Positions 1 to 64,000 of a stretch of 64,000 nucleotides of DNA are shown here, piece by piece. The stretch spans positions 4,269,104 to 4,333,103 of the forward strand of contig OY725492.1 in the NCBI GenBank assembly GCA_963281255.1. Direction: 5' to 3'. A model generated the notes under the pieces. The model saw only the letters and a program-made list of their open reading frames with translations. It had not been told where the DNA came from and did not search any database. Position numbers and translations under genes: made by a program. Source of the stretch: Aphrocallistes beatrix. Its lineage: Eukaryota; Porifera; Hexactinellida; Sceptrulophora; Aphrocallistidae. Position 1 is the stretch's first letter. Each line of letters begins with the position of its first letter.

Positions 1-134
1 CTGGCAGTGGAGAATAGCTTTTTAGCTTCATACAACGAAGTAGGTAGAGTTAGCATTGTATTGTCAATCTTGAAATCCGTTTCAGGAATATCCGTCTTTT
101 CGTATAAGATTGGATCAGGATTAGCCACAGCCAT
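1..134 (-). CDS. 5' exon of an unknown gene, cut by the window edge
   Basis: An open frame on the minus strand starts at an ATG at 134 and runs off the left edge. It begins MAVANPDPILYEKTDIPETD and continues for 44 full codons without a stop. The start is plausible because an upstream in-frame extension is not needed and the frame stays open to the edge. I see no domain motif, signal peptide or membrane segment in this short piece and do not recognise the family. It lies in the same orientation as the next four genes. It could be the first coding exon of a longer gene or a chance open frame. Confidence 0.4.
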   Translation of the reverse strand, partial: MAVANPDPILYEKTDIPETDFKIDNTMLTLPTSLYEAKKLFSTA

Positions 135-588
135 TCGCGGTAGTTAATCGATGCTAGATTGCGAATAATACAGAAAGTAAGACATGTGTATGCTAAAATT
201 CTCTGATATAAGTACATCACACGCTGTGATTATCTAGAAATTAAGTACCTACAGACAGGATTTCCCTCGAGCTATTTCTAGTAAATCATTTTTTTTATTT
301 GGATGTTTTTGGAGGAACAGCGCCCCTACTATTTTAAGTAAATCATTTTTCCATGTCTAATGTCTTTCCATTTAATTTCTTGAGCGTTCCCTCACTTCCG
401 AAATTTAGAAAGCAGAGAATCTTAAATATTAAAACGCTAGGATTTTTTGTTTGTTTGTTTGTTTGTCCGAATTGATTGAAGAATTGGCAAGTCGTAGAGA
501 TATGAAAATTGGCATGTAGGTGTCAAATGATATGACTACGATTAAGTTCTAAGAACTAAGCGAAATTTTCACACCTCTGCAAAAAAAT
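135..588. other. AT-rich intergenic stretch
   Basis: No gene was seen. A short GTTT microsatellite lies at about 446-466. The stretch ends where the first Helitron-like element begins. Confidence 0.6.
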
Positions 589-1320
589 GGAAAACAATTG
601 TTCATACCTTTTCTATACACTATACTAGTATATGGCTTACACTATCACAATAGAAATCATTGCACGACACTACAATAGATTGTCATTGCAATTAATACTT
701 CAAAGCCACAACTTATTTTTGATATCTTAACCCTAATTGGACTTGGAATGTTGAAGTGAAAGTGAAAGTTAATTGAAAGTGAACTGAAAGTGAAAATGAA
801 AGTGGGAATTTTCTATTTATACCTTTGACCCCAAGTCCAAGTAGGGTTAAATGTATTATCATAGCAATAAAAAAAAGATTATGTGCATATTTTCACACCT
901 TTATATACATATTTCCACACCATTTGACGAATTTTGAAAACTATGCTAGAAACTTGCTTCCAAGGGGTGACATGAGGTTTTTAGGGGTATAGATTTCGAA
1001 AATCATATTTTCGAGTAAATTTGATAATTAATTTGTTTACTTTTGTTTACAATAGATGCATAAAGTAAACAAATTACAAAAATAGGCTAGAGACTAGCTT
1101 CCAACGGTTGACATGGGGTTTTTAATGGTGTAGATTTAGAATATTATATTTTCGGATCCATATGAGAAATTATTTGTTAACTTTTGTTTACAATATTTAT
1201 ATAAAGGAAAGAAAAATCCCAAAATAAGTTAGATTGAGTAACTCCAGGCGCCCGCAGGGTGACTCTGCGGACACACAGTGTCCGCAAGCCGCGTAGCGCA
1301 AGCAAGCGAAGCGCGCTTGT
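589..1320 (+). mobile_element. Helitron-like (HINE/Helentron-type) non-autonomous element, copy A
   Basis: The sequence matches the element at 32253-33400 at both ends. It begins TGGAAAACAATTG, carries about two degenerate copies of a roughly 142-bp internal repeat (about 905-1200), and ends in a GC-rich 3' block at 1247-1320. That block contains two palindromes: GCGGACACACAGTGTCCGC and a terminal CAAGCG...CGCTTG hairpin. There are no terminal inverted repeats and no obvious target duplication. A piggyBac-type MITE sits inside it at 731-846. An internal tandem repeat plus a 3' hairpin and no target duplication is the layout of Helitron-like non-autonomous elements; the superfamily call is inference. 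No coding capacity was seen. Confidence 0.6.
731..846. mobile_element. piggyBac-type MITE in TTAA target
   Basis: A 116-bp insertion with ends CCCTAATTGGACTTGG and CCAAGTCCAAGTAGGG is flanked by TTAA on both sides (727-730 and 847-850). The Helitron-like copy at 32253-33400 lacks it at the matching point (about 32380) and reads straight through with a single TTAA, so the empty site is visible. The core is rich in GAAAGTGAAAGTGA-type repeats. A second copy lies at 14365-14485. TTAA duplication and CCC-type ends are the hallmark of the piggyBac superfamily. Confidence 0.8.
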
Positions 1321-1556
1321 CAATATAATAAAGCAATGCTGTGCTAGACATCCTTGGTCTTAGGAGCATGTTGTCAATTCAACAAATCCTCAAATTTTGT
1401 CAAAATCCAGACATTAATCCAATATTATTACTTTAAAAAAATAATATTATACAATCGACACTGCTTAATTACTTCGTCACTTTCAATGCGGACGATTAAA
1501 ATTCTCAGTCCGAAGAGACTCACTATACACCACCACTTTCAAAGAATATAGTCCAG

Positions 1557-2852
1557 TTAGAATCTTACGACATTCTTAGTAAAAGCTTGTCTCGTCCATT
1601 GCTCTTCAATTCCAATTAGGAATTCTTCTCTCACCACCTTACCTCTCAGGAAGTTGTAGGGAGTATGTCCGTCTGTTAGTGTGAGAGTTCTGGCTGGGTT
1701 GGAGTAAGGAGAGTCTTCATCCATTCTCAGGTACACTCCTTCAATAGGACCAGGGTAGTACTGAGACTGCTGAGCTTTCAGGAGATTCAATACCTAACCA
1801 TTAGTAGATCCTCAGTAGGCTGAAACGAATATACCGAATAATCGGATATTCGTTAGAAATGATCCTAACGAATATCCGTTTGCGTAAAATTGGAAATTTT
1901 ACAATTAATTGTTACATTGTTGGATTCTTCAGTTAAAAAAATATTTTTCACTTATTGTGAAGATGGATTCTACTTTAGGTATAATGTTAATCATATATTT
2001 TTAAGAAATTAGGATTACTTCTCAAAGAGTTCACACCTTTTCTAGACTTCAGTACCCATAAATGTATTCAAATATTTGGCCGAGTGTATGAATTCTTCTA
2101 AACGAACGAATATTCGAATATGCATTCGTTACGATTTCGAATATTCGTTTCAGTCCTAGTCCTAAGTATGGCTGATCTGTATTAAACAATAGAGAGTTAG
2201 GCTCACATCTTTCTGACTGTTCAATGGCTGTTCTTGTATGAGAGGGACGTAGGGTATCGTGGTCTTGTCCAGAAGTTTGTTTCTCTCTCTGCGGCTGAAG
2301 AATTTCTTCTCTTTCTTATCGAAAATATCAAATGCAATGAAATAAGATGGCAACTGTGTGTAATGAATGGAATGTTTAGCATAGAGCCATTCCCCAAATA
2401 GAATATGCTTTTCTGGCTCTAGAAGAGATTGTACTGAATATGGAATTCTTTTCAATTCAATTCTATTTATTTACCAATAATTTCGAATATTTCAGTTGAA
2501 TGCTCTTGGACCCACGCATCTAGAGCAGAGAACTGCTTGTGAGTGGAACTGGTAACAAGGTGCGACCTGTTCTGACACAAAATTTTGTAATCTTTCCCCA
2601 CAGAAATGCCTAGATTTGCTCCATCTACCTATACGATCAAATATCATTAACAACTCGGGTTATAGAGAACTGTGCTATTACCTTCTCTTCTACGCTGACC
2701 ATCCTCGCTTCTAGATTCTTAGGAGTGGAGTAGAACATTTCTTCTTCGCCTCTGTCCATTATCAAGTCGTCACGGGACACTCCCTTCCCCACTGCGAACA
2801 GATGCTTAGTGCGTGGGAACTTGGAAATACCATCTAGACCAGCTGAAGCCAT
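1557..2852 (-). CDS. RNA ligase, T4 Rnl2-like nucleotidyltransferase
   Basis: Four exons are inferred: 2852-2682, 2628-2475, 2418-2207 and 1793-1557, giving about 257 residues with consistent phases. Family knowledge: these enzymes seal RNA ends through a lysyl-AMP intermediate. Motif I is EEKVDGANLGIS, with the nucleophile Lys57 as the last residue of exon 1, so an intron splits the K-V-D-G signature. Further support comes from the FGEWLYAKHSIHY block, the motif IV-like PIEGVYLRMD and the motif V-like LRGKVVREEF. The length suits a bare catalytic domain without the C-terminal extension of phage Rnl2. The 56-bp intron between exons 2 and 3 is required because all three frames have stops there; splicing into CTTCTAG restores IIEPEKHILFGEW. 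The start codon was chosen as the first ATG in frame. The gene begins 105 bp after the ESF1 stop. Confidence 0.8.
1816..2158. mobile_element. hAT-like MITE in RNA ligase intron 3
   Basis: Imperfect inverted ends TAGGCTGAAACGAATAT and ATATTCGTTTCAGTCCTA bound about 340 bp rich in CGAATATTCG. Flanks ATCCTCAG and GTCCTAAG match at six of eight bases, consistent with an old 8-bp target duplication. A related copy lies at about 41699-41927 in a USP40 intron. No coding capacity. Confidence 0.6.
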
Positions 2853-2957
2853 ACACGTAGTATGCACACTACAGAGCAGCTCTATCAATTATAACATTAA
2901 ATTGTGGAGAAGTTAGCCTAACACATCTTAGTTAGTAAAGTTATCCTAGAGAATGTT

Positions 2958-5765
2958 TCATTTGCTTCTTAATTTATTCACTTTTCTAGATTGTAAAAAT
3001 TCAGATTTTCGCTTCAACTTCTGAACTAAAGCTGACATCTCTAACTGTTCTCTACATTTCTTGTCTCTTTCATCGATTTCAGTTTTCTTATTTTTCTTAA
3101 AGCTAACTCCTTGGACGATGTCTGCCTCTCTCCTCCGCTTTCTCTCTTCGATTATTTCCTTCAAGTTCCGGCCCTGGTGGAACTGGGGGTCGGAAGGATC
3201 TGGCGCGTAAATGGGAGAGTCTAACAATCTCTTAAATCTGGAGTCTTTCAAATCTAACTTGAATTCATCTTCCTGAGGAGCTAGCTTTCCTTTCCTAGCC
3301 AACTTGCGTCTTTTCTTCTCAGAAAGTTGATTGTTCTTCCAGACTTCGCTCATATTGAAGTGTTTCTTGTCTCGAGTCTCAGTCTCTGAGTCTGACGCCA
3401 TCAACAGCTGTAGCTCTTCTCTCTCTTTCTGCTCTGACTCAGTCAGGGACGAGTTCTTCTTCTGTCTCGGCTTTCTTTTCTTTCCTGACAAAACAAACAG
3501 AATAATATATACAGTCGACTCTGCTTAATAGGGTCACTTTTGGCAGGACCGGAATAGCTCTTACACATAGAAGCTAATACAAAATATTTTAATAGGAATC
3601 TCCGCTTAATCGGGACAAAATGTCCTCTGACCGATGTGACCTATTAAGTCGACTGATACAAGGTAAATTACTACTAGTTTCAGGTGTATATTCAGAATGT
3701 AGTTTCATACATGGTATTGGAATTGAGGTACGACTAAATACATTAGCAGCACAGCACTAACCTCCCAACTCTGTGAACGCACTCTCGTACTTAGCCTCTT
3801 CTCCCTCTTCAGAGCTGCCCTCCTGAGTCTTGTCTTTATTTCTTTTCAGCTTTTTCTTTTCTTTCCGTTTCTTGACATACTCCTCCCACGGAGTTAGATC
3901 GAACTCTCCCTTCCCAGTCTTTCTATTGATGGCCTCTTCTAAGGGGGCCAGCTTGCCCGGTTCCCAAGTTATCTCCAGGTCTATCTCTTCCTTCTTCTCA
4001 CTAGCCTCTCTGCTCTCCAACTCTGTTAGCAGCGACCTAAACTTATCGATCGTCCGCTCCTCACTTTCCTCTCTTCCCTCTCCATCTGAATCTTCATCCG
4101 ATTCAGTCGCCGATGCGAGATAAGCCTACAAACACAGTTACAATCAATAGAGAGTAGTCTACACTCCTCCACCAAAGTATTTGTACATCCTAATTAACAG
4201 TAACATGACGGGAAATTAGCATTATGATCGTAATTTTTAAGATGGGAAATTAACATCATGATCATGGACCTAATTTTTCTTCTCCAGTTCTGAGTTAATG
4301 ATTTACGGTAGATTAATGACGTTTCTTAGTAAGAAGAAAACAATCAATCGTTTCTTTGAAAGCCCGCTAGGCGACTCTGTTAGTACGCAGTGTCCGCAAG
4401 TTTGTTCCAATACTGATACCTGGAAATCCAACTCTCTGATGTCAGCCTTGGAGAAGTTCTGGTTGAGTATCTTCTGTCTGGCGGGGTCTGTCTCGTCCCA
4501 GGTGAGCTGCACCTTGGTGTGCTGGAGAGCGGAGTTCTGGAAGGCGGCGGGGAGGTAGTCGGGGGGTAGGGTGTCCGGAGAAGCGACAGAAGCGGGAGCT
4601 GTGTCCTCGAACTGCATTTCGTCTGGCACCACTCTGACGTCTAGACGAGTCCCGCTCAGCTCGTACTCCGTCCCATCGCACAGCTGGTACAGATAGTCAG
4701 AGGTAGACGCACTGTCTGTTTCTATGGAGCAGTTAGGTAACAGATAAATGTCATAGTGTCACGTTGAAGCGATTAATTTAAATGATTTCGCTGAGTATTA
4801 TAATTAGTTGCAGAAAATTAGGAGCTGAAATGCTAGAATCTAATCTAAACAAACTTCATTATTTATCTAGGATCTGCAAATATTAGGAGATAAGTTATTA
4901 CACCAAATGCTTACAGTATAGGGTTAGACCATTGTCTGTAAGCTAGCTAGCAGATATGAAGCTTACCCACGATGGCGTAGTAGTAGAGGAGTCTGTTCAG
5001 TTGGTACTTGCGGAGTCTCTCAGTCTGTAGCGCCTCATTCTCATCTCCGTCCTCTCCCCCTAGCAGCTCCTCGGGACCCTCTGCGTCCTCAACTCGTATC
5101 CGCTCCCTCCCGTACTCGGAGGGGAATATCTTCACGGAGAGGATGCGTCCCTGGTCCGGGGCCAGGCTGGAGAAGAGGAGGAGGAGATCGTTCGCGGTCA
5201 CTCTGTCCCAGTCCATGTTACACACAGCTAGTCGTGACGTGGAGGTGTCTGTGGTCTCAGCTGATTGGTCCAACTCAGCCCATGCGTGTATCAGCTCCTC
5301 GCTCACGCCTCCAGACCCGAAGGTTGTGTCTAACAACAAAAATAATAACAACAACAACAACAACACAACAACAACAACAATAAATAACAACACTTGTGTA
5401 GTATTTATTTCTGAAGGAACGAACTAACCTTCCTCGTCTGTCTCGCTGTCACTGCTGGAGGACTCCGCCTGGACTTCTCCGCGGGAGCGACACACCAGCT
5501 CTGCCGCCGACACTCCCACCTCTGTGTCCTCGTCCTCGAGACGGTAGAACCGCCTCAGATCCTCGGACGCACTCCTCTCCACCGCCCGCCCCCTCTTGTC
5601 TGAGGTGTAGCTCAGCTGGAAACGCTCCTCTCTGAACATTCCTGAGAAACGATTGTCGATCTCGATCTTGCGGACTTGCCGTGGGACCCGTTTGAAGCGA
5701 GGATCAGATTTGGCGGAAGAGAACCTTTCATCGACAGAAGCCGCGTCCCGGCCCTTCCGAGACAT
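2958..5765 (-). CDS. ESF1: ESF1 homologue, pre-rRNA processing protein
   Basis: Five exons are inferred (5765-5429, 5329-4967, 4721-4420, 4125-3762, 3484-2958) and give about 630 residues with all phases agreeing. ESF1 is a nucleolar protein needed for 18S rRNA maturation in the small-subunit processome. The N terminus has the family block DPRFKRVPRQVRKIEIDNRF with SYTSDKRGRAV. Exon 2 carries KIFPSEYGRERIRVEDAEGP and LRKYQLNRLLYYYAIV, as in human ESF1. Exon 3 has VQLTWDETDPARQKILNQNF, and the last exon has the lysine-rich C terminus with SRFKRLLDSPIYAPDPSDPQ. Acidic and basic low-complexity stretches are typical. Intron 1 holds an AAC microsatellite, intron 3 a Helitron-like scrap and intron 4 a MITE. 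The product is slightly shorter than the human protein. Confidence 0.93.
3512..3655. mobile_element. Tigger/pogo-type MITE in ESF1 intron 4
   Basis: Inverted ends CAGTCGACTCTGCTTAATAG and CTATTAAGTCGACTG bound about 144 bp. TA precedes the left end; the right flank is AT, probably a mutated TA. The ends belong to the same family as 43686-43838. Confidence 0.7.
4352..4400. mobile_element. Fragment of Helitron-like 3' end
   Basis: CGCTAGGCGACTCTG followed by CAGTGTCCGCAAG resembles the GC-rich 3' block of the elements at 1247-1320 and 33327-33400. It lies in ESF1 intron 3 and is only a remnant. Confidence 0.4.
5332..5395. repeat. AAC-rich microsatellite in ESF1 intron 1
   Basis: Imperfect runs of AAC/AAT trinucleotides directly abut the 3' splice site of the 99-bp intron. 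Read on the gene strand this gives a GTT-rich pyrimidine-poor tract immediately before the acceptor. Confidence 0.85.
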
Positions 5766-6250
5766 TTTCTCACCTTGAAATACTCTGCAAAGTTATCAGA
5801 ACAGGAATGAGATATGTATGGAATAGTGGCATATTAGCCTAATTAGGCGTCAATTTTTGAAAAGGAATAAAACCTCTGGGGGGGCCAACCAGGAAAATAT
5901 TTCCATAATGTACTTAATTTCGATAAAAAGCAACGACCATGCAGGAGGGTAGCGATTAACGCAAGAGAAAGCAACTCTAGCATTCTACGTGTAATTAAAA
6001 GTACAATAAAATAAAGACATTATAACTGTTTCAGATACTCCACAGCTCCAAAGCTGGGAGGGGGCAGCCCCTCAGATCCCTAACGCCTACTCCTATGCAT
6101 ATTTGTATTCAATAGTCACTGTCTGCACCATCAATATCATAATGCAATTATTATTTTAAGAGAATTATAAAATAATTTTCCAGTTACCAAGCCATCTTTG
6201 CATGTCTATAGCAAATTCATTTAACATGGTAACAACTATACACACGAATA
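5766..6250. other. Intergenic between ESF1 and the phosphoesterase gene
   Basis: No gene was seen. The sequence contains GGGGGGGCC and a TTAGGCGTC...CTAACGCC pair at about 5841 and 6077 that may be the ends of an unclassified transposon remnant. It must also hold the ESF1 promoter and the 3' UTR of the next gene. Confidence 0.4.
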
Positions 6251-7165
6251 TCAGACTGGGTCTGGGATGTCCAGAATGACAGGAGGGTTGATGGGCTTGT
6301 ACTTGAGGGTACAAGTGGAAGCGTTCACATACTGAGTGTGTCCATCAGTTGTGACACCATACGCTTCGTGAATGTGCCCGAACACATGGTACCTCGGCTT
6401 CACCCTTTCCCTGACCGTGGTTAGCAACTCCACACAGCCAGAACGGATACCATCGAACGTTTGATCTCTCTGACCAATGGGAGGACCGTGTGTGATCAGG
6501 ATATCGACACCTTCAGGAATTTGGTCCCACTTCGCTAAGATTGGAGCGCCTCTTGGCAAGTTAAATCCCCACTTGTGGAATTCAGGTTGCCAAGGAGATC
6601 CGAATATTTTCAGGCCCATCACCTCCACCCCGCAGTCTTCGAGGTAAATGCAGTCCTTCAGGGAACGCTTAACGGCGATGGAATCGTATTTTTCCGGATG
6701 GCTGAACTGCCTCCAGAGACTCGCGGCATATTCGTCCGCCTCGAACGAGATGTCGTGATTCCCAGCAATCACGATCTTATACTTGTGCGGTAAGGAACGG
6801 AGAAAGTCATTGAACTTAGTTACTTCACGAGGTAGACCTTTCTGAGTGAAATCACCGGCATGAATCAAAATATCGCCAAGAGGAACTTTTAAATTGTCAG
6901 TTTTGTCGTGTGTGTCTGATAGACACACTACTCTCGTGTGTCCAGGTGGTTTAGGAGTATCGGGCGAAGTTGGGACTACTTTATCCGATCTAACTTTCAA
7001 TTTGAGAATACTCCAGGATTTGGTTGGGTTACTCGTGTGCTTAAACACCTGTACCTGTGAGCTCCCAGCCCTGGGGGGGATAGGGACCAAACCTTCAATG
7101 TTGGAAAGGAAATAATGTGGAATTCCGGATGCATCGATAGTCTCTGTTGGATATTTCGCAGCCAT
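6251..7165 (-). CDS. MPPED-type metallophosphoesterase
   Basis: A single 304-residue open frame with no intron. It carries the calcineurin-like phosphoesterase motifs in order: CLSDTHDK (about residue 81), GDILIHAGDFTQKG, IVIAGNHD, LITHGPP and FGHIHEAYG. The last two give the metal-binding histidines. The layout and length match the MPPED1/MPPED2 family (239AB), which in vertebrates are metal-dependent phosphodiesterases. The histidine in GHIHE is present; as I recall, it is altered in mammalian MPPED2, which lowers that enzyme's activity. No signal peptide or membrane segment is visible. It lies between ESF1 and the Ki-67-like gene in the same orientation. The intronless structure stands out beside its multi-exon neighbour. 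Confidence 0.88.
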   Translation of the reverse strand: MAAKYPTETIDASGIPHYFLSNIEGLVPIPPRAGSSQVQVFKHTSNPTKSWSILKLKVRSDKVVPTSPDTPKPPGHTRVVCLSDTHDKTDNLKVPLGDILIHAGDFTQKGLPREVTKFNDFLRSLPHKYKIVIAGNHDISFEADEYAASLWRQFSHPEKYDSIAVKRSLKDCIYLEDCGVEVMGLKIFGSPWQPEFHKWGFNLPRGAPILAKWDQIPEGVDILITHGPPIGQRDQTFDGIRSGCVELLTTVRERVKPRYHVFGHIHEAYGVTTDGHTQYVNASTCTLKYKPINPPVILDIPDPV

Positions 7166-7701
7166 TAAAACACGAGTTAACCGTCTAAGAAAGCCCCTTA
7201 TGTCTACAGCTAGCTTTACATCTTATCACGTACAGACAGTACAGTAGAATCATTCAGTTAGTTCAGTGGTTAATTGCCCTATGAGGAATCATGTAAAATA
7301 TAAATAGCCACAATCTTCGGGATGTAATTTATCTGAAATTAATCAGAGTCGATTGCAGCATAACTAATCGCCCTGAACTTTAGTACTAATTCTGTCATTT
7401 GTCCCGCCCCCTAGGGTCTAATCCAGGGACACATTTTTTAGCGGGACGTACTTCGTCTCACCAAAGATTCGCCCAAAGTTGGAAGTATATTGTATGACTG
7501 TTTATTAATAATCTTCATCACTAATATCCATATTTAATAAATGTAATTGTGTAATAAGAGTGAGATACAAATTCGATTACCGTATTTTGTGTCCTAAAAA
7601 GTATTACAAAGGCCGCTACTCACAGGGGCAGTACGTAAGATCCAATTCTAACATTGTAGCTAAGTTATGGGAGGCTAAATACGATATGGAATGTAGTAGA
7701 C
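7166..7701. other. Intergenic, AT-rich
   Basis: No gene, RNA or clear repeat was seen. It lies upstream of the phosphoesterase gene and downstream of the Ki-67-like gene. Confidence 0.5.
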
Positions 7702-10700
7702 TTATTTCAGGATCACAGGGATACTTTTCGGGGCTGCCTGGGATCTCAATCTCCGTGTGTTCCTCAGTGGAGTCGGGGGTCTCGGGGGCGGGGTCTTCTC
7801 CAATGGAGTAGCGGGAGGGGAGGGAGCGAAGTAGACCCGTGCACTTTTCCCCCGCACTTTATGACGGCCTGTTAGTTTAACGGCTGGAGAAGCCCTCTCT
7901 GCAAACCTTTGTCTTTTGGTGGGAGTCTTGAGAATGCTCTTTGTCTGCTGGGAGGGGATGGATGTGGCAGTTCGACGGCTTCTGAGGGGCCTCTTATTTG
8001 GAGCTGGCGATAAAATAATAAAGTCACTGTTTACTTTCACAGCTGATTTGTTCTGAGTGGCTACAGCAGCGGTTTTTCTCTGCCTCGTCACTCTGACTGG
8101 AGCGGGAGATATCTCTACCGGGACGGGATTGGCCAGCGAAGCGACCTTGCTGCGTGTCCTTCTCCTGGGGGCGGGAGGGGAGCTAGGCTTCTGTCTCGTG
8201 ATCCTGACAGGAAGGGGGGAGCAGAATGGAGCCGCAACTGAGGCTGTCCTGCTTCGAGTTCTCCTCCTCCCCACAGGAGGACTAGGTTCCTCTGGGTCTC
8301 GGAGGATCGGCGAGTCCAGGATCAAGATCTTGACGGGCGAAGACTTGCTGCTGCTGTCGCTACGGCGCTTCACGGCGCGGGAGCTGGCGGACTGCTTCTC
8401 CCTCATCATGCGGTGCGTTTTCCGGACATTGAGAGGGGACAGCTCGACAGAGACAGGATCGCCGGACTTGGAAACCTTAGAAGGGATCTTTGCGCTTTGA
8501 TTTGCCGCGGAGCGCTTAGTCCCACGCCCCCCGGAGAAAGAAGGAGTGGGGGGAGAACGGAAAATCTCTGCATCGAAGTTATCCTCCGAAGGTTTCTGTG
8601 GGGTACGGGGGGGTTTGGAGTGGGGGGACCGGAAGAGATGAGGATTGAAAGAGTCCTCTGAGGGAATGTGCGGGTTGCGCGATGGTTTGGATCGGGGCGA
8701 GCGGAATATGTAAGGGTTGAAGTTATCCTCAGGTCTAGCGGAATTCTTCATTCGAGGATTCTCGGACGCTTCCAAATTGGTCTCAGGAAGGGATCGCGAG
8801 CGTCTGTCATGCGGCCGAACAGTGCCACTCTGAAGAGGAGAGGCATTCTCCGTTTCTGAGATGTCGAAGAGAGAGGCACGGAAATTTCCCTCGGGCTGTG
8901 ACGTCCGGCCCCTCAGTCGGGGGGTCTTGAAGAGCTTGGGCAGGAATGCGTCCTCATTTCTCAGAGACTTGGACCGGGGTCTGGGGGTGCCGACACGCTG
9001 GCTGCCGCTGAGGGAGCTGAAGTGGGGCGTAAGGGATCGGGTTTTGGGAGTGGGGGACTGCCAAGCAAGCCTTGGGGAAGTACGGAGATCCGTCACCGGC
9101 GAAGATGGAGAAACTACGAGGGGAGGATCCGCCGATTTGCTGCTGGATCTAGAAATGGGAATCGATACCTGAGCAATGAACTCAGGCAGGGGACTCATCG
9201 CGGAAGACTTAGCGCGTGAACTGTCAGAGGTGTTATACCGGGAGGTAGGGGTGCGGGATTTAGGAATGGGAGTAGCGGGTCTCGATTTGGAAGTCGCAGA
9301 AGTGGACACAGGAGTTGTAGGTACAGACCTGGGAGTACGAGATGCAGACTCAGGAGTCTCACAGCTAGAATTAGGAGTGCGAGACTTAGGACTAGAGCCA
9401 ATATTCCTAGAATCAGGAGTGTCGCACCCTGATTTAGCATGCCTGGGGGCAGGGGTACGAGACTTAGGAACGGGAGTAGCAGACTTGGAGACAGGGGTAC
9501 GAGACCGAGAGGTGTTGAGTGCTGTGTCCTGGACTGGCGTGGAGGCTGGAGACTTAGGAGATAAGCTGGGAGATCTATATTTAGAAATGAGAGAGGTTGA
9601 CGTAGCGATGGGAGACTTGGTAGAAGTGGATAAGCGTGAATTGGCGCGAGTGGACTCTATTCTAGCATTGGGAGATGGGGACTTGATACCAGGAGATGGG
9701 GATGTTGTATTAGGAGATTTCGCGACCTTGACAGATCTCGAGTTAGTCTGTGGAGAGGTGAGGGGATCTGACAAGGTGGGAGATTTAGATGCAACAGTTA
9801 GAGATTTACGAGATAATTTGGGAGATTTGGAACGGAGCGTAGGAGTATAGGGTAGAGGATCGTTCGTAGGAGACATGAAGCTCTCAGAAGTAGAGAGCCT
9901 GCTGGAGGACCGTAAGGGTCTGTCTGGGGTCCCAGCCTTTTCCACGTCCTTGCTGCTGTCACCAACCACGGGAGTCTTAGGAGAAAATGGATTCACAGCT
10001 GACCGTCTATTCCGAGGTGACTTGGGCCTAGGAGTAGATTCAGAAGTTTTTAGGGGCTCAACACTTTTTGGAGAGATTGTCTTGTCCGCTGCAAGGGACC
10101 AATCCTTCGAGGGAGGAGTCTGGAACTCAGGACTGCTCTCTTGAGATTTCTGAGTAGGGTCGCTAGACTTAGGAATTGGATTTATAACTAGTGACGTCAG
10201 AATGTCCTGGCCAGGTAGCTTTGAGGCTTTATTTTGAGGAGAATTGACAGATTCCTTTTCATTAACTTGGTCGCTAGGGATTGATGGTTTCTTTTGAGTG
10301 TCCATATTGACAGAGAACCCAAGTTTAGGATTTTGTCTCAGATAATTTTCTGGAGATTTCGCATTTCTCGCTTCATTCCCGCCTTTCGCGCTGAGTTTGA
10401 TTGCAAGAGTGTGTGGGTCCGTCTTCTGTTTGGCGCCTAAACCTGACAGCATCGGCTTCGGAATTCGGCTTCCCTTCTCTTTCAAGGAAGTGGGAGTGGA
10501 GATGCGAGAGGAGGCTTTTAATCGTTGAGATTCCGAAATATCTTTCAATAAACCGCTCCCGAACCCTTTCCTCTGCAGTCGAACCGCCGGCACAGCTTTC
10601 TCTGTGGTGAGAGATCTGACCACAAAGTTTTTGATCGGAGAAAATCTCTTCCCTTCTGTGGGAAGTTTCTTGGAAGGGAGAGGGCTTCTGAGAGGAGTGC

Positions 10701-12177
10701 TCCGAGGAGATTGAGAAGTGGACGCTCGCTTCCTGCCAGCGTCCAGGTCCATGCGGAGAGGAAGGGACGCCTTGTACGGGGTGGATCTGCGGAGAACTAC
10801 CTTCGCAGCGGAGCGCGGCGTGGCCCCTCGCTTGACGGGGGTGCTGGGTGGGAGGTGTCTGTCGAACTCTTCCGGGGACAGCTTGGGTCCGAATCGGACA
10901 TTTTTCTGACTGGTGGAAGTGAGGGGGGAGTCGGACTTGGCAGATTGGGGAGTGGCTCTCGGTGGTTCGGGAGATTTGGAAGATTTCTTCGGAGTTTTTC
11001 TTTCAGTGGAGAGCTTTGGAGAAGATTCCTGACTGAGGGACTGGATTCGCGAGGAGCGCCTCTTACCCGGAGTTTCTGTCGATGCGTCCTACATCCAAGC
11101 AATGGCTCAATACGATGGAACTATCCATGGTGCATTATACTAAATTACGGACGAAAAACTCACCAGGTTTTGGTCTGAAAACCGAAGTGATTGTCTCGTT
11201 GGCTGGACAGGAGCGCTTTTACGAGCTTTCAACTTCATCGGAGAAGCAATCGTCTTCTTTGGGAAGTCTGAAATACGCCTCTTCCTTTCTGTCGCATCCA
11301 CTGACACATCCATGGTACTTAGGTCCTTCACGGTCATGCTGGGCTGAGTGGTGTTACATTCCATACTGGCAGTGCTGTTGTCAGCTGTGTCGAGGAGACA
11401 CAAGGTTCTCTTGGGGGAGGGGGCAGTAGAGAGGTCCGGCAGTCCCTGAGAAGGTTCTACCTCTTTGGGAGCAGGTTCCTCCGCTCGTGGTGATGAGGGC
11501 TCGGGGACACCAGAAACATTAGGTTCCATTGAGCCAATGCTGTTGCTAAGGTCGTCGTCTTCCGTATCTGTCGGAAGATTGAATTGTTCCGGCGTGTCCG
11601 GTCTCGCGGGGGGACAGTAAGGCGCAGACTCGTCTGGAGGAGGCGACCTGTTGAGGATCTTAGGGGAGCTGGGTACTAACTGAGTTAGCAGCTTCCCTAG
11701 CGGGCAAGCGGCCTTTTCTTCCGCGGGTAAGGGGTAGCCCGGCTTGTACTCCACTCGGAAGTCCTTCCCAGCCACGTGGATCACGTCCAAATCTCCGAGT
11801 GGGAGCAGCGTCCCAGTGGGGAGAGGGGCGGCGTTCAGCTGGCAGGGATTGTCGCTACTAAAATTCAGAATGTGTATCTTCCCGAGGTTGTCCACGATGA
11901 GCGAGCAGTGCTTGGGCTCAGCGAAGAACATCCTAAGATCGGAGTTGTAGTCGCTCCCGATGATGATCTGGTCGTAGGCAGTGATCGGGTTCCCGTCTAG
12001 GCCCTTGACCCGCACCTCAGGGGGAGGGTCCTTCTGCACGTGGAAGACTGGGTAGGAGTGAGTGTCCGGTTTGTTCACCAGCACTAGCATCGCGGCTGTG
12101 TGCGAATCCGGCATGATGCTAGGCGAGGAGAACCGCGAAATGCTGGAAGGGGCGAGAGGAGGCGAACTTGGTTGCAT
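7702..12177 (-). CDS. MKI67: Ki-67/RepoMan-like FHA and PP1-docking protein
   Basis: Two exons (12177-11164 and 11088-7702) joined across a 75-bp GTGAGT intron give 1466 residues. Residues about 55-145 form an FHA domain with IIIGSDYNSDLR, KHCSLIV and LNFSSDNPCQLNA; the last closely resembles the FHA domain of vertebrate Ki-67. At about 400-430 lies NVRFGPKLSPEEFD followed by HLPPSTPVKRGATP. This is the RVxF plus KiR-SLiM module by which Ki-67 and RepoMan hold protein phosphatase 1 on chromatin. The rest is Ser/Pro/Lys-rich with many SPKSRTP-type CDK-like sites and three FNPxxFRSPxSKP repeats. A KSILK motif and a KSARVYF motif near residue 1385 could be a second PP1 site. Expected role: mitotic chromosome periphery scaffold. 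The combination makes orthology to Ki-67 likely; the gene symbol is inferred on that basis. Confidence 0.85.
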
Positions 12178-12322
12178 TCTAGCGGGGCTACCACGAAACT
12201 AATCCAACTGAACAGAAGAAAATAGTCACATACATAGTCGTCATGGCAATTTAGCATTACTTATCAATGGGAACATTCTCTTGCCGCTAAATAACCACAC
12301 GACATCAACACTATAAATAATC

Positions 12323-12440
12323 GGGCAGTAGCCACCGGTCCGGTTTCACAACCCGACCACTTTTGACCAATGTAGCCTCAAAAGGGACCATTTTGTACGA
12401 TCGGACTGTTTCAGCCTGACCACTTCACACCTGATGACAA
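12323..12440. mobile_element. MITE remnant, family shared with 61666-61801
   Basis: GTAGCCACCGGTCCGGTTTC, CGACCACTTTTGACCA and CTTCACACCTG are shared with the element at 61666-61801 in the opposite orientation. The terminal part on the right is missing. A GGGC start suggests the hAT superfamily, which is weak inference. Confidence 0.5.
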
Positions 12441-12447
12441 ATTAAGA

Positions 12448-12611
12448 TAGTGGAATTCGCTTATTAGCAACTCTTATTAGCAACATTTGTTCATAAAATG
12501 GTTGCTAATACGCGAAGTTGCTAATAAGGGACCGAATTAATACCAAATCTTCACCTGGGACCTGAAAATTGGTTGCTAATAGAGCAGTATTGCTAATAAG
12601 TGAATTCCACT
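12448..12611. mobile_element. Tigger/pogo-type MITE
   Basis: Ends TAGTGGAATTCGCTTATTAG and CTAATAAGTGAATTCCACTG form near-perfect inverted repeats (the left terminal C is mutated). TA follows the right end. Internal TTGCTAATAAG and CTTATTAGCAAC repeats extend the symmetry. Confidence 0.75.
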
Positions 12612-13028
12612 GTATCTATAAAAGTTATTTTAATTGCCAAAAAAATATTTTGAGAAATTTTGTGTAAGTGATTGTAATATGAATACATTAAGCATTATCA
12701 TCCATCATATAAATTTCAATCATATGAATCAATAATAACGGGTGTGAATGAGTAATATCAAAAGCAAACAAACTTAATTATTAATAAACTTCCTGGGAGA
12801 AATACATTGGCAGAACTATTCCCTAAAAGCAATAGTTTCTCCACTTTCAATTCCACTACTTGTAAAGGGTTCATTATAATAGAATGAGATCACATCAGTA
12901 AATTTATTAGAGCAAAAATATATTTTCTATTTGCTAGGTTATGTATTCATATCTCAGATTACCATCAATCAAATAATCAAGATAAAATAAAGGGAAATAT
13001 CTTAAACTTAGCAAAAGAATCGCCATTA

Positions 13029-13040
13029 GTATATAAATAG
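13029..13040 (+). promoter_or_regulatory. TATA box of the membrane-protein gene
   Basis: GTATATAAATAG lies 29-40 bp before the ATG at 13069, so transcription would start only a few bases before the start codon. This is inference from spacing alone. Confidence 0.5.
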
Positions 13041-13068
13041 GAGAGACAGAACATTTAATTAAGTTAAC

Positions 13069-14196
13069 ATGAGTAACATCAGAACTATAATAAAAGATGT
13101 AGTGGCCTACTGCGTTATAACGCCATTACTTTTAATTTTTATAATTCTCATTACTGGGTGGATTGTTCACTTCTCTCTTCAGTGTTGGAGACTGTGTAGA
13201 GAATATCGGACTTGCAAACGAACTCCTGTTCTACATCCCCTCTACTCAGATGTGCAATATCTCTCTAAGCAACGGAAACTATACAACCTGAAAACACACA
13301 TCACGAAATATTCCCTAATGATTCTCTGCAGTTCTGTTGAATTAGCAACCATTCTTGCTTACATAATATGCATCATTTTTCAGATACACCCATCGGAATT
13401 ACCAAACCATACCAAGTTATTGTTTGGCAAATTAGTTTGCTATCCATATGTTTGGCTTCTTAAATTATTAGGGAAACAAATAAATATTTTGATTCTCAGT
13501 CTAGCTTTTTGGCTTTCAAATCTACTGCCAAATCTCGTCGGAATTTTATCTCGTTATCTCGCTGCTAGATATCTCAACCATCCTTTCAAACGAACACTCA
13601 TCAAGTATATAATATGGTGCCTTGTCCAATGCATTTCCATATTATTCTGTTCCACATCATACACTTGGGTTTTCTTGTTCTTGTTTGTTCCTATCTTCGG
13701 CATAACCAACTTGATTCTGTTGTTGAGAGATACGTCCTTTCTTTCTCGCGTACTCAGGTCCAATCTTAGAGAGATCCAACTCTACTCCGACAACAGAGTA
13801 TTCTACAGTCAGCAACTGTCAGCATTTAAATTCTATCGCGTATTCCGTACTGTATCGCTAGCATCACTTTTTCTCAAATTTCTTATTGAAATAAGCTGGT
13901 TTATTGGTGGAATAGTTCGAACAGTGTTTTTTGACAGCTGCTCTCTACAATTACAGAACGGTGTAAATATATCATTGTCCATCCCAAACAATTTTCCCAA
14001 GCCAACGGAACATTTTTTACTAAATCTAGTGGAAGAAATATTTATCACTTCATATGCTACCTTCCTCTGCTTACCTCTATGCGGCCTAACATTCGTTCCA
14101 ATCATTCTCAAATGTGTGAAGAGGTGTAGAGAGAAAGAAGACCAATATCGGTACAATTATGAGAAACTAAAACCTCTCTTAAAGAACTACATCTGA
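13069..14196 (+). CDS. Intronless multi-pass membrane protein, unknown family
   Basis: A 375-residue open frame with roughly seven hydrophobic segments. The first, VVAYCVITPLLLIFIILITG, lies at about residues 10-30, with others near 85-105, 150-170, 185-205, 210-230, 275-295 and 330-350. A short cytoplasmic-type tail rich in Cys, Lys and Glu follows the last one (ILKCVKRCREKEDQYRYN). I recognise no receptor signature such as DRY or NPxxY. A TATA-like box lies just upstream. It is the first of four intronless plus-strand genes. It could be an orphan seven-transmembrane protein or a channel-like protein; the function is unknown. Confidence 0.7.
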   Translation: MSNIRTIIKDVVAYCVITPLLLIFIILITGWIVHFSLQCWRLCREYRTCKRTPVLHPLYSDVQYLSKQRKLYNLKTHITKYSLMILCSSVELATILAYIICIIFQIHPSELPNHTKLLFGKLVCYPYVWLLKLLGKQINILILSLAFWLSNLLPNLVGILSRYLAARYLNHPFKRTLIKYIIWCLVQCISILFCSTSYTWVFLFLFVPIFGITNLILLLRDTSFLSRVLRSNLREIQLYSDNRVFYSQQLSAFKFYRVFRTVSLASLFLKFLIEISWFIGGIVRTVFFDSCSLQLQNGVNISLSIPNNFPKPTEHFLLNLVEEIFITSYATFLCLPLCGLTFVPIILKCVKRCREKEDQYRYNYEKLKPLLKNYI

Positions 14197-15451
14197 CATT
14201 AAGATTAAAACTAAGAATACATAAAATGATATTTTATTAGAATAAAATTCACTGTTGTAATGATTTAGAATAAGCCCGTATTTGTTAAAAAATACTTATA
14301 GAGTACAATAAAACATATTATCTGTATTTGCTAGCCGACCTCTTTTGACAAATTGAGTTTTTAACCCTCACAGTACATGGAATGTTGAAATGAAAGTGAA
14401 AAGTTAATTGAAAATGAACTGAAAGTGAAAGTGAAAGTGGGGTCATTTCTATTTATACCTTTGACCCCAATGTCTTCTAAGGGTTTTAAGTGGTCCATCA
14501 TACTTTAACACAATTAAATAGCGACCAATTGTAAGGGAAATTACTCCCATAATTGAAATTGGCTATGCTATATAACTTTGGCAACTAAATTGTGTTCTTT
14601 TGGCAAAACATGAAATGTCATTATTTTGGCACACAAGATAGGATTTACAATGCAATTTGTAGAATAATATGACATTCTAACTAAAATAATGAAAATAATA
14701 TTTGATATTTCGCTTAGGGACTGAGCAATGTTAGAGGTATATAACATGAGCAACCTTTTAACCACTTTTGGGCATAGAATTTGCACTAATGTTTGATATT
14801 TTGAATAATTCATAATTCTTCATTTTCAATGAATTAGTCAACTTAGATATGATGTGAGTTGTAACAGGAGTAATCAACTATATCTTTGGGGATAGGCACT
14901 ATAATGTTATTCGCTCCACTGGGTTAGATTTCTCAAGGGGTAAAACCATTCCTTCAAGTGCATTTTGAAATGCTCATTTCATTCCACATACATGACTAAT
15001 ACGCATTCGTTTTGCACTTCGTAACTTTATAATTAATCCAATGCAATACTCAAATAAGTTGGCAGATTATCTAGTCTCCGAATTAAATTCCTCAATTGAT
15101 GAGTAAAATGATAATAATATCCAACAGCTTCTTACCGTGTGGACCAACTGTCCACTGTCATTTAACGAAATTAATGAGGACCTAAATCTAAATGTGAAAA
15201 TACGTATCTCTTCATATGGAGCATTTCCTTTTTACTCCTAATCTTAACGTTAAGATTTTCATTAATCTAGAATTCATTATTCGAATAATTCCCAAAGTCA
15301 TCATGAATTAATTAATTGATTGATAGCAACCATAAGATATGTAGGTATGTGACAGTGTTACACGTGCAACCTAGTGTGTTAGGAACCTAGCAAAACAGCT
15401 AAATACTAGGATCTTATACTATTCTCAAATAGCAAGTCCTACATCATTATC
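14197..15451. other. AT-rich intergenic
   Basis: Apart from the piggyBac-type MITE at 14365-14485, no gene or RNA was recognised. The part before 15452 must hold the promoter of the first exonuclease paralogue. Confidence 0.55.
14365..14485. mobile_element. piggyBac-type MITE, second copy
   Basis: TTAA followed by CCCTCACAGTACATGG opens the element, and CCAATGTCTTCTAAGGG followed by TTTTAA closes it. The core of GAAAGTGAAAGTG repeats and TTTATACCTTTGACCCCAA matches 731-846. Confidence 0.75.
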
Positions 15452-16411
15452 ATGGCAAGCAGACAGTCAAACTGCGCAAAAAAGCTCAAATTAGAAACGG
15501 ACACGTTGCTTCATGAAACCACTGCTACTTCAGAGGCCGGATTTATCGTTATCGACTTAGAGACTGATGGATTAATCAAAAAAAGTAAAAAAATATGCAC
15601 ATGGATCCCTCAGATATTACAGATTGGATTTGCTCCTTTAGAAAGACTTGCTAGTACCACTACAACAATCAGTTTCTACGTTGAACCAATGGACTCAGTA
15701 GCATTTCGCATGAATTTAAAGGGCACTCCTTTCTTACAAAAGTTCTATAGAAGCTACTCAGGAGGCTCGTACCTTGTCAAGCGAGAAGGAAAGTCAGATC
15801 AGGAGGTCCATGCCATCCCACTAATCACCTGCATCGACATACTCATTAGGTGGAAACAAGAACTCTACAAAGACAGACCAGTATACTTCATCGCACATAA
15901 TGCACTCAAATTCGACAAAATAGTATTGGAATATAATCTGAAAAAATTGAAGATGTTTCCCTCTTTTCAATCACAGATCAATTTCGCGGGATGGATAGAC
16001 TCTCTCTCAATCATAAGAGGCATACCAAATATCCTGCAAGTGCTGGGCTATCCCTACATGACTGAAGAAAGTAAGAAGTGGTTGATTTGGCAAGAAAGGC
16101 CATTCTCCCAAGGCAAATTAATTGAAGCTTTATCAAGGCGCTACGCTCAATTATCACTTTCTAAAAGTAGCCTTCAATGGCCGGTACTCCAACTGTCTTA
16201 CTTTCAAAGGACTGAGAAAGAGGAGAAATGGTTATTCTATTTCTCTCGTGACGACATGATACGTAACTGTAAAGATGTGCTGAAGGAACTAACCTTCCAC
16301 CAAGCGGGTGATGACGTCACCGGACTCGTATGCATCCTACACCAGCTTAATCTCTATCCTAAATTTAGAAACGCCCATTTTAAAAGGGATTACAACGTCA
16401 TAATTCCTTAA
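15452..16411 (+). CDS. DEDD-type 3'-5' exonuclease-like protein, paralogue 1
   Basis: An intronless 319-residue frame. FIVIDLETDGL (Asp35, Glu37) fits exonuclease motif I. VYFIAHNALKFDKIVLEYNL fits motif II with its Asp, and YFSRDDMIRNC fits a motif III with Tyr or His followed by Asp. These are the metal-binding acids of DnaQ/TREX-like nucleases, which remove nucleotides from 3' ends. The family is divergent and I cannot tie it to a named animal exonuclease. A Lys-rich N terminus precedes the fold; no signal peptide or membrane segment is visible. It is the first of three tandem copies about 1 kb apart, all on the plus strand. All three catalytic motifs look intact. Confidence 0.75.
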   Translation: MASRQSNCAKKLKLETDTLLHETTATSEAGFIVIDLETDGLIKKSKKICTWIPQILQIGFAPLERLASTTTTISFYVEPMDSVAFRMNLKGTPFLQKFYRSYSGGSYLVKREGKSDQEVHAIPLITCIDILIRWKQELYKDRPVYFIAHNALKFDKIVLEYNLKKLKMFPSFQSQINFAGWIDSLSIIRGIPNILQVLGYPYMTEESKKWLIWQERPFSQGKLIEALSRRYAQLSLSKSSLQWPVLQLSYFQRTEKEEKWLFYFSRDDMIRNCKDVLKELTFHQAGDDVTGLVCILHQLNLYPKFRNAHFKRDYNVIIP

Positions 16412-17389
16412 GAAAAGCTACTGCCTCAACAGAGCTGAGTGTTGAACTAAGAAGCAGCAGTGTAGTCTAGTATGTAATACTACCCAGTATTCTATGTAAT
16501 AGGTTCTTACCAATATGAGATATGAATTCAGTATGTACTGTAGATTATATATGCATGTGCCCTTAAAAGACAGTGATTGTAAATATCTTGATGAGTTATA
16601 AAGTGTAGTAACGTATGTTAAGAGAGTCAATATCTTACAAGATAATGTATAAGATATACAATCAAATTATGCTCAAAATACCGACAAATCGATAATGCAG
16701 TTAGTAACTCGAAGGGTCGCCTATAATAGGAGAGCTGCACTAGAAATTGCTTGTCATGGTTGAAATATTCGACAATTGTTATCTTGCAAAAGGCTCGTTC
16801 ATATCAATGAACCTATCAGTACAAATAACAAGCGATCAATACATATACGTACATGTTCCAAAATTCATGAAGATGTGTCAAATCAATATTTTGAATTGAT
16901 GTTTTCAATTGGTCACAATTGGTCATCATCATTATCACTTCTGTTCAGCTTCCAAATCAACGCCTGAGATGCTACGGTAATCAAGTTACGATGAAACAGT
17001 CATATCCACTTACGTCTCGGGATTAATTCGTATATTACAAGCGTGAATTGACGAAATAGGAGTGAGCAATAATTATTAAAATTATTCAAGATCAATAAAA
17101 TAATCATGATGAAGTCATACCATACAACCCCCGCATTGAAACCTCACTAATCCTTAGGCAGAAAATCTAATAAAAGTATAAATAAGTCCATTTGTAGTAA
17201 ATAATATGTACAAGCAGTATATCAATATATAAACAAGTAATGTTTACAATATGGAGACAGTAAATTTGGATCTAGCATGCTTTGTCATATCTGGTTAAAA
17301 TACATTTATGCTCTATCTTTTAATATAATGGAAGCTGGTTGATGGACAATACTACACATTAATCTGCTAATATTATTGATTAGATTTCC
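16412..17389. other. Intergenic between exonuclease paralogues 1 and 2
   Basis: AT-rich with no gene seen. A TATAAATAAG string lies at about 17177, about 210 bp before the next ATG. Confidence 0.5.
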
Positions 17390-18337
17390 ATGGCGAGTAA
17401 CGAGTCAAATTGTACAAAAAAGTCAAAATTAGACTCTGATCCCACGCGCATTAAAACCGATGACACTTTCGAACCAGGATTTATCGTGATAGACCTAGAA
17501 ACTGATGGATTGATCTCAAGAACCAAAATTAGTACAAAGATTCCACAAATATTACAGTTGGGATTCGCTGCTTTAGAAAAGCTCGCTCAGAAAGATAACA
17601 CAGTAAGTTTTTATGTTCAGCCAGTCGATCTCAAGGCATTGCAGACGAAATTGAAAACCTGTGAGTACTTGCAAAAATTCTACATTAGCTACTCAGAAGG
17701 CTCATACTTCATCAAAAGAGGAGGAGAGCTAGGTATCCGAATAGGCGCTATTCCTGTGTACGACTGCGTGAATAGATTCATAATGTGGAAGCAGGAACTC
17801 TACAAGGATAGACCAGTATACCTCATCGCACACAATGCACACAGATTCGACAAAACTGTCCTGGAGCATAACTTGAAACTACTGAAGTTGTTCGACCTTT
17901 TTCAATCACAAATGAATATCGCGGGATGGATCGACTCTCTCTTAGTCATACGTAGAATGCCGAATATCCTGAAAGTGCTAGGCTACCCTTGCGCAACAGA
18001 ATATGATAGCATTTTGCAAAATAGTCCCTTCGCACTCACCAACTTAGTGGAAGCCTTGTCAAGGAGATATGACGAATTGTTAAAATCTAACTGTAACCTC
18101 AAATGGCCAGTGTTGTGCTTGTCCCATCTTAAAAGGGATGAACAAGAGGAGAGATGGTTGCACCATTTCTCTCGTGACGTCATGGTATGTACTTGTAGAG
18201 TTCTATTACGGCAACTAACGTTCCATCAGTCAAGTGATGACGTCATGGGACTCGTATGCATCTTACACCAGCTCAATCTATATCCTAAATTCAGAAACGC
18301 CCATTATCTAAGGGATTATGACATTATTATTTCATAG
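17390..18337 (+). CDS. DEDD-type exonuclease-like protein, paralogue 2
   Basis: An intronless 315-residue frame, colinear with paralogue 1. Asp35 and Glu37 of motif I (FIVIDLETDGL) and the motif II Asp (AHNAHRFDKTVLEHNL) are kept, and LHHFSRDVM supplies the His and Asp of motif III. The conserved central block FAGWIDSL in the relatives reads IAGWIDSL here. The shared C-terminal block is LVCILHQLNLYPKFRNAHY. It is probably an active nuclease by motif content. Presence of three intact frames in a row suggests selection rather than decay. Confidence 0.75.
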   Translation: MASNESNCTKKSKLDSDPTRIKTDDTFEPGFIVIDLETDGLISRTKISTKIPQILQLGFAALEKLAQKDNTVSFYVQPVDLKALQTKLKTCEYLQKFYISYSEGSYFIKRGGELGIRIGAIPVYDCVNRFIMWKQELYKDRPVYLIAHNAHRFDKTVLEHNLKLLKLFDLFQSQMNIAGWIDSLLVIRRMPNILKVLGYPCATEYDSILQNSPFALTNLVEALSRRYDELLKSNCNLKWPVLCLSHLKRDEQEERWLHHFSRDVMVCTCRVLLRQLTFHQSSDDVMGLVCILHQLNLYPKFRNAHYLRDYDIIIS

Positions 18338-19334
18338 AATTTATGTTTTTAGAAATATTTGTATTTTATTTGAGCTATTAACCTTACTAACCAGATGTTA
18401 AGTTAAGGGATAGTAAGTCTGGTCAGATCATTGACCATAAACTGACTTTTGACAAATATGCATCGTTAAAAATAAATTAGAGAATGCTACATCTCTACAC
18501 TACAAAAGTTTCGCACTCATAATATTTGATAAAAATAGGAAAGTTAGATTCCACAGGATGCTGTGTAAGGACGGATAAATTGTTGTAACGGCTAGAAAAA
18601 AATCAAAAAACAGAGTATTCAATAAATGTCTGGTGTACTTCTATCATGGCCGCAGTTTCAAATAGAGGGATGGGAATATTCCCACAGAATGACCTCCAGC
18701 GTCCCTCTCCAAAAATATAAAGTATAAGAGCAACTATCTTATATTAGAGATAGTATTCATTCGATATTCTATTTGAAGTTCAAGCAAAAGTGACTCAATA
18801 ATATATGCAATAAAAGTACATTTGTGTGGCTTGGGGCGTATCTTGCAACGTTTGTAATGATATATATTGTAGTGGTGTGTGTGTGTGTGTGTGAATCTCA
18901 ACTCGTGTAGGTATATATGATAAATGGATAATGCCATATTTTCTAATAATTAAATAGTAAAATATATTTTTAAATGTTGTTTCTTTAAGAAAATACTCTC
19001 TCTCGTTCGTTAGGTTACTTCGTGTATAATGTGCAACGAAAATATCTTAGGACTCCGACGATGATTCATCGGAAATCTTAACATATTCCCGTTATACAGT
19101 CTAGTATGACAATGTTATGACAATATCTCACAGAAGTTTAATAAATAATATATGCGAAATAAAATTATTCTTGCATTATTCATTATGGTTATAAGTTCAT
19201 CAAGTACTCTGCAATAAGTAAATGCTAGGATGAAAGGATATCGAGTCAAAACATGCAGTCCGCTGTAAAGTTGATTATAAATAAAAGTATAGCCATTTCG
19301 ATTAGAATAAATACAGATATACTACGGATATTAG
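18338..19334. other. Intergenic between exonuclease paralogues 2 and 3
   Basis: AT-rich with a GT dinucleotide run at about 18875-18892. No gene was seen. Confidence 0.5.
19276..19287 (+). promoter_or_regulatory. TATA-like box of exonuclease paralogue 3
   Basis: TATAAATAAAAG lies 48 bp before the ATG at 19335, a reasonable distance for a short 5' UTR. Supported by sequence and spacing only. Confidence 0.4.
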
Positions 19335-20291
19335 ATGGCATTCGAAGGAGCACACCGTGCAAAGAAAAGCAGGCCAGAAACAGACACTGTACTCTCTAAA
19401 CCTGCAGCAAATTTAGAACCAGGGTTCATTGTTATCAACCTGGGGACGGATGGGTTGATCTCAAAGACATGGTTCGGCACACGGATCCCACAAATACTAC
19501 AAATCGGATTCGCTCCTTTAGATGAACTTGCTCAAAGCGCTAACACAGTTAGTTTCTACACCCAGCCAGTCGACTCAGAAGCATTTAATAGAAACTTAAA
19601 GAATAATACTTACTTGAATACGTTCTATAGCAGCTACTCAGAAGGTTCGTACGTTGTCAAGCAAGAAGGAATGCCAGATCACGAGGTAGATGCCGATCCT
19701 CTAATCGACTGTATAAATATACTCGTTAGGTGGAAGCAAAAGCTCTACAAAAACAGACCTGTATATCTCATCGCACATAATGCACTCAAATACGTTAAGG
19801 TAATCTTAAACTATCATTTGGAAGCATTGGACTTGTTCGACTCTTTTCGATTCCAAATGAATTTCGCTGGATGGATAGACTCTCTATTAATCATACGCGG
19901 TATGCCAGACATCCTAATAGTCCTGGGCTACCCTTTAATGACAGAATATGACAGGTGGAAGTTTATCCAGAAAGAATGGCCCTTTGCCCTCAAAAAATTA
20001 GTGAAAGCTTTATCAAAGCAATACGCTAAATCCTCAAAATCTGGAAGTAATCTCAAATGGCCAGTCTTCCGCTTGTCCTGCCTTGACAGGACAGAGAAGG
20101 AGAATGAATGGTTGCATCATTTCTCTCGTGACGTCATGATACATAATTGCAGAGATATGCTAAAAGAAATAATGCTCCATCGATCACATGGCAGAGTCAT
20201 GGCGCTGGTGTGTATCCTACAACAGCTTAATCTCTATCCGAAATTCAGAGAGGCTCATTTCGAGAGAGATTATGACGTAATAACTCCATAG
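19335..20291 (+). CDS. Exonuclease-like paralogue 3, predicted pseudoenzyme
   Basis: An intronless 318-residue frame colinear with paralogues 1 and 2. Motif I reads FIVINLGTDGL, so Asp35 is Asn and Glu37 is Gly. Motif II reads AHNALKYVKVILNYHL, so the catalytic Asp is Val. The motif III Asp (LHHFSRDVM) remains. With three of the four metal ligands gone, the protein should not cleave nucleic acid. The frame is nonetheless open to the same C-terminal block (LVCILQQLNLYPKFREAHFE). It may act as a nucleic-acid-binding or regulatory partner of its neighbours; that is inference. Alternatively it is an early pseudogene without stops yet. Confidence 0.75.
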   Translation: MAFEGAHRAKKSRPETDTVLSKPAANLEPGFIVINLGTDGLISKTWFGTRIPQILQIGFAPLDELAQSANTVSFYTQPVDSEAFNRNLKNNTYLNTFYSSYSEGSYVVKQEGMPDHEVDADPLIDCINILVRWKQKLYKNRPVYLIAHNALKYVKVILNYHLEALDLFDSFRFQMNFAGWIDSLLIIRGMPDILIVLGYPLMTEYDRWKFIQKEWPFALKKLVKALSKQYAKSSKSGSNLKWPVFRLSCLDRTEKENEWLHHFSRDVMIHNCRDMLKEIMLHRSHGRVMALVCILQQLNLYPKFREAHFERDYDVITP

Positions 20292-20605
20292 AGTAAGATA
20301 TAATTAGTTGTAGAACAAACTACTAAACACCCATATGTATATGTAGTAACAGTTTGTATACTGGGTAATGTGAATATATTTTGTTTGCTATTATTTGTTT
20401 TATTTTATTATTTTCGTTTCTTGTTTGGTTGATGGCGAAGTGGCAGATTTACTAAATAAAACCGCAAAATGATTCCACTCAACCAAACCTTGAAAAGACA
20501 AAAACATAGTTGAAGTAAGAGTATTCCAAAGGATAAATACAAACATATCAATAAACAATAGTCCAATGTAGGTTGTTAGGAAGACAAATACGTATTACTT
20601 CATCT
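20292..20605. other. Convergent intergenic gap
   Basis: This lies between the plus-strand exonuclease cluster and the minus-strand hypothetical gene. It is T-rich and then A-rich, with no gene seen. Confidence 0.5.
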
Positions 20606-21321
20606 TCATACGAAAGTTCCAAGTCTCTATAGAAAGAAAATATTCAGTTAAATTCAAACAGTTCAACCAATACGAAAATACAAATAAAACAACTAACTTT
20701 GCCTCGAGGCGGGTAATTCAAATCCGTTCTGCAATCATAGATGTGTTCATAAGAAATCTTCTCTCTCATCTTGCTCCCAGATTCAGGTCCGACGCCAGGA
20801 ACTAGATTGAACTGATAGACTAACCTAGCACTCAACTACCATTAACAGTTAATAAACTGATTTTTACGCATACCGATGCCTTGTGCAGGTTGCTGGGGTG
20901 TCCGATTTGGGCGATGTAACTTATTTTCACTGAAATTAGGAAAATCTCTTCTCTGAGTGGAATCATTGCTATATCTAGATCATTAGATAGATTAGTGAAT
21001 ATTATAATGAGAGATAGCATTAGTTAGCACCACCGACTTTGCCTGAGGGATTTCTTCCGAGACGACGTGAGATTTCAGTGAGACATTCTGAGCCACGAAC
21101 TGCTGTCTATGATCCACTCTATTCTGCTCGCCAACCAGGGAGCAGATTGGTTGGTTGAGGAAGCGAACATTCTGACAGAGAAAACCGAAATTGGAACTGT
21201 TTTGTTCCGTTTTCCCTAAACTAAGCGGGTCAGGTTGCGGAGTTGCGATTGGTTCGCGGCTGTGGGATGTCCTGGAGGTAGCACTTGTGGAGTCAGATCC
21301 GTTCGGAGTAGAGGGATCCAT
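20606..21321 (-). CDS. Small hypothetical multi-exon gene
   Basis: The first exon starts at 21321 (MDPSTPNGSDSTSATSRTSH) and stays open to about 21031. Downstream pieces KISYIAQIGHPSNLHKAS (about 20929-20874), FNLVPGVGPESGSKM... (20811-20698) and RLGTFV-stop (20626-20606) are bounded by good GT and AG signals. The phases of exons 2, 3 and 4 agree. The exon 1 to exon 2 junction does not agree in phase with the best splice sites, so that boundary is unresolved. The N terminus is Ser/Thr-rich. I do not recognise the family. It lies 194 bp after the NEK9-like stop on the same strand. Confidence 0.45.
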
Positions 21322-21515
21322 TGAAGTGAATCAGAAGCTAGAATTTATACAATTTGGCTAGATTTTCGTGGTAATCAGTACAACCATTCTACTCATTTTG
21401 TCATCAATGTTATAAAAGGTAATAATGCACGTAGAGTAGAAATACTTTGAAAAGTGTCAATACAAAAACAGTATTAAAATAAGGGGTTTAGTAAAAAATA
21501 AAATCAAGTTGTCCT

Positions 21516-24500
21516 TTACATTACACTGCAAATAGAACTTTTCCCTGGGTCTCCTTCTCCCACAGACCCCGAGGAGGAGGGAGGAGGGGTGGGAGACTCT
21601 GGTGCAGGGGAAACTCTGGAGTTCCTCGAACGCGAAGAAGTCTTATTATTTTTCGGAATCAGAAGATGCATACTTTCAATCACGCATTTAGCTCTTTCCA
21701 GCTCTGTCGTCAGCGACAATATAGAGTTAGTTTTCTCTAAATTATTCATTCTCTCTTTCTGCAGTTCCGATTGGAGAAAGATTATTTCCTGTTTCAGGTT
21801 CGACTCTTTTTGCTGATACTCGATTTTCAGTTGATTCACACTTCTTTCTCCATCAATTCTGATCTCATCAGTCTTCTTCAAGGCGTCCAGGAGATCTCTC
21901 TCCGATTGGAACAGCTGTTTCTCTAACTCGAGCATCTGCAAGGTTTGCTTACTCGTAACAGTTCTCAATTGATCTTCTAAGTCCAAGCTACGCTTCTTAA
22001 GATTTCTATTTTCTTCTTTCAATTTCCGGAGGTCTCCGGGTATAGATTTCTTTCTTTGCTTATTTGGTTGTTCAGAATGATTCAGTCTCGGTTCAGAATC
22101 GTCAGATTGCCTAGCAGGCGGTTTGAGATCTGAAATATTCTCTTTACTCGCAAACTCCTCGCTAGTTCGAGGAGAACCTCCTCTCTCATCGTGGGCAGGC
22201 AAATTTGTAGGAAACGACTTTTCAAAAGACTGTCTTGTGACAATTCCAATCAGATGTTCTCGACTCTGAGCTACCATATGCTTGCTCTTGGCAGCGCCAT
22301 CTCTAGAACTGGAATGGTTTTTACTTTCAATCCCAATGTATGGGTTGTGTCCATCACATGGCTTATCTGGGACTGGCTGGTAGCTTGGTTTTCGTGTGAG
22401 AATGTTGATTGATTCTATAAAATGCTTGCTATTAACTGCATCGTTGAGAATGGGAAGAGAAGACTTTGCAGAGGCGTCTCTCTGTAGTGCAATATTATCG
22501 GTTGAAACATTAGGTTCAACTGTGCCTCGGACTAAATTCGGATTCCAAATATGACTGGAATCCGCGACAACATCAGCAAATAAGCCATCCATAGCGACAT
22601 CATCAGTGGAAAGAGACGCTCCATCTTTCCTTGGCTCTTGGAAGGAAATGGGTACGGCTTTAGGAATGCCTTTGGTGTTGGTTTTAGGAATTATTTTATT
22701 ACTCCTTTTTTCTGATGAAACGACTCGTGATGAGGTGGACGGTCTGCCGTGCCTAGGCCAGCCTATAATGCGCCGAATGTTCTCATTGACCTGACCCTCC
22801 CCCACAGAGTGCTTGGAAACCGGAAACAGATCAGATCCACTCTCAATCGATAGAATGACGTTACTCCCGAAACATGAAATCTGTTTGATTAGGAATTCAG
22901 AAGCGTTCAGCTCGCGTCCCTCTGATAAGATCGGAACTTTGGTGAGAGGATAAATTATTCGACTATCCATGAATCCCCCTTTTCTGCGGTTTTTATCTGG
23001 TTCAGCATCTAGATACATCTGTTTCAAGCAGTCCTTCAAAAGATCCAAATAATTCAGTTTAGTGTTTGGATCTTGAAAGAGATCTAAGATACTCATGCAG
23101 GACTCGCCAGACTGTGAAAGTTTCTTAATTCCTTTCAACAGCTCCCGAGATTGTGAGACATGAGATATGTTGGAGCCGATACTCATCACGAGTGGAGGAG
23201 GGATGGACTCGAACCGTCCCTCGCCTTGCAATTCTAAATGCTTCTCCAGAGGGAGCTGGAACATTTGCCGAGACCCAATAACCTGCAATGTCTGGTCTTC
23301 ACGCCCTACGATGGTCATCAGTTCGCTGCAAGCCACCAGACTGCCACCAGTCGACAGAATACACGACACCTCTCTATCTTCTCCCTCAGCCCCCTTGGAC
23401 TTCTCAATGCCTCTCTGCCCCTCCTTCTTCCGTCCGAAGGCCAGTACCTTCCCATTGTCCACTAAAACAGCTGAATGGGTAGGGCCAAGTGAGACATCTA
23501 GAACCATGTGCTTACTGAGTGTCTTCACAGTGATTGGCTCCAGACTTCGCTCTACCTGCATTTTCTGTTCCTTCGTGAATAACCGCATCGTCATCAACAT
23601 GGTGGGTTTCTTGTTCAGGCCTAGTTTGTTGTTGCGGTTGCTGCCACAGGCATATAAGGTGTGAGAAGTGGTTAGGAACATGGTGCCATCCAGTCCACAT
23701 ACCACCTGCTTGATATGCTCCTTCACATTATCCGCGGACATGACTACTATCTCCTTAGGGACTAACTGATTGTGATCACTCCCGGTCCCCAGACGGCCGT
23801 CCTTGCCCAGCCCCCATCCGTACACCTCCCCTTCTGACGTCACCCCCATCGCGTGGAGCTCTCCACAGGACACCTGCACCATTTGGCACCCAACCAGGGC
23901 ATCAATGATAGTGGGCACGTTTATATCTGAGTCTGTTTTCTTCCCTAGACAATACTGACTATAAGAACCGCATACTAATGTGATGCCTGTGTCGTTAAGG
24001 AAAAGTGTGAAGTCTTTGCCACACTGTATGTTAATGATGGTGGTTTCACTCCCTATACTCGTAATCGGCTGCGGTTGGAAACAGGACCCTGCAATCCCGT
24101 GTCCCAACTGCCCCCTAGTTCCGGAGCCCCAGGTGAACACCTGTTTCTCTAGCGTCGTGAGACCCATGTGACTAAAACCGACCGAAACCTGGTCGACTTT
24201 GATCCCCTCAGGCATGAGAATAGGCTCAGCGGTCAGTTTGGAGCCGCTAAACTTGTACAGGTATGTCTTGGTATTGGCTCGGTTCGCTTCAGTTTGGCTT
24301 TTCTCGTGCAGGTCGTCCAGCAGCTGGGGTAACAGCTGCTGTGCAATCTGCGTGCTCGCCGGTCGTTTATCCGGATCTTTCTGTAGCATGGACAGAGCTA
24401 AGTTCTTCAAACCTTCGCTGTAGTCACCCTTTATAGGCACAAATGTCCCATCAACAATCTTCTTGATCAGGGCGGGGAAATTAGTCCCATCAAACGGTTT

Positions 24501-25700
24501 CTGCAGCTCTGCCATTTCGTGGAGAATACACCCTAGCGACCAGATGTCACTCTTGGAATTGTAAGGATTCCCCTCGCATATTTCAGGGGAGATATAGTAG
24601 GGAGTTCCCAGGACTGTCTGAGCGTACTGCTCGGTGGAACCCATTACTTTCGAAATCCCGAAATCGCCCAACTTCACTGTCTCCTCGCGTGTCAGGAATA
24701 TATTGGCCGTCTTCAGATCTCGATGCAGTATCTTCCTACTGTGGATATAGCGGACAGCCTGAGACATCTGGTGGAACATGTACAAGATCTGGTACTCGGG
24801 AATAGGTGTGTCTCTTTTTTGAATGTATTGTGCTAGCGTCCCTCCATCCGCATACTCCATCTCTATAATGAGCATCCCGTCCTCTCCGTAGAAGTTATCG
24901 TAGTAGGTGATGATGTTAGGATGCTCTAGCATACTCAGTATGCTCACTTCAGACCGAACCAACTCCTTCTCATTCTCCTGTAACTCACTCATGGATATCT
25001 CCTTCAGAACGACGAACATGTTGTCTCCTTTACGGCGGTACAGCACAGCCGCCCCGAAGCTACCTCGTCCCACTGTGCGGATTTTCTCAAACATCTCCAA
25101 GCTTGGCTGCTCGAGACCCTTCCAATCATTCAGTTTGTTGCTATCGAAGTAGAAGAAGCAGATTGGCATTGAAATGTCGCCGCTTTTGTTTGAAAAATTG
25201 AGTTCAGGACCGTAGAAGCTACTCGAAGAGTACACCTCCACGTTTAGGATATTTTCAAGCAGCTTCAGCAGTTGGATTCCCTCCATAGACTCAGCTATCG
25301 GAGATCCTAAGATGTCCAGACGTTTCTGCTCGTTGCGCGGGTCCATATTGTCTGTGACTAAATTAACAAAGAAAGAACGGACCTCTCCAGATTTGATCGA
25401 CTCTAGATTCAACTCCTTCTGAGTGCAGAGGTGCATTACCCCCTTACGTCCCGGACAGATTAAAGCGATGCTCGCAGCCTTTTTACCGTTAAGTGCTTGG
25501 GTCACCATACCTAAGATCATGTCGAGACTTCTTGACTCGTGCTTGTACAGGACAGGGACTACCACGTTAGAGTGTGTCATTTCAGTCAGGTTCTGCGAGA
25601 AACGAACTCGATTGGAGATTATGACGAGGAGAGGAGAAGATTCGGTGCCGAGCACTTGGTTCAGCTGATCCTGATGTGAGATTGAGAACTTGTTATCCAT
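21516..25700 (-). CDS. NEK9: NEK9-like kinase with N-terminal DUF4347-like module
   Basis: A single 1394-residue frame with no intron. Residues about 20-175 fit the DUF4347 pattern: LLVIISNRV, then a [20 protein letters not shown] stretch, [15 protein letters not shown] and a LLKLLENI...VEVYSSS end. Residues about 205-465 are a protein kinase with [43 protein letters not shown] and [13 protein letters not shown], all as in NEK8/NEK9. Next comes an RCC1 propeller (about 500-800) with [15 protein letters not shown] and [16 protein letters not shown] disordered region and a coiled coil (about 1200-1310) close the protein. NEK9 acts in spindle and centrosome maturation. The start gives an extension of about 200 residues absent from vertebrate NEK9. 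The stop of CLASRP lies 161 bp upstream. Confidence 0.88.
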
Positions 25701-25861
25701 TAAAGCTAGAAACTGTACTATATATGAAAATAATTTACGAGCGGATTAAGGAGATATCGTTTAAAATAACTAAGAATTTTGATTGAATTATTATGTTTTA
25801 ATTAATCGAAGATGATGCAAAGGCTGAACAAAGATGAATTCTTTGAAATTCAAATTTAGTT

Positions 25862-28800
25862 TCAGTAAGGGTACTCTTCATCTGCGAATTCTCTCTCCCT
25901 CTCCCTAAAGACAGAAATAATCAAGAACTGTTCTAAACAAACTTAGATAATTACTATAAGATACAGCAAATACAACCTTCGTCTCCACTTCAAAACTTGT
26001 TCCCTCATATCGTCCTCTCTGTCCTAAACAAAGAACTTTAATATCAAACGCGTTTAAAATGCGATTGAAACGCGATTAAGTTTCTGACTATAAAAGTTAT
26101 TCTAAGGAACAGGAGCACCAGAGCTATAATATAAAAGAAAACCTCAACCATCTGAGATCAGATTTCTAGTTAAGCACACAACTGCACGCTACCAAGAAAA
26201 TGTCTATTCAATGGGGTCTCCGTTTCAACTGGGAAGTTCTGGGCGGGAAAATCCCAGACAGCAGCAGCCACAGCGATGAGGTCAATAACACAGAAGACAT
26301 GGGCGGAATGACACCATTGCACTGGACCTGTGTTAAGCACCTCTACTGTCTCCGCTCAGAAGAAAATGACAACTTGACTCTGATGAAATGGCTGATCGAG
26401 TCGGGTGCAGATCCGAATAAAATGACAAAAGCACTCGCCTACACTCCACTACACATCTTGAGCCTAGGTCCTGGGGCTGAAGAAAAGGAGATCTCGTCCA
26501 TCTGGACATTTATCAGAGAGAAATACCAAGATCGACCTCCTAAAGATAAAGATCTAGACCAAGCAGTTCGCAGTGCAGTTCAGGTACTTCTGAATGGAGG
26601 CGCTAAAATGCTCCGAAGCAGCACACACAATTTGACACCTCTAAGCTTGTATTTAATAAGATGCAACAAAGATTGGATGGCAATTGATCATGTCTTGAGA
26701 GTATTTCCTGCTGGGATCACCAGCAGAGATGTGATGGAACTTTCCACTCTAAAACTGTGCATTTCGAAGAAGAGTCAAGAATTGCTAAAGTTCTTAGCAT
26801 TAACAACCAAACATGGCTGTAGGTATGTGAGGAAGTTGGAATGGAATATCTCATTAGTGGAACAGGACAGAGATCTAACAATTCTTGTGCTAACAAATGA
26901 AATGTTTGATGGGAGACTAATACCTGATTATATACCTCTCATCCTGCCAATAGGAGGGAAATGCAAAAATGAAATATTTCCGTTAGAAAACATGGAATTA
27001 TTAGATCATATTAAAGACGTTATTGGTATTAATCGGCGTTTCGGTTTGGAAGGCGTTCTGGCGGCGGTTAATCTACTCATTTGTGAAGAATCGATGTATA
27101 TTTCATCTGAAGAAATGACAATAATCTTCTCTGATACGATACTAAAATTCGCGAATGAACTAAACTCGGAATTCATTCAAGAGATCCTGTACTGCTACGT
27201 CCATACTTCAGCTAACAGATACGGTATTGATGTAGGGAGCAAAGGAATGGATTATGTTGGGATGGGCTGCGTAATGATTCTGTTAGAGTGGTTAGCCGTC
27301 AGAAGCGATGACAAGCAAATCGTCAAAGAGATAACTAACCATATCGTATCCAAATACAAGATGAAATCCATCCTGCATTGTATCGTCGGAGTCATTGGAA
27401 GGAATACGAGTTTAGAGATAAGAAGTGAACAAAGCACCAAACTAACTAATTTCGATTGGGAAGATAATTTAGAAACCATTTTTGAGCTGTTGGAAGCTCA
27501 GATAAACGTGTTGGACTATAACGGGAACACTTGCTTACATATAGCAATAAGGCATAGTGACTTACCCATGATGTTACAGCTCATGGAACACAATGCATAT
27601 CCGTATGCTAAAGATATAAATGGGAATTCCTGTATAGCTCTCACTCGCTCAATATTGGACGATGAAAGAATTAATAGCGATTATCTCTCAAAACTGGGAA
27701 AGAAGCTAGCGATTCTAGACGCTACACCCCCAATGCTTAGGGTTATCTGCGCAGAGACGATAATACAGTCTGGACTATGGACGGGACAGACAAGCCTTCC
27801 AGCTAGTGCAAGGAACATCTTAGCACTGCACGGTTACCAGCCGGAGAACGTCAGCTCACCTCCTGCTCTGCCTCCTTCGCTCTCACCTTCGCACGTTCCA
27901 TCTTCTGATCTTGTTTCACTGAAATAGCAATGATTAACTGACATATAAAGTTGTTGGTATTTATGTATTTATCCTCTCTCACATTGTTTTGTAATCTTGT
28001 TCTCCATCTTCAGTTGCATCTTCTCAAAATGAGTTAACTTGGGCTAAGAACAAAAAGGAACCATGGATTGACTGTAGTCATCCATGAGTGTAGGAATTAC
28101 CTTATCAGATTGCTTCTCTGTTGTTCTAGACAATAAGCAAAATAATAGTAAATCTAACACAATAATCCTTTGAATCAAATCAGTGCGATTGACTCGAAAG
28201 AAAACTAAGCCAGCCAATCCGTAATATGCATACTTCTTTATAGTCGGAATGCTAGATAACTCGCTAGGTCGCTTGTCCGATTCCCGCCCAGTAGATGGAC
28301 TAGAGTTGCTGGTGTCAGAAGAACGCATGCGCTCTCTAAAGAAATACAAGTAAATTATATCTATTGAAAAAAATTATTGGCTTATATATGAGGGGCACTA
28401 GGAAAGTTTTGTCGTTCGATATCTTAAAATTTTACATACGACTTGAAAACTGGTCAAAATACGAAACCCGAAATTGATTTTAATTGCCAAAATTTCATTA
28501 GCCTACCTCAAATATTCGAAATAGTATTACGAATATTTTTACACTACTTGTTCTGCATATTTGTTATCACTATGGAAACATTAAGAAAGATCGAAATACG
28601 CATTATACCTTATAACGTGTTTACAATTCAATAGGACAGATAAAGGCCTTACATCCAGGATTAGTTCGCAAAATAAAATTTCAACAAGCCTTAGTAGATA
28701 ACCAGAAAGTACAATGCATTGTCTCTGAAATCACATGGCGCACACAGGACGACTGCGGGCACACAGTGTCCATAAGCCGGGAATTGAATGCAAGCAAGCT

Positions 28801-31800
28801 TGCCTGTTAGACATAAATATTGAAGAATTAGAAATGAACAGTTCAAATGATTAGAAAATGTTAGTAACAAACATAAATATAATCTGAGAAAATATTTAAG
28901 ACGTTGGACGTCATGGCCGAGTGGTTAGCGCACTGAGTCAATAACAGAGTGGTGCGGGTTCGAATCCCAGAATAGTCAACAAATTTCTGCATTTCAAAGT
29001 AACAAACATAAATGCAGTTTAGGAAAATATTTAAGACGTTGGACGTCATGGCCGAGTGGTTAGCGCACTGAGTCAATAAAAGAGTGGCGCAGGTTCGAAT
29101 CCCAGGAATAGTCAAAAAATTTCAGCATTTCAAAGTAACAAAGATAAATGCAGTTTAGGGAAATATTTAAGACGTTGGACGTCATAGCCGAGTGGTTAGC
29201 GCACTGAGTCAATAAAAGAGTGGCGCAGGTTCGAATCCCAGGAATAGTCAACAAATTTCAGCATTTCAAAGTAACAAAGATAAATGCAGTTTAGGAAAAT
29301 ATTTAAGACGTTGGACGTCATGGCCGAGTTGTTAGCGCACTGAGTCAATAAAAGAGTGGCGCAGGTTCGAATCCCAGAATAGTCAACAAATTTCTGCATT
29401 TCAAAGTAACAAAGATAAATGCAGTTTAGGGAAATATTTAAGACGTTGGACGTCATGGCCGAGTGGTTAGCGCACTGAGTCAATAACAGAGTGGCGCAGG
29501 TTCGAATCCCAGGAATAGTCAACAAATTTCAGCATTTCAAAGTAACAAAGATAAATGCAGTTTAGGAAAATATTTAAGACGTTGGACGTCATGGCCGAGT
29601 TGTTAGCGCACTGAGTCAATAAAAGAGTGGCGCAGGTTCGAATCCCAGAATAGTCAACAAATTTCTGCATTTCAAAGTAACAAAGATAAATGCAGTTTAG
29701 GAAAATATTTAAGACGTTGGACGTCATGGCCGAGTTGTTAGCGCACTGAGTCAATAAAAGAGTGGCGCAGGTTCGAATCCCAGAATAGTCAACAAATTTC
29801 TGCATTTCAAAGTAACAAAGATAAATGCAGTTTAGGGAAATATTTAAGACGTTGGACGTCATGGCCGAGTGGTTAGCGCACTGAGTCAATAAAAGAGTGG
29901 CGCAGGTTCGAATCCCAGAATAGTCAACAAATTTCTGCATTTCAAAGTAACAAAGATAAATGCGGTTTAGGAAAATATTTAAGACGTTGGACGTCATGGC
30001 CGAGTGGTTAGCGCACTGAGTCAATAAAAGAGTGGCGCAGGTTCGAATCCCAGAATAGTCAATAATTTTCAGCATTTCAAAGTAACAAACATAAATAAAA
30101 TTAAGACGTTGGACGTTATAGTCAATAATACCATATAAACATGATGAGAAAAAATGAACCGTGAAAAGAAACGATCAAAAATCAAAGAGTTTAGTGTAGT
30201 GAGGGTTGAGAAACACTCCCGAAATAGATTTACAAAAAAATGGGATAAAGGGTTTAAAATAGTAGAAAAGATTAAAAGGTAGCGAAAGGAAACAACGAGC
30301 AAAAAATTTAAAATCGAATATCCATAGATAAAAGAATTGAAGAGGAAAGCAAGCATATTCAGGGAATGAAAAGCGCAACAAAAATACAGTAAAGAAAACA
30401 AAATCAAAGATTGGAAGAGAGAAAAAATGTCATTAGAAAAATAAAGTCAGAACAGAAACAAAAAACAATGGGCAAAATAAAACTAAAACAATGGTTTAAT
30501 AGAACAAAGAATGAATTAACATGAAAAGCAAGGTAATTCGAAAATTGCATCCCAAAATGCCCACGTCAAAATAATGCCAAATTACCCCCCCCGTAGGGGG
30601 CTGAGGACATTCGAAAATAGTATCCTAAAATGCCCGCGTATAAATAATGCCAAATTACCCCCCCCGTAGGGGGCTGAAGACATTCGAAAATAGTATCCTA
30701 AATGCCCGCGTCTAAATAATGCCAAATTACCCCCCCCCGTGGGGGCTGAGGACATTCGAAAATAGTATCCTAAAATGCCCGCGTATAAATAATGCCAAAT
30801 TACCCCCCCCCCCGTAGGGGGAGAAGGACATTCGAAAATAGTATCCTAAAACGCCCGCGTCTAAATAATGCCAAATTACCCCCCCCCGTAGGGGGCTGAG
30901 GACATTCGAAAATAGTATCCTAAAATGCCCGCGTCTAAATAATGCCAAATTACCCCCCCCCGTAGGGGGCTGAAGACATTCGAAAATAGTATCCTAAAAT
31001 GCCCGCGTCAAACAATGCCAAATTACCCCCCCCCCGTAGAGGGCAGAGGACATTCGAAAATAGTATCCTAAATGCCCGCGTCTAAATAATGCCAAATTAC
31101 CCCCCCCGTAGGGGGCTGAAGACATTCGAAAATAGTATCCTAAAATGCCCGCGTCTAAATAATGCCAAATTACCCCCCCGTAGGGGGCTGAAGACATTCG
31201 AAAATAGTATCCTAAAATGCCCGCGTCTAAATAATGCCAAATTAGCCCCCCCCCCCGTAGAGGGCAGAGGACATTCGAAAATAGTATCCTAAAATGCCCG
31301 CGTCTAAATAATGCCAAATTACCCCCCCCGTAGGGGGCTGAAGACATTCGAAAATAGTATCCTAAAATGCCCGCGTCTAAATAATGCCAAATTACCCCCC
31401 CGTAGGGGGCTGAAGACATTCGAAAATAGTATCCTAAAATGCCCGCGTCTAAATAATGCCAAATTAGCCCCCCCCCCCCCGTAGAGGGCAGAGGACATTC
31501 GAAAATAGTATCCTAAAATGCCCGCGTCTAAATAATGCCAAATTAACCCCCCAGTAGGGGGGGGAGGACATTCGAAAATAGTATCCTAAAACGCCCGCGT
31601 CTAAATAATGCCAAATTACCCCCCCGTAGGGGGCTGAAGACATTCGAAAATAGTATCCTAAAATGCCCGCGTCTAAATAATGCCAAATTAGCCCCCCCCC
31701 CCGTAGAGGGCAGAGGACATTCGAAAATAGTATCCTAAAATGCCCGCGTCTAAATAATGCCAAATTACCCCCCCCGTAGGGGGCTGAAGACATTCGAAAA

Positions 31801-34800
31801 TAGTATCCTAAAATGCCCGCGTCTAAATAATGCCAAATTACCCCCCCGTAGGGGGCTGAAGACATTCGAAAATAGTATCCTAAAATGCCCGCGTCTAAAT
31901 AATGCCAAATTAGCCCCCCCCCCCCGTAGAGGGCAGAGGACATTCGAAAATAGTATCCTAAAATGCCCGCGTCTAAATAATGCCAAATTAACCCCCCAGT
32001 AGGGGGGGGAGGACATTCGAAAATAGTATCCTAAAACGCCCGCGTCTAAATAATGCCAAATTACCCCCCCCCGTAGGGGGAGAAGGACATTCGAAAATAG
32101 TATCCTAAAACGCCCGCGTCTAAATAATGCCAAATTACCCCCCCCGTAGGGGGCTGAGGACATTCGAAAATAGTATCCTAAAATGCCCGCGTCTAAATAA
32201 TGCCAAATTACCCCCCCCCCCCCCCCAGTAGGGGGGGGAGGACATTCGAAAATGGAAAACAATTTTTCACACCTTTTCTATACTAAATAAAATCACAATG
32301 GAAATTACTGTACGACACTCCATTAGATCGTCATTATTAATAATACTCCAAAGCTACAACTTATGTTTAATATCTTAAATGTATTATAGTGTATAGCAAT
32401 TAAAAAAAATTATGTGCATATTTTCACACCATTTGATGAATTTTGAAAATAATGCTAGAGACTAGCTTCCAACGGTTGACATGGGGTTTTCAGGGGTGTA
32501 GATTTCGAATATCATATTTTCAGATGTATATGATAAATTATTTGTTTACTTTTGTTTACAATAGATACATAAAGTAAACAAATCTCAAAAATAGGCTAGA
32601 AACTAGCTTCCAACGGTTGACATGGGGTTTTTAGGGGTGTAGATTCCGAATATCATATTTTCAGATCGATATGATAAATTATTTGTTTGCTTTTGTTTAC
32701 AATAGATACATAAAGTAAACAAATCTCAAAAATATGCTAGAAACTAGCTTCCAACGGTTGACATGGGGTTTTTAGGGATGCAGATTTTGAATATCATATT
32801 TTCAGATGTATATGATAAATTATTTGTTTACTTTTGTTTACAATAGATACATAAAGTAAACAAATCTCAAAAATAGGCTAGAAACTAGCTTCCAACGGTT
32901 GACATGGGGTTTTTAGGGGTGTAGATTCCGAATATCATATTTTCAGATCGATATGATAAATTATTTGTTTGCTTTTGTTTACAATAGATACATAAAGTAA
33001 ACAAATCTCAAGAATATGCTAGAAACTAGCTTCCAACGGTTGACATGGGGTTTTTAGGGATGCAGATTTTGAATATCATATTTTCAGATTGATATGATAA
33101 AATATTTGTTTACTTTTGTTTGCAATAGATACATAAAGTAAACAAATTACAAAAATATGCTAGAAACTAGCTTCCAACGGTTGACATGGGGTTTTTAGGG
33201 GTGTAGATTTCGAATATCATATTTTCGGATCCATATGAAAAATTATTCGTTGACCTTTGTTTACAATATATATATATATATATATAAAGGAAAAAAATTC
33301 AAAATAGTTTAGATTGAGTAAAACCAGGCGCCCGCAGGGCGACTCTGCGGACACAAAGTGTCCGCAAGCCGCGCAGCTCAAGCAAGCGAAGCGCGCTTGT
33401 AGTATCCTAAAATGCCCGCGTCTAAATAATGCCAAATTGGGGATAATAATGCCACAATCCTTCATATCCACATATATTCAATCAAATGTCACGTCCAAAT
33501 AATGCCATTCGGAGGAATAATGCCACAATCCCTCATATCCACATATATTCAATCATAATCTACTATATCATACTACCGACACAATTTTCCTAGTGCAACA
33601 CTTTTTAAATACAGTACTAGTAACCACCTGGGTCGTCTGGAATGTGAATAATGCCTGATGTTTGACGGAGACCTAGATCGAGATCGGCTAGAAGAACTGT
33701 GTTTTCTCTCACGTCTCCGATGAGAGTGCCGATATCTATCTCTGCACAAGCCTGCTGATAAAATATGTAGTAGCTACTAGTATAATTAGTTGAATGACTA
33801 GCTGAGTACCGAGATCTAGATCTAGATCTAGAGCGAGATATTCTGTGTCTCGAGGAGTGAGAGTGAGATCTCGAGCGCGAGCGATGGAGACGCAGCCTCT
33901 TCGTACGGTGTCTGGATTTGTTCCTCTCTTTACTTTGCGGGTGAGACATGGTACCGAACTCTGTGATGTACTCTATGTTCCCCGGTTCTTCCTCTGAAGA
34001 GCTGGCAGATCGGTCTCTGTAGGGTAGAGAGTAGGTGGGACTCTGCCGACATGCGAAACTAAAAATAGTTAGAATGAAATAAGAGGAATAAATTAAAATC
34101 TTAAACCTTGTCTATGACAAACTAGGCTAACCTCAGAGGAGAATTTCTACTGAATACACGCTCGGGCTGTTTGGATTTCGCTCCCAACTTGTTCGCTCTC
34201 CGTTCTCTCCTCGTACCCACTTTACTCTAGAACACAGGAGAACTAATTCTATTGAACGAGCTGGGCCAAGAGGGACAGTAGTCTGCCTACCTTTTGAATC
34301 GCTTTTTGCTTTTCTAAATACAAATCTTCCTTTGCCTGTTTTTGCTCCAAGGCGTCATTCTTCACGTAACTAAGAGCAACAAGATAATGATAGAGCATAC
34401 ACCGTGTGTTATTGGATGGTAGGATTACCTGGTGAAGCGACCCGGACATATTCCATACTCATTCCCAATACCATTGAGCGTGTCGATCTAACAGAATGAA
34501 GATAAACAGCAGTGGGATTCCTAGAGCCAAAGCTCTGATCATTCATTTTTATTTGTATCTTCTAGGCGATACCCAATTCGAACCCGAAAATTAGAACTTT
34601 TTCCTGTCATTTTTGGAAATGAGATTACTGACATATCAAAGGTAATGCTATGGCATAGATATATGGGATAGTACCTGCTTTCGATCCAATTCATTCAAAT
34701 TAAGATTGCTTCCTAAATAAAATAACATTGGTCAAAACGGTAAAAATGTGGTCATCGAATCCAAGAGAGAGATTCACCAATGTCGCTCAGTTGATCGTCA

Positions 34801-36164
34801 GCACTGCTATGCTCCGATTCAGGCTGCTGCTGCAAGTTTGAATTGTTCTCAGTAGGAGCATTAGAGTCATACTGGTAGCCGATAGCCACTTTGTTAGAAG
34901 ATTTTCTACAGAGAGAGTAGAGCTAAGATAGAATTCTGTGAATATAGCAACACTACGCACTTCTGAGTTTGTATAGGCTTGTTGATCGGATACATCTCAT
35001 CTATGTTGATTCCTTCAAGAGCATTTTCTTGAGAAACTACAGAAGAACTATCTAAATTTACTTTTGAAATAAATAAATTATTTTATACTTAAGTAAAAAG
35101 TACAAAAAACGAATACACCAGACTACCAGCTACTATATCCTATGTTCAGTATATTAATAACCCCACCTCCTGTAAAACTATTGTAAACTAACTGTCTGTA
35201 TCGCTCGTAATTGCAGTCTGGTTCAGTTTTTGAATCTTGAATACTAGAAATAAATCAGGAATAAACTTTCCCCAACACCCCAGAGAAGTTGAAACTTCTG
35301 AATGAAATAACGACTCAGTTACCTTTCTGAAGAAGAAGTTGATTCGGAGATGTGATCAAGATGCGCTCTCACATCAAATCTAACACACACCACAGTAAAG
35401 TATTATTCTATTCCTGGGTTGTGTGTAGGGAGTACCTGGATATGATGACAGAGGGGTCTCCCTGCCAAGGAACACTAGACGAGGGAAGACATGTGAATGC
35501 AGGAATCACAACAGATCAAATGTTGTTTTATAGAATTCTTGGAAGTTTAGTGTTTTAGACTTAGTCCTCTCTCTCTCTACGAAACTGAATAACAGAAGTT
35601 AGTAAGTATATGCAGAGTAGAAAGTTGTTGTTAGCTTCAAGCGTTTATTTGGAGTAAACACAACAATAACAACAAAATTATTTGCTGATTGGAAATATTT
35701 TGTTGTTATTTTTGTCTCTCAATGTAAATTCGCTTTTGTATTAAGTATAGTGGATAGTTTGCTGCAAATCTCTCCGAGAATAAAAATCAGAGACTGACAG
35801 ATTGGAATATTCATTTCTGGAGGCGGATGGGTTGAGGTGCAGCTTACTGGGAGTGCCGGTAACTCGGAGGAGCTGCAGAGGATCTATCTTCTACAAGAAA
35901 ACTTGGATTAAACCAAAAGATATGAAAAAGAATAGAATTCCTACAAAAAATAATAGTTATCTAGCAACAATCACACAAATTGGAGTTCAAATACTCGTTT
36001 TCTGTATTCTGTAATTTACACTTCATTCATTCATATACAGTATAAATCTGTCTAACACCTCTCACCAATTTCTCGTAGTGGTCTTTACGGCGCTCGGCTC
36101 TCTTCTGATAATCAATGAGCATACCTCGCACCAGTCGCTCTTGCTTCCTCGACTCATGCCACAT
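25862..36164 (-). CDS. CLASRP: CLASRP, CLK4-associating SR-related splicing protein
   Basis: Nineteen exons are inferred: 36164-36066, 35890-35799, 35474-35436, 35379-35323, 35243-35167, 35036-34961, 34905-34778, 34712-34675, 34487-34429, 34369-34291, 34226-34132, 34058-about 33799, about 33751-33628, 28335-28234, 28125-28101, 28043-27983, 27918-27860, 26023-25977 and 25904-25862. They give about 519 residues in one frame. The start MWHESRKQERLVRGMLIDYQ, then VPWQGD, FDVRAHLDHI, CNYERYR, the RS-rich region, and PKLTHFEKMQLKMENKITKQ followed by REDDMREQ match human CLASRP in order. The exon 12 to 13 junction is the weakest: only a GTCATT donor restores the RS frame. The 5.3 kb intron at 33627-28336 contains two satellites and a transposon. 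The next-to-last introns enclose a FEM1-like gene on the other strand. Confidence 0.85.
26089..26096 (+). promoter_or_regulatory. TATA-like box of the FEM1-like gene
   Basis: TATAAAAG lies 104 bp before the ATG at 26200, inside a CLASRP intron. A second AT-rich TATAATATAAAAG lies at about 26125. Prediction only. Confidence 0.35.
26200..27927 (+). CDS. FEM1-like ankyrin protein, nested and antisense in CLASRP
   Basis: An intronless 575-residue frame. Ankyrin-type repeats occur at the N terminus (GMTPLHWTCVKHL, LIESGADPNKMT, YTPLHILSLG) and near the C terminus (LDYNGNTCLHIAIRHSDLPM, DINGNSCIALTRS). The end carries a LRVICAETII...TSLPASARNILALHG stretch. That resembles the closing helices of FEM1 proteins, which are substrate receptors of CUL2 ubiquitin ligases. 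The middle (about 180-430) is helical and unassigned. The FEM1 link is moderate inference. The whole gene lies in CLASRP intron territory, but its codons at 27860-27918 are the reverse complement of CLASRP exon 17. Its last 20 or so residues (Pro/Ser-rich) are therefore dictated by the antisense exon. Confidence 0.7.
   Translation: MSIQWGLRFNWEVLGGKIPDSSSHSDEVNNTEDMGGMTPLHWTCVKHLYCLRSEENDNLTLMKWLIESGADPNKMTKALAYTPLHILSLGPGAEEKEISSIWTFIREKYQDRPPKDKDLDQAVRSAVQVLLNGGAKMLRSSTHNLTPLSLYLIRCNKDWMAIDHVLRVFPAGITSRDVMELSTLKLCISKKSQELLKFLALTTKHGCRYVRKLEWNISLVEQDRDLTILVLTNEMFDGRLIPDYIPLILPIGGKCKNEIFPLENMELLDHIKDVIGINRRFGLEGVLAAVNLLICEESMYISSEEMTIIFSDTILKFANELNSEFIQEILYCYVHTSANRYGIDVGSKGMDYVGMGCVMILLEWLAVRSDDKQIVKEITNHIVSKYKMKSILHCIVGVIGRNTSLEIRSEQSTKLTNFDWEDNLETIFELLEAQINVLDYNGNTCLHIAIRHSDLPMMLQLMEHNAYPYAKDINGNSCIALTRSILDDERINSDYLSKLGKKLAILDATPPMLRVICAETIIQSGLWTGQTSLPASARNILALHGYQPENVSSPPALPPSLSPSHVPSSDLVSLK
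28748..28812. mobile_element. Helitron-like 3'-end fragment
   Basis: GACTGCGGGCACACAGTGTC, ATAAGCCG and GCAAGCAAGCTTGCCTGT resemble the GC-rich 3' block and terminal hairpin of the elements at 589-1320 and 32253-33400. Only the end survives, in the large CLASRP intron. Confidence 0.5.
28899..30115 (+). repeat. Tandem array of a tRNA-derived 136-bp unit
   Basis: About nine nearly identical units start with GACGTTGGACGTCATGGCCG at about 28900, 29034, 29172, 29308, 29444, 29579, 29714, 29850 and 29985, and a broken one follows at 30106. Each carries an A-box-like TGGCCGAGTGGTTAGCGC and a perfect B box GGTTCGAATCC, spaced as in a tRNA. The acceptor arms (GACGTCA and AATAGTC) do not pair beyond three bases, so these are not functional tRNAs. 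The remaining about 60 bp of each unit is unrelated, AT-rich tail. It looks like the head of a tRNA-Leu/Ser-derived SINE turned into a satellite. The antisense frames through it are spurious. Confidence 0.85.
30116..30549. other. A-rich unique stretch in CLASRP intron
   Basis: Purine-rich, AAAA-dense sequence between the two satellites, with no gene seen. Confidence 0.5.
30550..32252 (+). repeat. 72-80 bp satellite with C-run/G-run hairpins
   Basis: About 23 head-to-tail units read CATTCGAAAATAGTATCC, then TAAAATGCCCGCGTCTAAAT, AATGCCAAATTA, a run of 6-14 C, GTA and a run of 5-8 G. Unit length varies with the C run. Each unit can fold C-run against G-run around GTA. Variants are ordered as a trimer (ACCCC with CTGAAGA; ACCCC shorter; AGCCC with GTAGAGGGCAGAGGA) that recurs from about 31090 to 31980, a higher-order repeat. 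The array resumes at 33401 after the inserted transposon. Open frames in both strands are by-products of the repeat. Confidence 0.9.
32253..33400 (+). mobile_element. Helitron-like element inserted in the satellite, copy B
   Basis: The satellite unit reads CATTCGAAAAT|AGTATCC, and this element sits exactly at that point: GAAAAT then GGAAAACAATTTTTC at the left, and GCGCGCTTGT then AGTATCCTAAAATGCCC at the right. No bases are duplicated beyond a single ambiguous T. The 3' end has the GCGGACACAAAGTGTCCGC palindrome and a CAAGCG...CGCTTG terminal hairpin. The middle holds six 142-bp tandem units and a TA microsatellite at about 33269. Absence of a target duplication plus a 3' hairpin fits rolling-circle (Helitron-like) transposition. 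It has no coding capacity. Confidence 0.7.
32440..33245 (+). repeat. 142-bp tandem repeat inside the Helitron-like element
   Basis: About six units contain GCTAGAAACTAGCTTCCAAC, GGTTGACATGGGG and TTGTTTACTTTTGTTTACAA. Units 2 and 4 share a GTGTAGATTCCGAATATC variant, and units 3 and 5 share GATGCAGATTTTGAATATC, so the array has expanded as a dimer of about 284 bp. Confidence 0.85.
33401..33550. repeat. End of the satellite and its degenerate border
   Basis: The satellite resumes with AGTATCCTAAAATGCCCGCG, then gives way to two copies of a AATAATGCCACAATCC...TCATATCCACATATATTCAA unit of about 70 bp that shares the AATAATGCCA core. Confidence 0.7.
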
Positions 36165-36646
36165 TCCAACTACCCAACTAGGTAACGAGTCAAACAATAT
36201 TCAATACTAATACGTATGTACAATAGCAGTAGCTCATACGTAGTATTTTCAATTGTAAGTTACATCTCAAAATGTTTGTGAACCACAATTAAAATGAAAA
36301 AATAAATGAAAAAAAAACAAGTGATATCAGATTTGGAAAGTGGGGGTAAAGAGCAGAAACAGAATGGGAGGCCAGTGCCCAGACAAATTTGGATTCTCAG
36401 AGAGCGATCTACATATATTACAGATGTGAAGTCACAAAATTTTTTAAAAAATCAAAATTTAGGAAAGTGAAATAAAATAGTCGAACCCTCTATGCATAAA
36501 CCTCAACTTCAGCTCTACAAAGTTAGTCTGTTCTTAATTTCAAATATTAGAACGCAGGAAACATGTGTTTATATTAAAACTAGACTTCTAAAGCAGTGAA
36601 CTAAACAACTCACTGATATGTACAGACATCTCAGAAACAATTAATA
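36165..36646. other. Intergenic between USP40 and CLASRP
   Basis: No gene was seen. It should contain the CLASRP promoter and the USP40 3' UTR. AT-rich, no TATA box in a clear position. Confidence 0.5.
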
Positions 36647-39600
36647 CTAAGATACATTTCCATCGAAATTCTCATCCAGACACGAAATTCCATTTTCGTT
36701 TGTGTCCATGAGTTCAGAGTTTTCGTAGTCTCCCACGAAAATGTACGGGATGCGTTCTGGTCGTTTAGAACGCGAACTCCCGCCTAAATTAAACACATCC
36801 CCGCCCTTTTTCTCGCGGCGTTTGCGCTTTTTCTCTTCTTGAATAGCTTTTAGGAATTTCTGTCCCAAATTGTCCCACTCCATGTACCACTCAGCCAGAG
36901 CCTCCTCGGGTTCCAAGCGGGTGTCCTTCACACCTATGAATTCGTTGTCCTTCAGGTTGATGGGGGGGTTGCGGACGCTGGGTTTGGGGGGCGGAGTCTT
37001 GTTCTTCCGATGCTTCCCTTTCCGTCCAGAACTAGCCGGCGGCTCTCGGATGGTAGTCCAATCGAATCTCTCCATTCTGTACTTGGCTGCCCTTAGATAC
37101 TCAAGTGGTATATTGGAACGTTGAGACAGGCATTTTAGTAAGGCAGTGGGACTGGAAGAGTCTGAGGTGTCGAATATTAACTCATTCGTTGGTAAGAACT
37201 GTCCTATGCTCGCAGGGTTGTGCAGCGCGACTCTCAATAAGAGACAAGAATTCGGAAATACTTCGTCGTAGTCGAGCGTAGTGATTGCGATATTCGTGCC
37301 TGAGCCTATCTTCAGTTTCTTCAGCGTCTGCTTCCCATCTTTGAACACTCTCTGCGGGCGCTCCCCTACGATCTCCTGCATCCGCAGACAGGGAGGGACG
37401 GGGGAGGGGGCATCGGACAGTCCGGGGAGGGTCAGGACCTGTGCCTTGAGATCATCCACCGTGTCGGCCTGGCTGATATCGATCTGGTCTATGTAGTTGA
37501 GGGCGTGAGTGAGAGGGGGGTGGAGGAGGAAGAGGTCTCTCTCTTTAGGGGTGTAAGAAGATCCATGGTTCGGGGTGGAGGTCTCGTTCTGCTGAGGAGT
37601 GGCTTGTTCTTCAGGCTTCACTCCGTTCTCAACGTTCACGCTTGGCGATTTTTTCACATCTTTTTTGCTAACATTAGCTAAAAACTCATCAATTTTAGTT
37701 TCGAGCTCTTGTAATTCCTGATTACGTGTCTCGTTGTCAGGTGTCACTCCGTCTGGGAAGGGTATCAGGCGGTAGATGGGGAGTCTGATGTACCCCTTCG
37801 GGGGCAGCCGTCCCTCTTCCACCAGAAGATAGTTCCCATCCCGTACGTTGGCATCGTCCAGAGTCTGCTCTTCGTCTTCCAGGACAGCGGCCGCTTCACA
37901 GCACCAATTCGTCTTCCTCAGATGCCAACCATCGCTGAGGTTTGCATGCGAGAGTATCACCGCCAGACACTCCCCCACAGACGCAGTCTGCTCCACCACG
38001 ATCTGAAGAGTTGGTTATGTTAAAAGTATTATATAACAACACCAATGACCTCTCAGTGGATAAAGTACAGTTGCAATAGCATTGTAGAGATTGGATACTT
38101 GACCAGTGTGTGTAGGTACCGATACGCAGTAACGTTAGGATTTAATGTACGAAATTTTACATTTATTTGGCATCTTATCGAGAAGTATACTAACTTCGAT
38201 TAATCTGGGAATATTATAAAATAAATGTTGTCAGTTTTCAGGGACTTTGCCCTTGGACCCCACCGGGTGTTTACAGCACCCCAGACCCCCCAGCTGGATG
38301 TGCCACACCCCCCCCCCCATCAGAAAATCCTGGCTGTCCCACTGCCGATACGCCTTCAAAAATCCTGGGGATTATCCTGTATACGTACTACGTATAATAA
38401 TCTGAATAATTATAAAATAATTGTAACTGGTTCGGTACCTCTTTAGGGTCGAGGTCATCAGAGATAGGAGACACGTGGTAGGAGATGGTGATCTGGGTGG
38501 AGCTGGGGGGGTTGCCTTTCTCTAGCACGATCTTCTGATTCTGCTTCACGCCGGCCTCCTTCAGCGTCTGATCCTCGTGGACAGGGGGAGTGAGGCCTTT
38601 CGAATCGTCTTCCATTCGTATCCGACAGCCTTCCTCAAAATCCGCCGGATTCAGCTTCTCCATGATGGACTGTTTGAGTGTGGAGACGGCTTCATCGAAA
38701 CAGATGTCGACACTGAATGCCCTCCACGGCGTAGAGAGTGTGGCGACTGGAGTGCATCTATCTTCTATGCGCAGATGCAGCATCTTACTGCGCTTCGCTG
38801 CTTCCTAGAGACGAGAGAGAGGGAATGGTATGCTGTCGTGAACAATCCAATGCTGCAACTAACTTGGTATGAAATGTTCCGCTTCCCTTTCTTCTCTGCG
38901 ATCACTTGGCTTCCGTTCTCAACACCTAGCTCCGCTAGAGTGAGGGTGTCCTTGTTTGGAGGTAGGGGCATGGGGGTGTGCGACTTCTTGGAGCGGGTGC
39001 TCCCCTCGTAGGAGGCGTCCTTGATCAGACTGAGGACGGCCTGGGAGGAGGGAATCCCGCTCTTCGCGAGCAGCTCTGTCCTCAGGTCTGACAGCAAGGT
39101 GTCCTTCTGTCTGGGCGTCTCCTCGTCCCGCTGAGGTAGAGTTGATAAAATAAAAAGAAATATATTTTGCGGAAGAAAATGATTGTGTGAGTCTCATTGC
39201 GAAATGAGTCAACTGAATTGAAACGATTAGATTGTGAGTGAGGAGTGTAGTTACGTATGATACATCGCAATGTAGAATCCTTCTTCTGGATTCTCAGTTA
39301 AATCCACTAAGGATTTCAATCAATCAATTATCTTTTGGATTCTCATCACGTTAGAGGCTGGATTCATTCAATACAGCAAAACGTAGAGTGGATATACGCA
39401 GGAATTTGAGCTCCATACCATAGTACATATATACTTAGTAGAAGGTAGTGAAATGAATTGGGCTGTTTGTAACAGGAATGGCTCACCTGTTCCAGGTCGT
39501 TGGCAGGGTCTGGGTAGGTGAGAGTGATCATGACTGGCTCCGAGTCTGCGCCCACTGGAGGGACACTCCCGTGGATGTCCGTGCCATTCCACACGAACAC

Positions 39601-42600
39601 GTGGTCGTTGTCGCTCAGATGCTTCTTAATATCGCAATCTTCTTCCAGTGGGATCTTATCGTAGAGGTGGAACCCTGCGGGCAGGTCCTTGATCTCGTGG
39701 AGGACGAACTTCTCTTCCTCGGGCAGCAGCTCCGGCCTGGACTGAGAGATTATTTCGTGGTGGAGGGCGGACATGGGTTGGCGCCGGTCGACGGTGATGG
39801 TGAGGAGGCAGCCGGAGGTGTCGTTGTCATTCTCGGGGACGTGCTGCAGGATTCCGTCCACGAAGCAGTGCGTGGCTGCGTAGTGCACGTGCACGCAGAT
39901 GGAGTTCAGATGCAGCTCGTACTCCTCGCGCGTGCGCTCCAGCTTCTGGTTATACTCCGCCACCTCTGAGGTCCAGGAGTCCTGCAGCCAGGTGTCCGGG
40001 CGCCCCATGGCCTCTGGCGGCAGCTGGATGTCCGCCCGCCGGTAGAAGAGCATGTAGGCCGACTCCTTCCCGCCGAACATCGTCGAGATGGACTTCTCGT
40101 GGATGGGACGGACGCAGCGGTCGTTGAATTCGAACCAGCGATAGCCGGGAGGAGGAGGGGTGGAGTTCTGGCGCTTGAGCTTCTTAGAAGCGGGACTCTC
40201 CTCCAGCGGACAGGGCCGGGGCTGTGAGTCGGGCTCTGCAACGCTGATGTCCATCGGGGATAGATTCCCGTTGGTCTGAGACGACTGAGAATTCTCCTGA
40301 AACGAAACAAACATTTAAACAGTCTTGTAGTCAGCTACTACAGTAGAACAAGCATAACCTGACACTCGTTGGGAAATTTTAAAAATGTCGGATTATGCAG
40401 TACGAATTGAATGAAGCCATTGGGATATGGATCAATGTCGGATTATAAAGGTTATACTATTCTCAAATCGTATTTTCTATGTATTCTAAATGATTGTTTG
40501 TGTTTACAATAGAACATAAAGTAACACATTTGAAATATGCTAGACTGATTCTGAATGTGGAGAGTTGCCCGGAGGACTCGCAGCGCTTGTAATATAATGC
40601 ATACCTCAGCCATGCTTGCGTCGCTATGCTTGCTCGGGGAGGTGTCGATGATGGAGATGTGGTTGGCTCCCGCGTGCAAGGCCACCTTCTGACCTTCAGA
40701 GATTGCGAACGTCTCAGGGTGCTTCTTAATGAATTTCATAAAAGTTCCATATTTGGACTTGAACCTCTGACTCCAGGTTATTCCTGTCTCGCTGCGGAGA
40801 GCCTCGCAGATGTCGTTGGCCGCTGCCGGCGTTTTTATCCGCAGCAGAATGGAGGCGATGAGCGCGACTGGGTCTGAGTACTCGGAGTAGCCCGACGGAT
40901 TCCTGTCCTCCTTCGAAGCTGGGACCTAAACAGCTCAGAGATTGAATTAGGTGCAATGCTGTGACGAGGTAAATGGGACAAAATAAGAAGTCTAATTCAA
41001 TGTATTGAACCATGGATTATGGTTTAAAACAGATAAAGTAGATAGTTATAGAGCACCCATTCTCAACTGTGTTACGATAGTGGTACGCGGAGGCATCTCA
41101 TTTTCACGTTAAAAATACGTATATCAAAATTCAAATATTGGTCATTATGGTGGTATGCAGAGATCCTAACATGAGCTGTGTCGTACGCAGTGTAAGAAGT
41201 TTGAGAACCATGCTGCTACAGAGAAATAGACGAGCTACAATGGACGCTACGTACCAGGATCTTCTCCTCCTCAGGTCTCACCCAGTTGCCCAAGTCCTGG
41301 ATATCTCTGATGTAGGCCTTGTAGTGCCCCCCGTACGTGCTACCCCCGTGAATCAGCACAGAGAACAGCTCGTAGAGGGAGGAGGGCGTGTCCGGACCCT
41401 CCACGAACGGACTCATGTCCAGCAGCTGAGGGAAGCTGAACTTCCTCGTCTCCTTGTACCGTTCGTTCTTAGCGAAGTCGTACTGGAACCTCATCAGAGC
41501 TGGAGTGAGAAGAGAAGAGTAATACAATTATGATGCATGTTAGGACTGAAATGAATACAGTAGAACCTCCATAATCCTATACCTGTACAATCCGACATCG
41601 TTATCTACCAAAGCTGGCGTTGAACAGTAGAAATTGTATTTATAATCCGACAGTTTTTACGTTTCTCAACGGGTGTCGGATTATGCAGGTTCTACTGTAT
41701 ACCGAATATTCAGAAATTCGCTCGAAATGATCCTAACGAATAATCGTTTGCTTTAAAAAGAGAAATTTTTGCACTTATGTGAAGATGGATTTTACTTTGG
41801 GGATAATTTTATCTAAATATATTCTTCTCATTGCTTGAAAACAGGATTGGTTCGGTTAAACGATCTAGGCTGAAAACTGCTTACGTCATCTAAACGAACG
41901 AATATTCGAATATTCGTTACAGTCCTAACATTGATTATAAATCCCATCAATGTACTATGGATTTTGCTAACTCATTTCCGATTAACTTATTTTGGGAGGG
42001 GAAACCTTAGAAATGCGGGGTCCAAGCTATAAATAGAATGGACCGCATGTCATTCGCGGGTTCAATTAAATTCACGAACCGATGGAGAGGATGGGAGGGA
42101 GGTGCGTGAGACGGCAGCCCTTCACGGCGTCCACCAGCTGGTCACAGGCCCCGCAGTGGTACTTGTTGTCCCCCTCCAGCGTCTCAGTCTGGATGAACTG
42201 CTTCTGCAGAGACTCCTGCAAGCTGCTCAGCCCCACCACTGTCACGGGGATGTGCTGGAAGTCCTCCTTTATCTCTCTGCACACGCCGCAGTGCTGGCAC
42301 TTTATCTAACCAATCGGAAGCGTTAAAACATGTTTAAGCGCATACTTGCCAGCCATACTGGTATCCATGGATTCTCCTGGGATTTTGATTCAATTTATGT
42401 TCTCATCAATCGATTTTTGTGAAAATTAGGATATAAAATATGACTAATCTGCTCCTAGAACATTCCAGAATTTAGTTAGTAAGAAATAAAATTTTCTGTT
42501 AAAATGAAAATCCAGGAGATTTTCTCAAGAAGCTGTGAAGTATGCTAGAGTATGCACGGTAGCAACAAATCAGCTGTTCACTCACCTGGTTCACAAAGTT

Positions 42601-43572
42601 CCCGTGGTAGAGAGTGGAGATGATCTTACTGCCAGAGGTGTTGGTCAGAGACATCTCTATCGCGTTGAACAGAATCCTGTTCATCTCATCTACGTCGTGC
42701 TGGAACAGCTCCTCATTGTCCGACCAGCCGAAGCTGTCCGTCAGGAAAGCAGTGGAGATGCACTGCTCCTGCGCCAGCAGCAGACGAGCAGACAGTCTCT
42801 GCAGCTGAATAGGGATGAGGCGGTAGTTGGCTTCATGCTACAAGAGTACACGGCAGTGAAGGCAACTATGGCACGCTAGCACTGAACTGATGGCACGCAG
42901 AGTTGAGAATAAATGTGGTCGGCAACCCTAGGCAGGCGTGCCACTGCCACACAAGCTCATGATATGTCGACATTATAGGTAAACCGACACACTTCATTCA
43001 AAAGGTTGCCGGCCCCTGGTCTAGTTCAATGGAAAAGAAGAAATTTCATCATGACACAGTTATATACTGTATCATGTATGTATAAAATGTATTGGAAATG
43101 TCGGGTACTGGGACGGCTGACAGCTAAAGGAGTATAACGGAATAGAAATTAGTCGTTGCTCCTTCTTTCGTTAGCTAGGCAGCACGTGCATTGCTTCTGA
43201 AAGGCAACCAGAAACTCAGATTTCTCTCAATGGATTTAGATTGAAAAAAGTGCCTGTGTACACGTCATGTTACAGAGTTATAAAAGTATAAATATCTCAA
43301 TTCTCTACCTTGTTCGTGTCGGGGGAGCATGTGCCTATCTCGCTACTCCGGAGCTTGAACAGCTCTTGTCTGAATTCAGGTGTGAAGTGGAGCGTTTGCA
43401 GGAGTGCGTTCAGGTAGCAGGTGGCGCCTTGGTTAGCGAGGCCGCACAGCTTCGTTTCATTTCTAGGAGGGTTCGCCCTCTCAACTGAGAGCCGCTCCGT
43501 CCCTTCCGAGGGTCCGGACGCTCCCTGGGAATCGTCTCCCTCGTCGAACAGATCTGTGAGTAACCCTGCCAT
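36647..43572 (-). CDS. USP40: USP40, ubiquitin carboxyl-terminal hydrolase
   Basis: Nine exons (43572-43309, 42837-42586, 42305-42080, 41499-41255, 40925-40605, 40296-39487, 39130-38864, 38804-38439, 38002-36647) give 1368 residues with every phase agreeing. USP enzymes cleave ubiquitin from proteins. The Cys box is LCGLANQGATCYLNALLQTL with Cys52, followed by FGWSDNEELFQHDVDEMNRI, CGACDQLVDAVKGCRLTHLP and the His box GGSTYGGHYKAYIRD. Outside the catalytic domain, FVWNGTDIHG, GWHLRKTNWCCEAA and EEGRLPPKGYIRLPI match human USP40, including its ubiquitin-like tail repeats. Human USP40 is about 1235 residues, so this one is longer, mainly in Pro/Ser linkers. Introns 1, 3, 4 and 5 carry transposon scraps. 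Confidence 0.93.
40341..40460. mobile_element. Decayed Tigger/pogo-type MITE in USP40 intron 5
   Basis: CAGTAGAACAAGCATAACCT after a TA, and an internal GTCGGATTAT, match the 41558-41697 family. The right end (GGTTATACTA) is degenerate. Confidence 0.5.
40484..40600. mobile_element. Helitron-like fragment in USP40 intron 5
   Basis: TGTGTTTACAATAGAACATA, AAGTAACACATTTGAAATATG and GCCCGGAGGACTCGCAGCGC echo one 142-bp unit and the GC-rich 3' block of the elements at 589 and 32253. It is heavily decayed. Confidence 0.45.
41060..41216. mobile_element. hAT-like remnant in USP40 intron 4
   Basis: Ends CATTCTCAACTGTGTTACG and AAGTTTGAGAACCATGCTG form an imperfect inverted pair of the CAGTGGTTCTCAAACTTT type known from Charlie-like hAT elements. 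Confidence 0.5.
41558..41697. mobile_element. Tigger/pogo-type MITE in USP40 intron 3
   Basis: CAGTAGAACCTCCATAATCC and GGATTATGCAGGTTCTACTG are near-perfect inverted ends. TA flanks both sides (41556-41557 and 41698-41699). Length is 140 bp with no coding capacity. Confidence 0.85.
41699..41927. mobile_element. hAT-like MITE, family of 1816-2158
   Basis: ACCGAATATTCAG, GAAATGATCCTAACGAATAA, GTGAAGATGGATT and GAATATTCGTTACAGTCCTA match the MITE in the RNA ligase intron. It abuts the preceding MITE; the left terminus is lost. Confidence 0.6.
42868..43020. mobile_element. hAT-like remnant in USP40 intron 1
   Basis: GGTCGGCAACCCTAGGCAGG with CGTGCCACTGCC, and a GGTTGCCGGCCCCTGG end, resemble the CAGGGGTCGGCAACC-type ends of animal hAT elements. 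Borders are approximate. Confidence 0.4.
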
Positions 43573-43685
43573 TCATTCACACATGCAGGAGAGTACACTG
43601 AACTAACGTATTGCTCTGCTATTCTAGGAATTAAGAGGATGATTATCTGAAGAACTGCTAAGTGAAAAACATGAAAGTAGGAATA

Positions 43686-43838
43686 CAGGCGACTCCGCTT
43701 AATCGGGACAGTTTGGTCCAGGATATTTTGTCCCGATTAAGCAGAGTTCCCAATTAACCGATGAAATTTAGTATTAGCTCCTATGTATGAGAACCATTCT
43801 GTTCCAAGAAACTTGTCCCGATTAAGCGGAGTTGACTG
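43686..43838. mobile_element. Tigger/pogo-type MITE, intact ends
   Basis: Inverted ends CAGGCGACTCCGCTTAATCG and CGATTAAGCGGAGTTGACTG. TA flanks both sides. Length is 153 bp. It is the best preserved member of the family also present at 3512-3655. Confidence 0.88.
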
Positions 43839-44390
43839 TATTATTACACAAACGGATTTATTTAATTCTAATATTATTTCCTAACAATCAAAGAGAATTT
43901 ACACAACCAAAAGTTTGGTGCTGCGATTATTCGGATCAAACAGTTCGCTGATTGTCGATGGGTTAGCAAGATATATAAAGTTGTCCCAACTAGATTACAA
44001 GCCAGTGATTCAAGAAAGGAATGTTAGAAGATATACAAATCATAGCAAAGTCACTAATTTATGATTCTATGGAACTCTAGCTATATAAGATGGTACCAGA
44101 CTAGTTTGATAAGAACACCTGCTATCTCGTTATGCAAGCTACTTGTTCTATTTATAGGAACACACATATACTACAAATAAATTTGATGAAACTATCTAGG
44201 GAAATCATTGAATTTCAGTGATTAAAATTTTCTATCCAGAAAACAGGTGCGTGTACGTAAATATCTAGTTATGACCAATTAAATATGTCACATTGTGACT
44301 AATTCTCAAATTATTTATAAAAATTAGTTCTAGGTACTTACTTCACTGTGTAAGTTACTTGGTAGGGTAGATTAAAATACGAGGTATTGA

Positions 44391-44965
44391 AAAGTCGAGA
44401 GAGCATGCTCGTTAAGTCCAGAGAGCATGCTCATTAGGTCGAGAGAGCATGCTCCTTACATTTATACCTTCTTTATGTTCAAAAAAGGTACAAGTATTTA
44501 CTGATTTGAATCTACTACATGCGTCCTAGATACTGTACTTCCCGTACAGAGTATCACCTATAAAAATCCTGATGTAAAATTGGTTTAAATTAGTTCGAGA
44601 AGTTTCATATACTACTATGTAATAACTTCCTACTATTATAAGTAGGTATGATGCTGGTAACCAATGGAGGAATGGCGGAACTTTCGTCCCCTGAAATGCC
44701 CTTTTCGCACCTAATGATTTCTCAATCAAAATGCCTCATTTTCACCCTTTTTTTCAAACATACTCCACTCCAAAAGCCTCAATTTCCGTTCCTTACATAT
44801 TAGTGCCCGTTTTTTTGGTCTCTAATGAGACAAAAATTCCAGGGACGAAAGTTCTGCTTACCCCAATGGAGTATATAACGAACATGCTCTCTCGACTTTT
44901 TATTATAAGGAGATAACGAGCATGCTCTCTCGACCTAACGAGCATGCTCTCTCGACTTTTTATTA
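44391..44965. mobile_element. Foldback-like element with GCATGC-rich arms
   Basis: The left arm (44391-44456) has three tandem copies of GTCGAGAGAGCATGCTCGTTA-type units. The right arm (44878-44965) has three in the opposite orientation, two followed by TTTTTATTATAAG. Each unit is partly palindromic (GAGCATGCTC). The 420-bp centre shows no significant frame. Long inverted arms built from tandem repeats are typical of Foldback/Galileo-like elements; no clear target duplication was found. Confidence 0.6.
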
Positions 44966-45250
44966 TAAGTAAAATACAGGTTTGAAGATTTTTCAACACA
45001 GCAGTATCAAGAGTTAAACCTAATACGATCCCTGGTGCATTCTGAATGTCTATAATAATAAAAGTGTCTCCAGTGAGAAGTAAGGAGAATACGGTCTAAG
45101 GTATAGAAACGAATACATTCTAAAATTCCATTTGGAAAATAAACTCATTTTAAAATTAAAGAGAACTTAAAAATAAATCTAGCAATGAGTGAGGAGTGTG
45201 TGATGAGGTCTGCTAGCAGATAGCTATTTGTGTTGTGCATTAAGTCTGAG

Positions 45251-48064
45251 TTAAGGATTAAGATTAGATCGATTCCGTATCACGTTAAACGCTTGATCGG
45301 CGTCATTAATATTCTGAGTTATCTCACTATCTGAGTCTAACTCTTTGGTTCTGGATAGCGTGGGAGGAGGCCGAACCTCTTCAGGCCTAGCGGGGAGATG
45401 AGAGTTCGGATTCTCAGAAATGATGTGGGATGAGTTCGCATCCGTGTGATGCTGAGTAATATGGCTCTCGAGCTGTGATTTAAAAGTGAATCTTTTGGAG
45501 CATTTCAAGCATCGATAACTTCCATCGATTTCGTGTTCTGGAGAAGAGTTATCCTCGCAAACTTGTGAGATATTCGGTTTACTCTCAGCTTTCTGCAGAC
45601 AATTCTCACATAATTTAGGATTCGGGTGCTTTTTGGTTTTCTTGTGCTGTGTGAGTTCACACTTGTTTCTAAAGTCAATCTTACAATGCGAACAAAATGC
45701 TTTCTCACTTCCGATAGTTCTGTGTTGAGCAAATTCTTCAATCTTCACATATTTTGCTAAACATTGCTTGCATTTGAACAGTTTCCCTGGATTGATTTGG
45801 ATCGTCTCGCGACATTTGTCACATTTATACTCAGCTCTCTTTTCCTGGTGTACGATTTGGTAGTGCTGCTTTTGACTGCGGATTAACTCCTGTCGCTCTA
45901 TAACATAAAACACGTGTGACAATCAAGTAATTATTTAAAATTAATTTATAATTGAATAGTGATCTGATAGAACTTAATGATCTCAATTGCATACTTGTCA
46001 ACTGCCCCGTTTTTTAGCGGGACATCCGCTTTTTCACTCTTCTATTGAGCTAATTTTCTCGAGTGTCCTGCTTTTACATGAAATTTCCCATTATGTCCCG
46101 CTTTTTTTGATTCTATGATAATACTTTTCTATTGCGTCCCGCCATGTCCCGCGAAATTCAACGCTGTGTCCCGTTTTTACCATGGCTCAAGTTGGCATGT
46201 ATGCAATTGAAGGTTAGATTTGGGTTATTAACGGTTGAAGATAGATATTATTTCAATGCTATTTGCTCGGGACTCATCAGTATATTTCACTGAGATCTTA
46301 TTAGCGTATTGAGGATGTTCTTGTAGTGTTTAATCTCGGTATTAATTGACAATGTATGTATGTCGATAATTGTTAATATTAATAATCGTGTGCACCTAAA
46401 GTGGATGAGTCACCAGTTGAGTTGTCCTTCACACCCAATCTGGAGAACACTGAGGGTTTAGCTGCCACACGATCTTCAGATTCCGTGAATTGACAGGTGT
46501 TAGTTCCGGTTTTAGTTCTGGATTCACAGGGAGTCTCACAGTCTGAGAGAGAGGAAGGAAACGCCTCGTCTGGATTTGCATGGACGTCAATGACGTCATC
46601 ATTTTGTGTATCGTTACTGATTGGTTGAATCCTAGATTTGGAGTTTGCTATATAAAGTATATTCAAATGTTCTATTCTCAATATCGTATGTGTATTTAAA
46701 TAGTGTGTCTACCTGGTTGGTGAGCTGTTGCGAGGAGGTGGAGGAGAATTTGAGTCCAAACTGGAACCAGAACTAAATATAGATCTATTCCTAGAATCAG
46801 ACAGTGAAGTTGTCTCTGTACTCGAAACTTTGGGGTTGAAAAAATCGGTAATTTTAGAATTCTGTTTGAAACTATTTCCTAGGTCGGTGGGGCTATCAAC
46901 AAATTGTCTCGGGGGAGTGGTTATAATCAAATCTTCATCAGATATTTCAATTGTACAGTCACTCCCGCTTTCGACGCTGTTCTCACACGATGTCCCGCTG
47001 TTATCAATAACGGGCGAAGTTTCAATTTCTTGAGGGAATGCGTTGCAGGCTGGTTCTCCATTATTTTCAGAGAATTCAGGTGGGATATTAACACTTTCAG
47101 TTGTAGCGAAATTGGTCGGAGATTGATCCTCAAATTCATATAGACTGCCATTGTCAGAAGAGTTCTCTTCACTTTCAGAATCGTTACAAGATGCATCGTC
47201 ATTGCACAGAGATTCACAGGTGGCCGTATCGTCAGATGGAATATCGTGGCATATTTGAGGGTGAAGTATTTGCGTTGTTCTTTCCTCATTGACTATACTC
47301 AATCCTTGAGATGAATCTTGAGAGGAAACATTTCCCTGCGATTCCTCTTCAGATGATATGATGCTCACGCACACGGTATTGTTGATTCTATTTTTAGATA
47401 ATTCTGATAATTTGCTCCTTTTAATTTTTTTCTTGTCCGAAATATTAGCTCGTTTCCTTTTTTGTGAATTTATCTCTTCTACTTCTTTTGTTCCGGACTT
47501 TTCCACGCTTGGAGAAGACTGATCTAAAGCTGAAGAGTTCTCAGTCTCAGAATTGAAAGACATATGTCTACTGAGTATTCCATTTTTTAAATATCCTCTA
47601 GCGTCATTCTGATGTGTCTCATGATCTCTTGCGAGTAGCGGAGAACTGTTCTGAGATGAGTAGGCATTCGTTCGGCCGCAGGCATTATTGTCTATCACAG
47701 GGTGTGTAATAGTTTGGGAATGCTCATTCGAATCAGAATCAGTTATTCTTAAGGAGAAGTTAGAATCTCCTGAGTTCGTGTTGTCACCTGCTAGAGACCT
47801 CACAGAAGTAATGACCGGGAGTTCATCATCTGACCCGCTCAAGAATGGAGATGGCGGAGTCAAGATAGTCGAGGGTGTCGAGTTATTAGAATGATTAGAA
47901 GGTTCCAATGCAATATATTTCAAATCATTTAATTTGTCTTGAATCAGATTTAATTCACTTTTCGCGATTTCTGACAGCACTTCAGAAGTGAGAGTTTTAA
48001 TCAGAAACTCTTCTGCTCCAGGAAGGAAAGTTCTTAGAGATGAGAGAAACTGTTTGGGGTCCAT
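45251..48064 (-). CDS. C2H2 zinc-finger protein with PIP-like box, intact copy
   Basis: Three exons are inferred (48064-46713, 46631-46414, 45897-45251) and give about 738 residues. Exon 1 starts MDPKQFLSSLRTFLPGAEEF and is Ser/Asp/Glu-rich with a basic patch (SQKRKRANISDKKKIKRSKL). It contains TIEISDEDLIITT, which looks like SUMO-interacting motifs, and NSKITDFFNPK, which looks like a PCNA-binding (PIP) box with a TD degron core. Exon 3 carries zinc-binding pairs and C2H2 fingers: YKCDKC, FKCKQCLAKYVKIEEFAQH, AFCSHCKIDFRNKCELTQHK and YRCLKCSKRFTFKSQLESHI. It is presumably a nuclear DNA-binding or chromatin factor. A decayed second copy lies at 57726-59284. A MITE lies in intron 2 (45984-46210). 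I do not recognise a named orthologue. Confidence 0.7.
45984..46210. mobile_element. MITE in zinc-finger gene intron 2
   Basis: CAATTGCATACTTGTCAACTG at the left mirrors CAAGTTGGCATGTATGCAATTG at the right. The interior repeats TGTCCCG(C/T)TTTTT. About 225 bp; superfamily not assigned. It is absent from the paralogous intron at 58334-58518. Confidence 0.65.
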
Positions 48065-49281
48065 CTTACAGAATTACATTCGTTAAACAGCTACGAATTG
48101 CCTAACAATTTAAAGTTCTCAGTACAGTTCATATCCGTACTCGGCATCAACATTGATTTTGAAAACCAAAAGTTCGTCAAAATATACATAAACATAGAAA
48201 TAAAGAAATTTGGAATCGATTGCAATCATAACCGTCTCTAACCTTGCTGGAAATGTCAACTTTAAAATTGTGTTTGCTTTCTCTCTCTCAAATGGAATCT
48301 CTTAGTCTTACAAATAAGTAATTCAAAATCTAAAATGGTAAAATACACACTATAGCTAATATATAGTGAGTTTAGTGTGTGTGTGTAAAAAAAGTAGTTT
48401 GCAACTGTGAATTGAATTCTGAGTTATAAGTCTAAATCCGAATCGATATGATAAATTATTTACTTTTGTTTACTATCTATTGGCACATAAAGCAAACAAA
48501 TCTCAGAAATATGCTACGAGTAGAAACTAACTTTTATTGTTGCTGTGGTTTTGTAGATTTCGATTATCATATTTACGATCTTATATTGATAATCTTTAGC
48601 TTGGCGGCTATTTTATGTATGGTGGCCAACTTCAGAAATGAGTGCCTCTCTAAATTTATTTTTTCTATTCTAGTGGCTTTTTCGGGAAATCATGCAGTCT
48701 CTATCCAAGGACGGTCCAACTGTAATAGTGTGTATCATACAAGTATCTTGGATTATAGATCCTATATAATAGTACGTGTGTAGGAAACGCACTAAATCAA
48801 TTAGCCTTGATTACTTATTAAAACCAATATTTTTCAGTAAAAATTATATTTTAACTTCCTCTACGAAAATCGGATTCTACAAATACCAAACATAGACCAT
48901 GGGATCCCATTTATACCTCATCAGATTCAGAATAGCGCACTAACGAGGGCACTATTATATGAGGCTCCCCCTATAGAAATCTATAACATAACTGAATCGT
49001 GGCACTACATGAATATCCAGGGGCGCAGTTAGGTTGTGGAGTCCCTATGGCCCTATCTACGTAGTATCCTAAGCTAGCTATGACTCCTAGGGGATCTTGA
49101 TTTTCTCTGTAAATCTGGAGTAATATTAGGTACAAGCTGTCAATTAATTAAATTACAAGCTGTCAATTAAAAGATATAAAATATATAATATGTAGATAAT
49201 ACTAAATCCTATTCAAAAGTTTGAAATTTTGTAGTAAGAAAGGAAATAAGAAAAAAATTTGTTTGAATATAACCACGAATG
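48065..49281. other. Intergenic with duplicated segment and Helitron-like scrap
   Basis: 48085-48430 is the duplicated segment listed separately. 48446-48560 holds one decayed 142-bp unit of the Helitron-like element (GATATGATAAATTATTTAC and TTTTGTTTACTATC). The rest is AT-rich; a 111-codon frame at 48448 runs through the transposon scrap and is not credited. Confidence 0.55.
48085..48430. repeat. Duplicated segment U, empty-site copy
   Basis: The sequence matches 56775-57690 apart from an inserted hAT-type element there. Shared strings include ACTCGGCATCAACATTGATT, GATTGCAATCATAACCGTCT and ACACACTATAGCTAAT. It lies just upstream of the intact zinc-finger gene, while the other copy lies just downstream of the decayed one. 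This suggests tandem duplication of a zinc-finger unit. Confidence 0.85.
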
Positions 49282-52200
49282 TTAAATGGTAGTTTTGAAT
49301 ATGTAGTTCTGATAATGCTTCTCAATATCATCAATCGCTTCCTCTGCAGTTAGATCAGACCAATTCTGATTGATCTCATCATTCCGTTTCACACCATAGT
49401 AATCAACAAAATCTTCCTGAAAGGTATGAAGAACCCATTGCCAATACTTTGGCTCAATTAAATCTTGACTTAAGATATTCCAAGATTTGAAATTTTCATC
49501 AACGGTTTTGTAATCAGAATAATTGTACAATACATTTTTATATAAAAACTTGTGGTTTAATAGAATGCTTTTCGTACAATCTTCAATAGTTATTTCTTCG
49601 GAGTATATACGACGCCATCCACTAATACCTATAGGTCGATGAAAGGAGCTACAATAGTGTTCATGTTCTCCAGCAGTCAGCTGACAGGGTTCACGGCAAA
49701 AGGGGCATAAGGATTTACACTCAATCAAAGAATTTGTAATAATTTCTTGAATAATGCTAAAATTACCTTTAGCTAGAATTTCTTGTACCCACTGACTCCA
49801 ATCAAATTCTTTGCATGAATGTTCCATTGCTACTTTGAACAAATCATAAAAATTGCGCATAATTACTCACATGATGGATATCCAATATTCCTAGATCGCT
49901 CATTTTAACCCCACGGACATAATAGGTAATCAAAACATGAAAATGCAGCTTCCACCCTTCCCAAGAATTAATTGAATCGATTGGTTCAAATTTTGCAGCT
50001 TCGATATATCTTGTCGTGAGCTCCTGTATTTTCATATCCAGATTACTCAGGATCTTGCTGAGAACATTTGGTTTTTGTGAATACTCAAGAATATTTCTTT
50101 GTATAAAAGAGTTGATGTAATCAAATGGGTGTTCAATGTATTGAAGGTAGGCATCGAAATCATTCTTTCTTGCCAGTTCCTTCAAGACAGCAAGCTGTAG
50201 AGATGCACGGCTGATGTAGATTGTTCCGTGTTCAAGATCGTTAATGAATAGATGAAGTAGTGATCGTTGGATGGTGTCCTGGAGGTATTGTTTCATTCCG
50301 TCTAAAGTTATCTTTGTCAGAATTTCAGCGCATATATCTTCTGATCGAATACCTGCACAAAGTTGAGAAAAAGTACTGTTCAAAGTGTCTTTAAGGAGGG
50401 ATAGTTTTACTTCAAGACTATTCCGTTCCAGATATTTTTTTTGCAATATTTCGAAGTTTTTTATCGCTTTACAACATTGGTAGAATACAAAATCAAAGAT
50501 AAAGTGATTCGTAAGAGTAAAAGATTCACGAGCATTATCTCTCTCTGACTTATTTTGATCAGCTATAGCCTTGACAGATTGATTTATTAGAACTCGAAAG
50601 TAATCTGCACAATAATTAGAGTTGGGAGGAAATCGTTCAACAATAACGTTTATTTGAGTGTCAAGAGTTTGGATAATTGATCGTAATTTTTTTAATTCGG
50701 ATTTATTTACCTTTACTTGAGCTTTCTTGGATGAAATAAATTTTCGAACAATATTAAAAGCTCTATCGAACATATGTGTTTGACGATTAAGTATCTCAAA
50801 ATATTTATATGTATAATCTTGCTTAACACCATAAATTTGAAATAATTCTTCAAACTCACTTTTTCCAAGAACTTCAAATTTTTTCACATCCTTGATTAGA
50901 GACCTCTTCTCAGAAATAACATCAAGTTGCTGTAGGTATGGAACTTCGAATAAAACTTGTTGGAGGTCTCTTGCTATGTTAGCGCATTCTATCTTAGTAA
51001 ATTGAATTTGCGATTCCAATTCATTCCAGATCTCTTCAAAATATATTTGAACCGAATCCTCACTCTCAAATGATACCTTGTCTTCTTTGTGCTCGTAAAG
51101 ATTGCGAACTTTACTCATTCATAGCATTCTATATACTAAGGCAATGGCACTCACCAAAAAATTGGTACCATGGATTGGTTAAATACTTCAATCCTAAAAC
51201 CGTTAATTAAATAACTGTTATTATCAACTATATAATTATCTCATATTGTGAACTCATGGTTGTTTAAATATTCATTTTGAAAATATTATGTAACCACAAT
51301 ATTTAGATTTACTTCACATACAACACTAGTGTATTACAATAATGTATTGTTTTGCTGCATATTATTTCTATTACTCATTTATAATACCTCACTTGACAAT
51401 ACTAATTGCATAAATCATTTGGACGAGATGTCTTGTCTCGTGCCTGACTCGACTTCCAATTACAGAGGAGTAGAATACTTCATGAAGTTTTTCAATTTCC
51501 TAAAGATGGTGCTCGTCGTGAAAATGGTATTGAGCCATTCCAAGACGTGTGAATACTACCAGAACAACAAGATCACGGGTGAGTGATTTCTTAAGTAATG
51601 TAGTTCATTATTCTAGAATCATGCATATATACATACTCAATCAAGTTGGGTAGAAACAATTGACTGAATTTAAAAGACCAAGAAAAAGTGTTGCCTTCCC
51701 CAAATTTAGTAAATGCAATCCTCGTTACTACAAAAACGTGGGCATAAATACCTTTTTTTAAATTCGGACAAGTGCAATTTAACTAAACGTGCTCCAAATT
51801 AACATCGGGACATTTCGCCTTTCCAACCTAACAAGCCTGCTGGTTGTCAGGTTGGAAAGGCGAAATGTAATTTTGGCCCTTAAGATTTTTTATTAGTCAA
51901 CTTCAGCCGGACTGTTAGCTTATATCATGGATAAGAACAGTGTAGACCAGAACTAAACTGTTGAGTTCTTGAAATTCGTTAATGATGTTTAGGAGATGTT
52001 CAATGTGAATTGGGTAGGGAAGAATAGTCGTTTAACGACGATCATAGGCGTAACTATTTTGATTTTTTCATGGTTAGCTGGGGTGGCGAGATTTGTCAAC
52101 ATATATCAAACTAATGTGGCATGTCACCCCAAGTCAACATAACATTTAGGTATGTGGTGGCACGCTACCCCTGCCACCCCTGGAGTTACACCTATGACGA

Positions 52201-52439
52201 CGATGTATCTGCACCCTCAGCAGAAATTTAAAACATTTATTCTGGCTCTTCCCGTACTAATATTATTCATTTGGCATGTGCTACTATGGAACTAAAACAT
52301 TGTATACACTTCTAATAAAGTTAAGACCTATATATAATGCACTAGTATTGAAACAAGAGAATAGTAAACTGGCTAAATTCAAGAACTAATTTAATATATT
52401 CTTTGTTTATTTAGTCAACTTCACAGACTGTAGAAATCA

Positions 52440-52760
52440 ACTTCACAGACTGTTGACTTGACTGTTGACAGACTTGACTTAGCTTGACATGACATGACAT
52501 GACATGACATGTCATGTCATGTCATGTCATGTCATGTCATGTCATGTCATGTCATGTCATGTTATGTCATGTCATGTCATGTCATGTCATGTCAAGCTAA
52601 GTCAAGTCTGTCCCTCAAGCTAAGTCAAGTCTGTCCCTCAAGCTAAGTCAAGTCTGTCTCTCAAGCTAAGTCAAGTCTGTCTCTCAAGCTAAGTCAAGTC
52701 TGTCTCTCAAGCTAAGTCAAGTCTGTCTCTCAAGCTAAGTCAAGTCTGTCCCTCAAGTCT
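52440..52760. repeat. TGTCA pentamer run and 23-bp tandem repeat in the P-like element
   Basis: About 20 TGTCA/TGACA units (52488-52592) change orientation once, giving a large hairpin. It is flanked by CTTGACTTAGCTTGACATG and CATGTCAAGCTAAGTCAAG. Seven copies of AAGCTAAGTCAAGTCTGTCTCTC follow at about 52593-52760. Confidence 0.9.
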
Positions 52761-53007
52761 CAATATTGTGATTAACTATTCTTTTGATATTTTGTATGTA
52801 TTAAGTATTAAATAATTCGACTATGTGCATTAAAAACCAAATAATATATCTCATTTCAATTGTTCTGAAATAATAGTTAGTTTGTCAGGGTGGGTGAATG
52901 CCTAAATTGATGGAAAATTGAAATATCTACAATATCAAAATTATTGGTTTTGAAGTATTTAACCAATCCATGGTACTAATTTTTTGGTGAGTGCCATTGC
53001 CTTAGTA

Positions 53008-53192
53008 CAGTCAGGGTCGCTTATTGTGAACAACCAGGGGACTAAAAAATATGTTCATAATAGAGATACTTCATATTAAGCGGACTCGATTCAATACAAA
53101 TCCTATCTAAAAAATGAAAATGGGACCAGGAGGTTAGTTCATAATAAACGAATGTTCATATTAAGCGGGTTCATAATAAGCGACCCTGACTG
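53008..53192. mobile_element. Tigger/mariner-type MITE nested in the P-like element
   Basis: Inverted ends CAGTCAGGGTCGCTTATT and AATAAGCGACCCTGACTG, with TA on both sides (53006-53007 and 53193-53194). It lies inside the right arm of the P-like element: removing it restores the TATATACTAAGG seen uninterrupted in the left arm. Confidence 0.9.
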
Positions 53193-53571
53193 TATATAGA
53201 ATGCTATGACTCATTATTTCGCTTCGAAATTTTCCAAATTTTTCATCAATAATTATTTTTTGCTCTTCAACTCGAAAAATCATATCACACTCTTCTCTAA
53301 CTTTATTCTGTTCTCTATCTCTACAACTTTTAAAATATCTTTTTGTTTGTGAGTTCCATTGTTGAAAACAGAATTTCTTTTCGTGTTTAACAAAATAAAA
53401 ATCCATTATTTCTTCTTCATTTTCAGAAGATAAACTATTGGTTTTTTCAAATAAATCATCTCGGATAATTTCCAATGTATCTTGAATTTGGCAATTTTCA
53501 ACATTAGAGAGTTTGTTAAAATATTCAGATTTTATGCCAGCCATTTCCTGAGCAAAATGTGAGTACCAGCT

Positions 53572-53951
53572 GGGGCCTTATTCACTAAGAAAACTTAAGA
53601 TTTGCTTAACTTTTGAATATTCAAAATTAGAAGAGATTTTTAAAGAATTCAAATAGATTGATTACTCTATTAATTTTAAGTGGTACAATTGAAATGCTTG
53701 ACAAATTTTGACTCATTTGTTAAACTTTTCAGAAAGTTACGTAATATTTTAAGTTAAGTATGACGTCATAATACTTAAGTATGACATCACGAATATTTCG
53801 AGAGTGACTTGGAATATTTCCAGTATTTAGGTAGTTTATATTTCTATTGGTATCATTGAACATCTATTTACCCAAATCGTAATGCAACTCTTCAAAATTT
53901 CCACTATACAAAGTTAAGCAAAACTTAAGTTTTCTTAGTGAATAAGGCCCC
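53572..53951. mobile_element. 380-bp MITE in the GTPase coding sequence
   Basis: Ends GGGGCCTTATTCACTAAGAA and TTCTTAGTGAATAAGGCCCC are perfect inverted repeats, extended by AAACTTAAG. CTGG occurs on both coding flanks. The ends resemble PIF/Harbinger-type MITEs, but the target duplication does not settle the family. Confidence 0.8.
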
Positions 53952-56774
53952 AGGAAGAGAGAGAAATGTCCAATTGAGAACGACAATTCAACTCTACCAT
54001 ATTTCTATAACTGAATACAAAATTCTCGTTTAGAACAGAGTGCCAGAGAGTGCAAAGCTTGTTTTTCCATTGCTCCATATTCAAAAAATTCCGATCTTGA
54101 TCTGAACAGTAAGCCATTAACTTCGTTCGCAATTCCTCGACTTTTTTAACATATCCTGACGATATTGAGGACATGGGTGGTTCTCCTTCGAACAGTCCGG
54201 GGAAATAAAAAACATCTTCTTCAGGATTAAACTCGATCACATCACAAAATCGACGAAACTGTGATTCCTTATTTTCTTGTAGTGCGGCACATGCAGTCAT
54301 CTCGTTCAGTGTATCAATTAAATTCTTCCTTGCTATCATTAAATTCGTATTAGCTTCGACATCTCCGACGTTTTGATGGACGAATAAACACTTTGGCTTT
54401 CCATGAGTAAGCTTCATCCGTATAAAAGCAATGACTGTTATTTCCAAGATATCCTGCACCTCAGAATGCCTCTCACCTTTAATGTTAATCAAAGCAATGT
54501 CTCCAAGTCCCACAATGAATGTAGCCATTTCGTTGTCTCGCTTGTAGGAGAGGCTACCAGAGAATTCAGGAGCACGGAGCCCCTCTGTGTCCAGGAGCAC
54601 CAGATAGTCATAGCCTAATTCCCTCTTCAGTGACTTCTTCACTTCTATCATTTGCATAAATACTCCTCGAGTACAGCGACCGGAAGAAACAGGGAAATCA
54701 ATGCCGAACATTGTATTGAGGAGAGTTGACTTGCCACTGCTCTGAATTCCCAGAACAGATATGACAAAAAGTTTTTTATCAGGACCAATAAGTTCAGTGA
54801 GAGAGCTAAGAACCTCTGAAACCCATTGCAATGGAACGTGATTGACATCTCCATTAACAATTTCAAAGGAATGCCCTTGAAGGATTAGGTTCGCCATTAT
54901 ACCAGGAAGCAGTGTTGGGCAAAAGTTCAGTTTATGTTTTATATCCTTCTTTTGTTTTGCACCACAAGTAGAATATGCTTCATATACTTGACCAATTTCG
55001 CGAAATATATGTTCAATACCGAATGAAGATTGGGTTATGATTTCCGCAGTCTTCAAAAGATTAGATTTTGCCTCTTCCTCCATTTCATCCCTCTCATCTC
55101 TATCTACTGAATTAGAATGATAGGAGTAGGACTTAACCAACCACTTTTTATATTCAGTGTATAATATGGGTAGATGTTTTCTAGATACAACATTCAAATA
55201 ATTCTTTAGAAGCTCCCAAAACAAAAAAAATCCAGATTTGTCTTTGGTTAACCGGGGACATTGTTTTAAGACTTCAGAAAACAAAGTTGAAGGCCTGGCT
55301 AATAATTCTATCTGCGAAGATCTCGCCTCAATCCGCGCGTTTTCAAGGTCTTGATAGTATTCCTTAAATTCACTTTTACCAACTTGTTGAAGCTCTCTGT
55401 TTGCCTCAGCCCAATCGCCGAACTTCGTTTGAAGCGGTAGCAATCGTTGTTTCAGTTCTCCAAGAGATCTTTTACACGAAGAAACTGAAACACCCCTTTC
55501 ATCCATTGATATCTGCTGAATATCTTTACAAGCTGCATCAACTATATTTTGGTTGGATAAGATCTCTTCTTCCATTGTATCAACGGATATACCAAACCGA
55601 GTTGCAATTTGAATGCACTCAGTTAGTGTTAGTGGAATCTGTCTATCTTCATCGATACTTTGTGAAATCGATTTCTCTATGAGCTCCAAGTTTTGACAAG
55701 TATTTCTCTTCCTTAAACCGATCGTTTTCTGTTTATCATTCAATATATTTGGGATACACTCAGGACAAGGATTTCTGTTCGAATTTCCTTTATAAATGAG
55801 AAAAATAACTTTAGCTTTGGATTTATCATGAATTTCTTCAAGCTGTTTGGCAATATCCTGTGTTAGCTCAGACAGTGGAACGAATACATAAAATATGTTT
55901 GAAATTTCGCTAAGAAATTCGCGTTGCTTAGGAAAGTTGCAAGCATTCCCTCTAAGGTTAAGCATTATGAAATGCTGTTTGATGATACACGTTTCTATAC
56001 ATTTTGGGAGATACCAAGCAACTTCAACTGTTCCGTCCAAAAGATATCTTTTCTTTGTATTGCCACTGCAATCTTTATGGAAAAAGTACTCATGATTTAT
56101 TTTAAGAATTCGATTTAAGAATTCAGACTTTTGACTATTCTCACAATCACAAAACCGCATAAATGAAACGATTGGGAGAGGTTCATCAACAGCTGAGAAT
56201 GCTTTTGTACTATCTTTGCCAAAACAACGATTCAATATCAGAGTTTGGAAAGCGAAATGATTAAAAGTTACTCGATTAGAAATGGAATCATAGGTAATGA
56301 GTGGAAGAGAGAGCAGACACTTGGAGATTTGGTTCACGAGGGTTTGGCGAAATATTGGATGTGATTTCAAGAAAATATACAAAAACACATCCATAGGATG
56401 GACTACACCATCTTCATCTTCTTCATCCAGGAAAGCAGAAATAAGATTGTCGTTCACTATCGTTGAGGCAGATCCATTCAACGGATTGATTGGAAGGCTG
56501 GGTAGATTTCGACTTGATGCGTCCAGGAGCATAATCCTTCTGAGCATATAAGAAGGAAGATCAGAGATAGAAAGAGAGGAGAAGTTTAAGGAATCAAGAG
56601 ATATCGCATCAGAGAGAGTTATAATATTCTTTCCAAGAGAGAAATTCATTTGTTTAGAAAATTCCTCCATTTTTCAATCAGAATAATTCTAAATTATAAG
56701 GAATCTAGAAAAAATAACTCAACATACCATAACTCATTAATAATAATGAAAAATTCTAAAGCACATCGACGCAT

Positions 56775-57690
56775 TGACAGCTATTGCCTAACAGTTGAAA
56801 ACTCTCAGTACAGCTCATATCCATACTCGGCATCAACATTGATTTTGAAAACCAAAAGTTCGTCAAAATCAGGGTTGCCATCTCCTCAGTCATAAAAAAA
56901 AGGACACTCAGGGATAGATCGAAGATTTAGAAAAACGATGTAAAGAGAGAGCGTAGCGAACGACAATAATGGCTGTCTGGGTGCTAGCACCCCAAGGAAT
57001 TGTTTTGAATGTTTTTAGTGTGCTTCTATATCATTATATTGGATCTCTGATCCAATATAATGTTATAGTAGCACAGTTCTAAAATGAGTGCTGGTGTCCG
57101 GCCGTATGTGGTGTACAGACCTGAGTTTAAGAGATATCGGTTTGAATTTTTTTGTGAAGCTGCGGACATATATGTAAATTCTCACCTAGGGTTTCGATTT
57201 CCAAAATATGCTAAATCATCATGATAGCCATTCTAGTATATAATCTACAAGTAAAACGTAAAAGGACAAGAATGAGTTTATAAGAACAAAAAGGACAAAA
57301 AGCGAAAAAAAGGACAATAAGGACAAAAAGCGAAAAAAAAGGACAAAAAGGACAGCATATTTTAAAAAGGACAAGTAGCAAAAAAGAAGGACTGTCCTTT
57401 CTAAAAAAGGACGTATGGTAACCCTGGTCAAAATATACACAAACATAGAAATAAAGAAAATTTGGACATTTGGAATCGATTGCAATCATAACCGTCTCTA
57501 ACTCTGCTGGAAATGTCAACTTTAAAAATTGTGATTTGCTCTCAAATGGAATCTCTTCGTCTCACAAATAAGTAATTCAAAATCTACAGTTAAATGGAAA
57601 TGTTAAAATACACACTATAGCTAATGAGAAGTGAGTCTATATGTGTGTTGATTAAAAATAAGTAGTTTGTAGCTGTGAATTTAATTCTGA
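56775..57690. repeat. Duplicated segment U, filled copy
   Basis: Matches 48085-48430 on both sides of an inserted element at 56870-57427. It lies between the GTPase start and the decayed zinc-finger copy. Confidence 0.85.
56870..57427. mobile_element. hAT-type non-autonomous element with 8-bp duplication
   Basis: Ends CAGGGTTGCCATC and TATGGTAACCCTG are inverted. GTCAAAAT is duplicated exactly at 56862-56869 and 57428-57435. The paralogous segment at 48176-48183 has a single GTCAAAAT. The 558-bp interior contains GGACAAAAAG repeats and no frame of note. Confidence 0.92.
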
Positions 57691-57725
57691 GTTATAAATA
57701 TAAATCAGATCGATTCCATGTCGAG

Positions 57726-59284
57726 TTAAACTGAATGAGCGTCAGTCATATCTTGAGTGATCTCACAATCTGAGTCTAACTCGTTAGTAGATAATCTGGC
57801 TAGCTTGAGAGGAGGCCAGACCTCAGCTCTAACAGGAAGTAGAGAGTGAGAGCTCTCCGAAATACATGAGTCTAAATCTCTGTGATGGTGGTTTATATGA
57901 GTATTGAGTTGAGAGCTTAACTTAAATCTTTTGAAGCATTTCAAGCATCGATAACTTCCATCGATTTCGTGTTCTGGAGAAGAGTTATCCTCGCAAACTT
58001 GTGAGATATTCGGTTTACTCTCAGCTTTCTGCAGGCAATTCTCACATAATTTAGGATTTGGGTGCTTTTTGGTTTTCTTGTGCTGTGTGAGTTCACACTT
58101 GTTTCTAAAGTCAATCTTACAATGCGAACAAAATGCTTTCTCACTTCCGATAGTTCTGTGTTGAGCAAATTCTTCCATCTTCACATATTTCGCTAAACAG
58201 AGATTGCATTTATAATGCATCCCAACATTGACCTGAACAACCTCGCGACATTTGTCACATTTATACTCAGCTCTGTTTTTCTGGTGTGCAATGCTGTAGT
58301 GCTGCGTTAGAGTGCGGATTAACTGCTGCCGCTCTAAACACAAACATTTAGGCTTCGTAAATCAAAATAAATAGAAACTAGCTTTGAACTATTAAAGGGC
58401 ATAGATTGAAAAATCAAAACATGCCCAAAAAGTCCTCAAATTATGCTCAATAATAAAAGTCGAGAACTAGAAAGTATACAAACTCATCTACATGATATAT
58501 ATGCTACATAGTTCTAACCTAGAACAGTCGAATCGAGAATAAAGCTGTTCCTGACACCCAATCTGGAGAACACTGAGGGTTTAGCTGTCACACGATATTC
58601 AGAATCCGTGAATTGACAGGTGTTAGTTCCGGTTTTAGTTCTGGATTCACAGGCAGTCTCACAGTCTGAGAGAGAGGAAGGAAACGCCTCGTCTGGATTT
58701 GCATGGACATCTATGACGTCATCATTTTGTGTGTCGTTACTGATCGTCTCACTCCTAGATTTGCATTACGATTAAAAACTAGTCGACAGTACTTAACTAC
58801 AAATAGTGCTATCCATCCACCTAGCTTGGGAATTGTCAGCATGGAGAGATCTAGAAGGAAAACCAGTCGGTGAATTGCCATTTATCCGTAAGGAGAAGCT
58901 AGATGCTTGTGAGTTTGTATCCTGACTCGTTCGAGAGGTGACAATCGGGAGCTGTTCATCTGATTCGTACAAGAATGGGGAGGGAGGAGTCAGAATGATG
59001 GAGACTGATTGGATAGAACATGGAGATTGCGAATTTTCAAAACTGAAATCAGATTCTGGCTGGTGCAGTGATCGGGTTAGCTTTGAACGAAGATAGAAAT
59101 GTACTCGAGGTTGCATTGGAGATTTCAGTGCAATCGATTTTAAACTATTCAACTTCTCTCTGATTGAACTTAATTCAGATCCTGCGCTCTCTGAGAGGCT
59201 TTCGTTCTCAAGAGTTCCGAGCAGAAATTATTCTGCCTCAGGTAGGAAAGTATTTAGGGCTGAGAGGAACTGTTCGACACTCAT
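57726..59284 (-). pseudogene. Decayed second copy of the C2H2 zinc-finger gene
   Basis: The three-exon layout of 45251-48064 is kept (59284 to about 58795, 58754-58519, 58333-57726). The zinc-finger exon is nearly identical at DNA level over 57940-58190. The first exon starts MSVEQFLSALNTFLPEAE and then meets a TAA where the intact copy has Glu. It also lacks about 330 codons, including the PIP-like box and SUMO-interacting-like motifs. Exon 3 ends CEITQDMTDAHSV. An internal ATG at 59152 could give a short protein, so limited function cannot be excluded. Confidence 0.7.
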
Positions 59285-59685
59285 AACGCTCAACCAGTTA
59301 ACATTGCATTATTAAACAACTAAAGTTGACTGTGGAAAGCTGGCAATTAATTTCAGTGTACTTACTGCAGTATTCTTATGTTTATTCGGCGCTTCAAGCG
59401 TGCAGGTATTCTATGGTTTAAGAAAATGTTCCAACTTGAGAAAATTTAACAAAAATAGCATTCACATCCTTTCTCTACAACACGAGTGATTCTAGTCACA
59501 GAGCTGCTCAGCTCAGATTGAATGGAGCGCAATAGCTGTAATGAAAAGTAGGGAAGAGGCGCTTTATAATTTAAACAAAATATTACAACCAAAACAACAT
59601 ATACAAATTTACAAAGAAGTGACGTCATATACAAATAAGTTGAAGAAGTGGAAAGGAAGTGATTGCACCATTAAAGGCAGTTGAG
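59285..59685. other. Intergenic upstream of the decayed zinc-finger copy
   Basis: AT-rich, no gene seen. Confidence 0.5.
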
Positions 59686-61650
59686 TCAGCAGAGGCAGGA
59701 GCTGTTGTGGCGAGGAGAATCTTGAAGAGCGGCCTGCGCCCGCCTCACTGTCAGAGTGAGCTGAGAGAATCGGTCCAACTCTGCATTCTCGTTAGCCACC
59801 AGAGTCTGAGCCAGTGAGTGGTAGACACTGCAGACTGTGTCCGAATCGCGTGAAGACACTTCTCTGAACTCCATCCCTCCGTCCCGGGCCAGGACCGATC
59901 CGTCCTCCCCTGTGATGACCCTCTGCGCGGACTTGTCTATCTTGTTCCCGAGGAGCAGGAGCGATGCGTTGTCTCCTGTCGGGATCAGTGGGATAGAACG
60001 TAACTCGTGTTAACGGGAGCAGTTGGTTAGCATTAGATACGTTGTGATGATATTATTAGTACAGTAAACCATCGCTAATCTGAACAGCTCTGTGCCAATG
60101 ATCGAAAAAATCGTTCGGATTAGTGAATTAGCAGTAATTCAATGGGGCATTAACTATAATAAATTTGTAATGTTAGAATATTAAAAATATTATTTCGTTA
60201 GGATTGCTTTTTAACTAAGTTTCTCAATCTTATTGAAAGATATAAGATTATAAACGTTGATTCAAAGCATAGAGGCGAATAAGGTATATTTTGGGTGTTC
60301 GGATTGTAAGAATGAAGTGTTCGGATTAGCGAGGGTGTACTATATATATATATTATTGAGGCTAACATGTATTTGGCTTAACAGCCGCTAATTTCAAACA
60401 TTTGGAGTTAAACTCAATCATTGATTGGAATAAATATGTTAAATCCTAGGATTTAATTTAGAAACGCGAGGAGCTAACCTGTCAAATGTTTCCGGATGAA
60501 GGGCACCCAGTAGAGAGGAACGTCCACGAAGGAGGTGTGGTCTGAGATGTCGTACACGAGAATCACCGCGTCCGCTTTCCGGATATAGCTGGGCGCCATA
60601 CAGTGGAACCGTTCCTCTCCCGCCGTGTCCCAGATCTGCAGCGACACTTTCACACCTTGCACCATGAATGTCTTCACCACCATGTCCACACCGATCGTAG
60701 CGAGCGCATACCGCGCGTTGCCAAGGACAAGAGAAGACACTATAGATGACTTCCCAACTCCTGAATTCCCCAGCATAACGATCTAAAGGGGAGGTAGGAA
60801 TGTGGTAACATAGACTATGGATACTGAAATAGAATGAAATGATGCTGACTTTGAAAATTCTGTCTGGTCCGTGGTAGTCTGGTCCTGGCATCGGGATTAT
60901 TATTGTCTGTTTCTTAACGGCGCTGTGTCGCTTGAATTCACTGTGCTTCTTCCTGCAAGATTCCTGCAGGATTGTGGAGGAAGTGTGTGCGTCATTCTCA
61001 GAACTCAAATCTGCATCGTAAGTGACAGCGGTACGAGGCTGAGGAGTGGGAGTGATGCTCTCGTCCCTCAACTCCCTCTCTCTGTCTCCAGAACCGAAAC
61101 TCGTGTCAGTGTATGTAAACGAATCTGTCTGTGAGCCGTTATCCGGAATGTCAGGCACTTGTTCTCTGCACAATTGCTCTGACTCAAACTCTGCTCCTCT
61201 CTCATCATCGATCAACGCAGTCTCCATTACGTAACTACTGCTCAGCGCCATTCTGCCTCGAGTGCTGCCGATCCGCTTGAACTGCGCGGCGATGGAGTTA
61301 GCAGCGGCGGTGTAAGGAAGGTCGTCGAATCCGTTTCGACTGCAAAACTGATTCAGAGCCGTCTCCAGATCAGACATGTTAAAATCCTGTCTGTGGCTAG
61401 GACCGTAAACTAACGCGTTCTTGGTGAGACAGGCGGACAGGTCGTGCGAGATTAGTTTGTGGAGATCAGGAAACCGCTTGCGCAGCAGTTTGACAGAGCC
61501 TTCCTGCCTCTTCTCTGTCGGAGCAGCGAGGCAGTTGCAGAATATGAAGTATGCGTACTCGGTCAGACTCTCTTTCCTAACCGCGGCTCCGCAGTACTTC
61601 ATCGTAGGCAGCGAGCAGGAACTCAGCATTAGACTAATTAGATACAACAA
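59686..61650 (-). CDS. Rab-like GTPase with long N-terminal extension
   Basis: Three exons (61650-60850, 60782-60479, 59975-59686) give up to 464 residues. The GTPase domain (from about residue 268) has all G motifs: MLGNSGVGKSS, ATIGVDMV, LQIWDTAGEERFH, LLLLGNKIDKS and EVSSRDS. It ends in SSCLC, a CxC site for geranylgeranylation, so membrane attachment is expected. The extension has an ESLTEYAYFIFCNCLA helix, a DFNMSDLETALNQFCSRNGF stretch and a Ser/Asp-rich linker. The arrangement recalls the large Rabs (RASEF, RAB44, CRACR2A) but I see no clear EF-hand or coiled coil. The start could be the ATG at 61650 or the next one (MKYCGAAV) 16 codons in. Intron 2 holds a MITE. Confidence 0.8.
60062..60342. 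mobile_element. Tigger/pogo-type MITE in the Rab-like gene intron 2
   Basis: CAGTAAACCATCGCTAATCTGAACA and TGTTCGGATTAGCGAGGGTGTACT form inverted ends; TA precedes the left one. The last base on the right has changed. About 281 bp. Confidence 0.75.
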
Positions 61651-62806
61651 AATGCGTACTCATGCCAAGGCCGTAGTCACCAGGTGTGAAGTGGTGAGGT
61701 TGAAACCAGTCAGATCGTACAAAGTGGTCCCTTTTGAGGCTAAATTGGTCAAAAGTGGTTAGGTTGAAACCGGACCAATCGGACTAGTGGCTTCGGCCCT
61801 GCATATGATACTAATAATAGCCCAAATACAGTATTACATGTGTGTCTATGTACTGTTGGAGGGGATTGGAAGAGTGGAACTAATAACTAATTTTTTAACA
61901 TAAAACTCTTACAGTGTGAGTGTCTCCTCATTTATATAGCGTGAATAGAGAAGCCAGAATCTTGCAAAATATTGCTCGATTTGAGTGGGCTTGTTTGGAG
62001 ATAGTGTCTAAGGCTATTACCATCGATTTCAATGAAATCCTAAACAAACCTACTCAGTCTAATTGATAGAAATCTCTGATGTAATTTGATGTTTAGGGTT
62101 TCTTTCCTGATAAAATTCGACAAAAATATGCAACATATAATTTACACGTAAAGTTTGAAACTGTACGAATGCATTGATTGAGTCAAAGTTTAGAATAAAG
62201 TTGATCTAATGGCCATTAGCTAATAGGAAATAGTGAGAATAAGATCACATCTGTAGTTACATTTCATTCGTAATCGACAGAAAAACAAAATTTTGTTTAC
62301 CGAATTCCGTCAAATCTCATTTTAAAATTGACAAAGACATTATTCGTAGAGATCGATGTAAAGAATATAATTTTTCAATGGTAGGCCTCTCACTCTGTAA
62401 TCAACTAAATCGTGTGACATGGTAAAATAGTGTTATGAAGTTCGAAATCGCGAGAAATAGAATGGTATCATAGAACAGCGAAAATCTTGAGAGCACAACG
62501 ATATCGTGAGAGTCAATAAAGGTCTCTTGATGTGCTATACTTCTAAAATATCGCTCAAAGAAGAGAAGAATCTTGACTGTTTCAAGAGAAATGTGTCTTC
62601 ATTTAAGTATGAAATTGTTTGACACAAGATTAGAGAAAATGAACAAATGCAGTGGATGATCCATCCAATGGCTTAGAGAAGGCACCAATGTCACACTGGA
62701 GAGCACTAGCCATCAAATAATGAATGAATTCACACAAATAACATCTTGTGAGGTCCATGATTGTATGTATACCTATAAGATGTGCTACAGTGAGTAGAAT
62801 AGGGAG
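61651..62806. other. Divergent intergenic region
   Basis: It contains one MITE (61666-61801); the remainder is AT-rich with no gene seen. It separates the minus-strand Rab-like gene from the plus-strand LRR gene and should hold both promoters. Confidence 0.5.
61666..61801. mobile_element. hAT-like MITE, family of 12323-12440
   Basis: Ends CAAGGCCGTAGTCACC and GTGGCTTCGGCCCTG are imperfect inverted repeats. The interior shares GGTCAAAAGTGGTTAGGTTG and CCTTTTGAGGCTA-type strings with the earlier copy. No convincing target duplication. Confidence 0.55.
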
Positions 62807-63826
62807 ATGTTTTATTTGAATATTTACTTCGATTGCATGGCGTTACTAGTTGTATGGTTATATGTGGGTGAGAGTACGAGAGAAGTAATGTACAGAGCGA
62901 ATGCATTGGATGAGGTTGGTAATTTCAGTGAATTCTGTAAGTGTAGCATTTTTGAAGACGTGAGGTTAATATTTGTGCAAAATCAGGAGAGAGATGGTTA
63001 CGTGACTCTGCCAGACTGGACAGAATGTGGACAACTGGAACAGCTGAGTATTGTAGTAGAGGCAGCAGTCTCAACTTCTATATTCCCGATAGATTCGTTT
63101 TTAGGATTGAGACAGTTAAAGTCTTTGAATTTAAAAGGAAATCGACTTGAAACGCTGCCTGAAAATATTTTCCAAGACCTCTCAATGCTAGAGAGTTTGG
63201 ATTTGGGTAGAAACGAACTAACTGAGATTTCAGATCTCCATTTATCCGGACTGACAAAGCTTACGTATTTGGGATTGGCGAGAAACAGAATAACAGAGCT
63301 AACAGTAAATGCAACCACAAATCTCAAGAATCTCAGAAAACTAGATTTATCGAACAATTTTTTTGAAATTATTCCTGAAGAGACATTCCAGGGCCTCAGC
63401 AGTCTAACCAGACTGGACATTTCTAAAAATAGATTGTTTACCTTGTTTGTGAAACAGTTTTCAGGCAACAGAAGATTGACAGAATTAAACGTGTCTCTAA
63501 ATAAAATAAAATATATTCGTAACGAAACTTTCATCAGCAACCGAAGTCTAAAACGAATAGATTTCTTCAAAAACAGGCTTAAATCAGTGAGTGCACTGAA
63601 CTTCAAAGGATTGGAAGAAATTGAGGAAGTGAACTTAGGGTTCAATTATTTAAAAGAATTCTCAATCAAAAACGAATTACCGAACTCTCTGAAAAGACTA
63701 TCTTTAAATGGAAACCCTTTAGAATGCCATTCTAGCAATCTTCGTCTCAGTAAAAGGTTGAAGACTGTTGTGGTAGGTCAGTGCAAGGATGTGACTGGGA
63801 GAAGACATATACTGAGTGAGATTTGA
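62807..63826 (+). CDS. Secreted intronless leucine-rich-repeat protein
   Basis: A 339-residue single exon. It opens with a hydrophobic leader (MALLVVWLYVGES at about residues 11-23) and an N-terminal cap with FCKCSIF. About nine LRRs of 23-24 residues follow, for example LKSLNLKGNRLETLPENIFQ and LTRLDISKNRLFTLFVKQFS, with consensus LxxLxLxxNxL. The C-terminal cap is short: NGNPLECHSSNLRLSKRL...GQC, lacking the full four-cysteine LRRCT. No transmembrane segment or TIR domain is seen, so it is probably extracellular and ligand-binding. The first ATG at 62807 (MFYLNIYF) is used; the ATG at 62837 would give a cleaner signal peptide. It is comparable in layout to soluble LRR-only recognition proteins, which is inference. 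Confidence 0.8.
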   Translation: MFYLNIYFDCMALLVVWLYVGESTREVMYRANALDEVGNFSEFCKCSIFEDVRLIFVQNQERDGYVTLPDWTECGQLEQLSIVVEAAVSTSIFPIDSFLGLRQLKSLNLKGNRLETLPENIFQDLSMLESLDLGRNELTEISDLHLSGLTKLTYLGLARNRITELTVNATTNLKNLRKLDLSNNFFEIIPEETFQGLSSLTRLDISKNRLFTLFVKQFSGNRRLTELNVSLNKIKYIRNETFISNRSLKRIDFFKNRLKSVSALNFKGLEEIEEVNLGFNYLKEFSIKNELPNSLKRLSLNGNPLECHSSNLRLSKRLKTVVVGQCKDVTGRRHILSEI

Positions 63827-64000
63827 ATTATAATTGAGCGATGTTTTATTCTGGTGTTCGGATATGGTTTGAGTTGACCTAACAACCGAATAAATACTGA
63901 GGAATTTTGAACTTTGAATCACAGCAATCAAACATTGATAATTGATGGAAGGAAATTCATCTATCCACAAGACTTTATGTTTTTATTTATTTACGAGAAT
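63827..64000. other. 3' flank of the LRR gene
   Basis: AT-rich tail to the window end; nothing further was recognised. Confidence 0.5.

What the first reader, a model, noticed from the sequence alone, without database searches (positions are those of the whole stretch)
15452..20291. Tandem trio of DEDD-type exonucleases with a catalytically dead but open third member
Seen: three colinear intronless genes of 315-319 codons, 1 kb apart. Copies 1 and 2 keep Asp35/Glu37 and the motif II Asp. Copy 3 has Asn35/Gly37 and Val in their place, yet its frame and C-terminal block are intact. Family knowledge: loss of these metal ligands abolishes DnaQ/TREX-type catalysis. Inference: the third copy may bind nucleic acid or regulate its active neighbours, a layout seen in enzyme/pseudoenzyme pairs. 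The family does not look like a standard TREX or ERI1, so the locus may be a little-known nucleic-acid processing or defence cluster.
Basis: partly seen in the sequence, partly recalled or inferred. Interest (0 to 1): 0.75.

Follow-up and report, generated by a model that had tools for sequence, protein, structure and literature searches.

The report
Sponge exonuclease trio, one inactive
A glass sponge carries a small family of DNA/RNA-trimming enzymes related to fish Plex9 and human PML, and one of three neighbouring copies has lost its four metal-holding residues while the rest of the protein is still preserved, so it is probably a working binding protein and not a dead gene.

Summary
Confirmed, and stronger than stated. 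Three colinear intronless ORFs (319, 315, 318 aa) lie at the given places; the genome search shows three more relatives. Motif III is H-x4-D. Five of six members keep D-E-D-D-h; copy 3 lost all four acids (N-G-V-R) and keeps the His. Of 55 positions identical in the other five, copy 3 differs at 4 of 4 ligands but 3 of 51 others. Its branch omega is 0.49; omega=1 is rejected (p 0.005-0.007), and relaxation is borderline. One neutral clock explains the pattern with probability at most 4.6e-5. A six-member profile matches four PDB chains at E<=10, all named exodeoxyribonuclease III (best 5.5e-6), one being zebrafish Plex9.1; no TREX1 or ERI1. Mitochondrial traits point to a glass sponge. Best explanation: a PLEX-like exonuclease family with copy 3 a selected nucleic-acid-binding pseudonuclease, as reported for human PML-I and Drosophila Exu. 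Binding, regulation of neighbours and defence are inference. AlphaFold failed (pLDDT 32-33); no expression, population or orthologue data.

The parts
15452..16411 (+). Copy 1: PLEX-like DEDDh exonuclease, 319 aa, D35/E37 - D155 - H283/D288 intact
   Evidence: ORF; alignment; codons; PDB match of the trio profile
17390..18337 (+). Copy 2: PLEX-like DEDDh exonuclease, 315 aa, all five catalytic residues intact
   Evidence: ORF; alignment; codons; phmmer to PDB 9l8b E 1.7e-5; sub-threshold RNase_T E 0.11
19335..20291 (+). Copy 3: pseudo-exonuclease, 318 aa, D-E-D-D replaced by N-G-V-R, His kept
   Evidence: ORF; codons; phmmer to PDB 9l8b E 0.0053; selection
16412..17389 (.). Spacer 1 (978 nt); the 700-nt stretches tested show no similarity to the corresponding flanks of the other copies
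18338..19334 (.). Spacer 2 (997 nt); the 700-nt stretches tested show no similarity to the corresponding flanks of the other copies

Best explanation
The locus is the tandem part of a PLEX-like DEDDh 3'-5' exonuclease family (six members found) in a glass sponge. Copies 1 and 2, and three members on other chromosomes, keep the two-metal active site, so they most likely trim DNA or RNA ends as Plex9 and TREX1 do (inferred). Copy 3 lost all four metal ligands but is kept by selection. It most likely still holds a nucleic-acid strand in the same groove without cutting it, and so acts as a binding protein (carrier, sensor or decoy), possibly pairing with or competing against its active sisters. 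Shown: ORFs, sequence family, loss of the four ligands, retention of most other conserved positions, omega below 1. Inferred: fold, nucleic-acid binding, physiological role.
For: ORFs and alignment. Profile of six members against PDB: 4 of 4 sequences at E<=10 are named exodeoxyribonuclease III, best 9l8b 5.5e-6, 9mrc 0.0063; 9MRC is zebrafish Plex9.1 in PMC12934764 (passages). Copy 3 differs at 4 of 4 ligand positions but at 3 of 51 other positions identical in the other five members, Fisher p 1.0e-4; copies 1, 2, L005 and L008 differ at 1/49, 3/51, 4/52 and 5/53. Branch omega 0.49-0.50, omega=1 rejected p 0.005-0.007 on the three best of 15 topologies. Joint probability of 4/4 ligands lost and at most 3/51 others changed under one neutral clock is at most 4.6e-5 over the seven times tried. 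Simulated neutral frame without stop: 44 of 1000 at 0.05 and 0 of 1000 at 0.17 substitutions per site. Precedent: PML-I PXL and Exu, reported pseudonucleases of this fold that bind RNA or ssDNA (PMC12934764).
Against: No RNA-seq, second individual or orthologue: expression and persistence of copy 3 are untested. AlphaFold2 gave no usable model for copy 3 or copy 2 (pLDDT 33.3 and 32.4), so the fold rests on sequence similarity over the motif II region. Omega of copy 3 is the highest of the five tip branches; its excess over one ratio is p 0.043-0.060 uncorrected, 0.10-0.13 with ligands masked. A tip branch averages time before and after the loss. Net charge of copy 3 (+5) is within the range of the others (-9 to +30), so no gain of a basic surface is seen.
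Confidence: 0.62

Rival explanations
1. Copy 3 is a pseudogene that lost its active site recently and has not yet acquired a stop.
For: Highest omega of the five tip branches (0.49 against background 0.29-0.30); of its three other changes at conserved positions, F154Y adjoins motif II and T281M lies two residues before the motif III His; no expression data.
Against: The four ligand codons differ from copy 1 by seven nucleotides in all, which takes time unless selected, yet 48 of 51 other conserved positions are kept. One-clock decay reaches at most 4.6e-5. omega=1 is rejected.
Confidence: 0.15
2. Copy 3 is a dedicated regulatory subunit: it forms a mixed dimer with copy 1 or 2 and tunes or targets their cutting.
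For: Tandem neighbours at 1 kb; TREX1 is a homodimer (passage in PMC12206365). If this family dimerises, the interface could be what selection keeps.
Against: No interface could be examined. Tandem position is the default after local duplication. Flanks share no detectable sequence that would suggest shared control.
Confidence: 0.15
3. Copy 3 keeps some catalysis with substitute ligands or a different chemistry.
For: His283 is retained and a polar residue (N35) remains.
Against: Val and Arg at the motif II and III positions cannot hold metal by the established two-metal chemistry; PML-I PXL, with one of four acids, showed no activity (PMC12934764).
Confidence: 0.03

Closest known systems
Plex9 (PML-like exon 9) exonucleases of fish, PDB 9MRC
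   Same: DEDDh motif set and profile similarity over the motif II region (9mrc E 0.0063). 9MRC is zebrafish Plex9.1 (PMC12934764 passage). The better-scoring 9L8B, and 9L85 and 9MRD, are named only exodeoxyribonuclease III; that they are of the Plex9 type is my inference from the aligned segments.
   Different: Host is a glass sponge. Proteins are 283 to about 370 aa against 189-196 aa chains. The five members other than L009 have 45-49 more residues between motifs II and III than L009. One copy lacks the active site.
PXL domain of human PML-I
   Same: Pseudonuclease of the DEDD fold that lost its ligands (one of four kept) and binds G-rich ssRNA/ssDNA (PMC12934764).
   Different: Part of a large TRIM protein with a SAM-like subdomain; copy 3 is a stand-alone protein beside active sisters and lost four of four acids. 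No PML chain was among the PDB matches.
Drosophila Exuperantia (Exu)
   Same: RNA-binding pseudonuclease of the same fold (PMC12934764 passages); L009 has a sub-threshold Exu_RNase_H_like match, E 0.12.
   Different: Exu has a SAM-like domain. No significant sequence match here; PF22123 finds nothing in the genome at E<=10, though that search also missed L009 and is therefore weak.
TREX1
   Same: DEDDh order of motifs; likely chemistry (recalled).
   Different: No TREX1 chain among PDB matches at E<=10. Three other genes of this genome match Pfam RNase_T (L001-L003); they were not identified further.

Membership tests
PLEX / Plex9-type DEDDh exonuclease | Sequence similarity to Plex9 chains above other DEDD families | tested here: met
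   Four chains at E<=10, all named exodeoxyribonuclease III: 9l8b 5.5e-6, 9l85 0.0018, 9mrd 0.0027, 9mrc (Plex9.1) 0.0063. The match covers the motif II region, not the whole length.
PLEX / Plex9-type DEDDh exonuclease | D-x-E, D and H-x4-D catalytic set | tested here: met
   Met by 5 of 6 members; copy 3 has 0 of 4 acids, His kept
PLEX / Plex9-type DEDDh exonuclease | DnaQ-like fold | tested here: inconclusive
   AlphaFold2 on three-sequence alignments, pLDDT 33.3 and 32.4; no fold search was run on them
PLEX / Plex9-type DEDDh exonuclease | 3'-5' exonuclease activity | not testable with these tools
   needs purified protein
Pseudoenzyme (copy 3) | Loss of catalytic residues | tested here: met
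   N-G-V-R at D-E-D-D
Pseudoenzyme (copy 3) | Maintenance by selection after the loss | tested here: met
   omega=1 rejected on its branch, p 0.005-0.007; 48 of 51 other conserved positions kept; one-clock decay at most 4.6e-5. Indirect: one genome only.
Pseudoenzyme (copy 3) | Expressed protein with a non-catalytic function | not testable with these tools
   no RNA-seq or proteomics held
TREX1/TREX2 | Sequence match to TREX | tested here: not met
   no TREX chain at E<=10
ERI1 / RNase_T (PF00929) | Pfam RNase_T above cut-off | tested here: not met
   copy 2 only, E 0.11, 13.5 bits against 24; no RNase_T match in the other five members
Exuperantia | Pfam Exu_RNase_H_like above cut-off | tested here: not met
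   L009 E 0.12, 13.3 bits against 27; none in the other five

The most novel reading that the evidence does not exclude
The exonuclease family behind vertebrate PML exon 9 is old enough to be in sponges, was expanded in glass sponges, and there independently gave rise to a dedicated nucleic-acid-binding pseudonuclease beside its active sisters. It would be a third route, after PML-I and Exu, by which this fold traded cutting for binding.
Probability: 0.4. Interest if true: 0.62.

Novelty: new variant of a known kind. Interest (0 to 1): 0.5.

Why it matters
Human PML-I carries a dead exonuclease domain that binds G-rich RNA/DNA (PMC12934764), while spotted gar PML is reported to have exonuclease activity (passage in PMC11602975). 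A sponge with active-looking and dead sisters side by side would let one test what such a fold does once cutting is lost, with controls from the same genome. It also suggests that this family, studied so far in jawed vertebrates (title of Mathavarajah et al. 2023, seen only in reference lists), has relatives near the base of animals.

Tried and rejected
Rejected: 'copy 1 is also dead'. I first took the block HHFSRD as motif III, where copy 1 has FYFSRD. With L009 in the alignment, motif III is the later H-x4-D block, intact in copy 1. Rejected: standard TREX or ERI1. Close viral or prokaryotic relatives: one scan of viral contigs (31 stretches matched a pattern) and one of genome contigs (24) gave 0 confirmed relatives; such scans reach relatives that keep the patterns only. 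Led nowhere: AlphaFold2 on copy 3 and copy 2 with three-row alignments, so no fold search was run. Flanks, 700 nt up and 700 nt down of five members: 0 of 20 pairs exceeded the best of 100 shuffles, so neither shared promoter nor duplication boundary is visible. Codon counts are not used, because several of my mitochondrial frames held stops; only base composition is used. Pfam scores with tables 5 and 13 were mostly lower than with table 4 (the cytochrome b C-terminal domain was higher with table 5); these tables also change ATA, so the clean contrast is. ARAGORN found no tRNA in the window.
Full report
OBSERVATION. The three ORFs are present exactly as described: 15452-16411 (319 aa), 17390-18337 (315 aa), 19335-20291 (318 aa), all + strand, ATG to stop, no intron needed. 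They are 57-61% identical over their full length. In a repeat search of 14200-21500 the three long repeat families (D1-D3) lie within the ORFs at spacings of 1926-1954 nt; the other five direct families are short two-copy matches.

THE FAMILY IN THE GENOME. The assembly has 100.5 Mb in 28 contigs. Copy 1 used as query finds six places: the three copies, L005 on C13 (59%), L008 on C7 (54%) and L009 on C1 (42% over the matched part). L009 used as query returns the same six. These searches score only the best candidates, so six is a lower bound. Each member is one open frame. L009 has 86 residues between the starts of motifs II and III, the others 131-135.

ACTIVE SITE. With L009 in the alignment the three motifs are D-L-E-T-D-G, H-N-A-x-x-F-D and H-x4-D. 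At the four acids and the His, copies 1, 2, L005, L008 and L009 have D, E, D, D and H. Copy 3 has AAC (N), GGG (G), GTT (V), AGA (R), with His CAT kept. These four codons differ from copy 1 by seven nucleotides in all.

WHAT FAMILY. Pfam gives nothing above cut-off. Copy 2 has RNase_T at E 0.11, L009 has Exu_RNase_H_like at E 0.12, and the other four members have no match at E<=10. Against PDB chains, a profile of the trio matches 9l8b (1.6e-5), 9mrd, 9mrc and 9l85. A profile of all six matches the same four and nothing else at E<=10: 9l8b 5.5e-6, 9l85 0.0018, 9mrd 0.0027, 9mrc 0.0063. Single queries against 9l8b: copy 2 1.7e-5, copy 3 0.0053 and its only match, L009 1.6e-4. Of L009's 14 rows, 4 are these chains, 8 are LysR-type regulators (E 0.031-0.039), 1 is DnaQ (0.55) and 1 is NDUFB7 (1.4); I take the LysR rows for chance, as no single stretch of them passes the threshold. 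The four chains are named exodeoxyribonuclease III. PMC12934764 (part 1 of 5 and passages seen) identifies 9MRC as the zebrafish 3'-5' exonuclease Plex9.1; that 9L8B, the best match, is of the same type is my inference from the aligned segments. The significant stretch is the motif II region. One search also shows a chain segment FDLETTGL resembling motif I, and a chain segment HDATEDV resembling motif III. I read both off by eye; neither scored. No TREX1 or ERI1 chain appears. I conclude a PLEX-like family by sequence. The fold was not confirmed: AlphaFold2 with three-row alignments gave pLDDT 33.3 (copy 3) and 32.4 (copy 2).

HOST. COX1 lies on a 17,996-base contig, C28, with 11 in-frame TGA in the match. 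The contig encodes an ATP synthase subunit c (E 3.4e-12). Reading AGA/AGG as Ser instead of Arg raises the Pfam score from 496.8 to 505.2 for cox1, and from 220.7 to 224.3 and 109.4 to 114.5 for the two main cytochrome b domains. Base composition is A+T 71.3%, AT skew 0.173, GC skew -0.289. PMC2267718 (passages seen) gives 70.7%, 0.18 and -0.28 for the glass sponge Aphrocallistes vastus, and names atp9 retention and AGR reassignment to serine as hexactinellid traits; the reassignment is not seen in demosponges. The host is therefore most likely a hexactinellid. The species is not identified.

SELECTION ON COPY 3. Pairwise NG86: copy 1-copy 3 dN 0.275, dS 0.951; copy 2-copy 3 0.302, 1.277; copy 1-copy 2 0.271, 1.102. 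A home-written GY94-type codon model on 300 columns and five members (L009 left out as too diverged) ranked 15 topologies. The best three all pair copies 1 and 3; the best without that pair is 5.0 log-likelihood units worse. The place of L005 and copy 2 is unresolved. On those three topologies the copy 3 branch has omega 0.496, 0.487 and 0.488 against background 0.293, 0.298 and 0.299. omega=1 is rejected (p 0.0072, 0.0055, 0.0060). The difference from one ratio is borderline (p 0.043, 0.059, 0.060), uncorrected for five branches tested. With the four ligand columns masked, omega is 0.456-0.465, p against neutrality 0.003-0.004, p against one ratio 0.10-0.13. Copies 1, 2 and L005 have 0.42, 0.35-0.36 and 0.43-0.46. 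L008 is the outlier (0.14-0.15 on a long, near-saturated branch, p about 1e-5) and pulls the background down; without it the background is 0.40-0.41. A tip branch averages time before and after the loss, so this alone does not prove selection after it.

INTERNAL CLOCK. At 55 positions identical in the other five members, copy 3 differs at 7: 4 of 4 ligands and 3 of 51 others (Fisher p 1.0e-4). The same left-out-one count for the others: copy 1 1/49, copy 2 3/51, L005 4/52, L008 5/53, L009 31/79. Without L009: copy 3 13/110 besides 4/4 (Fisher p 3.6e-4), against 10/107, 10/107, 15/112 and 24/121. Under one neutral clock the joint probability of losing all four ligands and at most three others is 5.8e-6, 4.6e-5, 1.4e-5 and 7.8e-7 at 0.02, 0.05, 0.10 and 0.17 substitutions per site; at 0.25, 0.33 and 0.5 no run of 20,000 kept the others. 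Neutral simulations keep an open frame in 161, 44, 5, 0 and 0 of 1000 runs at 0.03, 0.05, 0.09, 0.17 and 0.33 substitutions per site without indels, and 10, 1, 0, 0 and 0 with indels at an assumed 10% of substitutions. The active site was freed while the rest stayed constrained. This is the signature of a pseudoenzyme; a uniformly decaying gene would not show it.

FLANKS. 700 nt up- and 700 nt downstream of five members show no pair (0 of 20) above the best of 100 shuffles. The coding stretches, at 67-71% DNA identity within the closest four, stand alone. Either the flanks were not copied or they have decayed while the ORFs have not.

MECHANISM. Established knowledge (recalled, and stated in PMC12934764): DEDD enzymes hold metal ions with four acids, often with a His or Tyr. 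Reported there: PML-I PXL with one of four acids is inactive but binds UG-repeat RNA and G-rich ssDNA, and Exu is an RNA-binding pseudonuclease. Inference: copies 1 and 2 trim nucleic-acid ends; copy 3 binds without cutting. A role against retroelements is taken only from vertebrate relatives (title of Mathavarajah et al. 2023, NAR 51:3185, seen in reference lists; the paper itself is not held). Nothing in the window proves it. The window also holds a URGCP-type GTPase gene, about 34 kb away, of a family recalled as interferon-inducible in vertebrates; I draw no conclusion.

NOVELTY. Of eight paper searches, three named sponges or invertebrates. By titles and abstract starts, none listed a paper on PLEX-like exonucleases in sponges. 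Two lists were capped (20 of 99, 10 of 48) and the library lacks most subscription papers, so this is weak evidence of absence. I rate it a new variant of a known kind.

Noticed in passing
28863-30096: Tandem array of about 9 copies of a 135-base unit that holds a tRNA-like stretch (A and B box-like words, recognised by eye); ARAGORN calls no tRNA in the window. Possibly a tRNA-derived satellite.
   Followed up: partly
30536-32218: Tandem array with a 73-base unit, about 23 copies, holding runs of C.
   Followed up: no
937-1214 and 32446-33276: Two arrays with similar 141-base consensus units about 31 kb apart (similarity by eye).
   Followed up: no
53935-56670 (-): URGCP-type large GTPase gene (URGCP_GTPase E 1.6e-120, URGCP E 1.1e-51). 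ORFs downstream of it at 46709-48064 and 49844-51118 (-) have no Pfam match; whether they belong to the same gene is open.
   Followed up: partly
21516-25700 (-): Single open frame of 1394 aa: protein kinase plus RCC1 repeats (NEK8/NEK9-like layout, recalled) with an N-terminal DUF4347 match (E 3.4e-8), so long intronless frames are not special to the trio here.
   Followed up: no
L008:680-1327 and 2757-3407 (+): Beside the C7 relative lie two open frames of 216 and 217 aa that look related to each other by eye.
   Followed up: no
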